From: a virus | Strand: one strand, 5' to 3' | IMG/VR virus record: IMGVR_UViG_3300022602_003472 | Span: 1-64,000 of that record | DNA: 64,000 bases | In this document: positions 1 to 64,000 of the stretch, piece after piece | Numbering within the stretch: position 1 is the first letter of the stretch | How the letters are laid out: each line of letters begins with the position of its first letter | Notes under the pieces: generated by a model | The model's database searches: none | What the model was told of the DNA's origin: nothing | The model's input: the letters and a program-made list of their open reading frames with translations, nothing else | Position numbers and translations under genes: made by a program

Positions 1-1480
<1,480 letters not shown>

Positions 1481-1487
1481 CTACTCC

Positions 1488-1778
1488 TCAGTTTTCAATA
1501 ACGGCAAAAAGTTCTTCTTCTTTGAGGACAAGTAGGTCTTGCCCGTCAATCTTGATCTGTGTGCCTGCGTACTTGCCAAACAACACGCGATCGTTCACGC
1601 TAACATCCAGCGGGATATAGTTGCCGCTATCATCCTTGGTCCCTTTGCCCACAGCCAGCACTGTGCCTTGATCAGGCTTCTCTGCTGCGGTGTCAGGGAT
1701 GACGATGCCGCCCTTCGTGACAGTTTCACTGTCCACGCGCTTCACTATGACCCGATTATTAAGCGGTCTCAGTTCCAT
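1488..1778 (-). CDS. groES: Co-chaperonin GroES
   Basis: Ten-kDa lid of the GroEL chamber, 96 residues, the normal cellular length. The N terminus ([14 protein letters not shown]) and the mobile loop around residues 17-33 ([17 protein letters not shown], including the GGIVI tripod that docks on GroEL) are typical of bacterial GroES rather than of the divergent T4 gp31 type. An AGGAG site lies 7 bases upstream of the ATG. It is the first gene of the groES-groEL operon and is controlled by the promoter and CIRCE operator at 1806-1869. It was probably acquired from a bacterium together with its regulatory region. Confidence 0.97.
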
Positions 1779-1805
1779 CGTAGTCTCCTATGGTTAAATG
1801 GAAAG

Positions 1806-1832
1806 CTAGCACTCCATGAGTGGCAGTGCTAA
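1806..1832. promoter_or_regulatory. CIRCE operator (HrcA-binding inverted repeat)
   Basis: The left arm CTAGCACTC and the right arm CAGTGCTAA are separated by exactly 9 bases. The established CIRCE consensus is TTAGCACTC-N9-GAGTGCTAA, so each arm matches at 8 of 9 positions. It lies between the groES promoter and the groES start, at the expected beginning of the transcript, which is the usual place for CIRCE. In bacteria HrcA binds it and represses groESL until heat shock. Confidence 0.88.
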
Positions 1833-1848
1833 CAGCTCATAATATAAT
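1820..1848 (+). promoter_or_regulatory. Possible divergent promoter facing the structured region
   Basis: On the plus strand GTGGCA (1820-1825) and a perfect TATAAT (1843-1848) are 17 bases apart. The -35 element lies inside CIRCE. It would transcribe the GC-rich segment that follows. The AT-rich -10 is partly shared with the opposite promoter, so this could be coincidence. Confidence 0.35.
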
Positions 1849-1869
1849 CGGAGATTGATACAAAATCAA
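1841..1869 (-). promoter_or_regulatory. Sigma70-type promoter of groES-groEL
   Basis: On the minus strand TTGATT (1869-1864) is followed after 17 bases by TATATT (1846-1841). The predicted start near 1834 puts CIRCE at the 5' end of the mRNA. Confidence 0.7.
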
Positions 1870-2215
1870 GAGCCGGTTACGCATGCGTCCACTCCTCCGG
1901 CGACCTTTATCGTAGGTCCGTTCACTGCCGCCTAATACCACCTGCTCACGCAGCTGGCGCTTATCAAGCCTACGCACCCAGCGTCACGACCATGCCGTAT
2001 AGTAGCGCCGTCAGGTCCCGGGACCTAGGCTGCTGTGCTGCTCCAGCATGGAAAAGCAGTCAGCCACTAGCTCGTCACCAAGCGTTACTCGATAGATGCG
2101 CTGGACGACTGGGCTCTGGGCCCGCGCTCCCGAGTTGCCAGCTGTGCGGACCCTGGGTGTTGATCCTAGGCAGATTCCCATCAGCGGCAACTCTTCTGAT
2201 GGCACACAGCTCAGC
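1870..2215. ncRNA. Candidate structured non-coding RNA, family unknown
   Basis: About 350 bases without a believable gene, visibly more GC-rich than its surroundings and full of complementary segments. On the minus strand these include AGCTGTG/CACAGCT enclosing the hairpin CCATCAG/CTGATGG, whose loop GAGTTGCC is complementary to GGCAACTC directly after the outer helix, which makes a pseudoknot. Others are GGGC/GCCC, CTGC-GTGA-GCAG with a GNRA-type loop, the palindrome AGGTCCCGGGACCT at 2013-2026, GGCGCT/AGCGCC, CGTAGG/CCTACG and GACCT/AGGTC. The GNRA loop favours the minus strand, while the possible promoter at 1820-1848 favours the plus strand. It does not match the core motifs of tmRNA, RNase P RNA, 6S RNA or SRP RNA as I know them. 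Short frames here (for example 68 codons at 2217-2011) look random. Confidence 0.55.
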
Positions 2216-2221
2216 ATTAGT

Positions 2222-3394
2222 TTATGCCTGATTGGTATTTTCGCAAGCTGCGACCAAAGCTGCGTGCATCTCAGGATTTACCTCAGCAAAGCTTTCATTG
2301 CGAAGCTGGTCTAATCTTGATATAGATCTTAATACTTCTGCTGATGTGAGATTGGGTGGTTGCCTTAACTGGGAAATTATTGTGTTCTTGTTATGCATGA
2401 TCACCATAGACTCGTCGTGATTTGACCATGCAGCCAATCGGTCACATATCACAGTCTTTAAATCATCTGGCACATTGTTGAGTGCCAGATATGCAGGATC
2501 ATATACCAAATGCCCCCAATGCTCATAGCGAGGCAGGATCTTTATCACTGTTTCCATAAAATCTATGGCAGTGTTGCAGTTAATCAATGACCACGATGTC
2601 AAAATGAGTAAGCTGTATCTGTGATTCAATACCGCTTGATAATGCAGCAAGTTTTCTAGCAACACTGACCAATCGGTGCCAGTGCGCTGGTAATCATTGA
2701 TTGCTCCGATGCCATCAACGCTGCACTGCATTTCAATTGACTTGCACTGATCCAACAGAGACAGCATCTCTGCATCAAACAACACCGTGCAATTGGTAGT
2801 GATCACCACTTCTAGATTGCCCAAACCCTGTTGATCGTTGGCAATTCTTCTGAGCAGGTGTTTGAATGCATCTTGTTCAAGCGCAGGTTCACCGCCTACA
2901 TATCTGAGCCTATCGAGCTTGCTGATATCAAAAGTTATACCAGTTAGATCTGGTCTCGACAGAGGCGTAGCACTCTTGCCCAAGGCTATTTCATCAACAA
3001 TCCATTTGCTGCTGTTCCAGCTACCACACATGCGACATTTAAGATTGCAGAGATTGCCAAAATCGTATTCTAACCAAACCAAACTGTGGTCAGTTGGTCG
3101 TCCATATCTCTCATTGAAAGCAATGCGACTGGACCATGTGCCTATCTTCTCGTTTTGATAGCATTCCTTACAGCCTTTGATAGGCATGTTAGACAGCATT
3201 GCTGCCCTCAGCGAATCCATCCACGCATGGTTGAATGGGTCTGGTTCATCCTTGGCCATGGGTTGACCAATTTGATGATTATCATCATGTGACCACTGGC
3301 AACAAGGCTGGCTGCCAAATCTTGGTTTATGCACCATATGTCTAAAAGGTGCAGCACAGTAAACATCATCATCAAGGTTAAATTTAGGTTCCAT
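2222..3394 (-). CDS. Radical SAM protein with N-terminal cysteine motif
   Basis: 390-residue radical S-adenosylmethionine enzyme. The [4Fe-4S] motif CNLKCRMC is at residues 116-123 and the SAM-binding GGEP at 167-170. An N-terminal block (C13, C31, C32 and a CKEC pair at 75-78) may hold a second cluster, as in radical SAM proteins with twitch or SPASM-like domains. It resembles the two radical SAM proteins at 30933-33522 in having a long Cys-containing N terminus, but it stands alone between the structured segment and the ATPase gene. Substrate unknown. A GTAAATA sequence at 3401-3407 is too close to the ATG to be called a promoter with confidence. Confidence 0.88.
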   Translation of the reverse strand: MEPKFNLDDDVYCAAPFRHMVHKPRFGSQPCCQWSHDDNHQIGQPMAKDEPDPFNHAWMDSLRAAMLSNMPIKGCKECYQNEKIGTWSSRIAFNERYGRPTDHSLVWLEYDFGNLCNLKCRMCGSWNSSKWIVDEIALGKSATPLSRPDLTGITFDISKLDRLRYVGGEPALEQDAFKHLLRRIANDQQGLGNLEVVITTNCTVLFDAEMLSLLDQCKSIEMQCSVDGIGAINDYQRTGTDWSVLLENLLHYQAVLNHRYSLLILTSWSLINCNTAIDFMETVIKILPRYEHWGHLVYDPAYLALNNVPDDLKTVICDRLAAWSNHDESMVIMHNKNTIISQLRQPPNLTSAEVLRSISRLDQLRNESFAEVNPEMHAALVAACENTNQA

Positions 3395-3431
3395 AGCAGG
3401 TATTTACTTGCAATCTCAACATGGTATGATA

Positions 3432-3456
3432 CAAAATCGCAGCCTTGACAGCTGCG
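3432..3456 (-). terminator. Probable Rho-independent terminator after the ATPase gene
   Basis: On the minus strand CGCAGC and GCTGCG pair across a 7-base loop, followed by ATTTTG. It lies about 30 bases past the ATPase stop codon. The stem is short, so confidence is moderate. Confidence 0.45.
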
Positions 3457-3484
3457 TCTTGCTTCGCAGAAGCTACTATCAGTA

Positions 3485-4507
3485 TCAAGCTGCCTTGCGG
3501 TGGCAGTTCTTTTCCACGAAACGCTTCCAGTTACCAGGCATGGCCTTGCGCAAATCAGCGATCTTCAGCACCATGCGCAGGCTCAGCTCACGCAACTGCT
3601 TGCTGTGGTCATTGATATAGCCCATGACCTCAGCCTTGGTATCTGCGTCGAAGCCATAGCTGCCCAGCATGTTGCTGCGTTCGACCACATTGCGGATGTG
3701 CAGCAGTTTCTCACGAGCAGTGTCAATGCCGATGTCCATGTAATGGCAGCGGCTCATGATAGCCTCCAGGTGGTTGCCAATGCGTGCGCTCTTGATCTGA
3801 TCAAACTTCACGTTGGTGATGAAGATAACACCGCCCTTGTATTCGAAGCTGTTGGGGATGTCCTTGCGCTCCAGATGCAGGCTGCGTGTGTTCCAGCTGA
3901 TGCGCCGCGTCTTCTTGCTGTCCAGTGCTGCTTTCAGCACGTTCAAGCTGTCTTCGTCGTAGAGCACACCATCACAGTCGTCAAACACCAGCACCTGGCT
4001 GTCTTCACGGTATTCCCAGAGCTTCTCATACAGCACAGCAGCACTGATGCCACCGCTGATCACTTCATACATCTTGCCCTGTCCAGTGAGCTTGCCCAGC
4101 ATGTCCAGCGTTTCATGTAGCGTGGTCTCCACGGTATGGCTCTTGCCGATGCCAGCAGGACCGCTGACCACCAAGCCCTTGACCGTGTTGCTAGCCACAG
4201 CCTTGGTCATCTCACCCAGGATCTCAAACGTCTCGCGCTGATCGTGTGCAATCTCATCGTCGGTCTTGCTCAGCATTGGCGTTGTACTAGGCGAACCAGC
4301 ATCCTTGGTAGTAGGTTGGAAGCAGTGGATGCCTTCCATGTAAACGCGGTTGCGCCCAGCGCGGAGATCAGCACCACCGTCACTGTCAACAGTGATGTAC
4401 ATGCCGTCCTTGTCGCGCTTGAGATTGTCCAGCAAGAGGAACGCACGGTCCGTGATAGTAGCCCCACCGCGGGTCCAACCTGAGCTAATGCGCACATACT
4501 GTTCCAT
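3485..4507 (-). CDS. AAA-type ATPase
   Basis: 340-residue P-loop ATPase. Walker A is GPAGIGKS at residues 116-123 and Walker B is VLVFDDCD at 172-179. The region after it (IFITN, about residues 230-236) looks like sensor 1. The N-terminal 80 residues show no recognisable domain. Its job in the phage is not clear: it could remodel protein or DNA complexes near the recombination genes. The start at 4507 has a CGGAGA ribosome site. A promoter with a perfect TTGACA and an inverted repeat lies directly upstream, which suggests early, regulated expression. Confidence 0.8.
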   Translation of the reverse strand: MEQYVRISSGWTRGGATITDRAFLLLDNLKRDKDGMYITVDSDGGADLRAGRNRVYMEGIHCFQPTTKDAGSPSTTPMLSKTDDEIAHDQRETFEILGEMTKAVASNTVKGLVVSGPAGIGKSHTVETTLHETLDMLGKLTGQGKMYEVISGGISAAVLYEKLWEYREDSQVLVFDDCDGVLYDEDSLNVLKAALDSKKTRRISWNTRSLHLERKDIPNSFEYKGGVIFITNVKFDQIKSARIGNHLEAIMSRCHYMDIGIDTAREKLLHIRNVVERSNMLGSYGFDADTKAEVMGYINDHSKQLRELSLRMVLKIADLRKAMPGNWKRFVEKNCHRKAA

Positions 4508-4515
4508 GAGAATCT

Positions 4516-4560
4516 CCGTAGCTGTTGCTCTAATACGTGCATATTAGCACACTGCTACGG
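4516..4560. promoter_or_regulatory. Inverted repeat spanning the ATPase promoter -10 (possible operator)
   Basis: CCGTAGC (4516-4522) and GCTACGG (4554-4560) are perfect 7-base complements. The right arm lies in the -35/-10 spacer and the left arm in the 5' leader. A second pairing, AATA/TATT extended by TGCT/AGCA, lies inside. It could be a repressor site or an mRNA hairpin. Confidence 0.4.
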
Positions 4561-4568
4561 TCTGTCAA
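4541..4568 (-). promoter_or_regulatory. Host-type promoter of the ATPase gene
   Basis: On the minus strand a perfect TTGACA (4568-4563) is followed after 16 bases by TAATAT (4546-4541), 34 bases before the ATG. The rest of 4508-4669 is AT-rich and shows no gene. Confidence 0.65.
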
Positions 4569-4669
4569 GCACTAATTTTCCAAAATATCTCACTGAAATC
4601 ATTGACAAAAATACGGAAAAAGATGTAAAAATTACCGAGTTAAATTTAATAAGAGGCAGAATAAATCAC

Positions 4670-5143
4670 TTAGGATCCAAGCATACCTTGGTCTAATGTT
4701 ACTGTTTCCATTCCGACCACTCGTAATCTGATGATATTAGATATGTTATATGATTTCTGTTCCAACCCTTTAATGAGAGCCAGATACTTGTTGCGCACCA
4801 GCGCAACTTCGTTGATCAGCGTGGCCATGGTGACCACGTCATCCTCACCATCTATGTATTTCTCGATGCTGCGATCAGTTAGCTCGCGCTGATAGCGTTC
4901 CAGATACCTGCGATAGTGATCGCTGCGCATCTTGTCATAGCGTATGTTGAGATGTTTGAGTATGGCTTCAACTTCCTGGAGCTGACCAAAACGATAGGCC
5001 ATGATACCGCTGAGCTCCTGGGCAGCACGTTCAATGCCACCAATGATCTTGGCTTCAACCCAGGCAGTCTCCAGCTGTTTCTGGAACCAGTCGATGGCAT
5101 CAGGCAGTTGCCCCATGTCATCGACTATCTTGTTGTACCACAT
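4670..5143 (-). CDS. uvsY: Recombination mediator, UvsY-like
   Basis: 157-residue mostly helical protein. T4 UvsY (137 residues) loads the UvsX recombinase onto gp32-coated single-stranded DNA. The central segment rich in Arg and Tyr (YRRYLERYQREL, about residues 78-89) followed by a short Gly-Asp turn and a helix ending in NKYLALIKGLEQK fits the UvsY layout. The gene sits two genes downstream of uvsX in the same minus-strand run, and its ATG directly follows the TAA of the next upstream gene. The assignment rests on layout and context more than on a diagnostic motif. Confidence 0.5.
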   Translation of the reverse strand: MWYNKIVDDMGQLPDAIDWFQKQLETAWVEAKIIGGIERAAQELSGIMAYRFGQLQEVEAILKHLNIRYDKMRSDHYRRYLERYQRELTDRSIEKYIDGEDDVVTMATLINEVALVRNKYLALIKGLEQKSYNISNIIRLRVVGMETVTLDQGMLGS

Positions 5144-5353
5144 TTAGATACCAAACTTGTTGTAGAGTTCCCAGAGTTTCCAATCCAATCTCTGAAGGTA
5201 CTGTAGCATAGCAAACTGTACTTCTAACTGCACTATGGCAATATCCTTGGATTCACGAGATTCTATGGCCTTGTCTATCTTCTCCTTGAGATCACTAATA
5301 AACGTGTCTCCTTGAATGGAAATAGAATCAGAGTTGGCTTTCATTACCATCAT
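5144..5353 (-). CDS. Small hypothetical protein in the uvsX-uvsY run
   Basis: 69 residues, predicted mostly helical, with no recognised domain. Its ATG overlaps the stop of the upstream gene by four bases (5350-5353) and its TAA abuts the uvsY-like start, so it is translationally coupled on both sides and is very likely real. Its place suggests a helper role in recombination or replication. Confidence 0.6.
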   Translation of the reverse strand: MMVMKANSDSISIQGDTFISDLKEKIDKAIESRESKDIAIVQLEVQFAMLQYLQRLDWKLWELYNKFGI

Positions 5354-5598
5354 TCATCCTCATAGGATAGTTCGTCATCATAGTCATCATAACCAGCTGA
5401 CTCACCAGTGTACTGTGCTTCAATAGCACTGTCAAGGTGCTCATCTTCACCATGTATGGCTTCAAAATCGTCTCGGTCCATGCCCTTGTCTGCGAAGATG
5501 TTGACCAGCTTGCGGGCCATGTCTTCTCGTTTGTTGTTGGGAAGCAATTCACTGACCACTTCCCAGACTTCCAGCATCAAGCTTGCGCTAACGTTCAT
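5350..5598 (-). CDS. Small acidic hypothetical protein
   Basis: 82 residues. The N-terminal half is a helical MLEVWEVVSELL-type segment. The C-terminal third is strongly acidic and rich in Tyr and Asp (DDYDDELSYEDE). It starts 3 bases after the uvsX stop and overlaps the next gene by four bases. The acidic tail recalls proteins that bind a DNA-binding partner, but no function can be given. Confidence 0.6.
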   Translation of the reverse strand: MNVSASLMLEVWEVVSELLPNNKREDMARKLVNIFADKGMDRDDFEAIHGEDEHLDSAIEAQYTGESAGYDDYDDELSYEDE

Positions 5599-5601
5599 AT
5601 A

Positions 5602-6690
5602 TCAATCCTCCGATGGTGCGATATCTTGATCATCAGCGTCTGGATCTACAACATCCTGGGCGACAACCACCTTGCTCTCGTCCCATTCAGTCATGATCAG
5701 ATCCAACAGCTCATCGCTGACGCCAGACCGGAAGTACTTATGTTCCTTGCCTGTCTTGTCGGTGTACTTGAGCTTGTTGCCATCCTTGACCAACACACCT
5801 TTCTTTTCAAACATTTCAATGAGGCCGCTGTACTCATTCATGCCAGTGTCCCAGGGGATCTTGATCTCCACGCTTTCAAACGGCTTGTTGTAGCGCGTCT
5901 TCATGATCTTACAGGCTGCACGGATACCTCGCACGTCTGTGACCTTCTTGCCTTCTTCATCTTCCTTGAGCTTGAGCTTGCGCATGGCTACCACGATAGA
6001 TGAAGCATACACGAAACCCTGACCGCCTGAGATCTTGTCATCTGGATCAAACATGTCCTGTGACGCATAGGTATGGTTGGTAACCACCAAGCCCACGTCA
6101 TACTCGCCAAACATGTTCACGCAGTTGCGCACCAATGCTGCCAGTGCCTTGGGCTTGCGACCCATGTCACCCTTCATCTCGCCAGCTTCAAACTGATTGA
6201 CGTCTGTGGGTGTCAGCAACATGCCCAGACTGTCCAGCACGAACAGGATCTTTGGACGCTCTTCTGGGTCAACCTTGTCAAACCTGCTCTTGTAGTCCTT
6301 CATGAAGTCGCTGACCAAACGAGCAACATCGTCGATCATGGCCATGTTTACCTTGAGCAGCTTTTCTTCGCTTGTATCAACGCCCAGTGGCTTGAGCCAG
6401 TTCTCGTCAAGTGCGTTCTCTGTATCGATCAAGATCGGGAACACACCCGCTCGCTGAGCGTTTCTTATGACGTTGCCTGAGCAGATATAGCTTTTGCCGG
6501 AACCAGATTGTCCAGCGAACATGGTGACCTTGCCCAACGGGATACCGTTCTTGAAGTCACCACTGATAGCATAGTTTAGTGCGTAATTACCGCTGTGGAT
6601 CCAAGTCTTTGGATCATGGAAACCAAGGCTGAGACTGGGAATGGTCTTGGCGATGTCTTTCCTGAATCGCGAAATGTCAAATGGTTTCAT
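5602..6690 (-). CDS. uvsX: UvsX RecA-like recombinase
   Basis: T4-type strand-exchange recombinase that forms ATP-dependent filaments on single-stranded DNA, with gp32 and UvsY as partners. It has 362 residues (T4 UvsX 391). Walker A GQSGSGKS is at residues 60-67, a Walker B-type strand ILFVLDSLG at about 147-155, and the DNA-loop region with NHTYASQDMF and ISGGQG follows. The C terminus is acidic, as in RecA. It is preceded by a CAGGAG ribosome site and by a hairpin that separates it from gp32. Confidence 0.95.
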   Translation of the reverse strand: MKPFDISRFRKDIAKTIPSLSLGFHDPKTWIHSGNYALNYAISGDFKNGIPLGKVTMFAGQSGSGKSYICSGNVIRNAQRAGVFPILIDTENALDENWLKPLGVDTSEEKLLKVNMAMIDDVARLVSDFMKDYKSRFDKVDPEERPKILFVLDSLGMLLTPTDVNQFEAGEMKGDMGRKPKALAALVRNCVNMFGEYDVGLVVTNHTYASQDMFDPDDKISGGQGFVYASSIVVAMRKLKLKEDEEGKKVTDVRGIRAACKIMKTRYNKPFESVEIKIPWDTGMNEYSGLIEMFEKKGVLVKDGNKLKYTDKTGKEHKYFRSGVSDELLDLIMTEWDESKVVVAQDVVDPDADDQDIAPSED

Positions 6691-6715
6691 ATTTTGCTCC
6701 TGTGATCATGTGGTA

Positions 6716-6739
6716 GGATGGGCGAGTGGTTGCCCATCC
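6716..6739. other. Perfect hairpin between gene 32 and uvsX
   Basis: GGATGGGC and GCCCATCC, 8 bases each, flank an 8-base loop. No T-run follows on the minus strand, so it is more likely an mRNA-stabilising, attenuating or processing hairpin than a full terminator. Confidence 0.5.
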
Positions 6740-6752
6740 CAACTGTTATGGA

Positions 6753-7802
6753 TTAAGATTGACCGCCGAGCTTGCGTGCGCGGATAGCTGCCAGGATGTC
6801 ATCTGGTGAGCTTAGCTTTGGCTTGTCGCCTGCTGGTGCCGCTGCTGCTTTTGGAGGATCCACATCAAATGGAGCTTCGTCCACAGGAGCTGCCTTGGGA
6901 GCTGCACGTTCCATGATGCTGGCTGCTGTGACTGGTTTGGTCACAGGTGCTGCCACAGTGTTGGCAGTGGCATCATCGTTGTTGCTAGCAAAAGCATCCA
7001 TGCGCATGCCGTTTGGACGATAGAACTGTCCCCAACGATCCGCATCATAGAGCTCTTCGTTCACTGATGCTTCAAACAGTTCCATGATGGCTGCGAGATG
7101 CGCATCATCTGGCTTCTTTGGAAGGAAGCTGTTGAGCGTGAACAAGCCGTGCTTTTCCACTGCGCTCAGCTCATCTTCACTGAGGGCACGTTCCTTCATT
7201 GACCAACTAGAGCTGCTATAATTGGCATAACCTCCCTTAGTTGTCTTGCTAAGGTAAAAATCACGTCCAGATGCGTAATCAGTAGGGCTATTCTCAAGGT
7301 CCTGACGCATAAGGATTGCCTTAATAGCATCAAACACGCTAGGATTGATGATAAATCTCCGGATTGGATTTTCCGGTGTGTTATCATCCTTGTTAGGATT
7401 CTGCGTGACAAAACCCTGGAACACATAGCTCTTCTTCCGCCAGTACTTGCGAGCCATATCTTCCAAAGTAGGATCCTTCCACCATGGACGTGTTTCGGCT
7501 GCGATGGGGCAGCTGCCCGGCTTCCACATGTCCATGCAAGGAACCTGCACTTCAACTGGACGAGCATCATTTTGCCCCTTGACTCCAGGGAATGGAATCT
7601 TGATGATGAGCCGTTCCACCCAGAAGAAGTCGTTGGTGTCGTCGCCGTCCGGGAGAAACCTCAGAGTGGCAGTGGAGCCCTCTGGGTTGTTCCAGAATGG
7701 ATAGATTGAATTGTCTCCGGTAAATGTGCCGCCCTTGGAGCGGTCTTTGCGAGCCTGTTGCTCGAGTAGTTTAGCTTGTATAGCTTTAAGGTCTAATCCC
7801 AT
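6753..7802 (-). CDS. 32: gp32 single-stranded DNA-binding protein
   Basis: Binds single-stranded DNA cooperatively at replication and recombination forks. It has 349 residues (T4 gp32 301). A basic N-terminal segment (about residues 10-25), needed in the family for cooperativity, is followed by the core with YPFWNN, TLRFLPDG and the Cys pair CMDMWKPGSC at about 88-97. Of the T4 zinc ligands I see only these two Cys clearly. The C-terminal 90 residues are Ala/Pro/Asp-rich and end in a short LDDI-like basic helix, longer than in T4. The ribosome site is AGGAGG. The leader carries a hairpin and overlapping early and late promoters. Confidence 0.92.
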   Translation of the reverse strand: MGLDLKAIQAKLLEQQARKDRSKGGTFTGDNSIYPFWNNPEGSTATLRFLPDGDDTNDFFWVERLIIKIPFPGVKGQNDARPVEVQVPCMDMWKPGSCPIAAETRPWWKDPTLEDMARKYWRKKSYVFQGFVTQNPNKDDNTPENPIRRFIINPSVFDAIKAILMRQDLENSPTDYASGRDFYLSKTTKGGYANYSSSSWSMKERALSEDELSAVEKHGLFTLNSFLPKKPDDAHLAAIMELFEASVNEELYDADRWGQFYRPNGMRMDAFASNNDDATANTVAAPVTKPVTAASIMERAAPKAAPVDEAPFDVDPPKAAAAPAGDKPKLSSPDDILAAIRARKLGGQS

Positions 7803-7851
7803 GATAATGTGCCTCCTATGTGTGCTTTCATGTGCCTAATTGAGTTATAGA

Positions 7852-7878
7852 CAGTCAGCAACGTGATATTGCTAACTG
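7852..7878 (-). promoter_or_regulatory. Hairpin at the 5' end of the gene 32 mRNA leader
   Basis: On the minus strand CAGTTAGCAA pairs with TTGCTGACTG (10 pairs including one G-U) across a 7-base loop, 50-76 bases before the ATG. T4 gene 32 is known to be autoregulated through a pseudoknot at a similar distance upstream, so this may be a functional analogue. The second helix of a pseudoknot was not found. Confidence 0.5.
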
Positions 7879-7884
7879 ACAGTG

Positions 7885-7915
7885 TATTTATGCCGCAGCG
7901 CTTGTCAAGTGTCAA
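7885..7915 (-). promoter_or_regulatory. Overlapping early and late promoters of gene 32
   Basis: A perfect TTGACA (7915-7910) is 17 bases from CATAAA, which itself is part of the late-type element CATAAATA (7892-7885). Transcription from either would start at about 7879, right at the leader hairpin. A second TTGACA copy is at 7908-7903. Confidence 0.6.
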
Positions 7916-7927
7916 TATTGGTGATGC

Positions 7928-8959
7928 TTAAACTAAGCCAGCAAGTTCTTCCAATCGCAGGATCTCAATATCCATTGGATCGTCCTTTGGTTCAGCTGGC
8001 TTAACTGTGTATCCATTACTGATCAGATAGCGTGCCGCTGCTTCTAACGATCCTAATGCACCATCGTCATCTTGTTGACAACCGCAGGTCTCAGCCAAGC
8101 TGTTGCGTAGTACTATCACCGTTTCAGCTGGGGCATTCATGGTTGCTTTGGCAAGATTGGCAATGCCAGTGGCATAACCTTTGCTGCCGCTGAGCCTCTT
8201 GCTTTCTTTGGCTAGCTGCTCAAGTGCTCCCTTTACCTGTAAGCTGAGGTCAGCATCCTTGCCTCGCATCAGCTTGTTGGCTTTCTTAAGCTTGATGAAA
8301 TCTTCGCTCATCTTGAGGATGGCCTTGGCAGTGTGATCGTTGTAGCGACCTTCGTTGGCAAGGTGGCGCGCCATGGCACGTGCACCCGCGATGTGAGGGT
8401 GAGGATAATTGAAACGTTCACCCAGCTTGGTTTCTATGAAGATGTTCTTGATATGGCGCCAACGGCTGCCCTTCTTTTCTTCGTTCACGGGATCGGTATG
8501 TCTTATGATCAGCTTGCTGTTGCCAATTTGCTGATAGCTGCTCTTGGTGCTGCCATATGGCTTGCTGATGTCGCGGCTTTCTTGTATGTTGTTCACGGCG
8601 TCCTCTCGCGGATCAATGTCATGATCAAACTTGTACCAGTTGACGCTGAGATTCTCACGATCGCCAATGTTGTTTTGTAAGCTGTCTTTGATCTTTACAA
8701 CAGTGTTGAAATCTTGGTCATCGGCTAGATCAGGCGTCTTGATGTCCATGTGGCTGTTGGTATCTTCGTTGTGTAGGCTGACCAGTATGTTAAAGGTATC
8801 AAGATTGGGATCATGGCTGGGTACCGTGGCAAAGAATCGTGTAGCATCGTGCGGATCCATGGTCTTGTCGCCGCCCTTGTCAAACATCTGGAGGCGATAT
8901 CCTCTGCCTCGCAGTATGCCAAAGATCTTGTCGCCTATGATGTCCCAGTTGTGATTCAT
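7928..8959 (-). CDS. Conserved-looking phage protein of unknown function
   Basis: 343 residues, soluble, no membrane segment or signal. The middle contains WRHIKNIFIE and a His-rich YPHPHIAGARAMARH stretch (about residues 171-205), followed by a helical Lys-rich region and a CGCQ motif near 290. It ends in LRLEELAGLV. It sits between gp32 and the terminase, its ATG overlapping the end of the terminase promoter region. I do not recognise the family. Confidence 0.7.
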   Translation of the reverse strand: MNHNWDIIGDKIFGILRGRGYRLQMFDKGGDKTMDPHDATRFFATVPSHDPNLDTFNILVSLHNEDTNSHMDIKTPDLADDQDFNTVVKIKDSLQNNIGDRENLSVNWYKFDHDIDPREDAVNNIQESRDISKPYGSTKSSYQQIGNSKLIIRHTDPVNEEKKGSRWRHIKNIFIETKLGERFNYPHPHIAGARAMARHLANEGRYNDHTAKAILKMSEDFIKLKKANKLMRGKDADLSLQVKGALEQLAKESKRLSGSKGYATGIANLAKATMNAPAETVIVLRNSLAETCGCQQDDDGALGSLEAAARYLISNGYTVKPAEPKDDPMDIEILRLEELAGLV

Positions 8960-8966
8960 GATGACA

Positions 8967-8973
8967 TATTTAG
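8967..8973 (-). promoter_or_regulatory. Late promoter element CTAAATA
   Basis: CTAAATA on the minus strand, 8 bases before the ATG of the unknown gene at 8959 and just downstream of the terminase stop. The close spacing implies a very short leader. Confidence 0.4.
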
Positions 8974-8974
8974 T

Positions 8975-10561
8975 TTAGTAACCAAAGCTGATCGGCATGG
9001 GTTCATCAACTTGCTCAATGAATTCATCCTTCATGAGATTGCCAATGTTCTCATCCCAGCGTGTGACCATCTGCATCATTCGAATGCATAGGATGGTTGC
9101 CATAACTGCGTCGTCGTTTTCGCCTACTTTGCCCTCAAAGCTGTTGCCTTTGGCCACGAAAAACTTTAACTGTCGTACCAATGTTTTGCTGCGTAGATCA
9201 AGTTTGTTGCTTTCCACGAGGCTCTTCATCTTGGTGCATGCCATGGCCTTGCTGCGCACGTTGGTATTCAGTCCTCTGCGCAGCCTTGCCACTCCCTTGA
9301 CTTTTGGTTCGTGTAGCCAGATGGCATTAAAGCTTTCTTCGCCCATCTCATCTATGGTCACGATTGCGGCTTCGCCCCAGCTGTTGTTTTCTAATGTAAA
9401 GTAAATCTCTGGTTCGCCCCGCTGATCGGTGAGCTTGCGCATCTCACTGTGTATGAAGTTTATGATGCTCTGCATGGTCTTGACCTGCTGAGGTATGCTG
9501 GTGCGATTGTGTGTCCACTCTGCTACCTGTACCATGTCTGGAAGGCTGAAAACCTGTATGCAGCTGAAATCTTTACCAACACCTGCGCTGGGATCCAGCG
9601 CTATTAGATAGGTCTTGTTGGCTTTGATCTGGTCATACCAGCGTGTCTGTCCTGTTTTGAACAACGGCTCAACTCCTTGTAATTGCAACAGGGTGCTGGC
9701 ATTGATCAGCGTCTCATCAGCTGTCACAAACTCGCATCCATATTCTCGGCGAAATCTATCCACCGTGATCTTAGCACGTTCCTTGTCTGCCCAAACTTCG
9801 TCTCTGCCTGGTACTTCACTGTAGTGAGCGGTGAATGCTGCGAACCCATTGATTCCAAGACCATCTGGCGTATCATTACCATAATCGTCAACGGTTTTAT
9901 TAGCGCCAAACCAAATCTCAGCGAATTTGTCTTCGTCACTGTTAGGGGTGCTGGTTATGATGCACTTACCACCAGTTGCCAGAGTGGGGCTCATCGCTGT
10001 CCAAAACTCGTCAGCGATGCGAGGTTTCACGAACGCAAACTCGTCTAAGTAAAGCAGCGAGATACTCATGCCACGTCCGCTATCCGGAGTGGTCGTGGTG
10101 GCTTTGATTCGAGAACCATTGTCAAATTTAATGTCCTGCACGTTATAGGTAGCTACACCAGCACGCAACCAATCAGGTAGTTCTTCGTATGCGAATTTCA
10201 CACGATCCATGATTTCATTAGCCGCACGGAACTTGTTCGCAGCAATTAGAACCGTGACATCGTCATTGAACATGGCATACCATAGCAGATATCCTGCTGC
10301 TGTTGTAGTCTTACCGCTTTGGCGAGGCAATAACGCTACAACTGAAGTGTTCTTCCAATAGGAGTAAACCAATCTCTTTTGGTATTCATAGGCTTCAAAT
10401 GCTATGCGCCCCTTGGTAGGATGCTGTATCTTCATGTAATTTTCCATGAAGTACAACGGATCCTTGGCACAGCGTGCTATCTCACGTATCTGATGTGCTG
10501 TGTACGCAGTCTTCTTGTTAGCCTGCTTTACCAGCTGAAAATCTATATCGTTCTTAGCCAT
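8975..10561 (-). CDS. 17: Terminase large subunit gp17
   Basis: DNA-packaging motor and headful nuclease. It has 528 residues (T4 gp17 610). Walker A PRQSGKTT is at residues 79-86, Walker B with catalytic Glu LLYLDE at 169-174, a coupling motif STPNSDEDKF at about 204-213, and the RNase H-like nuclease begins at YLIALDPSAG (first catalytic Asp at 323). It is the upstream-most coding unit of the 7928-10561 pair and follows the unknown His/Cys-rich gene by 63 bases. Confidence 0.97.
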   Translation of the reverse strand: MAKNDIDFQLVKQANKKTAYTAHQIREIARCAKDPLYFMENYMKIQHPTKGRIAFEAYEYQKRLVYSYWKNTSVVALLPRQSGKTTTAAGYLLWYAMFNDDVTVLIAANKFRAANEIMDRVKFAYEELPDWLRAGVATYNVQDIKFDNGSRIKATTTTPDSGRGMSISLLYLDEFAFVKPRIADEFWTAMSPTLATGGKCIITSTPNSDEDKFAEIWFGANKTVDDYGNDTPDGLGINGFAAFTAHYSEVPGRDEVWADKERAKITVDRFRREYGCEFVTADETLINASTLLQLQGVEPLFKTGQTRWYDQIKANKTYLIALDPSAGVGKDFSCIQVFSLPDMVQVAEWTHNRTSIPQQVKTMQSIINFIHSEMRKLTDQRGEPEIYFTLENNSWGEAAIVTIDEMGEESFNAIWLHEPKVKGVARLRRGLNTNVRSKAMACTKMKSLVESNKLDLRSKTLVRQLKFFVAKGNSFEGKVGENDDAVMATILCIRMMQMVTRWDENIGNLMKDEFIEQVDEPMPISFGY

Positions 10562-10624
10562 GCGTTACTCAAGCAAACAGCGGCATTATGCCGCTGTTAC
10601 TTATGGTTAAATTATGCAAATAGG

Positions 10625-11818
10625 TCAATTCATTACGTCTTGGCGACCAATATGGCTCAGAGGACTGCGGCTACCGTCGGTCACAGGCTCTTCATTGCTG
10701 AAGGGATCCTTGTCAAACGCATCCCGGGAATTAGCAGTAAGCGGGCTCTCAGATCCAGCATTACTGTTTTCAAGTTCGGCTTCAATGAGATAGCTGGTGT
10801 ATTCTTCGTTCAACACGTTGAACAAGCTATCTGCACGCTCTGCCTGCTCTGCCATCAGCGTGTTATCGCCGATCTTACCAAAACGTTGGTTGATGTGGCG
10901 ACCTTGGTAAACGTAATCCTTGACATCAAGTGGCTCACCTGCTTCTGGATGCTCATCGTGACCGTAGTCGTGATCAGCATTTTCCATAGCAACTTCTTCA
11001 CAGGTACAAGCACTCTGTGGATTACCGCAATGTGAGCAGGTTGGCTCTGCCGATACACCGTATGGCATACCAGCTTTGGGTGCTGAGACCACAACTTCTG
11101 CCGGAGCACTGCTGCGTCCAATACCGCTCATGGCCAGCAAGCGTTCAAGTGTTTCAAAATCTTCGTCAGTGGCTGTGACTGTCATGCTCTTGTGGCTACC
11201 TTGATCATCCATGGTTTGATTCATAACGATGTTTAGGCTTTCGCGCAACTGCTTCTGGCTCTCGTTATATGCGTATACATAACCAACTTCGCTAGGACCG
11301 TTATTGGTAGCGCCGATTGGCGTGAATGGTATTGGACCCAGAGGAGCATCTTCTTCCATGGTGGCCGACCAGCACTCTTCCATGCCATGCACTGGGCACA
11401 TCTCGCCCTCAGCGGTCATGTTGCACTCGCCTTCTTCCATGTTCTCATGCATCTCGTCATGCTCAATCTCATCAGCCACTTTGTGACCAGCACGCTCTGC
11501 CTTGTCGTCCTCGCTGTCGCGCTCGTGACCGTGAATATGATCCTTGTGCTTTTCATCGTATTCAATGTCATGTGCAACTTTGCGGCCAGCCTTTTCAGCC
11601 CGTTCATCGCGTTCATGATCTGATTCTTCATCCATCATCTCACCGCGACTGTCTTCCATCTGTATGGTGCCTTGATAACCAGCACACTCTTCCATGCCGT
11701 GCACAGGGCACAGCTCGCCCTCTGCAGTCATGTTGCATTCTTCTGCTTCGAAAACACTGTCTCTGCGTCCCAAGGACTCTATAGCCCTAAGCTTTCCCAA
11801 TATGCCATGGAAATCCAT
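10625..11818 (-). CDS. Acidic His/Cys-rich protein with a duplicated motif
   Basis: 397 residues, very rich in Glu, Asp and His. A 19-residue motif (CNMTAEGELCPVHGMEEC and its near copy with M for L) occurs twice, at about residues 29-46 and 133-150. Between the copies lie two related stretches of the type AEKAGRKVAHDIEYDE / AERAGHKVADEIEHDE. A third Cys cluster, CSHCGNPQSACTC, is at about 261-273. The spacing suggests metal-binding knuckles. It lies between the terminase and a protein with a capsid-targeting-like N terminus, so it may be a virion or packaging accessory. The family is unknown to me. Confidence 0.75.
   Translation of the reverse strand: MDFHGILGKLRAIESLGRRDSVFEAEECNMTAEGELCPVHGMEECAGYQGTIQMEDSRGEMMDEESDHERDERAEKAGRKVAHDIEYDEKHKDHIHGHERDSEDDKAERAGHKVADEIEHDEMHENMEEGECNMTAEGEMCPVHGMEECWSATMEEDAPLGPIPFTPIGATNNGPSEVGYVYAYNESQKQLRESLNIVMNQTMDDQGSHKSMTVTATDEDFETLERLLAMSGIGRSSAPAEVVVSAPKAGMPYGVSAEPTCSHCGNPQSACTCEEVAMENADHDYGHDEHPEAGEPLDVKDYVYQGRHINQRFGKIGDNTLMAEQAERADSLFNVLNEEYTSYLIEAELENSNAGSESPLTANSRDAFDKDPFSNEEPVTDGSRSPLSHIGRQDVMN
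11373..11428. repeat. Direct repeat copy 1 within the His/Cys-rich gene
   Basis: 56 bases that match the segment at 11685-11740 at 50 positions. It encodes the second copy of the duplicated Cys/His motif. Confidence 0.85.
11685..11740. repeat. Direct repeat copy 2 within the His/Cys-rich gene
   Basis: Partner of 11373-11428 with 6 differences in 56 bases. It encodes the first, N-terminal copy of the motif. Confidence 0.85.
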
Positions 11819-11823
11819 TGGTA

Positions 11824-12648
11824 TTATCCCTTCTTCACGAATTCTGGTTTATTGGGAGTCTTTGGCGCTCCCATGTTCACTCTCTTGCCGTCGCGGTCCT
11901 TGTAAAACCTGTACATTATCTGTGCACCATCGTCAAAGTTACCCTCTGGACCGAGGCCGCTGCGAGGCGTTGGATCAACAACATTGTTGCTAGATGGCTT
12001 GTACACTGGTTTAGGCGTGTCGTATCTGGCATTGAAATCAGCCATGTCCTGCACTGGTTCATGCGGCGCAACCTTGCGCATCTCTAACCAGCTAAACAGC
12101 GGTTGGCTAGAATCAACCTCATCGCTTGGCCGTGTTGCCTTGATTCCAGCAAGATAATCCAAGAAACGTTTGTTATAAGCATCACCGTATATGTCGGTAA
12201 CGATTGGCTGTTCTATATCCTGGTACATGCGATCAGTGCTAAGGCGTCCCATGCTTATGAGATCTTTGTCCTTGGCAATGGTTTGGAAACCACGATCAGT
12301 CATGAAGTCATCTGTATATTCTTCAACTGGCTCTGTAGCAGTGCGAACCACGATGTTCTTTTCTGGAACGTTTAGAACATCCCGCAGACCTTCCATGGTA
12401 ATGTAGCTGCTCAGCGGCATGGTGGTAACAAAACTGATCTGCCAGATCTGAACATTCTGTTGATCAACGAAATCTAATTTGTCATCCTTGAGCCACACAG
12501 GCTGAGTCATTTCTACCAGACCAAACTGACTGAGATAAAGTTCTGCCGCATCCAGCTGTTCATCGCTGGGTTCTGCTGCTAGCTTGATCACATACCCGTA
12601 TTCTCGAGTGCTTTCAGCGAGGTATTCTCTGAACGACTTCATGGCCAT
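11824..12648 (-). CDS. Unknown protein with a capsid-targeting-like N terminus
   Basis: 274 residues. It opens with MAMKSFREYLAEST, which resembles the N-terminal capsid-targeting sequences of T4 internal proteins (Met-Lys, two hydrophobics, then Leu/Ile-x-Glu cut by the gp21 protease). The rest is acidic with no recognised fold and ends in a Lys/Pro-rich tail. A GGAG ribosome site and a CTAAATAA late element precede the ATG. Packaging into the prohead is an inference from the N terminus only. Confidence 0.7.
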   Translation of the reverse strand: MAMKSFREYLAESTREYGYVIKLAAEPSDEQLDAAELYLSQFGLVEMTQPVWLKDDKLDFVDQQNVQIWQISFVTTMPLSSYITMEGLRDVLNVPEKNIVVRTATEPVEEYTDDFMTDRGFQTIAKDKDLISMGRLSTDRMYQDIEQPIVTDIYGDAYNKRFLDYLAGIKATRPSDEVDSSQPLFSWLEMRKVAPHEPVQDMADFNARYDTPKPVYKPSSNNVVDPTPRSGLGPEGNFDDGAQIMYRFYKDRDGKRVNMGAPKTPNKPEFVKKG

Positions 12649-12666
12649 AGATGCTCCAATGTGATG

Positions 12667-12674
12667 TTATTTAG
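12667..12674 (-). promoter_or_regulatory. Late promoter element CTAAATAA
   Basis: T4-type late -10 sequence on the minus strand, 18 bases before the ATG at 12648. It overlaps the stop of the terminase small subunit gene. Confidence 0.5.
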
Positions 12675-13167
12675 CGTCTGTTTCGATTTCGCTAAGCTGT
12701 TTCAACAGTTCGTTGCGGTCCATCATGGTTGCTTTCACATCAAGCGGTTCTTTATCGCTGCTCTTGGTAGCACGATCTAGCTTGAGCTTGTCTAGCTGTA
12801 ACTTCAGCATCTTTAGCTTCTTGTCAACCTTCGCATTCTTAGCATCTACTGCTATCTTCAGCATCTGGCTGCTGCTGCTGAATATCTCACCAGCGTGACG
12901 TATCTCCACATTCATGCCCAGATCCTGCAGATCCATGTGTGCCTTGATGGCAAGATCTGCCAGATGGTCCATCTCCACATCGTGTTCATCTTTGCCGCGC
13001 GCTGTGGACAGTTGCTTGTCAATGTCATTGGCCAGTGCTAGTGCTGCATGTATGTCTGCATCACTCGGCGAGTCTATGGCTGCAGTATCCTCTGCGGTGT
13101 CATCAAGATCCTCAACAGATTCTATATCAAATGTGTCTTCAAGTGTCTTGAACCTATTGGCCATCAA
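12667..13167 (-). CDS. 16: Terminase small subunit gp16-like
   Basis: 166 residues (T4 gp16 164). An acidic N-terminal third is followed by a long predicted coiled coil (about residues 70-135, with repeated Lys-Leu heptads such as KKLKMLKLQLDKLKLD) and a C-terminal tail. This is the gp16 plan: an acidic end that contacts gp17 and a coiled coil that forms the ring. It is in the packaging block, overlapping the head-completion nuclease gene by four bases. The sequence has no short diagnostic motif, so the call depends on layout, size and position. Confidence 0.6.
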   Translation of the reverse strand: MMANRFKTLEDTFDIESVEDLDDTAEDTAAIDSPSDADIHAALALANDIDKQLSTARGKDEHDVEMDHLADLAIKAHMDLQDLGMNVEIRHAGEIFSSSSQMLKIAVDAKNAKVDKKLKMLKLQLDKLKLDRATKSSDKEPLDVKATMMDRNELLKQLSEIETDAK

Positions 13168-13604
13168 CGTTTCCTCTTGGGCTTTGTGATATATATGTCA
13201 TTTTCTGTTAAAATTCTGAAAATCATGCCGTGCTTCTTGCAGTAACTCATTGCTGCCGCCCATTTAGCAGTGTTTAATATAAGGCTTACCTTGTCGCGCT
13301 TGCTTTTGGCATTCTCTACCATGGCTTCTTTGGCAGGTTTGACCTCCACCACTTCTGCTCTGCGCTTGCCATTCTTGTCCTGGTACAGTACCATGAAGTC
13401 TGGCACGTATTGGCTGGGCTTTCCTGTGAGCGGATTTATATACGGTATCCTTATGCTCTCACTGGCCCACTGTATCACGCTTGGATGAGTGTCAAGGAAA
13501 TTCATAACTGTGAGTTCCCAGCTACTGCGGAACACCACCTCCTGCTTGCCTATCAACTTGGCAGGATTCTTAGGGATAAATCGACCTTGGCTGTATTTGG
13601 TCAT
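13164..13604 (-). CDS. 4: Head-completion nuclease, T4 gp4-like
   Basis: 146 residues (T4 gp4 150). The N terminus GRFIPKNPAKLIGK, the segment VFRSSWELTVMNFLDTHPSVIQWASE at about residues 25-50 (shared pattern: Arg-Ser-x-Trp-Glu and x-Trp-x-Ser-Glu), then PDFMV (residues 68-72), an EVKP catalytic strand at 87-90 and the end WAAAMSYCKKHGMIFRILTE all follow T4 gp4. It is a PD-(D/E)XK-type nuclease needed to finish filled heads. It overlaps both neighbours by four bases, so translation is coupled. Confidence 0.9.
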   Translation of the reverse strand: MTKYSQGRFIPKNPAKLIGKQEVVFRSSWELTVMNFLDTHPSVIQWASESIRIPYINPLTGKPSQYVPDFMVLYQDKNGKRRAEVVEVKPAKEAMVENAKSKRDKVSLILNTAKWAAAMSYCKKHGMIFRILTENDIYITKPKRKR

Positions 13605-14083
13605 AAACCTGTGAACGCTGCTGCTATGGTAGGACCAAGCGTGGGATTTTTAGTCCAAACTGGATTGGGATTTATGCCAACGTATCCAACCTGGCTAGTA
13701 GGCAATCGTATGCTGTTTATAGTAGACATAAAGTCGTTAAGCAAAACGCCTTTATGAAATAGATTAGTTATAGGTTGTCCTGTTTGGCCAGCATAGTATG
13801 TGGCCATGTTAGCTAGAACCTGTATCAGTTCATCTGGCACACCAGGGCCACCAAACACACCAAGCGCCAATTGATAGGCATTGGTGTTCATGTTTGTCAC
13901 ATATCGAGCGGGAGACTGAGATATAGCGTAATTGGTATAATCATTGCTAGCTGGTAAAGGTTGGCCTTTGCTATCAGCCCACTGATATGAGCCTCCCTGA
14001 TTGGTAGCTTGTAGCTGCCCACTTTGTATGGCTAGCTGTTTGCGTATGTTGCTTTGGATGATGTCTTTAGGGCCGCTCATCAA
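13601..14083 (-). CDS. Hypothetical structural-region protein
   Basis: 160 residues, rich in Gly, Asn, Gln and Pro like many virion proteins, with no recognised domain. It overlaps the gp4-like gene and the tube-like gene by four bases each, so it belongs to the same late operon (15762 to 12667). It may be a tail or baseplate component. No homologue is recognised. Confidence 0.65.
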   Translation of the reverse strand: MMSGPKDIIQSNIRKQLAIQSGQLQATNQGGSYQWADSKGQPLPASNDYTNYAISQSPARYVTNMNTNAYQLALGVFGGPGVPDELIQVLANMATYYAGQTGQPITNLFHKGVLLNDFMSTINSIRLPTSQVGYVGINPNPVWTKNPTLGPTIAAAFTGL

Positions 14084-15762
14084 CTCTCTCCGCTGTTAAA
14101 GTTTTCATTTTCATACGGATAAACCACAGGCGGCGGATAATTGTCTTCTAAACTACCACCATACACCGAGGGATTATCCAGATAAGCAAAACCAGAAACA
14201 GTGTTGTGGCTTAGAGCAGCTGCAGTTGAAAGGCTGATACCAAATCCAGGACTAGGTGCTGGTTGATAATATGATTGATTGTATCCAGTGTATCCGCCGT
14301 AGTTATCATACTCTGGTTGTCCAAGTGTCACAGTTAAACTGACATCGCCTTGCTGAACCCTGCGTCTAGCATATTGTACCTGTTGGTATTGAGTGAGATA
14401 GGTCGGGCCGTCTGATCCATAGTAAGTGTTTTCTGCAGTGTGGTAACCTATGGTCAAGTTTGGTATACGCTGGCCAGGTCGCACGATCGGCTGCCCCCTT
14501 AGCTGTGCTGTATCATTTGGTACACCTGGTCTATAGCTTATCTGTCCAGTCAACGGATCATAGCTACCTGTGTAATTACTGCCCACAGCCGTCCTAACTC
14601 GGCCGCCGCCAAAATTAAAAGCTCCAAATGACCCAAGTAGATTATACAAACCAAATGCGCTTACTGGAACAAATTCATCGCTGGATTCCAATGGCAGATA
14701 TTGATTTGAATATGGCAATTGCCCGCCTGGTAATCCAGTCAATCCAAAGTTTTCTGGCACTGGTTCATCGCTAGGATTACCTCCTATACCCTGCGACGCA
14801 AAAACTGTATCCGTAGCACCAGAAGCAGCGGAGTATGATTGTTGCCCTGCGGCAGCATTTACCAAAGACCCACTTGGTTCATAGTTGGCATAGTTGCTTA
14901 CCAAGGTGTTGAGGGCAGATTGAGACAGTCCAGTTGACGAAGACACTCCGGCCACAGGACTGGTGATGTTAGGCCTGCTAGAAGACAGGACTTGAGGACT
15001 TATGCCGCCAGTCAAGTCAGTGGGAGGAAAAGAAATGCTTGACTCTGGTGTAAAAGACGGCTCAATATACGGCGATGCATCAAATCCAAATTGCCTAGCT
15101 AGACTTGGAGTGATCTTGCCAGCGCTGTACTGCAGGGTTTCGTAACTCAGGGTCATACGAAAATCTTCTAAATCGCTGCTGGACGTGTCATGGTTGCCCC
15201 AATCTATGCTGCTTACTTTGGGATTAAGATAACTCACTAGAGTGTATTCACGATTGTACATGGCATATACGTTCAGTTTGGTAAAGAATTGAACCTGGTT
15301 CACCAATGGTCTCAAACCCCAACCTGTGCTGTCATCGAATGTTGGATCAACTGGACTGGTACCCATGGTCATGCTGGATTTTGCTCTAGCGTCGCCAAAG
15401 TAATAGTTGAAATATTCAACCCACATTGCCAGTGGATCATTATCCACTGTATCATAGATAGAAAGGGTTACCGGTTTGTATTCAGTCTTGGCATATGCGT
15501 AGCGCTTGCGATTATATTGGTTCAGCTCACGCTGTGTAAGATCAACATTGGGTTTATCAACCGTACGAATCTTAAAACTAACCCCACCCTGCCAGTTGCT
15601 CATGCGATAAAGATTAGAAAACATGCTCAGCGCTTCTGAACTAACCACAAAATTGGCATAGAACATGTATTTGACCCTGGGGATCGCATACATGGTCTGC
15701 CCAGGATTATTGGCTCCAAAAAATACGCTTGCGTAGGATGTGTTCTGTAAAATCTTAGCCAT
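14080..15762 (-). CDS. Large tail-tube-like protein (gp19/gp54-type N terminus)
   Basis: 560 residues. The N-terminal part (PRVKYMFYANFVVS, about residues 28-41, then long beta segments and a VDNDPLAMWVEYFNYYFGD stretch near 106-124) resembles the tube fold seen in gp19 and in the T4 baseplate tube initiators gp48/gp54. After about residue 220 comes a low-complexity Ser/Thr/Gly/Tyr-rich region (about 340 residues) unlike those proteins. It stands next to gp19, separated by a terminator. It may be the tube initiator or a tail-associated protein. The exact gp number is uncertain. Confidence 0.6.
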   Translation of the reverse strand: MAKILQNTSYASVFFGANNPGQTMYAIPRVKYMFYANFVVSSEALSMFSNLYRMSNWQGGVSFKIRTVDKPNVDLTQRELNQYNRKRYAYAKTEYKPVTLSIYDTVDNDPLAMWVEYFNYYFGDARAKSSMTMGTSPVDPTFDDSTGWGLRPLVNQVQFFTKLNVYAMYNREYTLVSYLNPKVSSIDWGNHDTSSSDLEDFRMTLSYETLQYSAGKITPSLARQFGFDASPYIEPSFTPESSISFPPTDLTGGISPQVLSSSRPNITSPVAGVSSSTGLSQSALNTLVSNYANYEPSGSLVNAAAGQQSYSAASGATDTVFASQGIGGNPSDEPVPENFGLTGLPGGQLPYSNQYLPLESSDEFVPVSAFGLYNLLGSFGAFNFGGGRVRTAVGSNYTGSYDPLTGQISYRPGVPNDTAQLRGQPIVRPGQRIPNLTIGYHTAENTYYGSDGPTYLTQYQQVQYARRRVQQGDVSLTVTLGQPEYDNYGGYTGYNQSYYQPAPSPGFGISLSTAAALSHNTVSGFAYLDNPSVYGGSLEDNYPPPVVYPYENENFNSGES

Positions 15763-15767
15763 GCAGA

Positions 15768-15774
15768 TATTTAG
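15768..15774 (-). promoter_or_regulatory. Late promoter element CTAAATA
   Basis: CTAAATA on the minus strand just upstream of the ATG at 15762, between it and the gp19 terminator. With only 5 bases to the start codon the mRNA would be almost leaderless. Confidence 0.45.
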
Positions 15775-15780
15775 CCATGC

Positions 15781-15813
15781 AAAAACCGTTGGTTTTTAGG
15801 CCAACGGCTTTTT
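15781..15813 (-). terminator. Rho-independent terminator of gp19
   Basis: On the minus strand CCGTTGG pairs with CCAACGG across 8 bases and is followed by TTTTT. A-runs on the other side make it nearly symmetrical. Confidence 0.8.
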
Positions 15814-15826
15814 AAAAATCTGACTA

Positions 15827-16423
15827 TTAACCTGCTTGCGGACCAAATCCAGTTTCTACTGGGCGCGTGGTCATGATATCTGCATCCTGCGTTGCGTTAT
15901 CATAACGGATGGTCAGTGTGATCATCATCGATTCGCTGTTGCTGTAATCAAACTGATCGTAGGCCACTGTTTCTAGATAGCAGCCTTCGAGGTACCAGTT
16001 TTCAAGCACGCCGTCATTGGAGCCATCTAGGGTTTCAATCTGAGTATTGAACTTGTAGTTGATACCAGCCAGGAAAGAAGTCTGGTTAAAGTGGTTCATC
16101 TGTTTCTGTAGCTGATATGCTACCAGCGTGCTCACGCTGCTGTTAACATCGTCGCGCACTGTGATTTCTATGTTTTGCCATTCTGGCTTTTGAGCCACGT
16201 ACATGATGTTATTGTAGCTGTGTATTGGTGTGCTGTTATGCTGTATGCTAGGACGACCTGCGGTGGCTACCTGAACCGTGAGTTGCGTAGCTGCGCCCGG
16301 TGGTCCAAAGCTCTGCATGCTCACCCTGAAGCGATATTTCAGCTTCGGCATGAGGATGCCATTGCCACTGACGCCCGGAACTAATGGGACGCCAAACTGG
16401 CTGAGTGTTGGTTGGAAAGCCAT
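15827..16423 (-). CDS. 19: Tail tube protein gp19
   Basis: Forms the inner tube of the contractile tail. It has 198 residues (T4 gp19 163). The beta-rich pattern is typical: LKYRFRVSMQSFG at about residues 28-40, PSIQHN and the insertion loop, a WQNIEITVRDDVN strand near 80-93, and the C-terminal LEGCYLETVAYDQFDYSNSE with strands of the form MITLTIRYDNA. A CATAAATA late element and an AGGAGA ribosome site precede it and a terminator follows. Confidence 0.9.
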   Translation of the reverse strand: MAFQPTLSQFGVPLVPGVSGNGILMPKLKYRFRVSMQSFGPPGAATQLTVQVATAGRPSIQHNSTPIHSYNNIMYVAQKPEWQNIEITVRDDVNSSVSTLVAYQLQKQMNHFNQTSFLAGINYKFNTQIETLDGSNDGVLENWYLEGCYLETVAYDQFDYSNSESMMITLTIRYDNATQDADIMTTRPVETGFGPQAG

Positions 16424-16447
16424 GTTCTAATCTCCTGTCTTGCAGAT

Positions 16448-16455
16448 TATTTATG
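16448..16455 (-). promoter_or_regulatory. Late promoter CATAAATA of gp19
   Basis: Minus-strand CATAAATA 24 bases before the gp19 ATG. Confidence 0.6.
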
Positions 16456-16521
16456 CCGGACCGGTACAGAAAAAATTACCAAGTAGATTGCTGCAGATGT
16501 CGCGATCTGGTAAATTATTGA

Positions 16522-17280
16522 ATGACATCAAGATTCATTCCAGACAGCTACGCGCTGCTTGTATTGCAGGTCACAGCTCATGTTGGATTAGTTGTCCAGC
16601 TACTGTACGGTCATTGGTATCATTGGATAGTCACAGCTATCGTATATTTCATGACAGGATGCTGTGGCATGACCATGACGTTTCACAGATTGCTCAGTCA
16701 TCGCAGCTGGCGTGCACCTCGGTGGTTCGAGATATTTGGCACGCTCTGTGGTACCTATGGATTGACTGGTAGCAGTGTAGGCTGGGTATCTGTGCACCGA
16801 GAACACCATCATCACACTGACACTGATCTTGATCCGCACGGTCCAAAACACAAGGGATTTGCCAAAGTGCAATGGTTCAGCATGTTTGAACGTCCTAATC
16901 CCAGATACAGTCTACATTTGATACGAGATCAATTCCATTTATGGCTGCACAGACATTACATCATTCTGCATCTGTGTATATTTGTCTCATTAACGTTGAT
17001 TAACCCCTGGTTATTGTTGTGTGCATATCTAACGCCTGCAGCCTTGCTATGGAATGCTGGATCATTTATTAACACGCTGACACATATGATAGGATATCGA
17101 AATCATCAGACGTCAGATGACAGCACTAACATCTGGTGGTTAGGCTATCTGATGTGGGGCGAAGGGTGGCATAACAATCATCATAACAGCCCAGGACGAT
17201 CACAGTTTGGAGAGAAGTGGTGGGAGTTTGACCTCGGTGGTTGGTTGATCGCAAAGATAGATACATCGGTTAGATCTTGA
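16522..17280 (+). CDS. Fatty acid desaturase (acyl-CoA/acyl-lipid delta-9 type)
   Basis: 252-residue membrane di-iron desaturase that would place a double bond in acyl chains. All three histidine boxes are present: HRLLSH (55-60), HREHHHH (92-98) and HNNHH within GEGWHNNHH (217-221). Hydrophobic segments lie at about residues 10-50, 74-88 and 145-175. The length is near that of bacterial delta-9 desaturases. It is the first gene of the island downstream of the gp19 promoter and is divergent from gp19. The upstream sequence (TTGCTG, 17 bases, TAAATT) is only a weak promoter. It is a metabolic gene likely taken from a bacterium. Confidence 0.92.
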   Translation: MTSRFIPDSYALLVLQVTAHVGLVVQLLYGHWYHWIVTAIVYFMTGCCGMTMTFHRLLSHRSWRAPRWFEIFGTLCGTYGLTGSSVGWVSVHREHHHHTDTDLDPHGPKHKGFAKVQWFSMFERPNPRYSLHLIRDQFHLWLHRHYIILHLCIFVSLTLINPWLLLCAYLTPAALLWNAGSFINTLTHMIGYRNHQTSDDSTNIWWLGYLMWGEGWHNNHHNSPGRSQFGEKWWEFDLGGWLIAKIDTSVRS

Positions 17281-17305
17281 TCCCAGAGATTGTTTGAATT
17301 ATAAT
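17277..17305 (+). promoter_or_regulatory. Host-type promoter of the island's plus-strand operon
   Basis: TTGATC (17277-17282), 17 bases, then a perfect TATAAT (17300-17305). The ATG at 17327 has an AGAGGA ribosome site. Confidence 0.7.
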
Positions 17306-17326
17306 TAATACTAGAGGATACATCTC

Positions 17327-17950
17327 ATGGACAAGACCTTATCTAAACACTCGTTGCCTAGCATTGCTAATCTAAATCTCACTATCGATATCAAACGCTT
17401 GCAAGATGAATGTGATCGTTTAGCTGAGAAGTTTGTAGATGTGCGCACAGCCAATCCAATGTTATGCGATAATCATATGGACCTAGTAGCAGACGTTTAC
17501 GATAATTTTGAACAGATAAATCTAACTACGCCAACCGTGATACTGCCCTATGAAGCCAGCATCAAGGAGAGATTGCGCCGGCGCGAGGAACATCTTTACA
17601 ACATTCCAACTAGTGATTACCTCGATAGTTACTTCCAAACAATCGTCACGCAGTGTAAATCAACAGCAAGCCGGATAAGGATTACCAAGCTAGCTGCAGG
17701 CAAAACCATACCGTTTCATGTTGATTATGATGTCAGCTATGCAGTAAGATGCATAATACCAATCTACGGCGACAGGGATGTGGTGAATCTATTTCGCAGA
17801 GATAACCAGTTAGAAGCCTACAATCTTGATATAGGTAATGCATACTTCCTCAACATTGGCTATCCACATGCTGTGATCAACATGAGCAAGAAACCAAGGA
17901 TAGCCTTGATGTTTAGTCTAGATGGCACTGCGGATATCGCAAATCTATGA
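17327..17950 (+). CDS. 2-oxoglutarate/Fe(II) oxygenase-like, aspartyl hydroxylase type
   Basis: 207 residues. The C-terminal half has the metal- and cosubstrate-binding pattern of Asp/Asn beta-hydroxylase-like proteins: H131-x-D133 in PFHVDYD, distal H181 in YPHAVIN and R191 in PRIALMF. It would hydroxylate a peptide side chain or small molecule using 2-oxoglutarate and oxygen. The N-terminal 110 residues are helical and unassigned. It is the first gene after the promoter at 17277 and overlaps the sulfotransferase gene by four bases, which suggests the two act together. Confidence 0.75.
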   Translation: MDKTLSKHSLPSIANLNLTIDIKRLQDECDRLAEKFVDVRTANPMLCDNHMDLVADVYDNFEQINLTTPTVILPYEASIKERLRRREEHLYNIPTSDYLDSYFQTIVTQCKSTASRIRITKLAAGKTIPFHVDYDVSYAVRCIIPIYGDRDVVNLFRRDNQLEAYNLDIGNAYFLNIGYPHAVINMSKKPRIALMFSLDGTADIANL

Positions 17951-18495
17951 TAGTATTCAGTGATCGAATATTCATACTCATACCAAAAAATGGTTGCTGC
18001 AGCATCATGGACCACTACGGTATCAATGCATGGACATCGCGCAGAGGCAATGTACATGAAGCGCTATTGTATCTAGATGGCGATTACTGCCATCTGCCTG
18101 CAGCAATGGTACCAAGTAGATTCAGCAGTCTACCAACAGAGGCCATTGTACGCAATCCCTGGGATCGCACAGTGAGCAGATACGTCTATTCAATTCGTAC
18201 CAAAGGATTGGATATGTCTTTCTCAGATTTTGTTGACAGTCGATACATTGATCCAAAATATCAAAATGACCCAGGTTATGCCAAATGGGGACCAGTTAGC
18301 TGGACACAGCAGGTTGAGTGGCTTAACAGTGATACCAACGTGCATAAATTTGAGGAATACGATTTCAAATTGCATGTGAATAGGTCGGTATATGATAACC
18401 ATGCAAGCTATTATGACAAGCGACTAAGCAATCTCGTAGGCGATTACTATGCTGATGATATCAAGAGATTTAGGTATAAACCAACGTTTGTATGA
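17947..18495 (+). CDS. PAPS-dependent sulfotransferase
   Basis: 182 residues, a compact member of the Sulfotransfer_2-like group that moves sulfate from PAPS to a sugar or alcohol. The 5'-phosphosulfate loop is IPKNGCCSI (residues 12-20, compare PKTGGTS) and the 3'-phosphate motif is VRNPWDRTVSRY (68-79, with Arg and Ser in place). The end YYADDIKRF is typical of the family. It overlaps the oxygenase gene (ATGA). Sulfotransferases are rare in phages. Confidence 0.82.
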   Translation: MIVFSDRIFILIPKNGCCSIMDHYGINAWTSRRGNVHEALLYLDGDYCHLPAAMVPSRFSSLPTEAIVRNPWDRTVSRYVYSIRTKGLDMSFSDFVDSRYIDPKYQNDPGYAKWGPVSWTQQVEWLNSDTNVHKFEEYDFKLHVNRSVYDNHASYYDKRLSNLVGDYYADDIKRFRYKPTFV

Positions 18496-18513
18496 AATAT
18501 CGGAATCGCAGAG

Positions 18514-18969
18514 ATGCAATGGAAGATCTGTCCTGTTGATAACCATGTAAGAGACATACAGCGGTTATTTCGACAGAATACCGACCATAAACATGCTCAG
18601 AATTATCTTCTAGATTCACTGTTGGAACATACGGTGTTTGCACGCATGGCCTTTGATCCACATCTCATATATTATAGTGCAGGCATTGTAAGGCCACAGT
18701 ATAATGGTTCCATACGTATCATGAGCAGGCATACTCGTGATAGGAACTATGATTTTGGTGGTTGGGCTGCGGATATGGCTCGCGGTCTCGAGACGCTTGA
18801 TGCCAGCACTGCCATGGCCATAGAGCTGGGTTACAGCAACATCTGGGTCAGCAGGGAGGAGAGCCCCAAGCTGTTGGAATATTTCGGCAAGCACAGCAGA
18901 TATGCGTGGAATGTCACGCATGAACAGCTGCACCACGGACAGTACCAATATGTGCTCCGCAAAGCGTAA
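18514..18969 (+). CDS. Hypothetical protein, possibly GNAT-like
   Basis: 151 residues. An IRIMSRHTRD strand and turn followed by a long helix (ETLDASTAMAIELGY) and IWVSREES could belong to an acetyltransferase-type fold, but the acetyl-CoA loop (Q/RxxGxG/A) is not seen. It lies 18 bases after the sulfotransferase and overlaps the next gene. Its 3' half is GC-richer than the 5' half. Function unknown. Confidence 0.6.
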   Translation: MQWKICPVDNHVRDIQRLFRQNTDHKHAQNYLLDSLLEHTVFARMAFDPHLIYYSAGIVRPQYNGSIRIMSRHTRDRNYDFGGWAADMARGLETLDASTAMAIELGYSNIWVSREESPKLLEYFGKHSRYAWNVTHEQLHHGQYQYVLRKA

Positions 18970-20428
18970 GGTGCTGCTGGCGACCATAAGCTCTGTCTAC
19001 GAGGACTGGGCACCCTATCCCGTGGCGTGCCTCATATCACACTGCCTCAAAAATCCGCGCATCACAGCAGCCTATGAGTTCCTCGAACCCGAATATCGCT
19101 ATCACTGGGATGACGAGGCATTCAACGACAAGCTGGCCAGCGCTGACATAGTGGGATTGACCTGCTATGTGTGGAACCAAGTGGCCAACGACAGGATAGC
19201 GCAGCGTTTCAAGCAGCTCAATCCCTTGGGCGTGGTCGTCTATGGCGGTCCTAACGTGCCAGAGGACGACTTGGACAGCTATGTGAGGCCCTATGTGGAC
19301 CATTACATCACTGGCCCAGGTGAGGTCAAGTTCGAACGGCTTTTGGATCCCGAAGCTGATTCCGCCTACGCCATACCCACGCCCTACACGGACGGAGTGC
19401 TGGACGGCATCATGTCGCGTCCGGTCAACGTGGCCTTGGAAACCAACCGAGGCTGCCCATATCACTGTGCGTTCTGCGATTGGGGCGGCGTTAGCAGAAG
19501 CAAGATTACCCAATTAGAAGACAGCAGTGTCTACGCAAATCTTCTACACATCCTCGGCTATAAAGTCAAAAGACTAGAGATGTTAGATGCCAACTATGGC
19601 ATATTCAAGCGAGATTTAGATTTCATTGAATTTATCGTTAAGCACAAGCAGCGCAACGACATGCTGCTGACATTCGCAGGATTTACCAAGAACGGCAGCC
19701 CTTGGATGGCACCAATAATGAACCTAGTTATGGATAACTTCAACGATAAGAAGCGCAATGTAAAGATCAGCCTGCAGACGCTGTCACCCGAAGTGTTGGA
19801 TACCATTGACAGGAAAAATATCAAGACCGAGAAACTGTTAGACATCTTGAATGAACTACGAGACGTCAGCGTTAGCAGCGAACTGATCCTAGGGCTGCCA
19901 GGTGAGACTGCTGCTTCTTGGACAGATACTCTATTCAAGCATCAGGAACTGGGTATAGATTTCGCACGCAGTTATCCGTTGTACATACTCCCTAACACAC
20001 CGATGGCCAAACAAGAATACAAAGACAGATATAAGATCAAGACCAAACGTCTAATACTACCAGATGGTGAGACGTTTGAAATGATCTACGAATGTTACAG
20101 TTACGATCTAGCAGAAATAAAGAAGATCTATCTGATTTGGCTGTATTTCAATACATTCTATAATTTTGGACTTGATAAAAACATAACCAAGGACACTCTT
20201 GCACAGTTTCTCTTGAATCCGCCGCCAGAGATGAAGATATACGAAGTAGAAGCAGCGTTAGAAAGAATATTCAAACCAGAGGACACGTATCATTTGGAGA
20301 ACTATGATTTGAATTTCTTACATTATCATCTAGGACGTGGTAAAGAATTGCTCTATATGAAACAAGCAGGATATCCCATCAACAATCCGGACAAGGAACT
20401 TCAGAGTCCTTTTGCGGTGTTGAAATGA
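18950..20428 (+). CDS. Radical SAM protein with B12-binding-like N-terminal domain
   Basis: 492 residues from the ATG at 18950 (M-C-S-A-K), chosen because it overlaps the upstream gene only slightly. An ATG at 18902 is also in frame. Residues 1-150 have the Rossmann plan of cobalamin-binding domains (ADIVGLTCY at 65-73, VVYGGPNVPE at 96-105, GPGE at 122-125), but the cobalamin-ligand motif DxHxxG is absent. The radical SAM core follows with CPYHCAFC at 169-176 and a barrel ending near 390. Base composition changes sharply at about 19500, within the gene. It overlaps the next gene by four bases. Confidence 0.88.
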   Translation: MCSAKRKVLLATISSVYEDWAPYPVACLISHCLKNPRITAAYEFLEPEYRYHWDDEAFNDKLASADIVGLTCYVWNQVANDRIAQRFKQLNPLGVVVYGGPNVPEDDLDSYVRPYVDHYITGPGEVKFERLLDPEADSAYAIPTPYTDGVLDGIMSRPVNVALETNRGCPYHCAFCDWGGVSRSKITQLEDSSVYANLLHILGYKVKRLEMLDANYGIFKRDLDFIEFIVKHKQRNDMLLTFAGFTKNGSPWMAPIMNLVMDNFNDKKRNVKISLQTLSPEVLDTIDRKNIKTEKLLDILNELRDVSVSSELILGLPGETAASWTDTLFKHQELGIDFARSYPLYILPNTPMAKQEYKDRYKIKTKRLILPDGETFEMIYECYSYDLAEIKKIYLIWLYFNTFYNFGLDKNITKDTLAQFLLNPPPEMKIYEVEAALERIFKPEDTYHLENYDLNFLHYHLGRGKELLYMKQAGYPINNPDKELQSPFAVLK

Positions 20429-20937
20429 AGGTAGCAGTCACAGGACATACGTCTGGCATAGGCAAAGCCTGTTTTGAACATTTCCATGCTGCGGGCTTCA
20501 GTAGGACCAACGGATTTGACATCAATTCTCCTGACAAGATCGTAGAACACTGCCGCGATATAGATGTGTTTATCAACTCCGCACATGGTGGATTTGGACA
20601 AGCTACCATGCTCAAGGCCATCTTTAATAGCTGGCGCTACCAACCAAAACACATCTTCAACATCGGAGTAGATAAGGTAAGCCTTAAGAGCTGGGAACTG
20701 GTGAGCGAAACCTATCCCGTAGAAAAAATAGCAGCACATTCCATGTGTGAGGAACTACAAGCGTTGGCAAGATCTTGCCGCATAACCAACATCTGCTTGG
20801 GATTCGTCGAAAACTACGGCGGCGACATCGAGTTTAATGATATCGTAGAAACAATCCATTATATATACAATAAGCCATATGAGATCAAACGCATTCATAT
20901 AGGCAACGGCGTCAAAAGGACTGCGGTAAATGATTAG
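20425..20937 (+). CDS. Compact short-chain dehydrogenase
   Basis: 170 residues, shorter than the usual 250. The NAD(P)-binding loop TGHTSGIG is at residues 6-13, an INSAHGG segment (about 50-56) stands where NNAG is normally found, and the catalytic pair Y97-x-x-x-K101 is in YPVEK. The catalytic Ser is probably S86 or S89. The C-terminal substrate lid is reduced. It overlaps the radical SAM gene upstream and the oxygenase gene downstream, so it is probably an oxidoreductase for the same pathway. Confidence 0.75.
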   Translation: MKVAVTGHTSGIGKACFEHFHAAGFSRTNGFDINSPDKIVEHCRDIDVFINSAHGGFGQATMLKAIFNSWRYQPKHIFNIGVDKVSLKSWELVSETYPVEKIAAHSMCEELQALARSCRITNICLGFVENYGGDIEFNDIVETIHYIYNKPYEIKRIHIGNGVKRTAVND

Positions 20938-21583
20938 ATTTATGCCATTGGATCTGCCAGTGTTTGAACACAAGCAGAAGGTGCTCGATGAGTTCAATCC
21001 CGACGTAGATTTCTATTTTTGGAAAGAAGAGTACATATCAGAATGGACTCTTAGCGAGCCCCTGCATGCGCCAGCTAAGCTCAAACCGATCCACACTGAA
21101 TTGGTTGAATATATCAAAGAATATTTTCCATTTGAAAGCATCACTCTACTCAAATTACTGAGGGCCAATCAAGATGTTGCTGCGCACGTAGACGACAGTT
21201 ATACCGCCTATAAAGGTCCTAAAGATAATTGTCGATTGATAACAGAAGACTATCGACAGCATCAGCTACAGACCGAACCATGCGGATACAGGATGATAAT
21301 TGCCGGCGACAGAAGCAGCTTATATCTGTCTGACGGCAACCCAGAAGTACGAGACGGTCAGTTGGTTTACAATAAGATAACCGAGAAAAAATATTGCCAC
21401 GTACCAGAAACCACAGACAGCTTTGTGTTGAAATCATACGGCAGCATGCACGGAGTAGATAAAACGCCAGGCGACGATAATAGATTGTTGGTGTTTGTTA
21501 TCGGATGGCTCAATCCGGAAAAGCATCAAGAACTCATCGCCAGAAGTGAAAAGGTTTACAAAGATTATGTACACTATGCATGA
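20930..21583 (+). CDS. 2-oxoglutarate/Fe(II) oxygenase-like protein
   Basis: 217 residues. Candidate ligands are H86-x-D88 (AAHVDDS), H174 in SMHGVD and R185 in RLLVFVIGW, the usual jelly-roll order. A Tyr/Arg pair (CGYRMIIAGD, about 118-127) is on the strand between. Its start overlaps the dehydrogenase by eight bases and its end overlaps the methyltransferase gene. Confidence 0.72.
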   Translation: MIRFMPLDLPVFEHKQKVLDEFNPDVDFYFWKEEYISEWTLSEPLHAPAKLKPIHTELVEYIKEYFPFESITLLKLLRANQDVAAHVDDSYTAYKGPKDNCRLITEDYRQHQLQTEPCGYRMIIAGDRSSLYLSDGNPEVRDGQLVYNKITEKKYCHVPETTDSFVLKSYGSMHGVDKTPGDDNRLLVFVIGWLNPEKHQELIARSEKVYKDYVHYA

Positions 21584-22187
21584 AGGCTCTTATTGGCCGG
21601 TCTTCAAGGAAGTATTTGACGAGTATCAACCAAAAACAATCGTAGAGATTGGGACATACTATGGCGGATTGTCTTATAAGTTCCACGAACTTCTAAAGGG
21701 TCAAGGACATGTCTACGGAGTGCAGACCATAGATGAGGACAAGCTCATACATGTACCAAACTCAAACATGGGCGATTATAGCATAGGTGAAGCCGAAGGT
21801 AATATCGACCCTCGACTAAAGAAACACGATTGGAAGAAAGCAGTCAAGAAGTATTTTCCAGCACAGTATCATGGAAATTATGATTTCAATCTAACCATAC
21901 AATCATTCCAACAGATGGAGAATGCGACATTGATACTCGACACGTCTCCGTTTTCCTATCCATGGAAGATAGGTTATGATCTCTGCATCCTAGACATAAC
22001 CACGGAAATAGAAGAGAATCAAAAGCAAGCTGATTACTGGATCAAATATGCCAATGACGGCGGAGTCTTAATGGTTGGCGCATGGACTCATCAATTGGAA
22101 TTCTATGAGCTAGCTAAAAATAGATACGGTTTTCTTACCAAGAGTATCAAAATGAAGGATAAAGAACATGTTCTATTGTGCCTATGA
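21567..22187 (+). CDS. SAM-dependent methyltransferase
   Basis: 206 residues from the ATG at 21567. An upstream ATG at 21495 would overlap the previous gene by 89 bases. The class I methyltransferase motif I is TIVEIGTYYGGLS (about residues 25-37), then GVQTID for the acidic end of strand 2 and YDLCILDI (about 135-142) for strand 4. It resembles the Methyltransf_24-like group. The substrate is unknown, but in this island it is probably part of the same pathway. Confidence 0.72.
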   Translation: MYTMHEGSYWPVFKEVFDEYQPKTIVEIGTYYGGLSYKFHELLKGQGHVYGVQTIDEDKLIHVPNSNMGDYSIGEAEGNIDPRLKKHDWKKAVKKYFPAQYHGNYDFNLTIQSFQQMENATLILDTSPFSYPWKIGYDLCILDITTEIEENQKQADYWIKYANDGGVLMVGAWTHQLEFYELAKNRYGFLTKSIKMKDKEHVLLCL

Positions 22188-22755
22188 ACTAGATTTTCCG
22201 AGACTGGAAGAGCTCAAGAATGAATTGCGCGAATTCTATCCAAGCCAGCCAGCAACGTGGCAAGCATCGGAATATCTAAACTACAAGCAGGTTGGACCAG
22301 AAACGGCGCGTTTTTATGAGTTGTTTGATAATTGCTTTCTCAATAACATGAGATTCTTGAGAGCACCAGCTGACACCTACTATGGTCCGCATATTGATAT
22401 TGATGCACATGAACTGGATCACTTTGAAGGTGAGATACCACCTAACATGGCACGCAATGCTACGATTAACATCCTCCTAGGGGACCCAGATCCGACAGTA
22501 ACCAAGTGGTACATTGATTTAGAAGCCAAAAAGTACGACTGGAAGACCCATCGAGACATTGCTCACAAGATGAAATTGAAAGTCGTCGACGAATACTCGC
22601 TTGGCGAACCACCAATATTGTTCAACACAGGGCAATGGCATTCGGTGAAATATACCAAGGAAAGATGGATGGCTGGTTTCCATTTCCATCCATTTGTGAC
22701 GTGGCAGGGCGCAGTAGAATACTGCAGAGAGAAAGGATTCTTGATAGAACGATGA
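22168..22755 (+). CDS. 2-oxoglutarate oxygenase-like protein
   Basis: 195 residues. HIDID (75-79) gives the H-x-D pair, and H158 in TGQWHSV with R166 gives the distal ligands. The start, charged insert and ending (AVEYCREKGFLIER) match the protein at 23269-23898 (SKGLLIDPA), so the two are paralogues that lie a gene apart in opposite orientation. It overlaps the methyltransferase by 20 bases and the next gene by four. Confidence 0.68.
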   Translation: MFYCAYELDFPRLEELKNELREFYPSQPATWQASEYLNYKQVGPETARFYELFDNCFLNNMRFLRAPADTYYGPHIDIDAHELDHFEGEIPPNMARNATINILLGDPDPTVTKWYIDLEAKKYDWKTHRDIAHKMKLKVVDEYSLGEPPILFNTGQWHSVKYTKERWMAGFHFHPFVTWQGAVEYCREKGFLIER

Positions 22756-23285
22756 TTATCATACAAGATAACTTCCTGTCAGAGGAATACCTCGGCGAAT
22801 TGGAAAAAGTCATAGATCAGGGCAAGCGCATACATTTAGATTCATCAGGCCCGCATGTCATGAAAGAACGAACTGAGTATGACTGGTTCATGATCAATTC
22901 TGGCATTCAAAAAGGCAATCTCAAGAATCAACTGCTGGATAAGATAGAACAGCTAACCTCTAAACCAATTGATCGAGAGAATCTCACACCGGTCCATCTG
23001 TTTGCCAAAGAATTTGATGAGAACAGTTTTTGTGCTCCTCACAAAGAAGATCCAGAGATCTACGGTGACTGGGTATTCATGTTGTACCTCACAGATGAAC
23101 AAGATGGCGAGTTTACTACCGATAGCATCAGCATACTTCCTCGGCGCAATCGCCTGCTGCTGTGTAGAACTGGTTTTGTACACGCCGTAAATCACTGCAC
23201 AGGAAGAAGATTAAACATCTCAGGCTGGCCCTATGCGACCAACGAGGTATTTGAACGTTATACCCGACTCAAGCAGGATCGATAA
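22752..23285 (+). CDS. Prolyl-hydroxylase-like 2-oxoglutarate oxygenase
   Basis: 178 residues from the ATG at 22752, which overlaps the previous stop (ATGA). A longer start at 22635 would run deep into that gene. FCAPHKEDP (93-101) gives H97-x-E99, with Glu in place of Asp. GFVHAVNHCTGRRLNISGW (141-159) gives the distal His and Arg. This is the P4H plan of a short N-terminal helix, MLYLTDEQDGEF and a closing strand. It converges on the next gene with a 17-base overlap. Confidence 0.75.
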   Translation: MIIIQDNFLSEEYLGELEKVIDQGKRIHLDSSGPHVMKERTEYDWFMINSGIQKGNLKNQLLDKIEQLTSKPIDRENLTPVHLFAKEFDENSFCAPHKEDPEIYGDWVFMLYLTDEQDGEFTTDSISILPRRNRLLLCRTGFVHAVNHCTGRRLNISGWPYATNEVFERYTRLKQDR

Positions 23286-23898
23286 GCAAGCCTTTTGATC
23301 TAGCCAGATCTACTAACGTGTCCCAATCAATTGTGTAATGCGCATGGAAGCTAAGCATCATTCGCACGCTAGGTCGCACTTGTTCAACATTGTGCCATAT
23401 ACCAGTTCGAAATAGCACAGGCTTAGTTTTGATTTCAAATTCATAGATGCAATCCATGTCATATTTGCTGTTATTGGTCTTATGATTAGATAAACTATCG
23501 CCATCGCCAATCCAAAAATCATAGGGCATGATAACGTCAGGGGTAGTTTGACGCCACCAACGAGTGATATCACCCACTGGTTCAAATAACGGAATGTTAA
23601 GTGCGCACTGAGTTATGGCATCCTGGCTAACATTTTCGTATTGCAGATGCTCATTTACATCAAGATGTATTGCTGTGGTTCCTAGCTCAGTTGCCACGTG
23701 ATTGATCAATCTAACCTTTGGTGCAAACCAATCCTTTAATGGCCCAAGAACGTCCCAGAGTTCGGGATATTGAGATTTCAATGCTTCTGGTTGAAGATAT
23801 TTTCTATTTGTTGTTTTGATCTCATCCCAGATGAATTCAACTCGCTGCCGCAGATTTTCTGGAACATTTAGATTTAATTCATAACAAGGCTTATACAT
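23269..23898 (-). CDS. 2-oxoglutarate oxygenase-like protein, paralogue of 22168-22755
   Basis: 209 residues with H78-x-D80 (IHLDVNEH), H169 in TGIWHNV and R175/R179. Sequence blocks and the C-terminal end (LARSKGLLIDPA) correspond to the 22168 protein. It is downstream of the PLP-dependent gene at 24678, 9 bases apart, in a two-gene minus-strand unit. Confidence 0.68.
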   Translation of the reverse strand: MYKPCYELNLNVPENLRQRVEFIWDEIKTTNRKYLQPEALKSQYPELWDVLGPLKDWFAPKVRLINHVATELGTTAIHLDVNEHLQYENVSQDAITQCALNIPLFEPVGDITRWWRQTTPDVIMPYDFWIGDGDSLSNHKTNNSKYDMDCIYEFEIKTKPVLFRTGIWHNVEQVRPSVRMMLSFHAHYTIDWDTLVDLARSKGLLIDPA

Positions 23899-23907
23899 GT
23901 TGGTTCC

Positions 23908-24678
23908 TCACAATTTGTAGATTGGGGCTAGACAAATCCTAGCTAGTGTATCCTGTCGCCTAAACTTGCTGTAATCTCCATGGTAGGTCGTAGCTAACCA
24001 TACACTATCGCTTGGTAATAATCCAAGCTCTTGGCAGACTTCATGCTGTTGTTCGTTTATACGGCTATAAACGTAATCTATTGGGAATTTTCCTATGATA
24101 GCTTCAGCAATATCATGCGCAATATAGTTGTAATACTTGGCGCCAAATATCAGATCATCAAGCTTATGATCAGCACGCCTGCTAAAGAACCAACCTGTCC
24201 GCACGTTTCTCACACCAAAGCTCTTGCTTAAACTATAGAATACATATTCAACGTTAGGCTGTATATCTATCTTGCGAACAGCTGTGCTACCGACATAAGC
24301 AAGATCTAAGGAAACAGGTTGATCGCAGGGAACTTCGATGAAATTTCCATCTATAGCACTCGGTACGCTTAGATACTGTATGGTAGATTGATGATTATAT
24401 CGCGGTACAACCCACTGATAGTCGCCTGATCTAACCGCAATCGATCTCGGTTCTCTACCTATCCACCAATTCAACCCTTCTGTAATACCATTCATTGGAT
24501 ATACGCTGAAACCAGATAGATCTATCACAGGTTTAAGCCATTCAACGATGTTTGTTTGGTAAGGTTTCACGCTTTGATGATCTATAGGAATTGAGTTCAG
24601 CAGTTGGTAGACTTCTGGTAATATAGAAGTGCGTACAGCGTTGCTCTGGTTTAACAAAATTGCTTTCAACTGCGCCAA
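23908..24678 (-). CDS. Short PLP-dependent aminotransferase-like protein (fold type I)
   Basis: About 256 residues, against 380-430 for most aminotransferases. A PLP-binding Lys is seen at 152 (YSLSKSFG), the Asp that holds the pyridine nitrogen at 125 (SLDLAYVG) and R160 in VRTG. The C-terminal small domain is largely missing. The same three blocks occur in the proteins at 27205 and 33591. The frame has no ATG near its start: TTG at 24678 (or 24669) is the likely start. It is divergent from the gene at 24728 across about 50 bases of AT-rich sequence. Confidence 0.68.
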   Translation of the reverse strand: MAQLKAILLNQSNAVRTSILPEVYQLLNSIPIDHQSVKPYQTNIVEWLKPVIDLSGFSVYPMNGITEGLNWWIGREPRSIAVRSGDYQWVVPRYNHQSTIQYLSVPSAIDGNFIEVPCDQPVSLDLAYVGSTAVRKIDIQPNVEYVFYSLSKSFGVRNVRTGWFFSRRADHKLDDLIFGAKYYNYIAHDIAEAIIGKFPIDYVYSRINEQQHEVCQELGLLPSDSVWLATTYHGDYSKFRRQDTLARICLAPIYKL

Positions 24679-24727
24679 CCTGGATCCATGGTATTATATT
24701 ATATCTTATCCACAACAACATATCAAA

Positions 24728-25354
24728 ATGCCGAACTTTGATTGCTTGTGTCTCTGCAACCATATTAAATATGTCATGAAGTATTTTGACCACGTAGATA
24801 TACCTAGTTTTCCTGAACTGTTTGATCAGATGCAGACTGTCATCACAGCTCACGATATAAGCTGGAGACCAAATAATCAGATATGCATTAACACTGTGCC
24901 CGGTCACGAATCAGACCCAACATATGGCACCGGAAGCTTACAGTATGACTGGTCACAGCTTACTGCCGTAGAAGTTGCCGGTCTCAGCAGCCTAGAAATT
25001 CCCAGGCGACAAGAACCATTACAAGAATCAGATTTCACTATTATCTGCACGCAGTTCAAAGGTACTATCTTTGAAACAATATATGATCTTCTGTCTGCGA
25101 GATATCATATTGGCCGAATAAGGCTGATGCGTAGCGAACCAAAAACCTGTCTATCATGGCACAAAGACGACTCTCCGCGCTTGCACTATCCTATCAAAAC
25201 GCAAGCTGGATGTTTCATGGTTATCGACGATGAAGTTTATCACATACCAGAAAATCGGTGGACCATGACATTGACTGAAAATTTACACACTGCATTCAAT
25301 GCCAGCAAACACACTCGCATACATCTAGTTGCCTGTATATTAGGAAACCGCTGA
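24728..25354 (+). CDS. 2-oxoglutarate oxygenase-like, aspartyl hydroxylase type
   Basis: 208 residues from the ATG at 24728 (a longer frame from 24629 would cross the divergent promoter region). H145-x-D147 (SWHKDD), H187 in HTAFNAS and R197 in RIHLVAC, with an RLMR segment before, are the pattern of Asp/Asn beta-hydroxylase-like enzymes. The N-terminal 100 residues, with CLCLCNH, are unassigned. It is related in layout to the protein at 17327. Confidence 0.72.
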   Translation: MPNFDCLCLCNHIKYVMKYFDHVDIPSFPELFDQMQTVITAHDISWRPNNQICINTVPGHESDPTYGTGSLQYDWSQLTAVEVAGLSSLEIPRRQEPLQESDFTIICTQFKGTIFETIYDLLSARYHIGRIRLMRSEPKTCLSWHKDDSPRLHYPIKTQAGCFMVIDDEVYHIPENRWTMTLTENLHTAFNASKHTRIHLVACILGNR

Positions 25355-25357
25355 TAA

Positions 25358-25386
25358 TTGCAGCATCGTGACATGACAATTATAAT
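25358..25386 (+). promoter_or_regulatory. Host-type promoter upstream of 25417
   Basis: A perfect TATAAT at 25381-25386 stands 17 bases after the weak -35 TTGCAG at 25358-25363. Confidence 0.5.
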
Positions 25387-25416
25387 ACCATTAAGATCCC
25401 ACATTAAGAGACTGCC

Positions 25417-25908
25417 ATGAATGTTCTAGAGTTTAAGCATAAAGTATCAGATGATCTCCTACATAAACTGCGCCTGGCTGTCATGTCTGTCAGCTTTGAA
25501 TCATATGTGACAGCTAAGGGTAATAGAGTATGGTTAGAATGGGCTGATGCTAGTGCTGTTGATGCCAGCGAACTGCTTGCACTGGTTCCATTCAAACCTA
25601 ATAGGCAAGGGTTCACACGTTTTGCAGCCAACGGATTCATCAACGTCCATGTTGACGATAAGCTTAATCGATCTAGCTGTCTGAGCGTAGCACTGCTGCC
25701 TGAATTAGAAAATTTTGCGCCAGTGAATTACCATGATAGCTTAGATCTCGATGCTCGCATTACCGAGACTTATCATTACAAGCGTCATCCGATCATATTA
25801 AACACAAAAAATCCTCACTCGATGGTCAACAACGACCACGACAGATATATGCTACAGATTCAGTACGCTGAAGACATCTCAGAATTTGTGAAATACGCTA
25901 GATCATAA
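25417..25908 (+). CDS. Small 2-oxoglutarate oxygenase-like protein
   Basis: 163 residues. H78-x-D80 in NVHVDD, H134 in NPHSMV and R143 in DRYMLQIQY follow the oxygenase order. It is the shortest of the seven and consists of little more than the jelly-roll core. It has its own promoter and converges on the kinase-like gene with a 6-base overlap. Confidence 0.68.
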   Translation: MNVLEFKHKVSDDLLHKLRLAVMSVSFESYVTAKGNRVWLEWADASAVDASELLALVPFKPNRQGFTRFAANGFINVHVDDKLNRSSCLSVALLPELENFAPVNYHDSLDLDARITETYHYKRHPIILNTKNPHSMVNNDHDRYMLQIQYAEDISEFVKYARS

Positions 25909-26472
25909 CAATGGTCGCAACAGCGTCATGATATCAGGTTCTATCTTAGATAGCCATTCATTGATTGTTTTTTCTTCCCAGTGCAAGTGATTAGGTGATC
26001 GATCTACGGCATATTTGAAATCAAATGCTTTGATCTTGCCATCCTTGTGAGTGAGATTGCACATCGCATTGTTGCATTTATATAGATTGTGCTGTTTGAA
26101 TAGCTTAAACATGTCCACTAGTTGTTCCACAGCATCTGGTATCACGTGAGTTAATCGTGAAACATTATCGTAATAGTGTAACAGGTCAGGTCCAACATAT
26201 TCTTGGAGAATGTAGTACCCAAACTGATCCAGCAAAGGTCCGTGTTCGTATATCTTTATCACACAATCGTGATTTAATTGACTTGACCATTTGATCTCAT
26301 TTTGATAAAGCGCTGATATCTGATCTTGCTCTACATGCAAAGGGGCACTGCCGCGTATGGTTATCCCGTTTGGTTTGTAGAATTTCTTGCAGATGCCTCT
26401 TGCAGAATCTATCCAAACCTCTGCCATAGATCCTCTAGAACCAGAATTAGTTTGATACAATTCAAACGGCAT
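25903..26472 (-). CDS. Protein kinase-like fold, probably catalytically altered
   Basis: 189 residues. The kinase plan is visible: glycine loop GSRGSMAEVW (11-20), Lys at 29-30 (CKKFYK), a helix C Glu near 59 (NEIKW), hinge LQEYVGPDLL (89-98), catalytic loop HNLYKCNN (128-135) and DFK at 151-153 in place of DFG. The catalytic Asp of H-R-D is Leu130, so it may be a pseudokinase or a divergent small-molecule kinase. It is last in the minus-strand operon from 33522 and overlaps the gene upstream by 11 bases. Confidence 0.65.
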   Translation of the reverse strand: MPFELYQTNSGSRGSMAEVWIDSARGICKKFYKPNGITIRGSAPLHVEQDQISALYQNEIKWSSQLNHDCVIKIYEHGPLLDQFGYYILQEYVGPDLLHYYDNVSRLTHVIPDAVEQLVDMFKLFKQHNLYKCNNAMCNLTHKDGKIKAFDFKYAVDRSPNHLHWEEKTINEWLSKIEPDIMTLLRPLL

Positions 26473-27202
26473 GTAATCTATCTACTATCTCCTTTTGGTA
26501 TTCTTGTAGTATGGTACGTATGCGGTATTCTTTTTCATTTCTAAAATCAATACCCAATTTCTCTTTCAACCATACTATTATCGAATCATGGTCATTTGCT
26601 GATAGTAGCCCGCATAGATCAAATGGATCTTCACAGTCTTTGCTGTTAAATCGTTCTATGTAATGCTGCCACTCGCCGTCGTCCATCGGATAACATGCCT
26701 GGCATCGTTGCATCTGATAGTGTTTACCTGCTGCAGTGTTTGCTACAATGCTTATTCTTCTTAGATTTGTTTGAACGGCTCGTAGCCGTTCAATTGGCAA
26801 GGACCGTCGCCAAGAATGAATGCCTAGAAGAACCCGTTGTCCTTGTAGAGTATAATCTTCGTTGTCATAGAATTTCACCGCTGTAGAACCGTGTTTCCAG
26901 CGCTGCCGCAGTGCTATAAGAGCAGTTCCTACTATCTCAAAATACGCTAACCAATCGTCGACATCTGTTGGTTCACATCTATTCATAAACCAATTGGTTA
27001 ATTTTTTTGGAATCAAGATATCGTAGTCTATTTCACGAGTAATCGGGTCGTCGGTTATCGAAGTAGCTGTGAATATGTTTGGATTATCGTATGACATAGT
27101 AGCATCCGATTCTGCCCATAAGCGCATGAGCAATTGACCAGAAGAACCAGGCAAATAATCTATGAGTATCAATTGGTTATTTTCTAAGAACGGATATCGC
27201 AT
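26462..27202 (-). CDS. Hypothetical protein with a possible nucleotide-binding loop
   Basis: 246 residues. Near the N terminus, LIDYLPGSSGQLLMRLW (about residues 12-28) looks like the 5'-phosphosulfate loop of sulfotransferases or a degenerate P-loop after a strand. No matching 3' motif is clear. RCQACYP (about residues 166-172) gives two Cys. It lies in the operon between the PLP gene, 2 bases away, and the kinase-like gene. It could be a divergent sulfotransferase. I cannot be more exact. Confidence 0.6.
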   Translation of the reverse strand: MRYPFLENNQLILIDYLPGSSGQLLMRLWAESDATMSYDNPNIFTATSITDDPITREIDYDILIPKKLTNWFMNRCEPTDVDDWLAYFEIVGTALIALRQRWKHGSTAVKFYDNEDYTLQGQRVLLGIHSWRRSLPIERLRAVQTNLRRISIVANTAAGKHYQMQRCQACYPMDDGEWQHYIERFNSKDCEDPFDLCGLLSANDHDSIIVWLKEKLGIDFRNEKEYRIRTILQEYQKEIVDRLHAV

Positions 27203-27204
27203 TA

Positions 27205-27981
27205 CTACACCAATAGGTCACTGATACACATGCGATTGGTGCCGCCGCGATCAAAATATTTCCATTTATCGGAAAAATCGAGACCAAAAATTACCGTATC
27301 AGACGGCAAAAATCCAAGATCGCTGCATACTGTTAATTGTTTATCTCTATATGTTTCATACATGTAATCAGGAGACCACTTGTCCAACAACTGGTAATGA
27401 TATTCTGCGCCAGCTAAGAAATGATAGGCCCACGGCTCGTAAACCTTAGAAGGATATTCGTCATTGGTGTAGAGCATACCCGTACGCCAATTGCCTGTAC
27501 CAAACGTTTTTGATAGAGAGAAACATACGCTGTGTATGTTTTGATATGCGCTGAAATCAAAATCAATGTTTCCGCACACACCAAAAAATGCGCAATCTAC
27601 AAATATAGGTTTGTTATAGGTATTTGCTATAGCCAACTTATCGTGAGAAGATTTGCCGTCTGCTGAAAACGGATGGCTCAGCACTATTGCATCACATTGC
27701 TCAAGATCAAAAGTAGCTCTATCACCAATTATTGTCCGAGTATAACTATACTCACCGCGAAATATGCCAATCTTATGATAAAGGGCATAGGTTTGATTGA
27801 GAGCATCAGTGACACCAGACACGACGTAGCCCTGTCCGGGTAATCCAGCTACGACTTGCGTGCTGCTGTGTATCCAATCATTTAACTTAGTTTTGAAACC
27901 ATTGAAATCCTTCACGCTACCATAATTTGGATGTATAGCCTTGGCATTCCTAGAGATCGATTCTAGATCATAATTGGTCAT
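27205..27981 (-). CDS. Short PLP-dependent aminotransferase-like protein
   Basis: 258 residues from the ATG at 27981, which overlaps the stop of the radical SAM gene by four bases. A start at 28029 would extend further into that gene. Blocks: SGVTDAL (55-61), LSHPFSADG (101-109), D129 in FVDCAFFG, K158 in SLSKTFG and R166 in WRTG. The C-terminal domain is shortened. Translational coupling to the radical SAM enzyme suggests that they act in successive steps. Confidence 0.75.
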   Translation of the reverse strand: MTNYDLESISRNAKAIHPNYGSVKDFNGFKTKLNDWIHSSTQVVAGLPGQGYVVSGVTDALNQTYALYHKIGIFRGEYSYTRTIIGDRATFDLEQCDAIVLSHPFSADGKSSHDKLAIANTYNKPIFVDCAFFGVCGNIDFDFSAYQNIHSVCFSLSKTFGTGNWRTGMLYTNDEYPSKVYEPWAYHFLAGAEYHYQLLDKWSPDYMYETYRDKQLTVCSDLGFLPSDTVIFGLDFSDKWKYFDRGGTNRMCISDLLV

Positions 27982-29102
27982 TTCACCAACCGTGTTTTTG
28001 GAATCTTGCTGTCTGCAGAACTCACACATGCATCTGATATGCAGGGCATAGGTTGATCAAATAGTTTGAATCCAGTCTCTATGTAACCAAGAGGTTTATC
28101 TTGGCAGCTATAACTACGTTTGATAGCACCATCTGGTTCTCTGATAATAATACTGCGATACCCGCTTTCGCAGTCCCAACCTTTGAAATTATTGAAATTG
28201 AATGCATTGAATCTTTCAGCTTGGTCCATATACCATTTCTTACCAGTATCATCTTCAAATTCCACTTGCATAATCTGTGGCACATTTGCATCGTCGCCGT
28301 TACTAATGCTCATATTCTGCATGCTAATCGTTGGCTTAGGCCGTTCTACCTTGCTCTTTACTGCAGTGAAATCGCGTTGGGGCATCCCGTTATGCAAAGT
28401 AGCTAGCTGCTCTTTAGTGTAACCTTCTACTACTCGACTGGCTGTTGAATCGCTTTGTGGCTTAAGAGTTACATTAATTCCGCGGCTAAGGAAATATTCA
28501 GCCTCAGCATATAGAATATCAAACCATTCGGGTATCATCACAGTGTTTACTGTGACCTGGATGTCATTCTCCTGTAAAAAGACTAATTTATCTGCAAATT
28601 TCTCTGTGTGCACCTTTAGATCGCCTTGCTTTATTCCCTGTTCACGGTGCCAACTAGCTGTGACGCTCACACGGTGCAGATCTTTTGTAGCTGCTACATA
28701 TTTCTCAAACCATCGAATGCCTTGCGATATGTTGCTGGTCATATGCACGCTCTGATAATTGCAGTTAGCAGTATCTGTGCTGTAGTGCCCAAGCAGTCTA
28801 AGATAATCTGGATATACTGTGGGTTCGCCTCCGCTGAAACTAAAATGAAAACTGTTAAAACCTCGTTCTCTGCTCTGTTTCTTGATCTCATCCATTGTCA
28901 TAAGGTTAAGTTCGATAGGACGATAGTCCTTGGTATTGCTGCGTGCATATGGCCAACAATAGCTGCAGTTGTAATTGCAATATCTACCTAATAACCAGCT
29001 AACAGCAAATATGTCTCTGTAAAGCAGCGTGCGCTGACCAAATTTTACGATATGATCAAACGGTATCTGAGTGAAATCATAGCTGCTCCATGCTTCATTC
29101 AT
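27978..29102 (-). CDS. Radical SAM enzyme with C-terminal Cys motif
   Basis: 374 residues from the ATG at 29102. The ATG at 29129 would lengthen the overlap with the dehydrogenase gene. The cluster motif CNYNCSYC is at 42-49 and FSGGEP at 89-94. The C-terminal third has GWDCESGY, a YSCQDKP segment and CISDAC, enough cysteines for a SPASM or twitch-type auxiliary cluster. Such enzymes usually modify peptides or small molecules. It lies in the operon between the dehydrogenase and the PLP protein and overlaps both. Confidence 0.88.
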   Translation of the reverse strand: MNEAWSSYDFTQIPFDHIVKFGQRTLLYRDIFAVSWLLGRYCNYNCSYCWPYARSNTKDYRPIELNLMTMDEIKKQSRERGFNSFHFSFSGGEPTVYPDYLRLLGHYSTDTANCNYQSVHMTSNISQGIRWFEKYVAATKDLHRVSVTASWHREQGIKQGDLKVHTEKFADKLVFLQENDIQVTVNTVMIPEWFDILYAEAEYFLSRGINVTLKPQSDSTASRVVEGYTKEQLATLHNGMPQRDFTAVKSKVERPKPTISMQNMSISNGDDANVPQIMQVEFEDDTGKKWYMDQAERFNAFNFNNFKGWDCESGYRSIIIREPDGAIKRSYSCQDKPLGYIETGFKLFDQPMPCISDACVSSADSKIPKTRLVK

Positions 29103-29664
29103 ACCAAGTTTCCATTTGCATGGGATCAATGCTTAACTCGTTTAATGCTATTCCAGTTGGTATTTCAGTTAACCATTTTATAAAATTAGCAGCTGTATCC
29201 ACTGACATGCATTTCCTATCTGTGTGTTTATGTTGATTGTTGTCCAAAGTTCCTAGGCTTATCAGTGTTACATGAGGACCTCCGCTCCATACACTCATCA
29301 TCGACAATCCAGTGCAGTAATTGCGCAGAGCTTTCTTTTCCTGTTGGTACATCCAATCTCTGGCTCCAGTGGCACGATCGGTGGTGCTGCCAATGCAAAT
29401 GATGCGCAAGTCATGTTTGTCTTGTTTTGCTTTTTTATAGATTTTTTCAAGTATCAGCGTCTGATGAAATTTCCACAGTGCGCTGTTGTTTATAAAAATA
29501 TCATGTGCTGCAGACAATGAAACTAGCTTTTCTTGGTCAGTGTCTACTGTGAGATCGTATCCCGTGGATCTGCTTACAAAGGTAGCAGACGGCCAGATGT
29601 TTGCCAAAGCTGCCGCTAAACCTTTTTCACTATTACCAGTGATGAGAACTTTTTTATCCAACAT
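29095..29664 (-). CDS. Compact short-chain dehydrogenase
   Basis: 189 residues from the ATG at 29664 (29676 and 29703 are also in frame but overlap more of the upstream gene). The nucleotide loop is ITGNSEKGLA (8-17). INNSA (about 58-62) stands for NNAG, and the catalytic triad is S93 (IGSTTD), Y106 and K110 (YQQEK). The lid is short, as in the protein at 20425. It overlaps the radical SAM genes on both sides. Confidence 0.75.
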   Translation of the reverse strand: MLDKKVLITGNSEKGLAAALANIWPSATFVSRSTGYDLTVDTDQEKLVSLSAAHDIFINNSALWKFHQTLILEKIYKKAKQDKHDLRIICIGSTTDRATGARDWMYQQEKKALRNYCTGLSMMSVWSGGPHVTLISLGTLDNNQHKHTDRKCMSVDTAANFIKWLTEIPTGIALNELSIDPMQMETWYE

Positions 29665-30919
29665 GTTTGTGTGCATTTTCTGCATCCCAGGCATGAACCA
29701 CATTTCTTAAGGTCAATCCTTCCCCGTCATCAACTTTCATTTGCATCATAACCGGAGCAATATCACGAGTATGTTTGTGAAATATACCAAGCGATACATC
29801 GTCGCGCCTGGCTTTTGGCACACATTGTCCGCAACCGCAATGTGTCTTTGGGCAACGAATTAACGGAATCGATCCTGTCTGTTTGATAGTTGTCTCTAAC
29901 TGATCGCAGTATTTGTCTAATTCACTGACTCGACATATGGGTTTGACTTCTCCGTTCAAATCAACTTGACAGGTTTGATGATGCCAAACTTGGTCAATCT
30001 CTTGATGTATGTATAAGAAATACCAATTGATCATGCAATTCCAACCTTGGAAATTGTTATTGGTAAGGAATTTGGCATCGTCCCAATTACCAATTTCATC
30101 CATTAACGACATACGACGCCCACCGCAGCAAGGTCGACCAATGCTTTGTCCAACCAGATTCTTTGGTTGTTGTGGAGTATTAGATTGAGCAATTTGTTGT
30201 GTAGATACTGTGTCAGTTTCCTTATCCTCGCGCAACACATGTGAGTTTTTTAGATTCCAAAATTGCTTGAGCCAATCCATCTGCCAATCTGAATAGAGAT
30301 GCACAGTCTTGTCTCTCAATCCCAGCTTGATAGTTCCTTCGTCTCCTATGACACGCGGTGTATATGATATACCAACATCATCAAACCATTGGCATAGATC
30401 GATGCATTCTTTGAAATATTCATCATCTTGATGAAACATGACATTTACTTTGAACTTATACTTGCGCTCGTGCATAATTTTCATGTTTAATCTTACTCGA
30501 GCCTTCTGCTCAGCAGTGCTTTCACAATGATAGCTGATTGTAGAAAAAGTAGTGTTGTTCATGACCTGTTCCAATCTGCGTTCACTGTAGAAACCATTGG
30601 TTGTCACGGTCCTATGCATGCTGGGATGTTTTTCGCTCAGATATTCGAGAAAGGGGAAGAAATCTGGATTTACAGTTGGTTCGCCTCCGGTAAAACTGCA
30701 GGATATCTTGAAAGGTTTTGATCTGTATCTGTTATAAATCTCGCCATATCTAGCCACGCTATCAGCTGTGCGCACCAATTCATCAAAACGTGCAGTGGGA
30801 CTCCAATTGTTTCTTCGGTGCGGCGGGCAGTAAGAACACGTATATGTGCATCTGCGGCCAAGGTCCCAGATCACTAAGAGACTATCAGTTTCGTTATCAT
30901 CAACAGCACAGAAACTCAT
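29654..30919 (-). CDS. Radical SAM enzyme with Cys-rich C terminus
   Basis: 421 residues. CTYTCSYC is at 24-31 and FTGGEP at 76-81. A long C-terminal region carries several Cys (PCCGG near 262-266, a CQV, a CR, then CPKTHCGCGQC near 374-384), which fits SPASM-type auxiliary clusters. It is the third gene of the operon beginning at 33522. Substrate unknown. Confidence 0.87.
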   Translation of the reverse strand: MSFCAVDDNETDSLLVIWDLGRRCTYTCSYCPPHRRNNWSPTARFDELVRTADSVARYGEIYNRYRSKPFKISCSFTGGEPTVNPDFFPFLEYLSEKHPSMHRTVTTNGFYSERRLEQVMNNTTFSTISYHCESTAEQKARVRLNMKIMHERKYKFKVNVMFHQDDEYFKECIDLCQWFDDVGISYTPRVIGDEGTIKLGLRDKTVHLYSDWQMDWLKQFWNLKNSHVLREDKETDTVSTQQIAQSNTPQQPKNLVGQSIGRPCCGGRRMSLMDEIGNWDDAKFLTNNNFQGWNCMINWYFLYIHQEIDQVWHHQTCQVDLNGEVKPICRVSELDKYCDQLETTIKQTGSIPLIRCPKTHCGCGQCVPKARRDDVSLGIFHKHTRDIAPVMMQMKVDDGEGLTLRNVVHAWDAENAHKHVG

Positions 30920-30932
30920 ATCACAATCCTTT

Positions 30933-32246
30933 TCATAGCATCCACGGTTGTAGATCTGGAAATACGTCTAACACATTTTGACCGCGTATCTTGTCAAGGT
31001 TGTCTGTAGATTTTTTAAAGGCTGACCAATCTTTTCTATATGTATGAGAATAATTCATGTAACCGCAAACACTATTTCTAATATCATCAGCACTTTTTAT
31101 CACGATATCGCTGTAACCTTCCAGTTTTACCCAGTCAACAAATTGATCAAACTTGTGCATGACAATGTTTTTAACCATCTTAGGTAACACTCTGATGTTT
31201 AATTCAGACGGCATATGAGCCATATGGTAGCTTATGATTGGTTGCGTTGTGGAATTATTGAATTTTTTCAATCCACTCTTTTCAAGCTTCCACTGCATGA
31301 AATCGGGCATGTGCAACACGTTATATGCTGTGACGGTAAAGGCAAACCATGCTCTGATATTATCAGATGCTGCATCAACTTTCTGTATGTTACGCCATAC
31401 TTTTTCCCAATTAGCTGGGTGTCTTTGATATTCAAAAACCTTACCATATCCATCAATGCTAGCGCCAACTTCTATGTTTTTAAAATGCGTCCAAAGATCC
31501 AATACCCTGGGAGATATGCTGGTCATGTTGGTGTTATATTCCACAGTCATAGACGCTGCAGCACCGTTATCAATACAACGCTGTAAAAATTCATAGTGCC
31601 GTGCTATCAATAGCGGCTCGCCCCCTGCCATATAAACATGCTGCACGTTATGTGCATTTGTTTCTATTTGCTCCCAGAATGAATCGTTGTTATGCCATCC
31701 ATAGCTGTGGCTGATTAATTTACCTTGTTGCCTATGTATATGTTCTCGGCCGTGAGTATCGTTAAACCAGTTTCTGTTTGCTAGTTTTATGTAATCTTCA
31801 TACCACCCAGTGCTGTCTTGAGGTCCGCACATGCGGCAAGCCAGATTACACAGATTGCCAAAACGCAAATCATAATAGGTAACCGGAAGAGCATCAACAT
31901 CAATGCTCCCGTCAATGGCCGTGTGATCTATCACATCACCACGACGTAATTTCCACCTATCTTGTTCGTAGAGCCTGCGGCTTACCATACCCGATTGCTC
32001 TTCCGACTTACATCTACCACATTCGCTGCTCCATATACCATCTAACATGTTGCGTCTCACTGATCGCATGAGATCACTGTTTCTAGATACAGACATATCA
32101 TCACGAGCGGCGTTATACGGAGTTCCGTCTGGCTTTCTAAGCACACCTTTGTCTTTGGTAATATTGGCTTGACAGCACACACGAAGATCGCCATTGCTGC
32201 GAACTGCTTGGAAATTCCAAGGTATTGGGCACCATGTATCAGACAT
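30933..32246 (-). CDS. Radical SAM/twitch-type enzyme
   Basis: 437 residues from the ATG at 32246, overlapping the upstream gene by 8 bases (the frame extends to 32285). The N-terminal block WCPIPWNFQAV with GDLRVCC (5-25) and a CGRC pair (76-79) suggests an N-terminal auxiliary cluster. The core motif CNLACRMC is at 133-140, followed by a GGEP motif. It is a clear paralogue of the protein encoded just upstream (32239-33522). Confidence 0.87.
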   Translation of the reverse strand: MSDTWCPIPWNFQAVRSNGDLRVCCQANITKDKGVLRKPDGTPYNAARDDMSVSRNSDLMRSVRRNMLDGIWSSECGRCKSEEQSGMVSRRLYEQDRWKLRRGDVIDHTAIDGSIDVDALPVTYYDLRFGNLCNLACRMCGPQDSTGWYEDYIKLANRNWFNDTHGREHIHRQQGKLISHSYGWHNNDSFWEQIETNAHNVQHVYMAGGEPLLIARHYEFLQRCIDNGAAASMTVEYNTNMTSISPRVLDLWTHFKNIEVGASIDGYGKVFEYQRHPANWEKVWRNIQKVDAASDNIRAWFAFTVTAYNVLHMPDFMQWKLEKSGLKKFNNSTTQPIISYHMAHMPSELNIRVLPKMVKNIVMHKFDQFVDWVKLEGYSDIVIKSADDIRNSVCGYMNYSHTYRKDWSAFKKSTDNLDKIRGQNVLDVFPDLQPWML

Positions 32247-33522
32247 TATATCTATCTCGCCAGTCATTGACTGCAATAGCAGCATGCGGAAATATAGAAT
32301 CCCAATCTTGTTGCTGATTGTCTTTGAAACGCTGCCAGACCATCACCAATCGCTGCCTGTGTTCAGCTGCATCGTCGTCTGGCATGCGATACCTATGATA
32401 TAATTTCTCGTAATGATCTAACTTCTTGTTGAGTTTAGAACTGATAGATCCAACAGATATGCTGGACCGTGCAGACTTTAAGATGTTGTCTATGTGCTGT
32501 GGTTCAAGAATGTTGATATTGAAATACACAGGGTTATAAACCATGTGGCTGAAATGCTCGTTGATCTTCTTGAACCGTTGATCGGCTGCCCATTGCAATA
32601 ATGCCCCGTAATGCTCCAAAGAAAGCACGCTAATAGTAGTCGATATAAACACCGATATGTGATCATCGCTTTGGTCTAACATTCGTATGTTGTCTGATAC
32701 TGTTTCCCAGTTGCTTAGATATCGTATGGCATCATTGGCAGGACCCAATGCATCAATGCTGGCACAGATACGTATCTTTTTGAATTGTTTCCACAGAGTA
32801 AACAAATCAGGTGGGAAGAAAGTGAGGTTAACACTGTATTCCAGTTCCATGTTTCTGCTGTAGCCAGATGATATCAGAGATTCCAGTAGATATCTGTGAT
32901 GCTTGATCAACAAGGGTTCTCCGCCGCCAAAATTAATCTTCAGCAAACCGTTTGATGATCTTATCAAGGCATCAATGTTGTTCTTGTCTTTGGACCAACC
33001 AAACGCACTACTGGAATTTCCAAGATCATATACCTTGTCATCGACCACGAAATAATCCAAACCAGTTATCTCTTGGTGAGCATCATACCATTTTGATGCT
33101 TCGCCGGGGAAACACATTACACAGCGCAGATTACACTGATTGCCTATTCGCAAATCAAAATCTTGGAATTTAAGACCAGTAACAGAACCATCTGGTGCTG
33201 TGGATTCCAATGCCATTGCTTTGGTAAAACTGTGCAAGTGTCGTTCCGTTTCCCATTGGTCTCGGCTGTTGGATCCCACAGACGATTCCTGTTCGCATCG
33301 CCTGCACTGTATAGGCCAATCTCCATCTAGCATCTTACGGCGCACATCCTTGAGAGTGTCGCAGTTTAACACATCTTCGCGATCCAAATCAGTGATGTTT
33401 AATATGTGTTGATTGTTATACAACAGCGTGTTGCCCTGGCCAGCACTTTGGCTATGGCTACACATGCGGAGGTCGCCATTATTTTTAACGCCCAAGTGCG
33501 TCCAAGGTAAAGGGCACCACAT
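32239..33522 (-). CDS. Radical SAM/twitch-type enzyme, first gene of the operon
   Basis: 427 residues. WCPLPWTHLGV and GDLRMC (2-21), CRRC (73-76), the core motif CNLRCVMC at 130-137 and GGGEP mirror its downstream paralogue. Tandem duplication followed by divergence is likely, so the two may act as a pair or on related substrates. A promoter lies at 33554-33582. Confidence 0.87.
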   Translation of the reverse strand: MWCPLPWTHLGVKNNGDLRMCSHSQSAGQGNTLLYNNQHILNITDLDREDVLNCDTLKDVRRKMLDGDWPIQCRRCEQESSVGSNSRDQWETERHLHSFTKAMALESTAPDGSVTGLKFQDFDLRIGNQCNLRCVMCFPGEASKWYDAHQEITGLDYFVVDDKVYDLGNSSSAFGWSKDKNNIDALIRSSNGLLKINFGGGEPLLIKHHRYLLESLISSGYSRNMELEYSVNLTFFPPDLFTLWKQFKKIRICASIDALGPANDAIRYLSNWETVSDNIRMLDQSDDHISVFISTTISVLSLEHYGALLQWAADQRFKKINEHFSHMVYNPVYFNINILEPQHIDNILKSARSSISVGSISSKLNKKLDHYEKLYHRYRMPDDDAAEHRQRLVMVWQRFKDNQQQDWDSIFPHAAIAVNDWRDRYNV

Positions 33523-33553
33523 TATTTGAAATCCAGAGATATATCCATGCTAA

Positions 33554-33582
33554 TTTATAATATATCCTATCACGCAAGTAAA
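33554..33582 (-). promoter_or_regulatory. Host-type promoter of the radical SAM operon
   Basis: Minus-strand TTTACT (33582-33577), 17 bases, TATAAA (33559-33554). It would drive the run from 33522 to 25903. The divergent gene at 33591 has no clear promoter of its own here. Confidence 0.5.
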
Positions 33583-33590
33583 CTTGTAAC

Positions 33591-34445
33591 ATGAGAGATG
33601 GACCAAATAGACAATACTCAGCTGAATGGCTACAGGTCGAAAGACCTCAGCCTATGTATGATAGCAACATTCGCAAGCTATATGGTGCTATATATAACGA
33701 AAATCCAGTAGATTCTTCAAATATTGTCAATGATTTCAAAGATACATTCTTAGAGTATCTCGACGCACATAGCTTGAGCAATCTACGCGGATATAGAAGT
33801 TTCGCTCGATTAGACGCATGCGTTGGGTGCACTCAATTCATTGATGACTTGTATCAGCGTTTGGGCAACAACCGCCTCATGGTTTTTGAAAACGAGTACA
33901 AATACCATTGGCGATTGAATGAAAACATAGAATACACCACTATACCAACCTTGGATTCTAGCAAAGAGCTGCTGATATCAATGCCATTCCCTGCGCACGG
34001 AGATGTGCACCCAGAAATGTCTCAGATATTAGACCGATGTGCCGAGCTTCGCATACCCGTGCACATCGACGGCGCATGGGTCTCGTGCAGCCAAGGCATA
34101 GATTTCAATTTTGACCATCCTGCTATTCAAACATTCGCAATAAGCCTCAGCAAGGGCGGTCTTGGCAATGACAGGGTGGCCTTGAGATTTGCCAGGTCCA
34201 GACCAGACGGTGCCATCAGCATAATGAATGATTTCAACATGAATTGCCAAAGCTTGATGCACATCGGAATGCAATTCATGCGACAGATAGGTCCAGAATA
34301 CTTTTGGAAGAAATATGGCACAGCCTATCAGACTGTGTGTGCTGATTTCAATCTCACACCAACCAAAGCCATCCACCTAGCCAAAGATCAAAAAGGTTCG
34401 CCTGTGGGCGTGAGACCACTGTTGCGATGCCTCATTAAATCTTAA
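33591..34445 (+). CDS. PLP-dependent aminotransferase-like protein
   Basis: 284 residues, the longest of the three PLP-type proteins here. D160 in VHIDGAWVSC, K188 in SLSKGG and R195 mark the cofactor site, and FPAHGDVH (133-140) takes the place of the PNPxG loop. The C-terminal domain is short. It is transcribed opposite to the large operon and meets the next radical SAM gene tail to tail, with the two stop codons overlapping at 34442-34445. Confidence 0.68.
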   Translation: MRDGPNRQYSAEWLQVERPQPMYDSNIRKLYGAIYNENPVDSSNIVNDFKDTFLEYLDAHSLSNLRGYRSFARLDACVGCTQFIDDLYQRLGNNRLMVFENEYKYHWRLNENIEYTTIPTLDSSKELLISMPFPAHGDVHPEMSQILDRCAELRIPVHIDGAWVSCSQGIDFNFDHPAIQTFAISLSKGGLGNDRVALRFARSRPDGAISIMNDFNMNCQSLMHIGMQFMRQIGPEYFWKKYGTAYQTVCADFNLTPTKAIHLAKDQKGSPVGVRPLLRCLIKS

Positions 34446-35347
34446 ACCACAGTCTTTTCTACCAGAGCATCCCACTTGCATGGACACAGGTCTTGATCGC
34501 ATATGACGCCATCGCTGGGTAGATCATACTCACCAAAGATGTTACCCACAGTACTGCCTACTCTGCGCGAACAACGATGTATGTCTCCTCCTATATCAAC
34601 ATAGAATCTGCGCACACCTGCTTGGCATTTCATGCCGTTGAACGCATGTAAACCTCGATCTAGAATGAGCGGGAATCTGATTCGTTCCCCGTCCAGATGT
34701 AGGTTAACCGGCAGCTGCCACGACATCGCATGAGGTTTCATCTTGAGATATCTATAATTGGTTATCCACTGTCGCTGTTCTTCTGTGTATCCTAAGAACA
34801 CAGTTGATCCTATCTCTTCTCTGACAAATCGAGGCAGTATTTCTATGTTCAATCCTTCCAATCTGCCAGCCAGCCGCTTGGCCCTCTCAAAATTCTCAGG
34901 TACCACCATCAGCGCCACACCGCAGCTAACCTTGTGTTGTAATATCTTGGCCACTTCAATAAAATGATCATCGTCACACTGCTCATGATGCCAACTCATC
35001 ATGATGTACATGGGTCCAGCTGCGAACGAATCCCAATATCTAAGACTACGGGATGCATTTGTGCTGAATTCTATATACGTGTTTTGATCACTGACTGCTG
35101 ATACGAAATCTCTGAACTGTGGCCATATGGTTGGTTCTCCGCCCATGAATTCCACATAGGTGTATTGGTTCCTTGCTCTGACTTTTACCAAGAAGTCTAT
35201 GAAAGGCGCAGGGTCATCAGGCCATCTATTGCTCTTGTTGTTGTGTACAGGGCTACAATAAGAACAGCTAAAGTTACAGTAGTTGTGCATGAATAGTGTT
35301 ACCAAAGCACAATCTAAATTCTCATTGGTCACATGAGCCAGCATCAA
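34442..35347 (-). CDS. Radical SAM enzyme, short form
   Basis: 301 residues. CNFSCSYC is at 24-31 and EFMGGEPT at about 73-80. The C-terminal quarter contains CQAG, CSRR and CDQDLCPCKW, consistent with a SPASM-type cluster. It follows the small gene at 35344-35628 with a four-base overlap and is the last member of the island on this side. Confidence 0.87.
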   Translation of the reverse strand: MMLAHVTNENLDCALVTLFMHNYCNFSCSYCSPVHNNKSNRWPDDPAPFIDFLVKVRARNQYTYVEFMGGEPTIWPQFRDFVSAVSDQNTYIEFSTNASRSLRYWDSFAAGPMYIMMSWHHEQCDDDHFIEVAKILQHKVSCGVALMVVPENFERAKRLAGRLEGLNIEILPRFVREEIGSTVFLGYTEEQRQWITNYRYLKMKPHAMSWQLPVNLHLDGERIRFPLILDRGLHAFNGMKCQAGVRRFYVDIGGDIHRCSRRVGSTVGNIFGEYDLPSDGVICDQDLCPCKWDALVEKTVV

Positions 35348-35628
35348 GCGTGTCCTATGATTCCAAAATTTTGTATGTCGTTGAGCTTGCTGACTTCGGT
35401 AATTTGATCAGTCATGATCTTGTTTACTAGTTTGATATTCTTTTTATGGTAAGACGGATCAAGCTGACCGATGATATGACCCAAATTCAAACTCAATACC
35501 GACAATACCACATCATTGGCTGTCTCGGCATTGGTTTTGGTTTCTAACTGCAGATGCAGTCCGGCTAGATAGGTGTAAAGCGCGGCGCTGAGATCATTCT
35601 TGAGATCGATTGTGGTCTGTTCATCCAT
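35344..35628 (-). CDS. Small hypothetical protein
   Basis: 94 residues, predicted helical, acidic N terminus, no known motif. It has a TTAAATA late-type element directly upstream and overlaps the radical SAM gene, so the two are probably co-expressed late. Function unknown. Confidence 0.6.
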   Translation of the reverse strand: MDEQTTIDLKNDLSAALYTYLAGLHLQLETKTNAETANDVVLSVLSLNLGHIIGQLDPSYHKKNIKLVNKIMTDQITEVSKLNDIQNFGIIGHA

Positions 35629-35632
35629 AATT

Positions 35633-35639
35633 TATTTAA
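35633..35639 (-). promoter_or_regulatory. Late promoter element TTAAATA
   Basis: Minus strand, 5 bases before the ATG at 35628. One position differs from the T4 consensus. Confidence 0.4.
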
Positions 35640-35676
35640 TGATCTAATAGCCAACTTTGCAACACTGCAGATAAGG

Positions 35677-35701
35677 TAAACCGGGCTAAATGCCCGGTTT
35701 A
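35677..35701. terminator. Hairpin terminator after the sheath gene
   Basis: TAAACCGGGC and GCCCGGTTTA form a 10-base stem across a 5-base loop just after the gp18 stop. There is no long T-run, but the stem ends in AT pairs. Confidence 0.7.
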
Positions 35702-35707
35702 TCTCTA

Positions 35708-38700
35708 TTAAATTGCAGTCTGCGTGCTACCCGTACTCTGAGACCCACCTGGCAGAGGTTGAGTCAAGCTCAGCACCCTGATTGGTATGTAGATGAACTC
35801 GATGGCAATCTCTGGTTGTATAGCAACATCGATCCAAAGCTCGTGTGCCGATATCCTAGCTGCTGTGTTGTTGCTGGTATCGCAAACCACTGAGTAATCG
35901 TAGATAGCTCGCAAGCCAACTAGATTACCCATGAAGCTATTGAATGCTGCTGTCACAGCCTGTCGAGTCTGTTGATCGTTTGGTTCAAACAAGAACGGTT
36001 GAGCCAGCGTGTTTAGGTTGCGCGACAAGTAGTTTACAAGTCGAGCAACATTGACTCTGTCCAATTCCGTTGAGATCGGATCCAGCGTCTTCTGACCAAA
36101 TATCACCAAACCGCGATTTGGTATGAAGCTGATTGGATTGATGCTGTTTATATACAGCACATCTCGCTGACCTTGGTTCAACGTAACTGGTTGATAGGTA
36201 CCGTCTGCCTTGAGATAGCCAACGCTCAACGCACCATTTACAAGTCCGCGGTTGAATCCAGCAGGAGCAAACCAGGGGTATGCCACTTGGTCGTTGTATG
36301 CATAAGTGGTCAGTGCCATCACGCTAGGAGGAACAAACACGTTCTGTCCATCGAGATTTGTTTCAAGAGCCCAAGGATAATAAACAGCAGCATAGGAGCT
36401 GTGAGTTATCAATCCATCTGGACCATCTTCTGCTGCGTTGTTGGCATTGGTAGCCCAATTTGCTAGGCTGGTTGTGTCAGCTGTCAGTTCACCAGGCGGA
36501 TCAGCAAGCACAAAGAATGTGTCTTGGCGATCTGTGTTCAATTCCACCATGTTAGCCAAGCACTCGATGTAACCCGGTGTCGCCATGAGGTTATAGTAAA
36601 CAGCTTCGCCGCGTATCTCTTGATTGCTCACGATGCTAGCATTGAGCGCATTGGTTATCATTACTCTTTGAGCAGATGAACCCATGTAAGGAGTACCATC
36701 TGGACGGTTGCCGCTTGCTGTTACCCAGCAATCTGGATCATACGGTGCGCTCAGTGTTGGGAAGTAGTTCTTGTAATACTGCTTGACATTGTATGTGCTA
36801 TAACGTGTGTTGAACAGCAACATACCTGCTGGATATAGCTCGGCGTTAGGAGCATCGCTATCCACATAGTTGCTGACTACCATAGCGCTAGGTGCTTGGC
36901 TGCCATCAACATAACCGTCATTGTTCCAACGAGCGTCAGTGAAGATAATACCCGATGGACTGGTGTGGTTTGTGTTATCTATTAGCGAGAACGAGCTGCT
37001 TGAAGCATCATAACGATACAACACAGGATATGGTGTGACACTGCTGTCCACCCATATATCATTGGTTACTAATGGATTACCGTTGCTTTGTGTTGTAGGC
37101 ATGCTGCCGTCTATGATCGGACCATTTGGATCTGTGGCAGGATATGCATTCTTGTAACCCTGCCAGATCTGGCCGTTACCAACCATGATATCAACCTGTA
37201 GATAGGTATTATACCATAATGTGCCGTTTGCTGGAGGTCCAACTGGGGCTGTGGCACTGGCTGTATAAGTCAGAGGCTGCCAGCTTGAACCATCCCAGTA
37301 ATACAGAACTGTGTTGGCTTCTGGTGGTGTATCGCCGTCGTTGTTGTATCTTGCGTAAACTGTGCCGATGGCACGCAACGCACCAAACGCAGCGTTAGCC
37401 ACACTGTCACTGCTGTACATGGGCACAGTACCAGTGTTTGGACTGATGTTTTCCTGTATCCAAAGCGAGCCGTTGTACTTACTAACCACGAGGTTTGCCC
37501 CACGATCCTGGCTGGTTGTGTTAATCCACACGTTAGTTGCCGCAGTCTGTGGCAATGAGCTAGGCACAGTGAGGCTTGGATAGTAGCCTTGGTAAACCAA
37601 TTGACGACCAAACACATATCCATTCTGTATACCTGCGCTATTCAGCGGGGTACCACTGATATCCTTTACCGTGAACTGCGTGTTGTTGGTGTTTGTGATT
37701 GTGAGATAGTTGCCAGTAGCTGCTGATGCCACTATTGGACCAGCTGGGAATGCAGTGTTGATGGCTGACACCACACCTGCCAGCGTGTTGTTAGGTGCTG
37801 CTGGTACATTGATTGTCACCGGATTACCAGTACCTGGATCAATGCTAAAGGTGTTTGAAGTCAAGAATCCCATGGTAACATTAAACGTAGCATTGCTGCC
37901 ACTACCACTTGTTACGCTCACTGGATTGGTCGGATTCACTGTGTAAGCACCTTGGTTACCAATAGTCACAGTGTTTACACCCCAACCAAGCGTAAATGTA
38001 GCATTGATGCCGCCACCGCTGGTTGATGTAGGAGTAACGGGATTGGTTGGCACACTGCCAGTGCGCTGACCTGCCGACGTGATAGTAACACCAGTGATGG
38101 TACCACCCGAAACGTTGCTGACTGTCAGCACCAATGGGCTTGTGTAATTTACACCAGAGAACGTTAGGGTATCACCGAGATTGTAACCAGATCCGCCTGC
38201 GGCTGGTGTTGCTGATATTGCCTTGACTGATGCCACCGACAACACAGCAGCAATGCTATGAGTGCCGCCAACTACGTTCAGCGTATCGCCAGGTACATAA
38301 CCAGCACCTGGTGTAACTGTAGTCGCAGATGCTACATAGGTGGTAGCAGCCACAAACGTTGGATTGGCCACAGTGCCTGTGACAGCGCCATAGTAAGTCT
38401 GTGTCACAGGCATACCGGCATTTTGCCACGGATGAGTGAGATCACTTTCTGTGGTGATGTCAGCAAAGGCTGTGTCAGTACCGTCATAGTTGGTTATTAC
38501 TAGATAGTGGCTAGAGCCACTGGTTGCTGTGCTAGCATAAGCATTGAAACTGTTAGCATCAAGCACGGCATTGATGTCACTTACAAACGATGTAAGTGTG
38601 GTTCCGCTCAGCGTTATAGTGACTGGTATGCTATCGCCAATGCTGATGGTGCACTGGTTGCCTACTGTGAAAGTTGGATTTGCAACAGTACCTGTGATAA

Positions 38701-39775
38701 CACGCGGCACAGCCTCGCGCCATCCCCAACCAGGATAGCTGGCATCAACACTGCCTACCTTGAACCACCAAGCAGCAGTAGTACCGTCCAAAGTGGTCTG
38801 TTCAATCTTCTGCCATATGCCATTCTTCTTTAGTCCGTCATATGGATTAGTGCTGTATGCGTCAACAATATATTGACCGACACTGCCAAACGTATACGCT
38901 GGGAGGATGACATTATTAGGTTCTGGGGTAGTAAATCCAAGATCTGTTAGAATGTTGCTGTTGCTGTAAAGCAGATCAATCATAGTGGTTATATCACTGC
39001 CAACAATGCGCAGATAATACATGTCATCAACAGCTGCTACTGTTACATCTGGCTTGCCTGTGCGTGCGTAAATGTAAGCTTTGATTCCTGCCTGTGTAAT
39101 AGTGGTATTGCTGTTAATGGTGCTAGCTACGGTGCTGAGACTCATGCCAGTTGTCAATGCTATGGTGGTACCGTTTATCACTAGGTTAGCATTCAGTGTT
39201 ATAACCGAACTGCTGGCATTGGTAGTTATAAAACCACTCTGTACCATGATTTCTAAATCTGTTGAACTAGTCAAAACCACAGGCGAATGTGCTGACCAAG
39301 CATTGGCACTGTTTACATTACCGTTGCTGGAAAAGATTCCCCAAGTTGACAGCGCAGAGTTCAACCAAAATTGGCCGGTAGTTGGAGTTCCAGAAGGTTC
39401 AGTGGTGCTTGGGACAAGCTGTCCAAGATCAATATCAGCACGCAACACATATGCGGTATTTGCTATACCAAGATATTGATATGCTGTGAACAATCCAAGC
39501 TCGTTTAGTTGGTTACCATAGTCCGGTGTACCTGCTATGCTATAAAAAGTCGGTGTACCAAACGTCTGCAGCAGGTCTCGTTGGCTGCTGATGAGGTACA
39601 GTTTGTCAGCGTTCGCTGCCAACGTACCTGGTGCGTAAGTGGTTGTGCTACCCGGCGCTAACTTGTTAGCTGCGGTTGCGATCATTATCAGTGGTATTGT
39701 TCCGGTGCCAGCGCTGGCATAGACACTTTCATCTGTGACTGTTACGCTTACGCCTGGTGATACTAAGGTGGCCAT
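35708..39775 (-). CDS. 18: Tail sheath protein gp18, greatly enlarged
   Basis: Contractile sheath subunit. It has 1355 residues, about twice T4 gp18 (659). The N terminus (VSPGVSVTVTDES, residues 5-17) and the C-terminal about 300 residues (LITHSSYAAVYYPW, then ISFIPNRGLVIFGQKT and the NYLSRNLNTLAQPFLFEPND segment, which forms the inner conserved domain) are typical sheath. Between them lie about 900 residues of Gly/Thr/Ser/Asn-rich beta sequence with repeated GDTL and TVTxGxGY-type units, resembling surface domains of fibres. The extra domain probably decorates the outside of the tail. A late promoter within an inverted repeat precedes it. Confidence 0.92.
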   Translation of the reverse strand: MATLVSPGVSVTVTDESVYASAGTGTIPLIMIATAANKLAPGSTTTYAPGTLAANADKLYLISSQRDLLQTFGTPTFYSIAGTPDYGNQLNELGLFTAYQYLGIANTAYVLRADIDLGQLVPSTTEPSGTPTTGQFWLNSALSTWGIFSSNGNVNSANAWSAHSPVVLTSSTDLEIMVQSGFITTNASSSVITLNANLVINGTTIALTTGMSLSTVASTINSNTTITQAGIKAYIYARTGKPDVTVAAVDDMYYLRIVGSDITTMIDLLYSNSNILTDLGFTTPEPNNVILPAYTFGSVGQYIVDAYSTNPYDGLKKNGIWQKIEQTTLDGTTAAWWFKVGSVDASYPGWGWREAVPRVITGTVANPTFTVGNQCTISIGDSIPVTITLSGTTLTSFVSDINAVLDANSFNAYASTATSGSSHYLVITNYDGTDTAFADITTESDLTHPWQNAGMPVTQTYYGAVTGTVANPTFVAATTYVASATTVTPGAGYVPGDTLNVVGGTHSIAAVLSVASVKAISATPAAGGSGYNLGDTLTFSGVNYTSPLVLTVSNVSGGTITGVTITSAGQRTGSVPTNPVTPTSTSGGGINATFTLGWGVNTVTIGNQGAYTVNPTNPVSVTSGSGSNATFNVTMGFLTSNTFSIDPGTGNPVTINVPAAPNNTLAGVVSAINTAFPAGPIVASAATGNYLTITNTNNTQFTVKDISGTPLNSAGIQNGYVFGRQLVYQGYYPSLTVPSSLPQTAATNVWINTTSQDRGANLVVSKYNGSLWIQENISPNTGTVPMYSSDSVANAAFGALRAIGTVYARYNNDGDTPPEANTVLYYWDGSSWQPLTYTASATAPVGPPANGTLWYNTYLQVDIMVGNGQIWQGYKNAYPATDPNGPIIDGSMPTTQSNGNPLVTNDIWVDSSVTPYPVLYRYDASSSSFSLIDNTNHTSPSGIIFTDARWNNDGYVDGSQAPSAMVVSNYVDSDAPNAELYPAGMLLFNTRYSTYNVKQYYKNYFPTLSAPYDPDCWVTASGNRPDGTPYMGSSAQRVMITNALNASIVSNQEIRGEAVYYNLMATPGYIECLANMVELNTDRQDTFFVLADPPGELTADTTSLANWATNANNAAEDGPDGLITHSSYAAVYYPWALETNLDGQNVFVPPSVMALTTYAYNDQVAYPWFAPAGFNRGLVNGALSVGYLKADGTYQPVTLNQGQRDVLYINSINPISFIPNRGLVIFGQKTLDPISTELDRVNVARLVNYLSRNLNTLAQPFLFEPNDQQTRQAVTAAFNSFMGNLVGLRAIYDYSVVCDTSNNTAARISAHELWIDVAIQPEIAIEFIYIPIRVLSLTQPLPGGSQSTGSTQTAI

Positions 39776-39800
39776 CTGTGAACCTCTCCATTGGGGATGT

Positions 39801-39822
39801 GTGCTGATCTATTTATCAGCAC
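39801..39822. promoter_or_regulatory. Late promoter of gp18 in an inverted repeat
   Basis: Minus-strand GATAAATA (39817-39810) lies inside the repeat GTGCTGAT / ATCAGCAC with a 6-base centre. It is 34 bases before the ATG. Confidence 0.55.
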
Positions 39823-39870
39823 CCTGATAAAAATATCGGTTTTACGCATGGTCAACCACGGCACACCAGC

Positions 39871-39899
39871 TTGATCAACTGGCCAATCTGCCTTAATAT
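39871..39899 (+). promoter_or_regulatory. Host-type promoter of the dNMP kinase gene
   Basis: TTGATC (39871-39876), 17 bases, TAATAT (39894-39899), then a GAGGAG ribosome site before the ATG at 39919. Confidence 0.55.
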
Positions 39900-39918
39900 C
39901 AACACAGAGGAGATCTAG

Positions 39919-40506
39919 ATGATAATTGGAATCTGCGGATTGATCGGCAGCGGCAAGGGAACCGTGGCAGACATGCTGGAGCAAGAGCATGGATTTGTCA
40001 AGGTTAGTTTTGCTGACAGCCTCAAGGACGCAGTGGCAGCAGTGTTTAGTTGGCCGAGGCACCTGCTAGAAGGTGATACTACAGATAGCAGAACCTGGCG
40101 AGAAGAACTGGACCCATGGTGGGCCAAACGATTGGGCATACCTCATCTCACACCTCGTTGGGTTCTACAATACTGGGGCACCGAAGTACTACGCCGCGGA
40201 TTCCATGACGATATCTGGGTGGCCAGCATCGAAAACAAGCTCAGAGACACTTCGCGCAATTATGTGATACCGGACACACGCTTTCCCAACGAAATCGATA
40301 TGATCATCCACAACGGTGGTAAAGTATGGCATGTGCGACGAGGCGAAGATCCAGAATGGTTTCAAAAGTATCAGAGCCATAGAATTATACCAGAAGGCAT
40401 TCATGCCAGCGAATGGTCATGGGCACTAAACACATTTGATCATACTATCAACAACGACGGCAGTCTAGCACAGCTACAGCAAACTGTTCAACGATTGATA
40501 AGCTGA
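39919..40506 (+). CDS. 1: Deoxynucleoside monophosphate kinase (T4 gp1-like)
   Basis: 195 residues (T4 gp1 241). It phosphorylates dNMPs for DNA synthesis. The P-loop is GLIGSGKGT at residues 7-15, followed by FADSLKDAV (31-39), the RTWREELDPWWAKRLG region (about 58-74) that in this family precedes the dNMP site, and the IPDTRFPNEID motif (about 116-126). It has its own promoter and is divergent from the sheath gene. Confidence 0.9.
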   Translation: MIIGICGLIGSGKGTVADMLEQEHGFVKVSFADSLKDAVAAVFSWPRHLLEGDTTDSRTWREELDPWWAKRLGIPHLTPRWVLQYWGTEVLRRGFHDDIWVASIENKLRDTSRNYVIPDTRFPNEIDMIIHNGGKVWHVRRGEDPEWFQKYQSHRIIPEGIHASEWSWALNTFDHTINNDGSLAQLQQTVQRLIS

Positions 40507-40514
40507 TTAAATAG
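40507..40514 (+). promoter_or_regulatory. Late promoter element TTAAATAG
   Basis: Plus strand, 19 bases before the ATG at 40534, with an AGGAAG ribosome site between. Confidence 0.5.
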
Positions 40515-40533
40515 ATCACACAGGAAGAATAAC

Positions 40534-41121
40534 ATGGTTGAAACCAGTCCAATAATGTTATGCGATGCTGGCGAGAGCCAGACTAATGCGCTAGCAGCTG
40601 AACTGGCAAGAGCTGCTGGTCACAGGAATAATACACTAACCTATCCTGGTTCAGAAGGATCGCACAACGGTTTTGATTCATTTGAGCTTGACATAGAGCA
40701 TCTCAAAGAAGCCAACCGTTATCTCATGCGAGCAAACAAGAGCATGCATCGTTCGTGGCCAAGGAGACAGTTAAACACAGATAATGCGCTGAGACGCGAC
40801 AGCTGGATAGCCAGATGGTCACATCAGATTTACATGTTTGGTTTGTTCACCCAAGATGCTAGCTTGCTCAAGATCAACACAGACATGGCCTGGGCTGCTC
40901 AGATGTACGTGGATCGCTTTCTCTACGATCAAGAACCCTGGGATCTCTGTGAGTTGTATCTGTTTGACATGAAGAGCGAAAGCTGGTGGCAGTGGAAACA
41001 GCAGTGGCAACGAATTGAAGCTGTTCCGGCTCCTACCGGTGTGTATACTGTGATGGGTCAAGACAAGATTACCAACAGCGGCAAAGCTGCGCTAAGAGAT
41101 CTTTTCTCAGTTAGCCAATGA
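40534..41121 (+). CDS. Hypothetical protein
   Basis: 195 residues, Trp-rich in the middle (SWWQWKQQWQR, about residues 149-159), no signal peptide or membrane segment. A run of NRYLMRANKSMHRSW may bind nucleic acid or protein. It has a late promoter and converges on gp13 with an 11-base overlap. I do not recognise it. Confidence 0.65.
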   Translation: MVETSPIMLCDAGESQTNALAAELARAAGHRNNTLTYPGSEGSHNGFDSFELDIEHLKEANRYLMRANKSMHRSWPRRQLNTDNALRRDSWIARWSHQIYMFGLFTQDASLLKINTDMAWAAQMYVDRFLYDQEPWDLCELYLFDMKSESWWQWKQQWQRIEAVPAPTGVYTVMGQDKITNSGKAALRDLFSVSQ

Positions 41122-41899
41122 TCACGCCAAGCGGCATAGCATTGTCGATATAAAGATCAATGTCCTTCTCAAGACGTTCAATGGTCGCCTTGCTCTCATC
41201 CATCAACTGCTGACCTTTTAGAGTTGTACCACCTTGCGGTCCGGCTAGAGTATTGTACTTGCTATAGGCCTCTCCAAGCATGCGCTGGCACCAAGCTAAT
41301 GTGTAATCTCTGATCCAAGGGCGAGCAAATGGATCTTTGATAATCACATCGTTGGCACGATACATGTAAGCCCAAATAAGTATCTGCTCATTGCCACTGG
41401 GCCTACGCACTATGCTCAGTCGTTTCGTGACTGTATCAAAGGTATAGTTGATGTCACGACCAAACATTCGTCCAGCTTGATCGAGATATTCATAAAACAG
41501 TTCATAGGTCAGCAATCCGGCACTGTAGCCGCCACCTGCGCCTGCCTGCAGCAGATATAGATTGGTATATGCCAAGCTGAATGGATCTATCTGTGTGCCG
41601 CCTGTTATGCCACCAAGTCCTCTGCGAAATAGCTGACGAACTGACACCACGTTATCAGGCAGATAGTAATCAGTGATGTCATTCTGTAACAGCAGGAACA
41701 GATAGCTTTCCTCATCAGCATTACCGCTACGCTGCCTGTATCTGTCAAAGGCCAATGTTAAAGCAGTGTTATAATGACCCGGATCTAATTCAATATCAAC
41801 CATGCCCCCACCAAGCATGAACTGAACTTCGTCAATAATTTGCTGTTGTAAAGGCGAAGTCTGTGTAGCGGGCGGTACTTGCACTGTTGAGGTAGCCAT
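41111..41899 (-). CDS. 13: Neck protein gp13
   Basis: Head-tail connector ring protein, 262 residues (T4 gp13 309). The N-terminal DIELDPGHYNTALTLAFDRYRQRSGNA segment (about residues 36-62) and DYYLPDNVVSVRQLFRRG (about 77-94) are the pattern seen in gp13 of T4-like marine phages. A helical C terminus (ATIERLEKDIDLYIDN) follows. A CATAAATA late element is 20 bases upstream. Confidence 0.8.
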   Translation of the reverse strand: MATSTVQVPPATQTSPLQQQIIDEVQFMLGGGMVDIELDPGHYNTALTLAFDRYRQRSGNADEESYLFLLLQNDITDYYLPDNVVSVRQLFRRGLGGITGGTQIDPFSLAYTNLYLLQAGAGGGYSAGLLTYELFYEYLDQAGRMFGRDINYTFDTVTKRLSIVRRPSGNEQILIWAYMYRANDVIIKDPFARPWIRDYTLAWCQRMLGEAYSKYNTLAGPQGGTTLKGQQLMDESKATIERLEKDIDLYIDNAMPLGVIIG

Positions 41900-41919
41900 G
41901 TTTCATTGATCTCCAATGA

Positions 41920-41927
41920 TATTTATG
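41920..41927 (-). promoter_or_regulatory. Late promoter CATAAATA of gp13
   Basis: Minus strand, 20 bases before the ATG at 41899. Confidence 0.6.
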
Positions 41928-41935
41928 GCGATGTG

Positions 41936-42394
41936 TCAGTCAGCTTTCATGATCTTCATGACATTGCGGCAGTATCTGCTGGGTTTCTTGCGCAATGTCT
42001 TGCCAAGCCCTTGATTATACAATGTCAATGCGCTGCATTGATCATCGTGCGCTTCATCTAAAGCCATGCGCATGTATTTCATGCTGTATTCAAGATTCAC
42101 TTCTGGTTGCAGCAATGCAGCGCATTTGCCGTCAAATCCAATGCCTCGTGCCGTGCCACACTTGATCTGACCCAGACCATAGTTGCCTTGACTCAAAGCT
42201 TTTGCATCCCAGTTACTCTCTAACGTCACAACAGCGATTGCCAGGGTGCTTGGCACGTTATGTTCATGGGCCTTGTCAGCTGTAAGCTGAACCAGAGGAG
42301 CGTTGCTGTAATTCGCACCCCCGGCACTCACTGTCTCACAGCCTGCGCATGCTAAACAGAGAGCTACGACCATAGCCATCTTTGTCATTGGCAT
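41936..42394 (-). CDS. Lytic transglycosylase-like lipoprotein
   Basis: 152 residues. The start at 42394 or 42388 gives a short lipoprotein signal (MVVALCLACAGC, Cys at about residue 19). A soluble-lytic-transglycosylase-type domain follows: TLESNWDAKA with the catalytic Glu at about 60, NYGLGQIK (about residues 71-78) and TLYNQG near 125. It would cut peptidoglycan at the envelope, possibly during entry or lysis. A CTAAATA late element is directly upstream. It is smaller than most members of the family. Confidence 0.78.
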   Translation of the reverse strand: MPMTKMAMVVALCLACAGCETVSAGGANYSNAPLVQLTADKAHEHNVPSTLAIAVVTLESNWDAKALSQGNYGLGQIKCGTARGIGFDGKCAALLQPEVNLEYSMKYMRMALDEAHDDQCSALTLYNQGLGKTLRKKPSRYCRNVMKIMKAD

Positions 42395-42397
42395 CTA

Positions 42398-42404
42398 TAT
42401 TTAG
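42398..42404 (-). promoter_or_regulatory. Late promoter element CTAAATA
   Basis: Minus strand, only 3 bases before the ATG at 42394 and 9 before the alternative ATG at 42388. This favours the latter start. Confidence 0.4.
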
Positions 42405-42428
42405 CTTCCCAGCAACGCTGTTGTCAAC

Positions 42429-43478
42429 TTACTTGAACACTTTGATTACCAACGTGTCCTTGTTGAGCCGTCCGTTCACCGGATGCTTCTTGCCTTTGAT
42501 GTAATCTCCCATGACCACATCCACTCGCTTGCTGGTGGCCGCATCACGCAAGGTCCCTAAGATCTGCTTGGGGTTGCGCAGCGTCTTGGCAAAGCTGGCA
42601 GACTCGTCATAGCCTGTGACCTTGGTGCCTTTGATACCAAGTCCCGACTCGCCTGCCACGTACAAGTATACCTTGCGGCTCTTGCTGTTGTAAACCAGCG
42701 CCTTGCTGCTGCCTGGGATCATAGCAGGGTTGATGCTGGCCATGTCAGTGTTGAGATCCACAGTCTTGAACTTGGCCTTGCTGGCCTGCTTCACGCTCTT
42801 GCGGCTAGCACCGCGGCTGTCTGCCACTGCCTTGGCATTACCTGTGCTGGTTGCCAGCACGTTGACCACTGTGACAATAGGTTCGATGGTCTCAGCTACT
42901 AGCTCGTTGTCTTTGTCGCGCAGAGCATCAGCAAAGCTTTCTTTGAAGTGATCATACAGCTTTTTCAGCATCTGCTGGTTAGGGTGTGCGCGATCCAAGA
43001 ACTTCTTGGTGGCTTCTTCGATGTCAGCAGGGTTGCTCATGTGCTTGCGCCAGATAGCTTCCATGTTGCTGTACAGCGTGACATATTCCATGTTGCGCTT
43101 CTGTACCGTGCTCAGCTTGCGCTGAGGTTCATCATCTTCAGTGGCTGCTACCTTGATCTGCAGTAGCTCGTCAACCTTAGCATCAAACCATGCTTGGATG
43201 TCTTCTGGCATCACAGCACCGTGCTGTACCACGAAAGCGATGCGGCCTACCATAGCGTAATGATGAGTAGGAAGCGCAGCCCAATGTGCTTGCTCATCTA
43301 GATCGCGGTTCAGCTTGGCCCATGCTTGGAAGTATTGCTTGAGAGTGGCATAATCCATCTCCACGCGGGCCCAGTCCATGGCTTCGCGCCATGCTTTAGC
43401 ATGATTGTCGTTCTCAGGGCCCGCAGCACTGAAATCTACGCCCTTGATCTTGCGGGGAATAACAGCAATCTGTTCCAT
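42429..43478 (-). CDS. Hypothetical early protein
   Basis: 349 residues from the ATG at 43478, preceded by GGAGGGA. The frame extends to 43496, but the promoter would start transcription at about 43495, so the shorter form is preferred. The middle is helical with many charged residues (about 130-190). A Ser/Lys-rich linker (ASRKSVKQASKAKFK, about residues 230-245) precedes a beta-rich C-terminal domain. I do not recognise it. A perfect TTGACA implies early expression, in contrast with its late neighbours. Confidence 0.7.
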   Translation of the reverse strand: MEQIAVIPRKIKGVDFSAAGPENDNHAKAWREAMDWARVEMDYATLKQYFQAWAKLNRDLDEQAHWAALPTHHYAMVGRIAFVVQHGAVMPEDIQAWFDAKVDELLQIKVAATEDDEPQRKLSTVQKRNMEYVTLYSNMEAIWRKHMSNPADIEEATKKFLDRAHPNQQMLKKLYDHFKESFADALRDKDNELVAETIEPIVTVVNVLATSTGNAKAVADSRGASRKSVKQASKAKFKTVDLNTDMASINPAMIPGSSKALVYNSKSRKVYLYVAGESGLGIKGTKVTGYDESASFAKTLRNPKQILGTLRDAATSKRVDVVMGDYIKGKKHPVNGRLNKDTLVIKVFK

Positions 43479-43501
43479 ATCTCGTCCCTCCAACATAGCT
43501 T

Positions 43502-43529
43502 ATAGTAGCACAGTTTACGGCACTGTCAA
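43502..43529 (-). promoter_or_regulatory. Strong host-type promoter of 42429-43478
   Basis: Minus-strand perfect TTGACA (43529-43524), 16 bases, TACTAT (43507-43502). Confidence 0.65.
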
Positions 43530-43596
43530 CTGTTTTTTCACGGTTTTTGCGATATTTTTCCTGTAAAATCAATGGTGTAATCCACTGATCTCGCTG

Positions 43597-43604
43597 AATA
43601 AATA
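43597..43604 (+). promoter_or_regulatory. Late promoter element AATAAATA of gp14
   Basis: Plus strand, followed by an AGGAG ribosome site (43620-43624) and a GTG start at 43631. Confidence 0.45.
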
Positions 43605-43630
43605 CCTGCGCATATGTTTAGGAGCCAAAA

Positions 43631-44770
43631 GTGCCACCATTAACCCTGTGGAAGGGCGCAGCCGTAAGGACCAACGATTACAAGCTGTTTGATCGCTTGA
43701 TCAGCGAAGAATACAGGATTGGCGGAACTGAGTTCCTAGTCCACAAATACCTAGGTCCTAAACCCAGCAATGCCACAGGCGATTTCACTCAACCAAACAC
43801 TGGATTAGATGCTATCAACAGCGGAATGAGCAATGTGCTAGAGATATCTGATGTGCTCAACATGGAGATCAGGGATCGCGCCTATGATCAAGACGTGCTA
43901 TCGCTCAAAGGACACTATGCCATCAGCGACACCGAGTTTGACCTGCGTCAGTTTGGATTGTTCCTCAGCAACGAAACCATATTCATAACATTCCACCTCA
44001 ACGACATGGTCAACAGCATTGGCCGCACGCTGATGAGCGGTGATGTCATAGAGATCAGCCATCGCCGAGATGATCTAGCCCTTGGAGATTTCGTGCTTCC
44101 AAAATACTATGTTGTTCAGGAAGGAGCTCGCCCAGCAGAAGGTTACAGCCCCACATGGTGGCCTCACATATGGCGAGTCAAGTGTGATCCGATCACAGAC
44201 AGCCAGGAATATCGAGACATACTGCAGAAGCCAGCCACAGACCTCAACGGCGATCCCATACCAAATCCAAACGGCACTGGCACGCTGACCATGGCAGACA
44301 TGCTCAGTGTCTACAACAGGGAAATTGCAATCAACGATCAGATTGTGGCGCAGGCAACCGCAGAAGTTCCATTCCGCAATCTGCAAGGACAGCAGTTCTA
44401 TGTGTTGGAAGGTCAGCTAAATCAACCTGTGAGCATATTGAGCACCAACGGTATCCCACCAAACCAGAGCAATCCAGTGCTCACAGCTGTCAGCTTCCCG
44501 CCAGGAGCCCCCGCAGGTACCTGGGTACTCAGAGCAGACTACAGTCCACCTCAGCTGTTCCAGCGTGTTCAACTAGCTAACAACACCGGTGCTGTGTGGA
44601 CAAGGCATGAGATTGACTACAGGACTAGCTGGACGCCTAGCACAGCCGCTCTAGCTAGCTTCATAAATAACGGCAACACCACTAGCATATTGAATACCGG
44701 CACGGTCATTCCTGTTCAACAGGATCTACGCACTGTGCTCAGAGCCAAACTGGATCCAGACATCATATAG
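43631..44770 (+). CDS. 14: Neck protein gp14
   Basis: 379 residues (T4 gp14 256), GTG start after AGGAG. The region with EIRDRAYDQDVLSLKGHY, then FDLRQFGLFLSNET, the GRTLMSGDVIEISH motif and YYVVQEGARPAEGYSPTWWPHIWRVK (about residues 78-190) is the gp14 pattern of T4-like phages. The C-terminal half is an extension rich in Asn, Thr and Gln. It is on the plus strand while gp13 and gp18 are on the minus strand. Confidence 0.85.
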   Translation: MPPLTLWKGAAVRTNDYKLFDRLISEEYRIGGTEFLVHKYLGPKPSNATGDFTQPNTGLDAINSGMSNVLEISDVLNMEIRDRAYDQDVLSLKGHYAISDTEFDLRQFGLFLSNETIFITFHLNDMVNSIGRTLMSGDVIEISHRRDDLALGDFVLPKYYVVQEGARPAEGYSPTWWPHIWRVKCDPITDSQEYRDILQKPATDLNGDPIPNPNGTGTLTMADMLSVYNREIAINDQIVAQATAEVPFRNLQGQQFYVLEGQLNQPVSILSTNGIPPNQSNPVLTAVSFPPGAPAGTWVLRADYSPPQLFQRVQLANNTGAVWTRHEIDYRTSWTPSTAALASFINNGNTTSILNTGTVIPVQQDLRTVLRAKLDPDII

Positions 44771-44779
44771 GAGCAATAG

Positions 44780-45394
44780 ATGGTATCCGTGAGTCAATTA
44801 CAGCAGATATTCCCACAAGGCGATGCCAGCGATCTCGCAGAAATTTGCGAACCGTTGAATGCTGCCATGGCAGAGTTTAACATCAGCGGTGCACAAGAAC
44901 AGGCCATGTTTCTAGCACAATGCGGACATGAAAGCGGTAACTTCAGCACCGTGCAAGAGAATCTCAATTACAAAGCAGAAACTTTAGTCAAGGTATTTCC
45001 AAAGTATTTCAGAGACGTTAACCCAGCAGATTACGAGAAGCAACCAGAGAAGATTGCCAACCGTGTCTATGGCGGACGCATGGGCAACGGTGACGAGAGC
45101 ACAGGCGACGGATATCGCTATCGTGGTCGTGGCTTGATACAGCTAACAGGCAAGGACAACTACAATTCCTGTGCTGCAGCACTCAAATTTGATCTTAATG
45201 CTGACCCTGATTATCTAGAAACAGCCGAAGGCGCTGCTCGCAGTGCTGCTTGGTTCTGGGCACATAACGGATTAAACAAGTTCGCAGACGCTGACGACAT
45301 CGTGGGTTGTACAAAACGTGTGAACGGTGGGACCATTGGCCTAGAAGAACGTACACAGCATTATAACGCCGCAAAGGCCGTGCTAGTCGGCTGA
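44780..45394 (+). CDS. Endolysin, glycoside hydrolase family 19 type
   Basis: 204 residues. It hydrolyses peptidoglycan or chitin-like glycans at the end of infection. The catalytic Glu is at about 51 in CGHESGNF, and YRGRGLIQLTGKDNY (about 114-128), WFWAHNG and TKRVNGG are the family's conserved blocks. It has no signal peptide, so release would need a holin. It follows gp14 by 9 bases and meets the next gene tail to tail. Confidence 0.9.
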   Translation: MVSVSQLQQIFPQGDASDLAEICEPLNAAMAEFNISGAQEQAMFLAQCGHESGNFSTVQENLNYKAETLVKVFPKYFRDVNPADYEKQPEKIANRVYGGRMGNGDESTGDGYRYRGRGLIQLTGKDNYNSCAAALKFDLNADPDYLETAEGAARSAAWFWAHNGLNKFADADDIVGCTKRVNGGTIGLEERTQHYNAAKAVLVG

Positions 45395-45598
45395 TTTAGC
45401 TCGTATGCGCTGTTGAACGTCCACGACTTTCTCAGTCTCTATTAAATCTATGATCTGATTTGTCACGCTTATCTCGTGTCGAATCAGATCCAGTCTTACC
45501 ATGAGTTTCTTCAGTTCTTTGTGATAGAATTCAAGTTCATCTTCTTTGCGCTTGCGTATCTCATAGATGTCATCAAGCAGTATCAGTTTGGCAGTCAT
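45383..45598 (-). CDS. Small coiled-coil protein
   Basis: 71 residues, almost entirely a charged helix with heptad pattern (IRKRKEDELEFYHKELKKLM). It has a perfect TATAAATA late promoter. Function unknown. Confidence 0.6.
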   Translation of the reverse strand: MTAKLILLDDIYEIRKRKEDELEFYHKELKKLMVRLDLIRHEISVTNQIIDLIETEKVVDVQQRIRAKSAD

Positions 45599-45615
45599 GC
45601 TAGATACCTCTGAGA

Positions 45616-45623
45616 TATTTATA
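45616..45623 (-). promoter_or_regulatory. Late promoter TATAAATA, leftward
   Basis: Perfect T4 late -10 element on the minus strand, 17 bases before the ATG at 45598. It forms a divergent pair with 45631-45638. Confidence 0.75.
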
Positions 45624-45630
45624 AACCACC

Positions 45631-45638
45631 TATAAATA
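45631..45638 (+). promoter_or_regulatory. Late promoter TATAAATA, rightward, of gp15
   Basis: Perfect element, 7 bases from its leftward partner and 19 bases before the gp15 ATG (ribosome site AAGGA). Confidence 0.75.
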
Positions 45639-45657
45639 TCACCAGCAAGGAAACAAC

Positions 45658-47334
45658 ATGGATTATTGGTACTCAGGACAGCTGCGCAACTATCGACTGC
45701 AGTTCATACGAGCGTTCAGCAATTTTTATTACAGCGTTGGTACCAATCCGGATGGTTCTCCGCAGCTGGTTCGATGCCCCTGCCGATACGGAGACCCAAC
45801 CAGAATAGCTGCTACTGTGGTCAGAGGTAACAGTGAGAACAAGCTGTTAACCACCCCTTTCATCACCTGTTGGATCAGCGGACTCAGTACTGCACCAAAT
45901 CGCAGGCAAGGTCCTCAGGTAATTGACAGCATGCAGGTTGATACGAGACAGTATGATCCAAATACCGGGCAGTATCTCAACACTCCGGGCAACCAATACA
46001 GTGTTGCTAGATACATGCCGGTTCCTTATGAGCTCAGCATGAGCGTGGACATATGGACTCCCAACGAAAGCGTGAAAGAACAGCTCGTTGAACAGATAAT
46101 GGTGTTGTATAATCCTTCCATTGAGATACAAACCAGCAACAATCCCATAGACTGGACTGTTCTCAGCTGGATTGAGATGCAGGATCAGATCACATGGAGC
46201 AGCCGTACCATTCCCATAGGGACTGATAACCCTATTGACGTACTGACCATGGTATTCCGCTTTCCCATATGGATAAGCCCACCAGCACAGGTCACGCAAC
46301 AGAATCTCATACAGAGCATCGTTACCAACATCATACACGGTATCAAAGAAACTCCGGATCAAGTAGAGTGGTCAGAATACGAGTTCCTCACGCGAGCCAC
46401 TACCACACCAGGTGATTACAGCGTCAATCTCACATGGATTGGCAATAACCAGTACACCATGAGCCTAGCAAGCTCGGCTGGTAATAGTATCGAATTGCAG
46501 AACAAGGCAACAGTTACCTACTCACAAGTAAACCCCGTGCTTACTCCGGGTTTGACATTTAGCTTCAACGGTATACTGATACCAATCACTACCTCTAACA
46601 TAGCTACGTTTGTTGACAACGCAGCAGCACTTATGGTTAATACCAGCTATAACATACAGCTACAGAACTACAATCAGATCATGTTCATTAACAACACAGC
46701 CGGAGACAATGTGTTTGAGAACGTGATAGGCACACCACTGGCAGGCATGGGACTGCTACCTACTGTATATCCAGGCGGTCAGATCGCGTGGTGGCGATTG
46801 TTCTTACCGTTTGGTACGTTGAATCCATATAACACATACGGAACCAATGCCAGCCAGATCACAGTGTGGACTACCATACCAAATCAAGATCCAACAACCA
46901 CCTATCAGGCAGCAGGATGGATTGATCTCCATCCAACTGATCAAAATCTTCTGATATGGACAGTTGAACCTGATAGCATACCTTCTACAACATTGTCTCC
47001 AATAACTGCTGTGATAGATCCGCAATCAAAAGGACCTGGTTTTGGTCTACCTCTGGCAGCTGTTAGTCAAAGCTATCTCATAACCAACGCACCAAGCGAG
47101 AACAGTGCAGGTTGGGGCGATATCTTTGCGCAAGTTAACGACATCATTGCGTTCAATGGAACTGTGTGGGAAGTGATTTGGTCAGCTGCTAATCATTCAT
47201 TTGCTAATCAGCAAGGCACCTTAGATTACGTGCAGAACATGTTCACCGGCAAGCTCCTAGAATGGAACGGAGAGCAATGGAGCGAATATATCCTGCCTAG
47301 GTATGCACCTGGTTACTGGCGCTTGGCCCTATAA
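45658..47334 (+). CDS. 15: Tail sheath stabiliser gp15 with long C-terminal extension
   Basis: 558 residues (T4 gp15 272). The N-terminal about 235 residues are gp15: WYSGQLRNYRLQFIRAFS (4-21), VRCPCRYGDPTRIAA (about 38-52), YMPVPYELSMSVDIWTPN (about 119-136), EQIMVLYNPSIEIQTS and the ending PIWISPPAQVTQQNLI. The remaining about 320 residues are beta-rich (YTMSLASSAGNSIE, WEVIWSAANHSF) and are not in T4 gp15. gp15 caps the tail and joins it to the neck. Confidence 0.88.
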   Translation: MDYWYSGQLRNYRLQFIRAFSNFYYSVGTNPDGSPQLVRCPCRYGDPTRIAATVVRGNSENKLLTTPFITCWISGLSTAPNRRQGPQVIDSMQVDTRQYDPNTGQYLNTPGNQYSVARYMPVPYELSMSVDIWTPNESVKEQLVEQIMVLYNPSIEIQTSNNPIDWTVLSWIEMQDQITWSSRTIPIGTDNPIDVLTMVFRFPIWISPPAQVTQQNLIQSIVTNIIHGIKETPDQVEWSEYEFLTRATTTPGDYSVNLTWIGNNQYTMSLASSAGNSIELQNKATVTYSQVNPVLTPGLTFSFNGILIPITTSNIATFVDNAAALMVNTSYNIQLQNYNQIMFINNTAGDNVFENVIGTPLAGMGLLPTVYPGGQIAWWRLFLPFGTLNPYNTYGTNASQITVWTTIPNQDPTTTYQAAGWIDLHPTDQNLLIWTVEPDSIPSTTLSPITAVIDPQSKGPGFGLPLAAVSQSYLITNAPSENSAGWGDIFAQVNDIIAFNGTVWEVIWSAANHSFANQQGTLDYVQNMFTGKLLEWNGEQWSEYILPRYAPGYWRLAL

Positions 47335-47337
47335 ATA
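47330..47337 (+). promoter_or_regulatory. Late promoter element TATAAATA
   Basis: It overlaps the gp15 stop codon and ends 4 bases before the ATG at 47342, so either the mRNA is leaderless or the match is partly accidental. Confidence 0.45.
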
Positions 47338-47341
47338 TTCC

Positions 47342-48091
47342 ATGCTTACTGAGAAAATTGCCAATCTTAACATAGATACAGAGAAATTTGAAGAGGTGTT
47401 CACACCCAATGTACATCGTGTTGCTGATGTGCTACGCAAGTATGGGTTTGATGCCAGAGTAGTGGGTGGAGCTGTGCGCGATTTTGTACGTGGTCAAGCA
47501 CCCAGAGACATAGATTTTGCCACAGATGCCGACCCCAGTGAGCTTATCTATATCTTCAACATGGAAAACATTGATCACGATGACAAGGGCATAGGTCACG
47601 GAACTATCAAGGCAGTGTTCCCCGATGGCAAGGTTGATGTGACCAGCATTGCCTACAAGCTTGAGCTTAAGGATGGAAAGGTACGCATCATACGCGGCCA
47701 AGACTGGGAACAGGATGCGCAACACAGAGACCTCAGCATCAACAGCATGAGCATAGACAAGGACGGCACCCTATACGATTACACCGGTGGTCTCAATGAT
47801 CTGCGCAATCAACGGGTGGTCATGCTACCTGTTACGCAAGATCGAATCAAGGAAGATCCTCATCTAATCATGCGTTGGTTCAAGGCACTGGGATATTTTG
47901 ATAACCCTCGTTGGCCCAAACACGACCTTGCAGTAATCAAAGAAAACATGCCTTTGCTTTTAACGATAAAAGACGATGAAAAGACTGATCGCGAGCTTAG
48001 CAGCATCATGCACAGCAAGAACGGACAGAAGATACTGCGCATGATGTGCACCATGGGTGCAGACAAGTATCTGGGAATAAATTGCGATTGA
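47342..48091 (+). CDS. CCA-adding/poly(A) polymerase family nucleotidyltransferase
   Basis: 249 residues from the ATG at 47342, shorter than cellular enzymes (about 400). Class II tRNA nucleotidyltransferase motifs: VVGGAVRD (40-47), the catalytic DID at 56-58 in PRDIDFATDA, an HGT strand, QHRDLSINSM (about 129-138) and RIKEDPHLIMRWFK (about 169-182). The C-terminal body and tail domains that hold tRNA are reduced. It would add CCA or another short tail to tRNA 3' ends, yet no tRNA gene is in this window. Confidence 0.88.
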   Translation: MLTEKIANLNIDTEKFEEVFTPNVHRVADVLRKYGFDARVVGGAVRDFVRGQAPRDIDFATDADPSELIYIFNMENIDHDDKGIGHGTIKAVFPDGKVDVTSIAYKLELKDGKVRIIRGQDWEQDAQHRDLSINSMSIDKDGTLYDYTGGLNDLRNQRVVMLPVTQDRIKEDPHLIMRWFKALGYFDNPRWPKHDLAVIKENMPLLLTIKDDEKTDRELSSIMHSKNGQKILRMMCTMGADKYLGINCD

Positions 48092-48115
48092 TGCGGGTAA
48101 ACCGCACAATAACGC

Positions 48116-48979
48116 ATGTCAAAAGATCTCATAATAGGTTCATTTACCAACTACGACTGGGATAAGATCCAGTACTGGGTCAACAGCATAGATGCCTGCG
48201 ACTTCAAGGGCGACAAGGCCATGCTGGTATACAACGCCGAATTAAGCACTGTGCAGAAACTCAACGACAAGGGTTTCAAGATCATGGGATTTGGTCAAGA
48301 TCCCAGCACAGGCAATCTGGTTTATAATGGTCAGCTGATCATAGTAGTTGAGCGCTTCTTGCATCTGCACAGCTTCCTCGAAAATCTCATGCAGAATGAG
48401 GACTATCGCTATGTGATACACACAGACGTCAAGGATGTGGTATTCCAGCGCAATCCCAGCGAATGGTTAGATGCCAACATGGACGATGCCAAGATACTGG
48501 CCAGCTGTGAGAGCTTGCAGTACCAGCACGAACCCTGGGGCAACGAGAATCTACAGCACAGCTTCCCTTGGGTCTATGACAAGATGAAAGCCAATCCCAT
48601 ATGGAACTGTGGTGTGCAGTGCGGCGTGCCCAGCGTGATGAAGGACCTGTGGCTCAACATCTATCTGCTCAGCGTGGGCAGCCAACATGCTACCAAGGTG
48701 CACAATCCAGATCAAGCAGCATACAACGTGCTGCTGGGACTGGAACCTTACAAGAGCATCACCAAGTTTACAATGAGTGAAGACGGTTGGGCATGCCAAG
48801 CTGGTACAAGCTATGATCCAGCCAAGATGCACACTTTCAAACCACACTTGCTGGAACCACAACCTCAGTGGGATGGAGAGCATGCTACTACCAGTAATGG
48901 CACCACACATTTCATCTTACATCAATATGATCGCATACCAGACTGGAAACCCATAATAGAGGCCAGATATGCAGGTTAA
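48116..48979 (+). CDS. Glycosyltransferase-like protein (GT-A type)
   Basis: 287 residues. It begins with a Rossmann-like strand (LIIGSFTNYDWDKIQYW). A DxD-type motif is seen in VIHTDVKDVVFQ (about residues 100-111) and a WNCGVQCG segment near 162-169. These are features of nucleotide-sugar-using transferases, but the family is not clear to me. The sequence is GC-richer than most of the window. It is first of four glycosyltransferase-type genes and overlaps the next by 11 bases. Confidence 0.7.
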   Translation: MSKDLIIGSFTNYDWDKIQYWVNSIDACDFKGDKAMLVYNAELSTVQKLNDKGFKIMGFGQDPSTGNLVYNGQLIIVVERFLHLHSFLENLMQNEDYRYVIHTDVKDVVFQRNPSEWLDANMDDAKILASCESLQYQHEPWGNENLQHSFPWVYDKMKANPIWNCGVQCGVPSVMKDLWLNIYLLSVGSQHATKVHNPDQAAYNVLLGLEPYKSITKFTMSEDGWACQAGTSYDPAKMHTFKPHLLEPQPQWDGEHATTSNGTTHFILHQYDRIPDWKPIIEARYAG

Positions 48980-49934
48980 TCTACAGGAAGAATATCAAAA
49001 GACTGATCAGATGCTGAGCCGCTTGGGTGTTCCACATTGGAAGCCAGGACGCAGCATCGTTACCAGCGTATACGGCAAAGAGATTGCCAGCGGCTACGTG
49101 CTCATGCGCGAGTTGATACTGCAGGAAGTGGCGCTGCCCATAGAGATATTCCATCGCAAGGACGAGATCACACCAGAGCAAGCTGCTATACTGCGTAGTC
49201 CTGCACCAGATCAGATCACAGTGCGAGAGATACAAGGTGATCCCAAGGATTTCATCACGCCATATGGTACCAAAGCAGGATGGAGCACTAAACCGTACAG
49301 TCTCTGGGAGAGTGAGTATGCCGAAAACTTATGGTTAGATGCAGACAGCTTTCCCATACGCAATCCAGAATTTCTTTTTGATGATCAGGAATATCAAGAC
49401 AAGGGCAGCTTGTTCTGGAGAGATGTGTTTAGCACAGACAGAGCCAATCGCTATCACGATAATGCTCCCATGTGGCGAATATTCAATGTCAATCCCACAG
49501 ATGCAGAACCTTTTGAAACCGGACAGCTGCTGATCAACAAGGCACAATGCTGGGCCGAAATGAACTTGGTCAAGCACTACGCAGATAATTGCGAAGTCTA
49601 TTATCACTTTGGCGGCGATGCTGAGACCTTCCGCATGGCATGGTCACATTGGTATCTACGCAACGGTGGTCAGCTACAGTACATCAACTATCAAGCTGAT
49701 CCCAAAGTACCATATGGATTCATGCCATTTGGACCTTTCCACAAAGGCAATGCCAACCAATACAAGAAGTGGGGCGGTGGTACAGTGATGGTTCAGCGCG
49801 ATCGCAACGGCAATGAACTGTTTAACCATCGCAACATGGAAAAATTCTCTCTGGGTGCAAACCCAGTGTACCATGACATAACCAATGAGCTGCGCTACCA
49901 TCAACACATAGAAGATCTGAGGCGTTTGATATGA
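48969..49934 (+). CDS. Glycosyltransferase, alpha-mannosyltransferase (GT71-like)
   Basis: 321 residues. LWLDADSFPIRNPEFLF (about residues 116-132) holds the DxD metal site and the hydrophobic continuation typical of MNN1-type and related GT-A enzymes, followed by GSLFWRDV. It overlaps the next gene by four bases. The acceptor is unknown. Confidence 0.72.
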   Translation: MQVNLQEEYQKTDQMLSRLGVPHWKPGRSIVTSVYGKEIASGYVLMRELILQEVALPIEIFHRKDEITPEQAAILRSPAPDQITVREIQGDPKDFITPYGTKAGWSTKPYSLWESEYAENLWLDADSFPIRNPEFLFDDQEYQDKGSLFWRDVFSTDRANRYHDNAPMWRIFNVNPTDAEPFETGQLLINKAQCWAEMNLVKHYADNCEVYYHFGGDAETFRMAWSHWYLRNGGQLQYINYQADPKVPYGFMPFGPFHKGNANQYKKWGGGTVMVQRDRNGNELFNHRNMEKFSLGANPVYHDITNELRYHQHIEDLRRLI

Positions 49935-51073
49935 TAGATCCAGTCACCAACGTTAAATTTCCCAGTTCTTGGCCTATTAAGCGAGAGCCAGCTAGATTGC
50001 CAGAGCAGCGCATAGATTACTGTGGTGGTATGAAGTTTAACGACAACTTTGACTGGGATAACCTCTGGTATGACTGCGTTCAGCTCAACGAGTATCAGAC
50101 CATACTGATAGGTCCGCCCATCTATGATGCCAAAAATTGGTTCAAGGATCACGCAGGGTTTGGCGATAGCGATAACAATCTTCTAAATTATCAGTTCTAC
50201 GATCTCGATAGAGTAAGCTATACAGTGATTCAGACTCGCAAGATAGATTCTCATATCGTGCTGCTCAGCAAGGACACAGATCCTTTGCCAATTGAAGTAA
50301 ACCACAACGATGGATACTTTAACGGTCACAAGGTAATGGTTACTTTACAAAGAGATAATCCCATAGAGTGGATTGAACAGTGGATGGACTATCACTATCG
50401 TGTGCATGGCATAGATGGATTTCTCATCTATGATAACGCCAGCAGCAGTTACACTGTGGGCGAGCTAGACCATCGACTGAGCAGGGATTATCTCAAGCTG
50501 AAGATAGTACCATGGCCCTATCCATATGGTCCACAGGGCAGCGACTATGCGCCGTGGGATAGCGATTACGGTCAGTATTGCATGCTTGAACATGCCAAGT
50601 ATCGCTATCTCAGCAATGCCAGCATGGTACTTAACAATGACATAGATGAGCTTATAGTGACCAAAGGTCCAAGCTTAGAACAGATACGTACACAACTTGA
50701 ACAAGGACCACAGCATTGCCTCTACTATCTGGGCAAGTGGATTGAACCACATGATGTGCCTAACAACCGAGGGGCATATGAAGTTCCCTGGGAATCACGC
50801 AGGTTCAAAGATTATTGCTGCATGGATGATGATAACAGGCGCGGCATAGGCAACAAGTGGATGTTAATACCACAAAAATGCATGCAGTACCAATGGCGTG
50901 TGCATCATATTGCTGGACCAGCTGGACAGAGCACTGATCTTTATTATGCGCATTATCTTGCAATGAACACCAATTGGAGCTGGCCCAGAGACAAGTTTGA
51001 AGGTGATGTGATGAATCTACGTCCAGAACCTTGGCTTCACACTGCATTACAGAAGATAGAGGTATACAAATGA
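49931..51073 (+). CDS. Glycosyltransferase family 92-like protein
   Basis: 380 residues. TLQRDNPIEWIEQWMDYHYRVHGIDGFLIYDN (about residues 137-168) and the metal site NNDIDELI (about 236-243), with WPYPYG (about 195-200), are the GT92 (DUF23) plan. A HIAG-type segment and HYLAMNTN near 330 give a possible acceptor region. It is coupled to both neighbours by ATGA overlaps. Confidence 0.75.
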   Translation: MIDPVTNVKFPSSWPIKREPARLPEQRIDYCGGMKFNDNFDWDNLWYDCVQLNEYQTILIGPPIYDAKNWFKDHAGFGDSDNNLLNYQFYDLDRVSYTVIQTRKIDSHIVLLSKDTDPLPIEVNHNDGYFNGHKVMVTLQRDNPIEWIEQWMDYHYRVHGIDGFLIYDNASSSYTVGELDHRLSRDYLKLKIVPWPYPYGPQGSDYAPWDSDYGQYCMLEHAKYRYLSNASMVLNNDIDELIVTKGPSLEQIRTQLEQGPQHCLYYLGKWIEPHDVPNNRGAYEVPWESRRFKDYCCMDDDNRRGIGNKWMLIPQKCMQYQWRVHHIAGPAGQSTDLYYAHYLAMNTNWSWPRDKFEGDVMNLRPEPWLHTALQKIEVYK

Positions 51074-52026
51074 GGTTGCTATTCGTTGTACACAGATACG
51101 TGCCATATCCCGGCGGAAGTGAATACTATACAGCTGCAATGGCCGAAGAAGCGCTGAGCCGTGGTCACGAAGTCACAGTGTTTGCTGGTGAACATCAAGG
51201 CGATTACAACGGTGTGAAGGTTACCAGTGATCCACAGATACTGGGTTGGCCTTGGGATCTCATAGTGGTACACGGTGGAGACGTTGGTTTACAGAATTTC
51301 GTGCTAAGCAATGCCACACGCATACCAAATCCCATACTCTACATGCTGATACTACCTAGCAACAGCGACGTGTGCGTGACGGCACTCAAGGAATGTGCAT
51401 ACTTAGGTTGGAGCACACCTGATGATGTCAATCACATACGCAAATATGGTCAGAGTGATAAAGCCAAGCGAGTGCGCCACGGAATCAAGCTCAACGAAAG
51501 CTTGGGTAAACCGGGATTCAAGGCCAAACATGGCATAAACCAGCGCATGTTCCTCAGCTGCGGCGGTTACTGGCCCAACAAGAAGATGCGCGAGCTTGCC
51601 GAAGTGTTCAAACGTGCCGAGTTGGAAGACGCAGTATTAGTTACTTGTGGATACGACAATCGCATGGATCTCATGCCTACTGCTAGTGATAACATCATAC
51701 CTTTGTTGATTGACGACAAGGCAGAAGTGCTCAGTGCGATATCAGAAGCTGATTGCTACCTCATGCACAGCAATCAAGAAGGTTTTGGATTAGTGATACT
51801 AGAAAGCATGCTCAACAGCACTCCTTGGATATCACGACAGATAGCCGGTGCTGCTATGCTTAACAAGTTTGGTCAGACCTATCAGACTGACGGACAGCTA
51901 ATTAATCTGCTTAAAAACTTTGATCCAATAGTATATGATTTACCTGCTGCCAAAAAGTACATCTTAGATAATCATACCATAAGCAGCACTGTTGATGATA
52001 TAGAAGCTGTGGTCAACGCTTCTTAG
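51070..52026 (+). CDS. Glycosyltransferase family 4 (GT-B)
   Basis: 318 residues from the ATG at 51070 (ATGA overlap with the previous stop). The N-terminal Rossmann domain begins LLFVVHRYVPYPGGSEYYTAA (about 3-23), with GHEVTVFAG (about residues 33-41). The C-terminal NQEGFGLVILESM (about residues 236-248) is the nucleotide-sugar signature of GT4. It is last in the glycosyltransferase run and overlaps the convergent gene at 52013. Confidence 0.85.
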   Translation: MRLLFVVHRYVPYPGGSEYYTAAMAEEALSRGHEVTVFAGEHQGDYNGVKVTSDPQILGWPWDLIVVHGGDVGLQNFVLSNATRIPNPILYMLILPSNSDVCVTALKECAYLGWSTPDDVNHIRKYGQSDKAKRVRHGIKLNESLGKPGFKAKHGINQRMFLSCGGYWPNKKMRELAEVFKRAELEDAVLVTCGYDNRMDLMPTASDNIIPLLIDDKAEVLSAISEADCYLMHSNQEGFGLVILESMLNSTPWISRQIAGAAMLNKFGQTYQTDGQLINLLKNFDPIVYDLPAAKKYILDNHTISSTVDDIEAVVNAS

Positions 52027-53596
52027 CACGACCCAGTGCCACGGTATCTGGCACACGCGGATCACGGATATCTCGCTCACCTGGCTTTACTATCCTGCCA
52101 ACAGCCTGCTGTGCTTTCTTTTCAGCTGCTTTGGCCTGTGCTTTCTGACGTTTTTGATCATCTGGAGTAGATAACAAAGTTGGATCAACTGGTTCTGATG
52201 CTTTGTTGCCGGCACCTATTCGAAATCCAATCTTACCATTGATATCAGTCGCAGTGAATGAACGTCCGGCATCAAATGTAATCTTACCTTCAAATCGCAT
52301 AGGCCAAACTAATTTGAAGATCTTGCATATCACATCTTGTTTGCTGAGTCGAGCATCAAAATACATCTGCACCATGCTAGCATGGTTTAATACTTCTTTG
52401 AGAACGTCGCTGTAATCTTCATCATTCAACAGGCGAACTGCTTGCCTTGCTACACCTGCTAAAGCATGTTTTGCTGGATGATAATTCTTGTTGTCTGTCC
52501 TAGCAGGATAATTATTCATGTATTTCTTTAGATTGATGCTTGGTTTGAAATCTTTGGTATTGTATTTGTCTAATCCAGATTTTATTTTATTGATATCATT
52601 GATATCTACCAAACCATATTGCTTTGCTATCTCTAAGGTACCATTAACCATAGAATTGTCAGCGATTTGTAAGACAATATTTCTAAATTTTTTAGCCCTA
52701 GGTCGATTCCAAAAGCCAGTTGGAAACTTATCTGCGTACTTGGTCATTGCATCATGGATGCCTTTTAGGCTTGCAGATGCACCGCCAGCTGATGCTTTGC
52801 TGCTAATCAATATCTCATAATCAGAAATTACTACCATGCTGTCAAACAGTAATGCGTTGACGTCAGTGTTATATAATATTGATCCTACATTGAGATTAGT
52901 TCCATTGGTTAAATTTTCTTGTATCTCATTGATTTGAGAACTTGGTTCAAACTGCTTGGTTATCAGAGCTATCGGAGCTGCCCATTCACCCAGATATTTT
53001 TGATAGAGTGTTAGATCTTTGGCTGCATCTTTGATCACATAATCCACACCGTTACCTTTGGCTAAAGCTTTGAGATAACCTTGCATGTTATCAATCACAA
53101 CTGGGTCTGCTTTACCCCTGGCATTGTTCAGCAATGCTGCAACTTGATTTGGTTTTACTAGGCTTTCATTGGTTAAAACCTCTGCTGGTTTAAGTCCAGA
53201 GCGTTCGCTAGTACTGGCCGCTGTGTTCAATTTGTAGCCGCCATGTCCTGGAATAACACCAGGAGGTATATCTGATATCTTACCTTTGAGATTGCCAACT
53301 TCTGTCACGTATTTGATATAATGTTCCAGACCACGAGGAGTATCCATGGTCACTATCACAGCAGCAAGGAATCTTGAGCTAGGTTTGTTAACTTCGTAAA
53401 TGTAACCTTCTGCTGTTTCTTCCCACTCTATCACTGCTTCCATCATTTCTTCAGGACTATCGTATCGTGGATAGTCTTGGGGCAATCTATCTAACTTTAT
53501 AAATGTAGCTATATCTTTCTTATCAGGTGCGATGAATTGATCACCGATTTTGCGATTCACAAAACCTTTGGCTTCTTGAAGATCGTATAGTCTCAC
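52013..53596 (-). CDS. Large hypothetical protein, possibly capsid-packaged
   Basis: 527 residues. The N terminus MRLYDLQEAKG resembles the start of the gene upstream (MRLRDILLEG) and the type of targeting sequence cut by gp21. The rest is helical, with no recognised domain. The C-terminal 60 residues are basic and rich in Lys, Arg, Ala and Gln (QKRQKAQAKAAEKKA). It overlaps the nucleotidyltransferase gene by four bases. Confidence 0.7.
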   Translation of the reverse strand: MRLYDLQEAKGFVNRKIGDQFIAPDKKDIATFIKLDRLPQDYPRYDSPEEMMEAVIEWEETAEGYIYEVNKPSSRFLAAVIVTMDTPRGLEHYIKYVTEVGNLKGKISDIPPGVIPGHGGYKLNTAASTSERSGLKPAEVLTNESLVKPNQVAALLNNARGKADPVVIDNMQGYLKALAKGNGVDYVIKDAAKDLTLYQKYLGEWAAPIALITKQFEPSSQINEIQENLTNGTNLNVGSILYNTDVNALLFDSMVVISDYEILISSKASAGGASASLKGIHDAMTKYADKFPTGFWNRPRAKKFRNIVLQIADNSMVNGTLEIAKQYGLVDINDINKIKSGLDKYNTKDFKPSINLKKYMNNYPARTDNKNYHPAKHALAGVARQAVRLLNDEDYSDVLKEVLNHASMVQMYFDARLSKQDVICKIFKLVWPMRFEGKITFDAGRSFTATDINGKIGFRIGAGNKASEPVDPTLLSTPDDQKRQKAQAKAAEKKAQQAVGRIVKPGERDIRDPRVPDTVALGRAKKR

Positions 53597-54330
53597 ATGG
53601 AATCTCCTGGTATGTTTATGATTCCTTTAGCAGCCGACTCTTTAGCCTGTGCTAGTTTAGCATCTCGCTCTGGATCATTCGCCAGTGCTTTTAATATAGT
53701 CTTTACTGAATTTAAATCGTCAGCGGTTGCAGCCGGATTCAGCAATATCTTAGCAACTGCATCTCTGTCTCTGGCTACCACTGTGTTATCATCTCTGCGC
53801 ATCAGCTTACCACCAAATGCATCAAACTTCAAACCCAGTGCTTTGCCTATGCTGTTCATCACTATGAATATATCGCTGCCTTTGAAATCTGGATCTTCGT
53901 AGCTGCCGCGAGGACCATGTTGATGATACGGTGCTACTGTAGGCACATCTTCTATGACCATGTAATCTACTTGAGCAATACCTCCGTCAAACGGAATGCC
54001 AACATGCACGTTGCGACCGCTCATGTTTGACTCGTAGCCTTTTTGCTTGAGATATTCTTCCAGTGCCTTCTTAGCAGATTTCACAGGATCTTTCTCACCA
54101 GCTGTCTTGAACTGCTTGACCAGATCATCTGATTCAATCATGAGATCAATATCACCTGGTGGAACTTTCTTGAAGCCAGCTGAGCCTATATCTTTGGCTA
54201 GATTCACACGAAGGATTGGCGGTAATAGGCTTACAGCGCGATCAACCACAGATTGAACTTGGTCCAAGGGCACCGAAGTGGCACCTGGTATTTGATTACC
54301 ACCTTCTAGCAATATATCGCGCAACCGCAT
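53593..54330 (-). CDS. Nucleotidyltransferase-fold protein with targeting-like N terminus
   Basis: 245 residues. DIGSAGFKKVPPGDIDLMIE (about residues 47-66) gives the Gly-Ser loop and the D-x-D metal pair of the polymerase-beta-type nucleotidyltransferase fold. A third Asp is in QVDYMV (about 120-125). The N terminus MRLRDILLEG looks like a prohead-targeting signal. It may modify a host component after injection, but this is inference. Confidence 0.65.
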   Translation of the reverse strand: MRLRDILLEGGNQIPGATSVPLDQVQSVVDRAVSLLPPILRVNLAKDIGSAGFKKVPPGDIDLMIESDDLVKQFKTAGEKDPVKSAKKALEEYLKQKGYESNMSGRNVHVGIPFDGGIAQVDYMVIEDVPTVAPYHQHGPRGSYEDPDFKGSDIFIVMNSIGKALGLKFDAFGGKLMRRDDNTVVARDRDAVAKILLNPAATADDLNSVKTILKALANDPERDAKLAQAKESAAKGIINIPGDSM

Positions 54331-54339
54331 GAATTTTCC

Positions 54340-54645
54340 TCAGAAATTAAAAGTTTTTACTGAATGGCTGTTTACACTATTTGCATATTCTGCTGCCAAT
54401 TGCGATTCAATAGTAGATTGATTGATTGTAGAGAAGACCCAAGATCTCACTTGAGATTCTGTTAATGCAGAAAATGGAGTGAAACCAGCAGCAGTAGGTG
54501 TGCCAAGAGGCACAGCACCGCTCTGTTTATAAGTAGTACCATCTGGTGCGTATGCTGTGCAGTACCACATGACATGATGCACCACATCGGCTAGTGTACC
54601 AACATTATGTACTTCAGCAGGTCCAATCGACCAATCGTATCTCAT
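54340..54645 (-). CDS. Small hypothetical virion-region protein
   Basis: 101 residues: YDWSIGPAEV, VVHHVMWYC and LTESQVRSWVFSTI look like a small beta-sandwich domain repeatedly found near phage structural genes. The CATAAATA late element is 22 bases before the ATG. It ends 9 bases before the next gene begins. Confidence 0.6.
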   Translation of the reverse strand: MRYDWSIGPAEVHNVGTLADVVHHVMWYCTAYAPDGTTYKQSGAVPLGTPTAAGFTPFSALTESQVRSWVFSTINQSTIESQLAAEYANSVNSHSVKTFNF

Positions 54646-54667
54646 GTGCTTGCTCCTTGACGCAGCA

Positions 54668-54675
54668 TATTTATG
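54668..54675 (-). promoter_or_regulatory. Late promoter CATAAATA
   Basis: Minus strand, upstream of the run 54645 to 52013. Confidence 0.6.
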
Positions 54676-54795
54676 GTGATTTGATTAGATAATATCGCAA
54701 TGGTCATGCCAGAACCTACATTAACAATCATAATTGCATGGCTCAAGGCCAACAGATAAATTGACACCGTAGCCTATTACCAGATATATAATGTT

Positions 54796-56223
54796 ATGAA
54801 AGACATGATAGCTAATCTGATATCTGCTAAACCAAAACATTACGCAAGACTCATCAAAAAACATCCACAGATGTTGGAATGGGTCAGAGCTAATTCGAGA
54901 TTCATAAGCGATAGCGTGCCAGAGATGGTGTACAGCGCACTGCATGGATCAGATAATCACTGCCAACATGGTAATAAGAAAAAATTTGTCAACATAACAA
55001 ATGGATTCAGCGGCTGTGGACCTGCAGCATCATGTAGATGCACTCGCGAGAACATTAGCAATTCTGTGAAATTGGTCAAAGACTCATACTCCTCAGAGCA
55101 AAGGCAGGCCATCAATAACAAGCGCAGCGAGACTATGCTGTCTAGATTTGGCGTCATGCATAATAGCCAGCGAGAGGACATACACCATCTATGGAAGAGA
55201 CCAAAGATCAAACCAGAAGCGTATGACAAGTTAACAGATCATGCATGGATGCATGATCAGTACATGATCCAAAAGAGATCAGCTGTGGATATCGCAGACG
55301 AACTCAGTGTCTATTACAGCACGGTGATAGACTATTGCTTGAGGCATGGATTCCAGATAAGGCAACGCAGCAATTACAGCCTAGTTGAACTGTCTGTGGC
55401 TAGATGGTTAGATGAGCTAGGCATATCATATGTCCAGGGAGACTGGAAGACCATAGGCAAGGAGCTGGATATCTACATACCATCAGCACATTTGGCCATA
55501 GAGATCAATGGATTATATTGGCATAGCTGGCATCCTAATTCGCTCAAGATAGAAGACAAGACTCGACATCTGGACAAGACCAAATTAGCAGCACAACAAG
55601 GCATAGATCTGATGCACATCACTGACCTAGAGTGGAGTGATAAGACTGGCATAATCAAGTCAATGCTGAGATCAAAACTGGGACTGAACCAACGCATCAA
55701 TGCTCGAGATTGCGCTGTTCGCACAGTGGACAGCAAGTTAGAGAGGCGATTTCTAAATGAGCATCATATCCAAGGGTATGTACCTAGCGTGCTAGCAATT
55801 GGATTGTTCGATGGTGATGATCTGTTGTCAATAATGTCAGTGGGCAAAAGCAGATTCAACAGCATAGCAGAGAATGAGATATTACGTTTTTGCTCTAAGC
55901 CTGGCATCACGATAGTCGGAGGCGGCAGCAGATTGACACATGCTATAAAGAAGACACACCCATCGCTCATGACCTATTGCGATCTGTCTAAAGGTAACGG
56001 ACGAGGTTACGAGCTCATGGGATTCCAGCATGTACGCGATACCGATCCTGGTTACTTCTGGACCAATGGAGACTTGGTTATATCGAGGTTTAAGAGCCAA
56101 CGCACCCAGCTGAGCAGATGGTTACAGGGTTATGATCCCCTCAAGAGCGAGTCTGAGAACATGTTCGCTGCTGGTTACCGACGATTCCACGATTGCGGGA
56201 ATAGGATATTCCTGTTGGCATGA
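54796..56223 (+). CDS. Homing endonuclease, Vsr-like/PD-(D/E)XK type
   Basis: 475 residues. A central nuclease core LVELSVARWLDELGISYVQG ... ELDIYIPSAHLAIEINGLYWHSWH (about residues 195-245) has the acidic ELD and the AIEINGLYWH strand typical of Vsr-like homing endonucleases of T4-like phages. A C-terminal domain has RFNSIAENEILRFC, GGGSRLTHAI and GYELMGFQHV. The N-terminal part contains Cys/His sites (NHCQHG, CRC) and a helix-turn-helix-like SAVDIADELSVYYSTVIDYCLRHG. It stands alone, opposite to the capsid gene. Its cutting site is probably nearby. Confidence 0.82.
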   Translation: MKDMIANLISAKPKHYARLIKKHPQMLEWVRANSRFISDSVPEMVYSALHGSDNHCQHGNKKKFVNITNGFSGCGPAASCRCTRENISNSVKLVKDSYSSEQRQAINNKRSETMLSRFGVMHNSQREDIHHLWKRPKIKPEAYDKLTDHAWMHDQYMIQKRSAVDIADELSVYYSTVIDYCLRHGFQIRQRSNYSLVELSVARWLDELGISYVQGDWKTIGKELDIYIPSAHLAIEINGLYWHSWHPNSLKIEDKTRHLDKTKLAAQQGIDLMHITDLEWSDKTGIIKSMLRSKLGLNQRINARDCAVRTVDSKLERRFLNEHHIQGYVPSVLAIGLFDGDDLLSIMSVGKSRFNSIAENEILRFCSKPGITIVGGGSRLTHAIKKTHPSLMTYCDLSKGNGRGYELMGFQHVRDTDPGYFWTNGDLVISRFKSQRTQLSRWLQGYDPLKSESENMFAAGYRRFHDCGNRIFLLA

Positions 56224-56225
56224 CA

Positions 56226-56253
56226 AAAAACCCGGGATTTCTCCCGGGTTTTT
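56226..56253. terminator. Bidirectional terminator between endonuclease and gp23
   Basis: AAAAACCCGGGA and TCCCGGGTTTTT form a perfect 12-base stem across TTTC. It serves both the plus-strand endonuclease and the minus-strand capsid gene. Confidence 0.9.
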
Positions 56254-56295
56254 GCTGAATATTTGACTGATATAGTGGTATAAACCACTGATATC

Positions 56296-57495
56296 TCACA
56301 AAAATTTCAAATGGGCCGTGTTGATCGAGATACCAGCGAGGTAGTCAGCTGCGTTACCCAAGCTGCTTGCCGTGTTGGTAAGCTCTAGGTAGCCATAACG
56401 GGACATGAAGCTCACTACTGGCTCGAAGGTATTCGGATCAATGATAACGCCTGAAGACGTTAGCGGAACGTATGGGCAGTAATAAGCTGCTGCATCAATT
56501 TCGCCTGGACCCTTGTAACCAACGAGAACGTTGGTAGCATCGCTTGCGTACTGGTTGACGTAAACACGCATGCTGTTGTTCAAAGTACCAACGAACTTGG
56601 TGTTGGTTGGAGCTTCGAACGTGCCTTCCGTGGTACGTGCAAACGCAGAAGTCGTTGCAGACTGTAGGATGGTGAGAGCGGTTGGGCTCACAACAACCCA
56701 GTTGCCTGCGCCACGACGTGTGCGTGCAGCGATCAAGTTAGCAGCACGGTTGATGAGGATCGCAAGAGCTGCGTGCTCGTCACCAACGAATGTTGCTGTA
56801 CCAGAAACTGCAGCCTGATCGTAGGTCAGTGTAGTACCAGCGAGAGCGAGCAAGGAGGTCAAGATCTCCTGATCGATTTCAGCGGTAATTTCCTGAGCTA
56901 GAGCAGCCATGATTTCTGCTTCGATATCAATGCCCTGCTGTGCCTGTGCATCCTGTGCAGCTTCAAAGGTCCAACGAGCTGATAGCTTGCGGGTCTTTGC
57001 TTCCACAACTTCCTTGAGGATCTGGATGTTCAAGCGCTTACCAGCAACGCCTTCGAGGACGCTAACTGGTGCAGCTGCCGGAGCAGTGCTGTTGCCGTTA
57101 CCAGAGTAGAACGCAGCGATCTGGAATGGGCTAAGTGCTTCTGTGTTAGCTGCAACTGGATTTGGCGAACCAAACGTGTCAGCATAACGAACGCGCAGCG
57201 TGTGGATCTGGCCAACTGGGCCAGTCATAGGCTGAACGCCAATGATTTCGTTCGCGATAACCGTAGGCATAACGCGACGAATAACTGGGAGGATAACCTT
57301 GTTGAGAGTAGCAACGTTACCTGCAGACGTGCTGCCTGGTGTTGCACTTTCAAAAAGTATTCCGGACTTGCTCTGCAGGTCCTTCTTGGTGTTCTCAAGG
57401 ACAACTTCCATTACCTTCTTGCGATTGCCTGAGAGACCTTCGCAGAGTGCGGTCTTGGTAGCCGACCAATGAGTTTCAAATAGATTCTTGCTCAT
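56296..57495 (-). CDS. 23: Major capsid protein gp23
   Basis: 399 residues (T4 gp23 521). T4-type capsid subunit with HK97 fold. The N-terminal targeting peptide ends near GILFE (about residues 45-49), a Leu/Ile-x-Glu type site for gp21. LNKVILPVIRRVMPTVIANEIIGVQPMTGPVGQI (about 64-97) is the conserved head-gene block, and the RRGAGNWVVVSP (about 258-269), GYKGPGEIDAAAYYCPYVPL and SRYGY segments follow. It is the last gene of the gp21-gp22-gp23 run and ends at a strong terminator. Confidence 0.96.
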   Translation of the reverse strand: MSKNLFETHWSATKTALCEGLSGNRKKVMEVVLENTKKDLQSKSGILFESATPGSTSAGNVATLNKVILPVIRRVMPTVIANEIIGVQPMTGPVGQIHTLRVRYADTFGSPNPVAANTEALSPFQIAAFYSGNGNSTAPAAAPVSVLEGVAGKRLNIQILKEVVEAKTRKLSARWTFEAAQDAQAQQGIDIEAEIMAALAQEITAEIDQEILTSLLALAGTTLTYDQAAVSGTATFVGDEHAALAILINRAANLIAARTRRGAGNWVVVSPTALTILQSATTSAFARTTEGTFEAPTNTKFVGTLNNSMRVYVNQYASDATNVLVGYKGPGEIDAAAYYCPYVPLTSSGVIIDPNTFEPVVSFMSRYGYLELTNTASSLGNAADYLAGISINTAHLKFL

Positions 57496-57510
57496 AGTTT
57501 TGGCTTCCTT

Positions 57511-58713
57511 TTACTTGTTAATGCCTGCGAGATAGAGAATTTGACCAATGTCTTGGTTATCTTCTCTCACCGCTTCTGACAGCTTGTTTGGCCTGTCACC
57601 CGTGAATGCCACGGACTTATTGGTAGCATTCTCAGACAGTCTCTGCCTGATAGCGCCAGTTGCTTCACCGTTCATCACGGTTGGAAGGTAACGATTGAAG
57701 GCTTCCTTAAGATTTACCGTCTTAATGTCCTGCAACATTTCTTCCATTATTGCCTTCTTATCGCGTGCCAGAGGAGCTAGCATCTCACTCATGAGCTCCA
57801 GCCTCTGTGTGCGATCGTTGGCTGCCTTGATCTGCGCTGCTGCTGATTCAACGAGCTTTGTCTTCTCGGTGATCTGCTTCTTTGCTTCGTCAATGCGTGA
57901 CTGGCTTTCAGCCAGCTGGCGCTGCAGCTTCTTGACTTCACTGCCTTCTGAGAGGTAGCTAGCCATGTATTCGCTTGCAACGGCTTCGAAGATCCTACGA
58001 CCAAAGTTGTTCTCACGAGCAACCTTGATGTCGTCTCTCCACTGTACCAGTTCCTTGCGGATGACTTCGTTCAACGTCTTGTCCAGCGTTGAAGTTGCCT
58101 TGCTGAGGAATGCTGCCTTGGTTTCGTTGATCTTCTGCTTGCCCTCAGCAGCGAGCTTGGCGCGCTGCTCAATTAGGGCTTTCTTGTCAGTTTCAAACTC
58201 AGCAATCTCTTCTGAAAGCTTCTTGACCACGAAACCTTCGAGCTTGCTGATGCGATCCTGAGTTGACTTCTTTGCGCTTTCGCGGATAGCTTCGACTTGC
58301 TTAGCCATCTGCTTGCGCTGTGATTCTAGCGTCTTCCTATCGGAGACGAACTCTGCCACTTCTTCCTTGAGCTGCTTGGCAATGAATGCGTTAAGCAGTT
58401 TAGTGTGTTGAGCTACCTTAGCCTCTGCGATACGCTTAGCTGCTAGAGTTTCACGGCTGAGCTTGGCCTTCTGTGCTATCAGAGCAGCGCGGTCTTCTGC
58501 GAACTCTTCAAGCTCAGAGCGGATGGTATCGCTCATCATGTTGTCCATTGCCTCAACAAGCTGTTGCTTGTCATTGGCATAGCGTGCAGCATAATCTTCC
58601 TGCAGTTGGGCTTCGGCTTGCTTGATCTTAGCTTGGAATGCTTCTTGGAGCGCAGACTTGACCTCAGGGCCAAGCACTTCGTTCTCAAGGAGCTCTTCTA
58701 GTTTCGTTGTCAT
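57511..58713 (-). CDS. 22: Prohead scaffold protein gp22
   Basis: 400 residues (T4 gp22 269), predicted nearly all helix. It acts inside the prohead and is degraded by gp21. Three tandem repeats of 51 residues begin LEEFAED, VAEFVSD and IAEFETD, each followed by an RxxLxxQRxK-type helix (from about residues 68, 119 and 170). The C terminus (SEAVREDNQDIGQILYLAGIN) resembles gp22 ends. It lies between gp21 and gp23 as in T4. Confidence 0.88.
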   Translation of the reverse strand: MTTKLEELLENEVLGPEVKSALQEAFQAKIKQAEAQLQEDYAARYANDKQQLVEAMDNMMSDTIRSELEEFAEDRAALIAQKAKLSRETLAAKRIAEAKVAQHTKLLNAFIAKQLKEEVAEFVSDRKTLESQRKQMAKQVEAIRESAKKSTQDRISKLEGFVVKKLSEEIAEFETDKKALIEQRAKLAAEGKQKINETKAAFLSKATSTLDKTLNEVIRKELVQWRDDIKVARENNFGRRIFEAVASEYMASYLSEGSEVKKLQRQLAESQSRIDEAKKQITEKTKLVESAAAQIKAANDRTQRLELMSEMLAPLARDKKAIMEEMLQDIKTVNLKEAFNRYLPTVMNGEATGAIRQRLSENATNKSVAFTGDRPNKLSEAVREDNQDIGQILYLAGINK

Positions 58714-58725
58714 TCAACCGACTCC

Positions 58726-59367
58726 TTATCTCAGTTTCAACTCGTCAACCCAGTTAAGCAGTACCTTCGTTAGATGCTTTTGTGCACCCACATCATGGCG
58801 AACTGCTTCAGCGAGTTCGTGAGTTCGGTATCCGTGTTTGCGATTCATGATTGCCTCGTACATAGGCACAGGGTAAGCATTAGGCGCGCTTGGCTTTGCG
58901 ACGATATCAACTGTGAGCATGTCAAAGTCGCTAACTTCGCCGTTATCGTCTACGTTTCCTGAACCGCGGCTGCTAACACCAAGCTTGATGCCGCTTTGCA
59001 GTAGTGTGCGGACGATCTCACCGCAAGGCGTTGGCAACACTTGAAGCTTGCCGTAACCATTGGCTCCATCCATCCACATTTCAGTGATCTTGTGGCTTAC
59101 GCGATCGAGATGTATCTGGAGCTCTTGTGGGTGATCACACTCACCGAGCACTCCGCTATCCTGTCTGATTGACTCATTCAGGGTCTCAACTGCTTTGCGG
59201 ATCTCATTCACGGGATATACACGACCGTTATGGTTGCGCAGACCACCTTGTATGAAGATGCCTTTCATGTAGACATTCTTTGGTTGGCCCTCACCAGCCG
59301 ATTCAGTTATGACTTCGGCTTTCGCAGTGTCGTAGGCGAGGTGTTCAACTAGGATATTTTCTTTCAT
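58726..59367 (-). CDS. 21: Prohead core protease gp21
   Basis: 213 residues (T4 gp21 212). It is the serine protease that trims capsid and core proteins after shell assembly. GVLGECDHPQ (about residues 72-81) holds the catalytic His, and GVSSRGSG (about 129-136) holds the serine. A KGIFIQGG block is near 35. It is first of the gp21-22-23 operon, downstream of a late element at 59395-59401. Confidence 0.92.
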   Translation of the reverse strand: MKENILVEHLAYDTAKAEVITESAGEGQPKNVYMKGIFIQGGLRNHNGRVYPVNEIRKAVETLNESIRQDSGVLGECDHPQELQIHLDRVSHKITEMWMDGANGYGKLQVLPTPCGEIVRTLLQSGIKLGVSSRGSGNVDDNGEVSDFDMLTVDIVAKPSAPNAYPVPMYEAIMNRKHGYRTHELAEAVRHDVGAQKHLTKVLLNWVDELKLR

Positions 59368-59394
59368 GACACTACCTATATAGTTTGGGTGTGA

Positions 59395-59401
59395 TATTTA
59401 G
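59395..59401 (-). promoter_or_regulatory. Late promoter element CTAAATA of the gp21-gp22-gp23 run
   Basis: Minus strand, 27 bases before the gp21 ATG. No separate late element was seen for gp22 or gp23. Confidence 0.5.
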
Positions 59402-59444
59402 TGACAGTTTGATTAACCTGCCGCAAATAGGTGTTTTTTATGCG

Positions 59445-59477
59445 AAAATACCGCAGGATCAATTCCTGCGGTATTTT
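59445..59477. terminator. Strong bidirectional terminator
   Basis: AAAATACCGCAGGA and TCCTGCGGTATTTT form a perfect 14-base stem across a 5-base loop. It lies between the acidic core protein gene (upstream on the minus strand) and the gp21 promoter. Confidence 0.9.
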
Positions 59478-59499
59478 GATATCATATCAGCAGTCTCAA

Positions 59500-60477
59500 T
59501 TACTTGCGCGGAGCATGTGTGAGTGGGCTGGTTTGGTTGCCCTTGCCGAAAGTGCGATCAGTTGTGTCAAGTGCGCTCTTGCTATCTTCCTTAGCACCGT
59601 ACTTGCCACTCTGCTCGTTTTCCATGCCGTCTGTGGCCTTCTTGCGTTGGTTACCTTTGGCTTCGATAGGAAGCTTGTCGCTTGATGGTGCAGACTGTAG
59701 AGCGTAACCGTTGGCTGTTGGACCCTTGCCAGTCTTGATTGGCTCAGCACCAAAGCGTGAGGTCTGGCTCGGTGGTAGTGGGCTCTTGGCCTTTTCATTG
59801 GCATCGCGTGGGCTGAACTTACCAGCACCTACTTCGCCGCTGTGTGGCACAGTGACCTTCTCAAGCTCAACCGCTTCAGCGAGATCGTCAAAGTCTTCTT
59901 CGGTGAACATTTCGTCCATCTCTTCTTCGCCTTCTTCTTCGCCTTCCTCGTCGCTCATCTCTTCGCCGCCCATGTCATCCATGTCGCTCATTTCGCCGTC
60001 ATCTGAACCACCTTCGAGGCGTTCAAACTCTGCCTTGAGATCTGCGAGTGCTGTTTCAAGATCACCCATGGTACCTTCAATGTCGCTCATGACGTCGCTG
60101 CTCATTGCAGCATCATCCATGTCCATAGCAGCATCGTCAGTTGCTGCCATAGCATCGCCGAGATCGTCTTCAGCGTCAGCCATGTCCATGTCAGCATCAG
60201 CTGCCATCATGTCTTCGTCTTCGCCCATGATCTCTTCTGATTCGATCTCATTGCTGAGTTCTTCAATGTGATCACTGTGATGCATCATGTCGTGACGCAG
60301 CTGCTTGCCTTCGTCACCACCCAGTGTTTCTTCTTCCATGTCTTCGTCAGCACTGATCAGTTCCTCGTGAATAGCACGGGCCTTTTCAATGAATACCTGA
60401 TGAAGTAGGTCTTTTGCCTTGGCTTCGTCGCCTGCGACGAGATGCTCTAGGACTTGTTCTAGCTTGCTCTTAGCCAT
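59500..60477 (-). CDS. Acidic prohead core protein (gp67/gp68-like)
   Basis: 325 residues. The N terminus LEQVLEHLVAGDEAKAKDLLHQVFIEKARAIHEEL (about 6-40) matches the short amphipathic domain at the start of T4-like prohead core proteins. The next 170 residues are extremely rich in Asp, Glu, Met and Ala (MSDMDDMGGEEMSDEE), and the tail is Lys/Pro/Thr-rich. The layout and its place between portal and protease genes fit an internal core protein that would be degraded at maturation. It is larger than gp67 (80) and gp68 (141) of T4. Confidence 0.72.
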   Translation of the reverse strand: MAKSKLEQVLEHLVAGDEAKAKDLLHQVFIEKARAIHEELISADEDMEEETLGGDEGKQLRHDMMHHSDHIEELSNEIESEEIMGEDEDMMAADADMDMADAEDDLGDAMAATDDAAMDMDDAAMSSDVMSDIEGTMGDLETALADLKAEFERLEGGSDDGEMSDMDDMGGEEMSDEEGEEEGEEEMDEMFTEEDFDDLAEAVELEKVTVPHSGEVGAGKFSPRDANEKAKSPLPPSQTSRFGAEPIKTGKGPTANGYALQSAPSSDKLPIEAKGNQRKKATDGMENEQSGKYGAKEDSKSALDTTDRTFGKGNQTSPLTHAPRK

Positions 60478-60521
60478 TGTCTTAGTCTCCTGTGTTGTAA
60501 GATGTGGTACAGACTCGGGTA

Positions 60522-60528
60522 TATTTAA
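60522..60528 (-). promoter_or_regulatory. Late promoter element TTAAATA
   Basis: Minus strand, 44 bases before the ATG at 60477. Confidence 0.45.
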
Positions 60529-60591
60529 TACCGCAAGATGAATCTGGTGAAATATAGGTGAAAAATTACAGATTAATGACAGATATCAATA

Positions 60592-61638
60592 TTAGTAGAC
60601 TTTTTGTATGTATGTAGTACCAGACGGCGCAGTGTTGTTAATGTTCACTGTGATCACTGATCCACCACCGTTTGGTAGTGTTACAGTTTGACCATCGGCT
60701 ACTGCCCAACCAACTGGTAGTGTGCTGCTGGTAGGCAGCAGTATGATACCATTAGTAGGCATGGGGTTATCAAGGAACGTAGTAGTGATTATGATGTTGC
60801 TGTTACCGTGGAATATATTGCTTCCGCCAACCACGCCGTTGATTATGATGTTTGAACCAAAGCTGAGACTGTTGGCTACACCGTTGACTGGGCTAGGAAC
60901 ATATCCAAGTGCAGTGGAAATATCATTGGCATTTAATTGTTGACCGCTAGTAACTATACCGTTGCTGCCAACCACCACATTTTGATAGTAACCAGCTGTG
61001 ACCACATTGATCAGAGATAGCGGCATCACAACATTACTGCTGCCGTCAAAGCTTACACTTGCGTTAGCACTGCCTGTCACAGCGATAGTCATGTTGCTGG
61101 CAAAGGCATTAGCTGTGCGAGCTGTACCCCAAAGTTGTAGCCCATTTGAATCGGTAGCTAATGTAACTCCTGCCCCCAGTCCCTGCGGAAATCTACTTGA
61201 CATAGAATAATACGCATCATTGATTAGCACACTAGCAGGCAGTGCTGCCTGTGCTAGAGGTACTAGGCTTGCCGCATAGATTATCTGGTTATCTGCCAGT
61301 GTTAGTGCTACTGCTTGTCCGGAAATGCTGGTTGTGGCAGTACCAGCAGCGCCATCATAAGGAGGTGTTAACACCTTCCACTGCACACCGTTGTAATATT
61401 TGATTGCTGCTGTTATGGTATCATACCAAAGCTGTCCTATCAGAGGACTGATGGGAGCAGTGTTACTGGCAAAAGTCTGCAGCAATTCTATGAAGTTTTG
61501 ATTGATGTAAAGACCAAAATTCACTGTATTAGCACCAACCAATGCCAAGCTAGTGCTGGTTGTGTCTATGGTACCATCTTGTACCACAATATTGCCTTGG
61601 CTAATAGCAGTCTTTTGATATGGTATGTAATAGGTCAT
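60592..61638 (-). CDS. Tail fibre-like protein
   Basis: 348 residues. An N-terminal block LALVGANTVNFGLYINQNFIELLQTFASN (about residues 31-59) followed by GQLWYDTITAAIKYYNGVQWK (about 68-88) is a repeat-containing domain common in fibre or virion proteins of T4-like phages. The middle is beta-rich, and near the end LPVGWAVADGQTV (about residues 303-315) resembles a tail-collar domain. It overlaps the next gene by four bases and was probably acquired or shuffled within the head block. Confidence 0.75.
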   Translation of the reverse strand: MTYYIPYQKTAISQGNIVVQDGTIDTTSTSLALVGANTVNFGLYINQNFIELLQTFASNTAPISPLIGQLWYDTITAAIKYYNGVQWKVLTPPYDGAAGTATTSISGQAVALTLADNQIIYAASLVPLAQAALPASVLINDAYYSMSSRFPQGLGAGVTLATDSNGLQLWGTARTANAFASNMTIAVTGSANASVSFDGSSNVVMPLSLINVVTAGYYQNVVVGSNGIVTSGQQLNANDISTALGYVPSPVNGVANSLSFGSNIIINGVVGGSNIFHGNSNIIITTTFLDNPMPTNGIILLPTSSTLPVGWAVADGQTVTLPNGGGSVITVNINNTAPSGTTYIQKVY

Positions 61639-61850
61639 AGAGCAGGGCCGCCTTCTTCTGCAGGAGCATATTGTATCTCAAGATGGTCAGCATGCACTAG
61701 ATCTTCCAATGCTTTTGCTGCTCTCATCTTTTTCAGTTTGTTCAGCTGTACCAAGGTAAGTCTTGGACGGCGAGTGTCATGCAGATGAGCAGGAGTAAAC
61801 TTGTCATCCTGTGGTGAATAGTACGCACCTTCAATCTCATCAGCTCTCAT
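61635..61850 (-). CDS. Small basic/acidic conserved-type protein near portal
   Basis: 71 residues. RRPRLTLVQLNKLKKMRAAKALE (about 27-49) is a positively charged helix found in small proteins next to gp20 in T4-like marine phages, as I recall them. Function unknown. It has a CATAAATA late element and overlaps the fibre-like gene by four bases. Confidence 0.6.
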   Translation of the reverse strand: MRADEIEGAYYSPQDDKFTPAHLHDTRRPRLTLVQLNKLKKMRAAKALEDLVHADHLEIQYAPAEEGGPAL

Positions 61851-61870
61851 AACTTATGCTCCTACTTGGA

Positions 61871-61878
61871 TATTTATG
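61871..61878 (-). promoter_or_regulatory. Late promoter CATAAATA
   Basis: Minus strand, 20 bases before the ATG at 61850. Confidence 0.6.
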
Positions 61879-61885
61879 GTTGATA

Positions 61886-63664
61886 TCAGCCACCTAGTAT
61901 GCCACCACCCGGAGGTGCTGCTGCTGCGCCGCCCGGTGCTTCACCACCTGCTGGAGGTTCTCCGCCAGCTTCTGGTGCTTCACCTTCTAATCCCTCTGGT
62001 GCTTCACCTTCTGGAGCTGGTGATTCGGATTCTGGACGCAGGCCTATGGCATTCATGCCCGGTGGTTCAGATGCTGATGCTGTACCAGTCTTGGTCTTGA
62101 CTTTCTCAGCATTTTCCTCGCGCCACATCTCTTCGTTGCGAGATATGTCATCTTGGCTCCAACCTAGATATCGTTCAAGCGCAAAGCGCTTGCTCACATA
62201 CTTGGTAGCTTCTGTGCCCATGAGTGTGCTAAACAAGTTGATCTGTTCAGCATCCATACCCATCCTACGATATTCACCAAAGCTTTGGGGTGGGAAGAAC
62301 TGAAGTTCAAACAGATTGCTCTGTATCTCGATACCACGGTGCTTGAGGAACAGCTTGAATTCTTTATCCAGCACAGGACTCATCAGGTTTTGCAAGCGTT
62401 CGCAGTACTTGGTAAAGCGATATTCCTGCACGAATGCAGTGCCCATCTTACCGTCGTTATAAGTTGCTGTACCATCATCTGGTCCAGTTGGCAAATAACT
62501 GCTTGGTACGCCGAGACCGCGTATCATCTTGTTGTTGAAGTATTTCAAATCGTCGATCTGACCAAGGTTCTCACCAGCATTGAGGGTATCAATGCGGGTA
62601 CCTTTGCCTTCTGCGTTGGTAGCTAAGAAGAAATCTTCGTTGATACTGATTGGATTATACGCAGCATCAATCACGCTGGTACCACCACCTGTGCGGTTAG
62701 GTATGCGGCGTTGATATATCTCGTTCTTGATGCGTTCAACATACTGCATGGCTCGAGGACCACTGAGCGATCCCACGTCAATGTAGAACACACGACGCTC
62801 AGGTGCACGCACGATGCGATAGATTAAGATACAATCTTCAAGCAAGTCCTTCTGCTTGTAGACTTTATAAATGCTCTCGAGGATGCTGGTACCAAAAGGC
62901 CATTGGTTATCCATGCCTTCGCTGAGGCTGAGATGTACCACGTGTGTACCGTCAACTGCAGTGTCATTGGGCAGATTGTCAAAACGCGACTGCCTAGAAC
63001 CAGGACTGTTTGACTGGCCGTAATTCAGAGTACCTGCACCACTAGCAGGATTACCTGAACGAGGATAACCTCCAGGAAAGCTGTATTGGTCATGCACCAG
63101 CATGTTTGTACCAACTAACGATGTTAGATTGAAGTCAATGTCACGGATCACGTATTGCTCAATGCTCTTGCCCTTGTCTTCATTGACGATGATCTTCTCA
63201 ACCTTGGTTGGGTCAATCCAGATCAACTTAAAAGTTTCTGGATCGCGCACATAGATCTGATCACCATATTTGATCACGTTGCGGAACATGCGCCACAGTC
63301 GCTGGCGCCACTTGTTTAGACTGCTCCATTGCTGCAGCGTCTCTGTTAAGAGCTTTATCTCAGTTTCGCTGAGCTTGCCTTTGTAGCTGATCTGGAAAGG
63401 TTCGTCGTCTTTTTCAAAGCTCTGAGTGCTAAAGTCACTGATAGTATCTAATGCACGCGATATCTCAGAATCCAAATCCATCTGTTCGTATTGGATGTAG
63501 CGTTCTATACGATTAGGAGCTCCGCTATAAACTTCTGGTAGATAGCTGTTGTATTTTGATGCGCTACCAGGCTTAGCATCGCCATCGCTGTTCCACTGTT
63601 CCATGCGCTGCTGCATGCGAGCCTGAGTGGGAACTGCGCTGAAATATTTTTTCCAAGATGCCAT
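61886..63664 (-). CDS. 20: Portal vertex protein gp20
   Basis: 592 residues (T4 gp20 524). It forms the dodecameric DNA entry ring at one capsid vertex. YIQYEQMDLDSEISRALDTISDF (about 56-78), KWRQRLWRMFRNVIKYGDQIYV (about 117-138), FPGGYPRSG, ALQYVERIKNEIYQRRIPNRTGGG-type helix (about 300) and the RGLGVPSSYLP motif are the conserved gp20 blocks. The C-terminal about 70 residues form a Pro/Gly/Glu-rich tail that is unusually repetitive (EAPE, PPAGGEAPGG). A perfect late promoter is upstream. Confidence 0.95.
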   Translation of the reverse strand: MASWKKYFSAVPTQARMQQRMEQWNSDGDAKPGSASKYNSYLPEVYSGAPNRIERYIQYEQMDLDSEISRALDTISDFSTQSFEKDDEPFQISYKGKLSETEIKLLTETLQQWSSLNKWRQRLWRMFRNVIKYGDQIYVRDPETFKLIWIDPTKVEKIIVNEDKGKSIEQYVIRDIDFNLTSLVGTNMLVHDQYSFPGGYPRSGNPASGAGTLNYGQSNSPGSRQSRFDNLPNDTAVDGTHVVHLSLSEGMDNQWPFGTSILESIYKVYKQKDLLEDCILIYRIVRAPERRVFYIDVGSLSGPRAMQYVERIKNEIYQRRIPNRTGGGTSVIDAAYNPISINEDFFLATNAEGKGTRIDTLNAGENLGQIDDLKYFNNKMIRGLGVPSSYLPTGPDDGTATYNDGKMGTAFVQEYRFTKYCERLQNLMSPVLDKEFKLFLKHRGIEIQSNLFELQFFPPQSFGEYRRMGMDAEQINLFSTLMGTEATKYVSKRFALERYLGWSQDDISRNEEMWREENAEKVKTKTGTASASEPPGMNAIGLRPESESPAPEGEAPEGLEGEAPEAGGEPPAGGEAPGGAAAAPPGGGILGG

Positions 63665-63691
63665 GTGGTTTTTGCCTCGATATCAATGCGA

Positions 63692-63699
63692 TATTTATA
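63692..63699 (-). promoter_or_regulatory. Late promoter TATAAATA of gp20
   Basis: Perfect element on the minus strand, 27 bases before the gp20 ATG. Confidence 0.7.
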
Positions 63700-63729
63700 G
63701 TATGCTACTGATTGGATCAGCTAATCAAC

Positions 63730-64000
63730 TTAATGCACCACACCGCTGATACCAGAAAACCCATCGCTCATCACGCGAGTTTGGCGATCTTCAACTGCTA
63801 AAAGTGCTGCCATGTTATCGTTTAACTGACCAAGCAAGTCCATCATCTGCTGATGTTTTTGGTCAGCTGACACATGCGCCACCTTGGCTGCTGCGGTGGT
63901 TACACCAGGTGTAGGAGCTGTAGTTGCAGGCTCTGGTGTGCTGCTGCCCCCAAACAGACTTCCTAATATACCAGGGTTATTAGCACTTGCCTGTTTGTTG
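63730..64000 (-). CDS. Partial unknown gene, 3' end at the right edge
   Basis: A minus-strand frame enters at the window edge and runs for 89 codons to the TAA at 63732-63730. The visible end is Ala/Thr/Pro-rich (GGSSTPEPATTAPTPG), then a helical LLGQLNDNMAALLAVEDRQTRVMSDGF segment, and it closes GISGVVH. Codon use matches the neighbouring structural genes. It lies immediately upstream of the portal gene, so it may be a virion component. The N terminus is outside the window and no family is recognised. Confidence 0.65.
   Translation of the reverse strand, partial: NKQASANNPGILGSLFGGSSTPEPATTAPTPGVTTAAAKVAHVSADQKHQQMMDLLGQLNDNMAALLAVEDRQTRVMSDGFSGISGVVH

Follow-up and report, generated by a model that had tools for sequence, protein, structure and literature searches.

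A constant radical SAM gene within a variable island of putative tailoring genes in a jumbo T4-like phage

The window analysed here, 64,000 nt of IMG/VR record IMGVR_UViG_3300022602_003472, comes from a giant bacterial virus, a jumbo T4-like phage, and covers 64 kb of its genome. On its minus strand, a tight operon of eight genes runs from 33522 to 25903 and encodes, in order, three radical SAM (rSAM) proteins, a short-chain-dehydrogenase (SDR)-like protein, a fourth rSAM, a PLP enzyme, an unknown protein and a kinase-like protein. It belongs to an island of ∼19 kb flanked by the tail-sheath and tail-tube genes; besides six rSAMs and three PLP paralogues, this island contains two SDRs, hydroxylases and one methyltransferase. 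The preliminary description of this DNA had recognized all eight operon genes with their correct coordinates and strand. However, the operon that it described is one arm of this larger jumbo-phage island, and the constant rSAM, named R35 hereafter, had been overlooked. The features of the locus are as follows.

2222-3394, minus: seventh rSAM, twitch type, outside the island (NF033640, 217 bits)
14080-15762, minus: tail tube gene, island border (PHROG 13438, 2e-19)
16522-17950, plus: g18, fatty-acid-desaturase family (PF00487, 4e-15), and g19, Asp/Asn hydroxylase family (PF05118), at the island's far end
18902-20428, plus: g22, B12-binding rSAM, KedN5-like (NF033712, 151 bits, below the cut-off of 700; PF02310, 0.0009, below cut-off)
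20425-23285, plus: g23-g27, SDR-like, oxygenase-like and methyltransferase-like proteins of the plus-strand arm, with homologues in loci L009 and L012 (weak Pfam match for the SDR only; remaining labels from sequence reading)
23908-24678, minus: g29, third PLP paralogue (alignment)
24629-25354, plus: g30, Asp/Asn beta-hydroxylase family (PF05118, 7e-8), in 37/90 loci
25903-26472, minus: g32, protein-kinase-like fold without the HRD aspartate
26462-27202, minus: g33, with a conserved N-terminal PGSSGQLLxRLW (P-loop-like) motif (alignment)
27205-27981, minus: g34, small fold-type-I PLP enzyme (PF00155), ATGA-coupled to R35; its model resembles class I/II aminotransferases
27978-29102, minus: g35 (R35), constant rSAM, the operon's fourth, with CxxxCxxC and four invariant C-terminal Cys
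29095-29664, minus: g36, SDR-like, with TGxxxKG and YxxxK motifs (alignment), often just 5' of R35
29654-30919, minus: g37, rSAM of variable presence (PF04055, 1.4e-11), in 23/90 loci
30933-32246, minus: g38, twitch-type rSAM, likely ATG at 32246 (NF033640, 379 bits), homologues 65-78% identical
32239-33522, minus: g39, twitch-type rSAM, first operon gene (NF033640, 288 bits, cut-off 170; PF04055 and N-terminal SPASM)
33554-33582, minus: promoter TTTACT-N17-TATAAA, 5' of g39, spacing conserved in six phages
33575-33586, minus: conserved element CAAGTTTACTTG, an imperfect inverted repeat between the divergent g39 and g40, identical in loci L009, L015, L023 and L033
33591-34445, plus: g40, PLP paralogue, divergent from the operon, in 36/90 loci (alignments)
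34442-35347, minus: g41, rSAM (PF04055, 6.4e-9)
35344-35628, minus: g42, encoding 94 aa and lying in freshwater relatives between the island and the tail sheath, in 14/90 loci
35708-39775, minus: tail sheath gene, island border (PHROG 10581, 7e-236)

When the best start codon was taken for each gene, five of the seven operon joints proved to be overlaps of 4-11 nt, as had been claimed for most of them: g39/g38 (8 nt, g38 ATG at 32246), g37/g36 (11 nt, g36 ATG at 29664), g36/g35 (8 nt, g35 ATG at 29102), g35/g34 (4 nt, the ATGA at 27978-27981 already pointed out, g34 ATG at 27981) and g33/g32 (11 nt). The other two are gaps of 13 nt (g38/g37) and 2 nt (g34/g33). The TTTACT-N17-TATAAA string reported upstream of g39 is indeed found at 33582-33554. 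Promoter-like matches are rarer in the region than in shuffled sequence (18 versus 37), and the match alone therefore carries no weight. Five relatives have TTTACT, exactly 17 nt and TATAAA or TATATA 5' of the g39-homologous gene, with differing spacer sequences. Together, the tight overlaps and the conserved promoter spacing suggest one transcript, and the operon is probably a co-transcribed biosynthetic unit that combines rSAM and PLP chemistry. As a caveat on the promoter assignment, TTTACT also stands immediately upstream of the divergent g40. A T4-type late promoter was considered but fits less well. TATAAATT at 33552-33559 is similar to TATAAATA, which lies 27-46 nt upstream of portal and tail genes in the window and in relatives; in most relatives, however, TATATATT stands at a constant distance of 17 nt from TTTACT, an arrangement that suits a -35/-10 promoter better.

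The four operon rSAM proteins (ORFs 32239-33522, 30933-32285, 29654-30919 and 27978-29129) pass the Pfam threshold, and the PLP protein (ORF 27205-28029) exceeds the Aminotran_1_2 cut-off. R35, g37, g38, g39 and g41 each combine CxxxCxxC with a PF04055 score above the curated cut-off. The NF033640 cut-off (170 bits, nearly full length) is exceeded by g38, g39 and the protein at 2222-3394, whereas R35, g37 and g41 fall below it (about 32 bits). The solved structures closest to the twitch rSAMs are the peptide maturases SkfB, TigE and CteB. The g38 gene is present in most relatives, and its family has invariant Cys of an auxiliary cluster in addition to an invariant CxxxCxxC.

Among 28 aligned members of the PLP family, D145, S171 and K174 are invariant and R182 nearly so. 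The pyridine-binding Asp and the Schiff-base Lys in SxSK place g34, g29 and g40 in fold-type I, among the class I/II aminotransferases; transamination would be a candidate activity, the C-terminal carboxylate-binding Arg not being conserved in every family member. A single-protein scan using the PLP protein gave zero matches. The ATGA joint had been taken as the sign of radical chemistry followed by amino transfer, but a specific rSAM-PLP couple is not supported: a g34-type gene directly follows R35 in just 5 of 63 non-redundant loci and otherwise sits elsewhere in the island. At the level of whole phages, the PLP family occurs in 6/8 R35-positive jumbo phages versus 0/4 R35-negative ones. The direct upstream neighbour of R35 is a g36-type gene in 16/63 loci. 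Since g36 has no Pfam match, its SDR assignment leans on the motifs and on similarity to g23; a PDB search with the SDR36 profile gave nothing useful. Profile searches of Pfam and PDB found no relative of g33. For g32, the 'kinase-like' label stands at fold level but not as to the catalytic residue, the HRD aspartate position being occupied by another residue in 4/4 homologues.

R35 changes slowly and is widespread among uncultured phages: it has 347 relatives in IMG/VR, those fetched being 61-91% identical, whereas none was found in the GTDB scan of cellular genomes or, by sequence, among 50,697 named phages. CxxxCxxC is invariant in the family alignment. A 518-kb phage carries a copy 85% identical to that of the window, and in marine phages the identity is 64-67%, compared with 49-54% for the terminase and 73-76% for the major capsid protein, whereas twitch rSAMs from the same islands drop to about 22%. 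Judged by these identities, R35 is conserved at virion-protein level while the neighbouring genes turn over. In related phages, rSAM blocks are replaced by other rSAM genes. R35 ends its same-strand rSAM run in 39 of 55 runs, against 13.7 expected. It is not a core gene of all relatives, as it is missing in 11 capsid-selected contigs; one of these has a capsid protein 91% identical to that of the window, which indicates that the R35 module is dispensable.

R35-positive contigs carry 5-22 rSAM genes, at a median density of 5.0 per 100 kb, and related phages without R35 carry 0-8; nine R35-negative relatives of at least 135 kb picked by capsid protein have 1-8, with a median of 1.3 per 100 kb. 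The difference in density is significant (Mann-Whitney p = 2e-4), for sets that come from different searches, include non-independent related loci and consist mostly of fragmentary contigs. The counts are minimum values, as some divergent rSAMs escape PF04055. Small rSAM arrays persist in a few R35-negative phages, such as the five genes at 314-320 kb of contig L106, so R35 is unnecessary for some arrays. Timms et al. 2010 proposed that phage rSAM genes boost host metabolism (PMC2853527). In keeping with that proposal, the island might be no more than an assortment of auxiliary metabolic genes, gathered passively, which boost host cofactor metabolism without any single pathway. The highly variable gene content agrees with it; however, the conservation of R35 despite neighbour turnover, its tendency to be the last rSAM and its association with rSAM number and PLP genes do not, and none of ten cargo proteins scanned reached an NCBIfam metabolic equivalog cut-off. 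We regard it as very unlikely.

The predicted structure of R35 (pLDDT 86.8) has generic fold matches, namely viperin, MoaA, BlsE, SuiB and anSME, every TM being <0.57. Campylobacter phage CP21 rSAMs share the fold (TM 0.72-0.74 by target). Viperin is the best match among solved structures and pVip is among the best sequence matches (1.5e-11), which raises the idea that R35 is a phage viperin relative producing a modified nucleotide in a nucleotide-analogue or defence-type chemistry. We consider this highly improbable: R35 scores 40.5 bits with NF038283, far under the cut-off of 180, so that it does not qualify as a prokaryotic viperin; the similarity is confined to the rSAM core, other island rSAMs match viperin too, and R35 has its four extra invariant C-terminal cysteines.

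The proteins that accompany the rSAMs in the arrays (PP-loop, AMP-binding, TauD, methyltransferase, GNAT, nitroreductase and carbamoyltransferase) have domains of tailoring enzymes. SDR, PLP, carbamoyltransferase and acetyltransferase are also common sugar-tailoring classes, and the island is located within tail genes. It could thus be a hypervariable host-range or cell-surface island whose enzymes change lipopolysaccharide or some other glycan of the envelope by amino-sugar chemistry, keeping other phages out or altering adsorption; pelagimyophage rSAM cassettes do lie in a host-recognition cluster alongside glycosyltransferases (PMC7029224). However, 5/8 R35-positive contigs are without family-2 glycosyltransferases, which elsewhere sit far from the arrays, and no nucleotide-sugar enzyme is among the 25 commonest families listed in the pooled scan of island proteins. 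Moreover, in several marine phages the array adjoins thymidylate synthase and DHFR genes instead of tail genes. Envelope glycan modification therefore seems unlikely, and the amino-sugar biosynthesis initially suggested for the operon gained no support, the array stretches containing tailoring partners such as PP-loop and TauD proteins and no family-2 glycosyltransferase.

The QueC-like PP-loop proteins of the arrays, together with a QueD-family gene in 6/8 R35-positive contigs, could point to DNA base hypermodification (7-deazaguanine or a hypermodified pyrimidine) that would shield phage DNA from host nucleases, and resistance of the DNA to restriction enzymes is on record for many Campylobacter phages (PMC2853527, PMC3322345). 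However, QueD is also present in 5/9 R35-negative relatives and is not near the arrays, and the QueC matches are weak and mostly under cut-off. The thymidylate synthase-like protein by the marine arrays, next to DHFR, keeps a dUMP-type PFN motif when its sequence is read. Deazaguanine modification was rejected as the job of the array, since QueD is unassociated with R35, canonical QueC is missing and the combination of QueD, QueE and QueC that such a modification calls for was not found in association with the arrays; base hypermodification as a whole appears quite unlikely to us.

Starting from the observed gene content, the constancy and array position of R35, the co-occurrences, the promoter spacing and the conserved catalytic residues, we infer a single pathway with a step order, a substrate class and a purpose. 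The explanation that we favour, at roughly even chances, is that the operon forms the core, partly constant and partly variable, of a tailoring (biosynthetic) island in a jumbo T4-like phage lineage, where the step that the phages share would be catalysed by R35, acting on a common substrate. This step is plausibly late, as the R35 gene is usually the last of the array. The exchangeable twitch rSAMs, SDR, PLP enzymes, hydroxylases, methyltransferases and PP-loop proteins encoded upstream of R35 and around it would make further changes to the substrate, so that the product would differ between phages. The PLP enzyme might add or remove an amino group on a radical-made carbonyl, or perform another PLP reaction on it. 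Rather than a sugar, the substrate would most likely be an amino-acid or peptide derivative, a class that takes in ribosomal peptides and side chains of virion proteins. No precursor peptide, RRE domain or shared substrate gene was identified in the islands, short ORFs being covered unsystematically, and PqqD is absent among the 25 commonest families listed of 47 matched by 103 island proteins. The island probably builds a diversified chemical product, and the rapid gene turnover suggests that this product is under diversifying selection, as in surface decoration, counter-defence or rival exclusion. More tentatively, we envisage a viral rSAM assembly line, in which a phage-restricted R35 might make or finish a common scaffold that arrays of up to nine neighbouring rSAMs, with PLP enzymes, diversify into many phage-specific products.

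Comparable gene clusters have been described in other phages. The Campylobacter phages CP220 and CPt10 are T4-like myoviruses with 11-12 rSAM proteins, and a ∼10-kb block with five rSAM genes gives way, in an almost identical phage, to an unrelated block of matching function (PMC2853527). They resemble the window phage in being T4-like, with many rSAMs and an exchangeable block. However, they have a putative glycine amidinotransferase as partner, a family not among the 25 commonest listed for the pooled island proteins, and no constant rSAM anchor is described for them, whereas the window phage is characterized by constant R35, NF033640 twitch enzymes, small PLP enzymes and a jumbo phage background. 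Many rSAMs, again with no constant one reported, also occur in pelagimyophages and in a marine T4-like phage whose 183-kb genome has 12 of them (PMC7029224, PMC5332604). The pelagimyophage rSAMs lie in a hypervariable region of a T4-like aquatic phage, as here, but the genomes are of 132-164 kb and the island is between VrlC and gp14 with glycosyltransferases (PMC7029224), whereas that of the window is between tail sheath and tail tube. Among cultured T4-like phages, KVP40-like Vibrio phages have a single related twitch rSAM and Vibrio phage K566 has six rSAM matches, at about 20-27% identity, without R35 and with a terminase 30% identical. A small protein (97 and 89 aa) lies next to the KVP40/K566 rSAM and was noted as a possible precursor peptide.

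The rSAM clusters of T4-like phages, first recorded in 2010, have been without an assigned function, and in R35 hundreds of phages offer one common handle; should its substrate be identified, the entire array family would become interpretable, and possibly a large untouched pool of viral radical chemistry with it. Exchangeable clusters of many rSAMs had already been noted in 2010 for Campylobacter phages and in 2017 and 2020 for marine T4-like phages; what is new here is the constant gene R35 with its variable array, and the association with PLP genes.

The eight genes of the operon recognised in the preliminary description, on the minus strand from 33522 down to 25903, are all present as described, and that observation was accurate. 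Four of the encoded proteins are assigned by Pfam to the radical SAM (rSAM) enzymes and one to the class I/II aminotransferase-like PLP proteins. Using the starts favoured by relatives, overlaps of 4-11 bases occur at five of the seven joints, in line with the overlaps claimed for most of them, with gaps of 2 and 13 bases at the remaining two; the ATGA joint of the rSAM and PLP genes indeed lies at 27978-27981. The proposed promoter string, TTTACT-N17-TATAAA, was also found, at 33582-33554. Because promoter-like strings are not enriched in the operon region, this match alone is worthless. In five relatives (L009, L015, L023, L033 and L025), the homologous gene is likewise preceded by TTTACT and, after a spacer of exactly 17 bases, TATAAA or TATATA; their spacer sequences differ, and four of the five have an identical copy of a 12-mer, CAAGTTTACTTG. 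The fixed spacing with differing spacers, together with the retained 12-mer, supports the existence of a real promoter before g39, the first gene of the operon, with the caveat that CAAGTTTACTTG also lies directly upstream of the divergent PLP paralogue g40.

The source record, 64,022 bases long, is a viral contig, and the window carries genes for terminase, portal, major capsid, tail tube and tail sheath. The nearest sheath relatives belong to the jumbo phages Atu_ph07, Phosso and PA5oct (identity <60%). Relatives of the capsid gene occur in contigs of up to 543 kb, so the window probably represents part of a jumbo genome. The ∼19-kb cargo island between the sheath and tube genes contains six rSAM genes, three PLP paralogues and two SDR-like genes, as well as genes for Asp/Asn hydroxylase-like proteins, a methyltransferase-like protein and a member of the fatty-acid-desaturase family.

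35708-39775, minus strand: tail sheath, island border
14080-15762, minus strand: tail tube, island border
16522-17280, plus strand: fatty-acid desaturase family gene at the island edge (PF00487, 4e-15)
18902-20428, plus strand: B12-binding rSAM protein, similar to KedN5 C-methyltransferases (151 bits)
2222-3394: seventh rSAM gene, outside the sheath-tube island

The sheath (1355 residues) is very long for such a protein, and its middle region is long, repetitive and variable. Members of the desaturase family turn up in about 20 of 90 loci. The B12-binding protein, an unusual content for a phage tail-gene island, also resembles the PADLOC candidate defence family PDC-M51A (3e-26). T4-type late-promoter-like boxes (TATAAATA/GATAAATA) are located 27-45 nt 5' of the portal, a tail protein and the sheath (63692-63699, minus; 45631-45638, plus; 39810-39817, minus). 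Nine TATAAATA sites occur in the freshwater relatives examined; each is directly 5' of a gene, which in five cases is the tail gene adjoining the tube.

An IMG/VR scan with the twitch-type rSAM g38 gave 11 loci. In those of sufficient length, the gene set lies between tail sheath and tail tube; g38, the SDR-like g36 and the fourth operon rSAM (g35, hereafter R35) are always kept, and the other genes are exchanged. A second scan, with the R35 profile, yielded 347 confirmed relatives. The best 80 of these were fetched, and all show 61% identity or more to the window copy, a floor partly set by this choice of best matches; the fair test of constancy is comparison with other genes inside the same genomes. 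R35 identities in marine jumbo contigs are 64-67%, versus 49-54% for terminase and 73-76% for capsid, and in a 518-kb contig the respective values are 85, 78 and 96%. The island neighbours of R35 fall to about 22%. By these within-genome comparisons, R35 evolves like virion proteins, unlike its fast-diverging neighbours.

R35 is not universal among capsid-related phages. A true R35 is absent from the 11 contigs picked by capsid protein, one of which has a capsid 91% identical; two R35-profile matches of 20-25 bits in this set are ordinary rSAMs. R35-negative contigs of at least 135 kb have 1-8 rSAM matches and two shorter ones have none, and R35-positive contigs carry 5-22 rSAM genes, giving densities per 100 kb of 1.3 and 5.0, respectively (p = 2e-4). 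PLP family genes are found in 6/8 R35-positive versus 0/4 R35-negative contigs. The 543-kb contig L106 (capsid 83% identical) is a useful exception to the R35 association: it lacks R35, yet five rSAM genes form a compact array at 314642-319945. No R35 relative was confirmed in 84,980 GTDB species genomes searched with two peptide patterns, nor was any found among 50,697 named phages.

In marine phages, R35 is often preceded by tandem runs of twitch-type rSAM genes. Across 63 non-redundant loci, the same-strand run 5' of R35 reaches as many as nine rSAM genes within the 10 kb fetched. Among runs with at least two rSAMs, R35 is the last in 39 of 55, versus 13.7 expected by chance, and in 31 of 43 (10.4 expected) when both flanks are long; as the loci are related, the p-value for this position is not literal. 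Some marine loci also have a beta-ketoacyl synthase gene (PF00109) close to the array, for example L045 (18114-19262, minus), and other metabolic genes alongside it.

Besides CxxxCxxC, R35 has four invariant cysteines close to its C-terminus, which are consistent with one auxiliary cluster. Its predicted model (pLDDT 86.8) resembles viperin, MoaA, BlsE, SuiB and anSME (TM up to 0.56), and rSAMs of uncultured and Campylobacter phages (TM up to 0.75 by target length). The g38/g39 family combines the rSAM triad with four invariant N-terminal cysteines; its nearest solved structures, for the core only, are the peptide maturases SkfB, TigE and CteB. Proteins of the PLP family, at about 250-310 residues, are unusually short; they keep Asp145, Ser171, Lys174 and, nearly always, Arg182, and the model for the family matches aminotransferases of class I/II, HisC and ACC synthase among them. 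By profile comparison, the kinase-like g32 has a kinase fold, and the HRD aspartate is missing in 4/4 homologues. For g33, which has a conserved PGSSGQLL motif, no known relative was found.

The position of a slow-evolving R35 amid fast-changing companions suggests a common step with varied decoration: R35 would perform the shared step, and the exchangeable companions would diversify the product. Among the partner domains of other islands are QueC-like PP-loop proteins, nitroreductases, methyltransferases, AMP-binding enzymes, TauD, GNAT, carbamoyltransferase and a PLP decarboxylase; such tailoring chemistry would be typical of products derived from amino acids or peptides. Family-2 glycosyltransferases are few, none inside an array, and no substrate gene was found. 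Deazaguanine DNA modification is not the evident purpose, because QueD is present whether or not R35 is and the QueC matches are weak. The islands may serve surface, counter-defence or exclusion functions.

The twitch rSAM of KVP40-like Vibrio phages is coupled to a small protein (97 or 89 aa) and to a larger one upstream (L180, KVP40, 5669-7014; L008, K566, 33014-34338); the small protein, acidic in KVP40, could be a substrate or carrier. In the open-licence papers searched, we found no mention of a constant rSAM member or of the PLP association. The Campylobacter phages CP220 and CPt10 encode 11-12 rSAM proteins; five rSAM genes lie in a block of ten to twelve genes that is swapped between near-identical phages (PMC2853527). 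One marine T4-like genome has 12 rSAM genes (PMC5332604), and pelagimyophages differ from one another by rSAM cassettes in the host-recognition cluster (PMC7029224). With these cases on record, rSAM-rich exchangeable islands are a known but unexplained kind; the general phenomenon has thus been noted previously, and the wider island pattern is of more interest than the operon itself.
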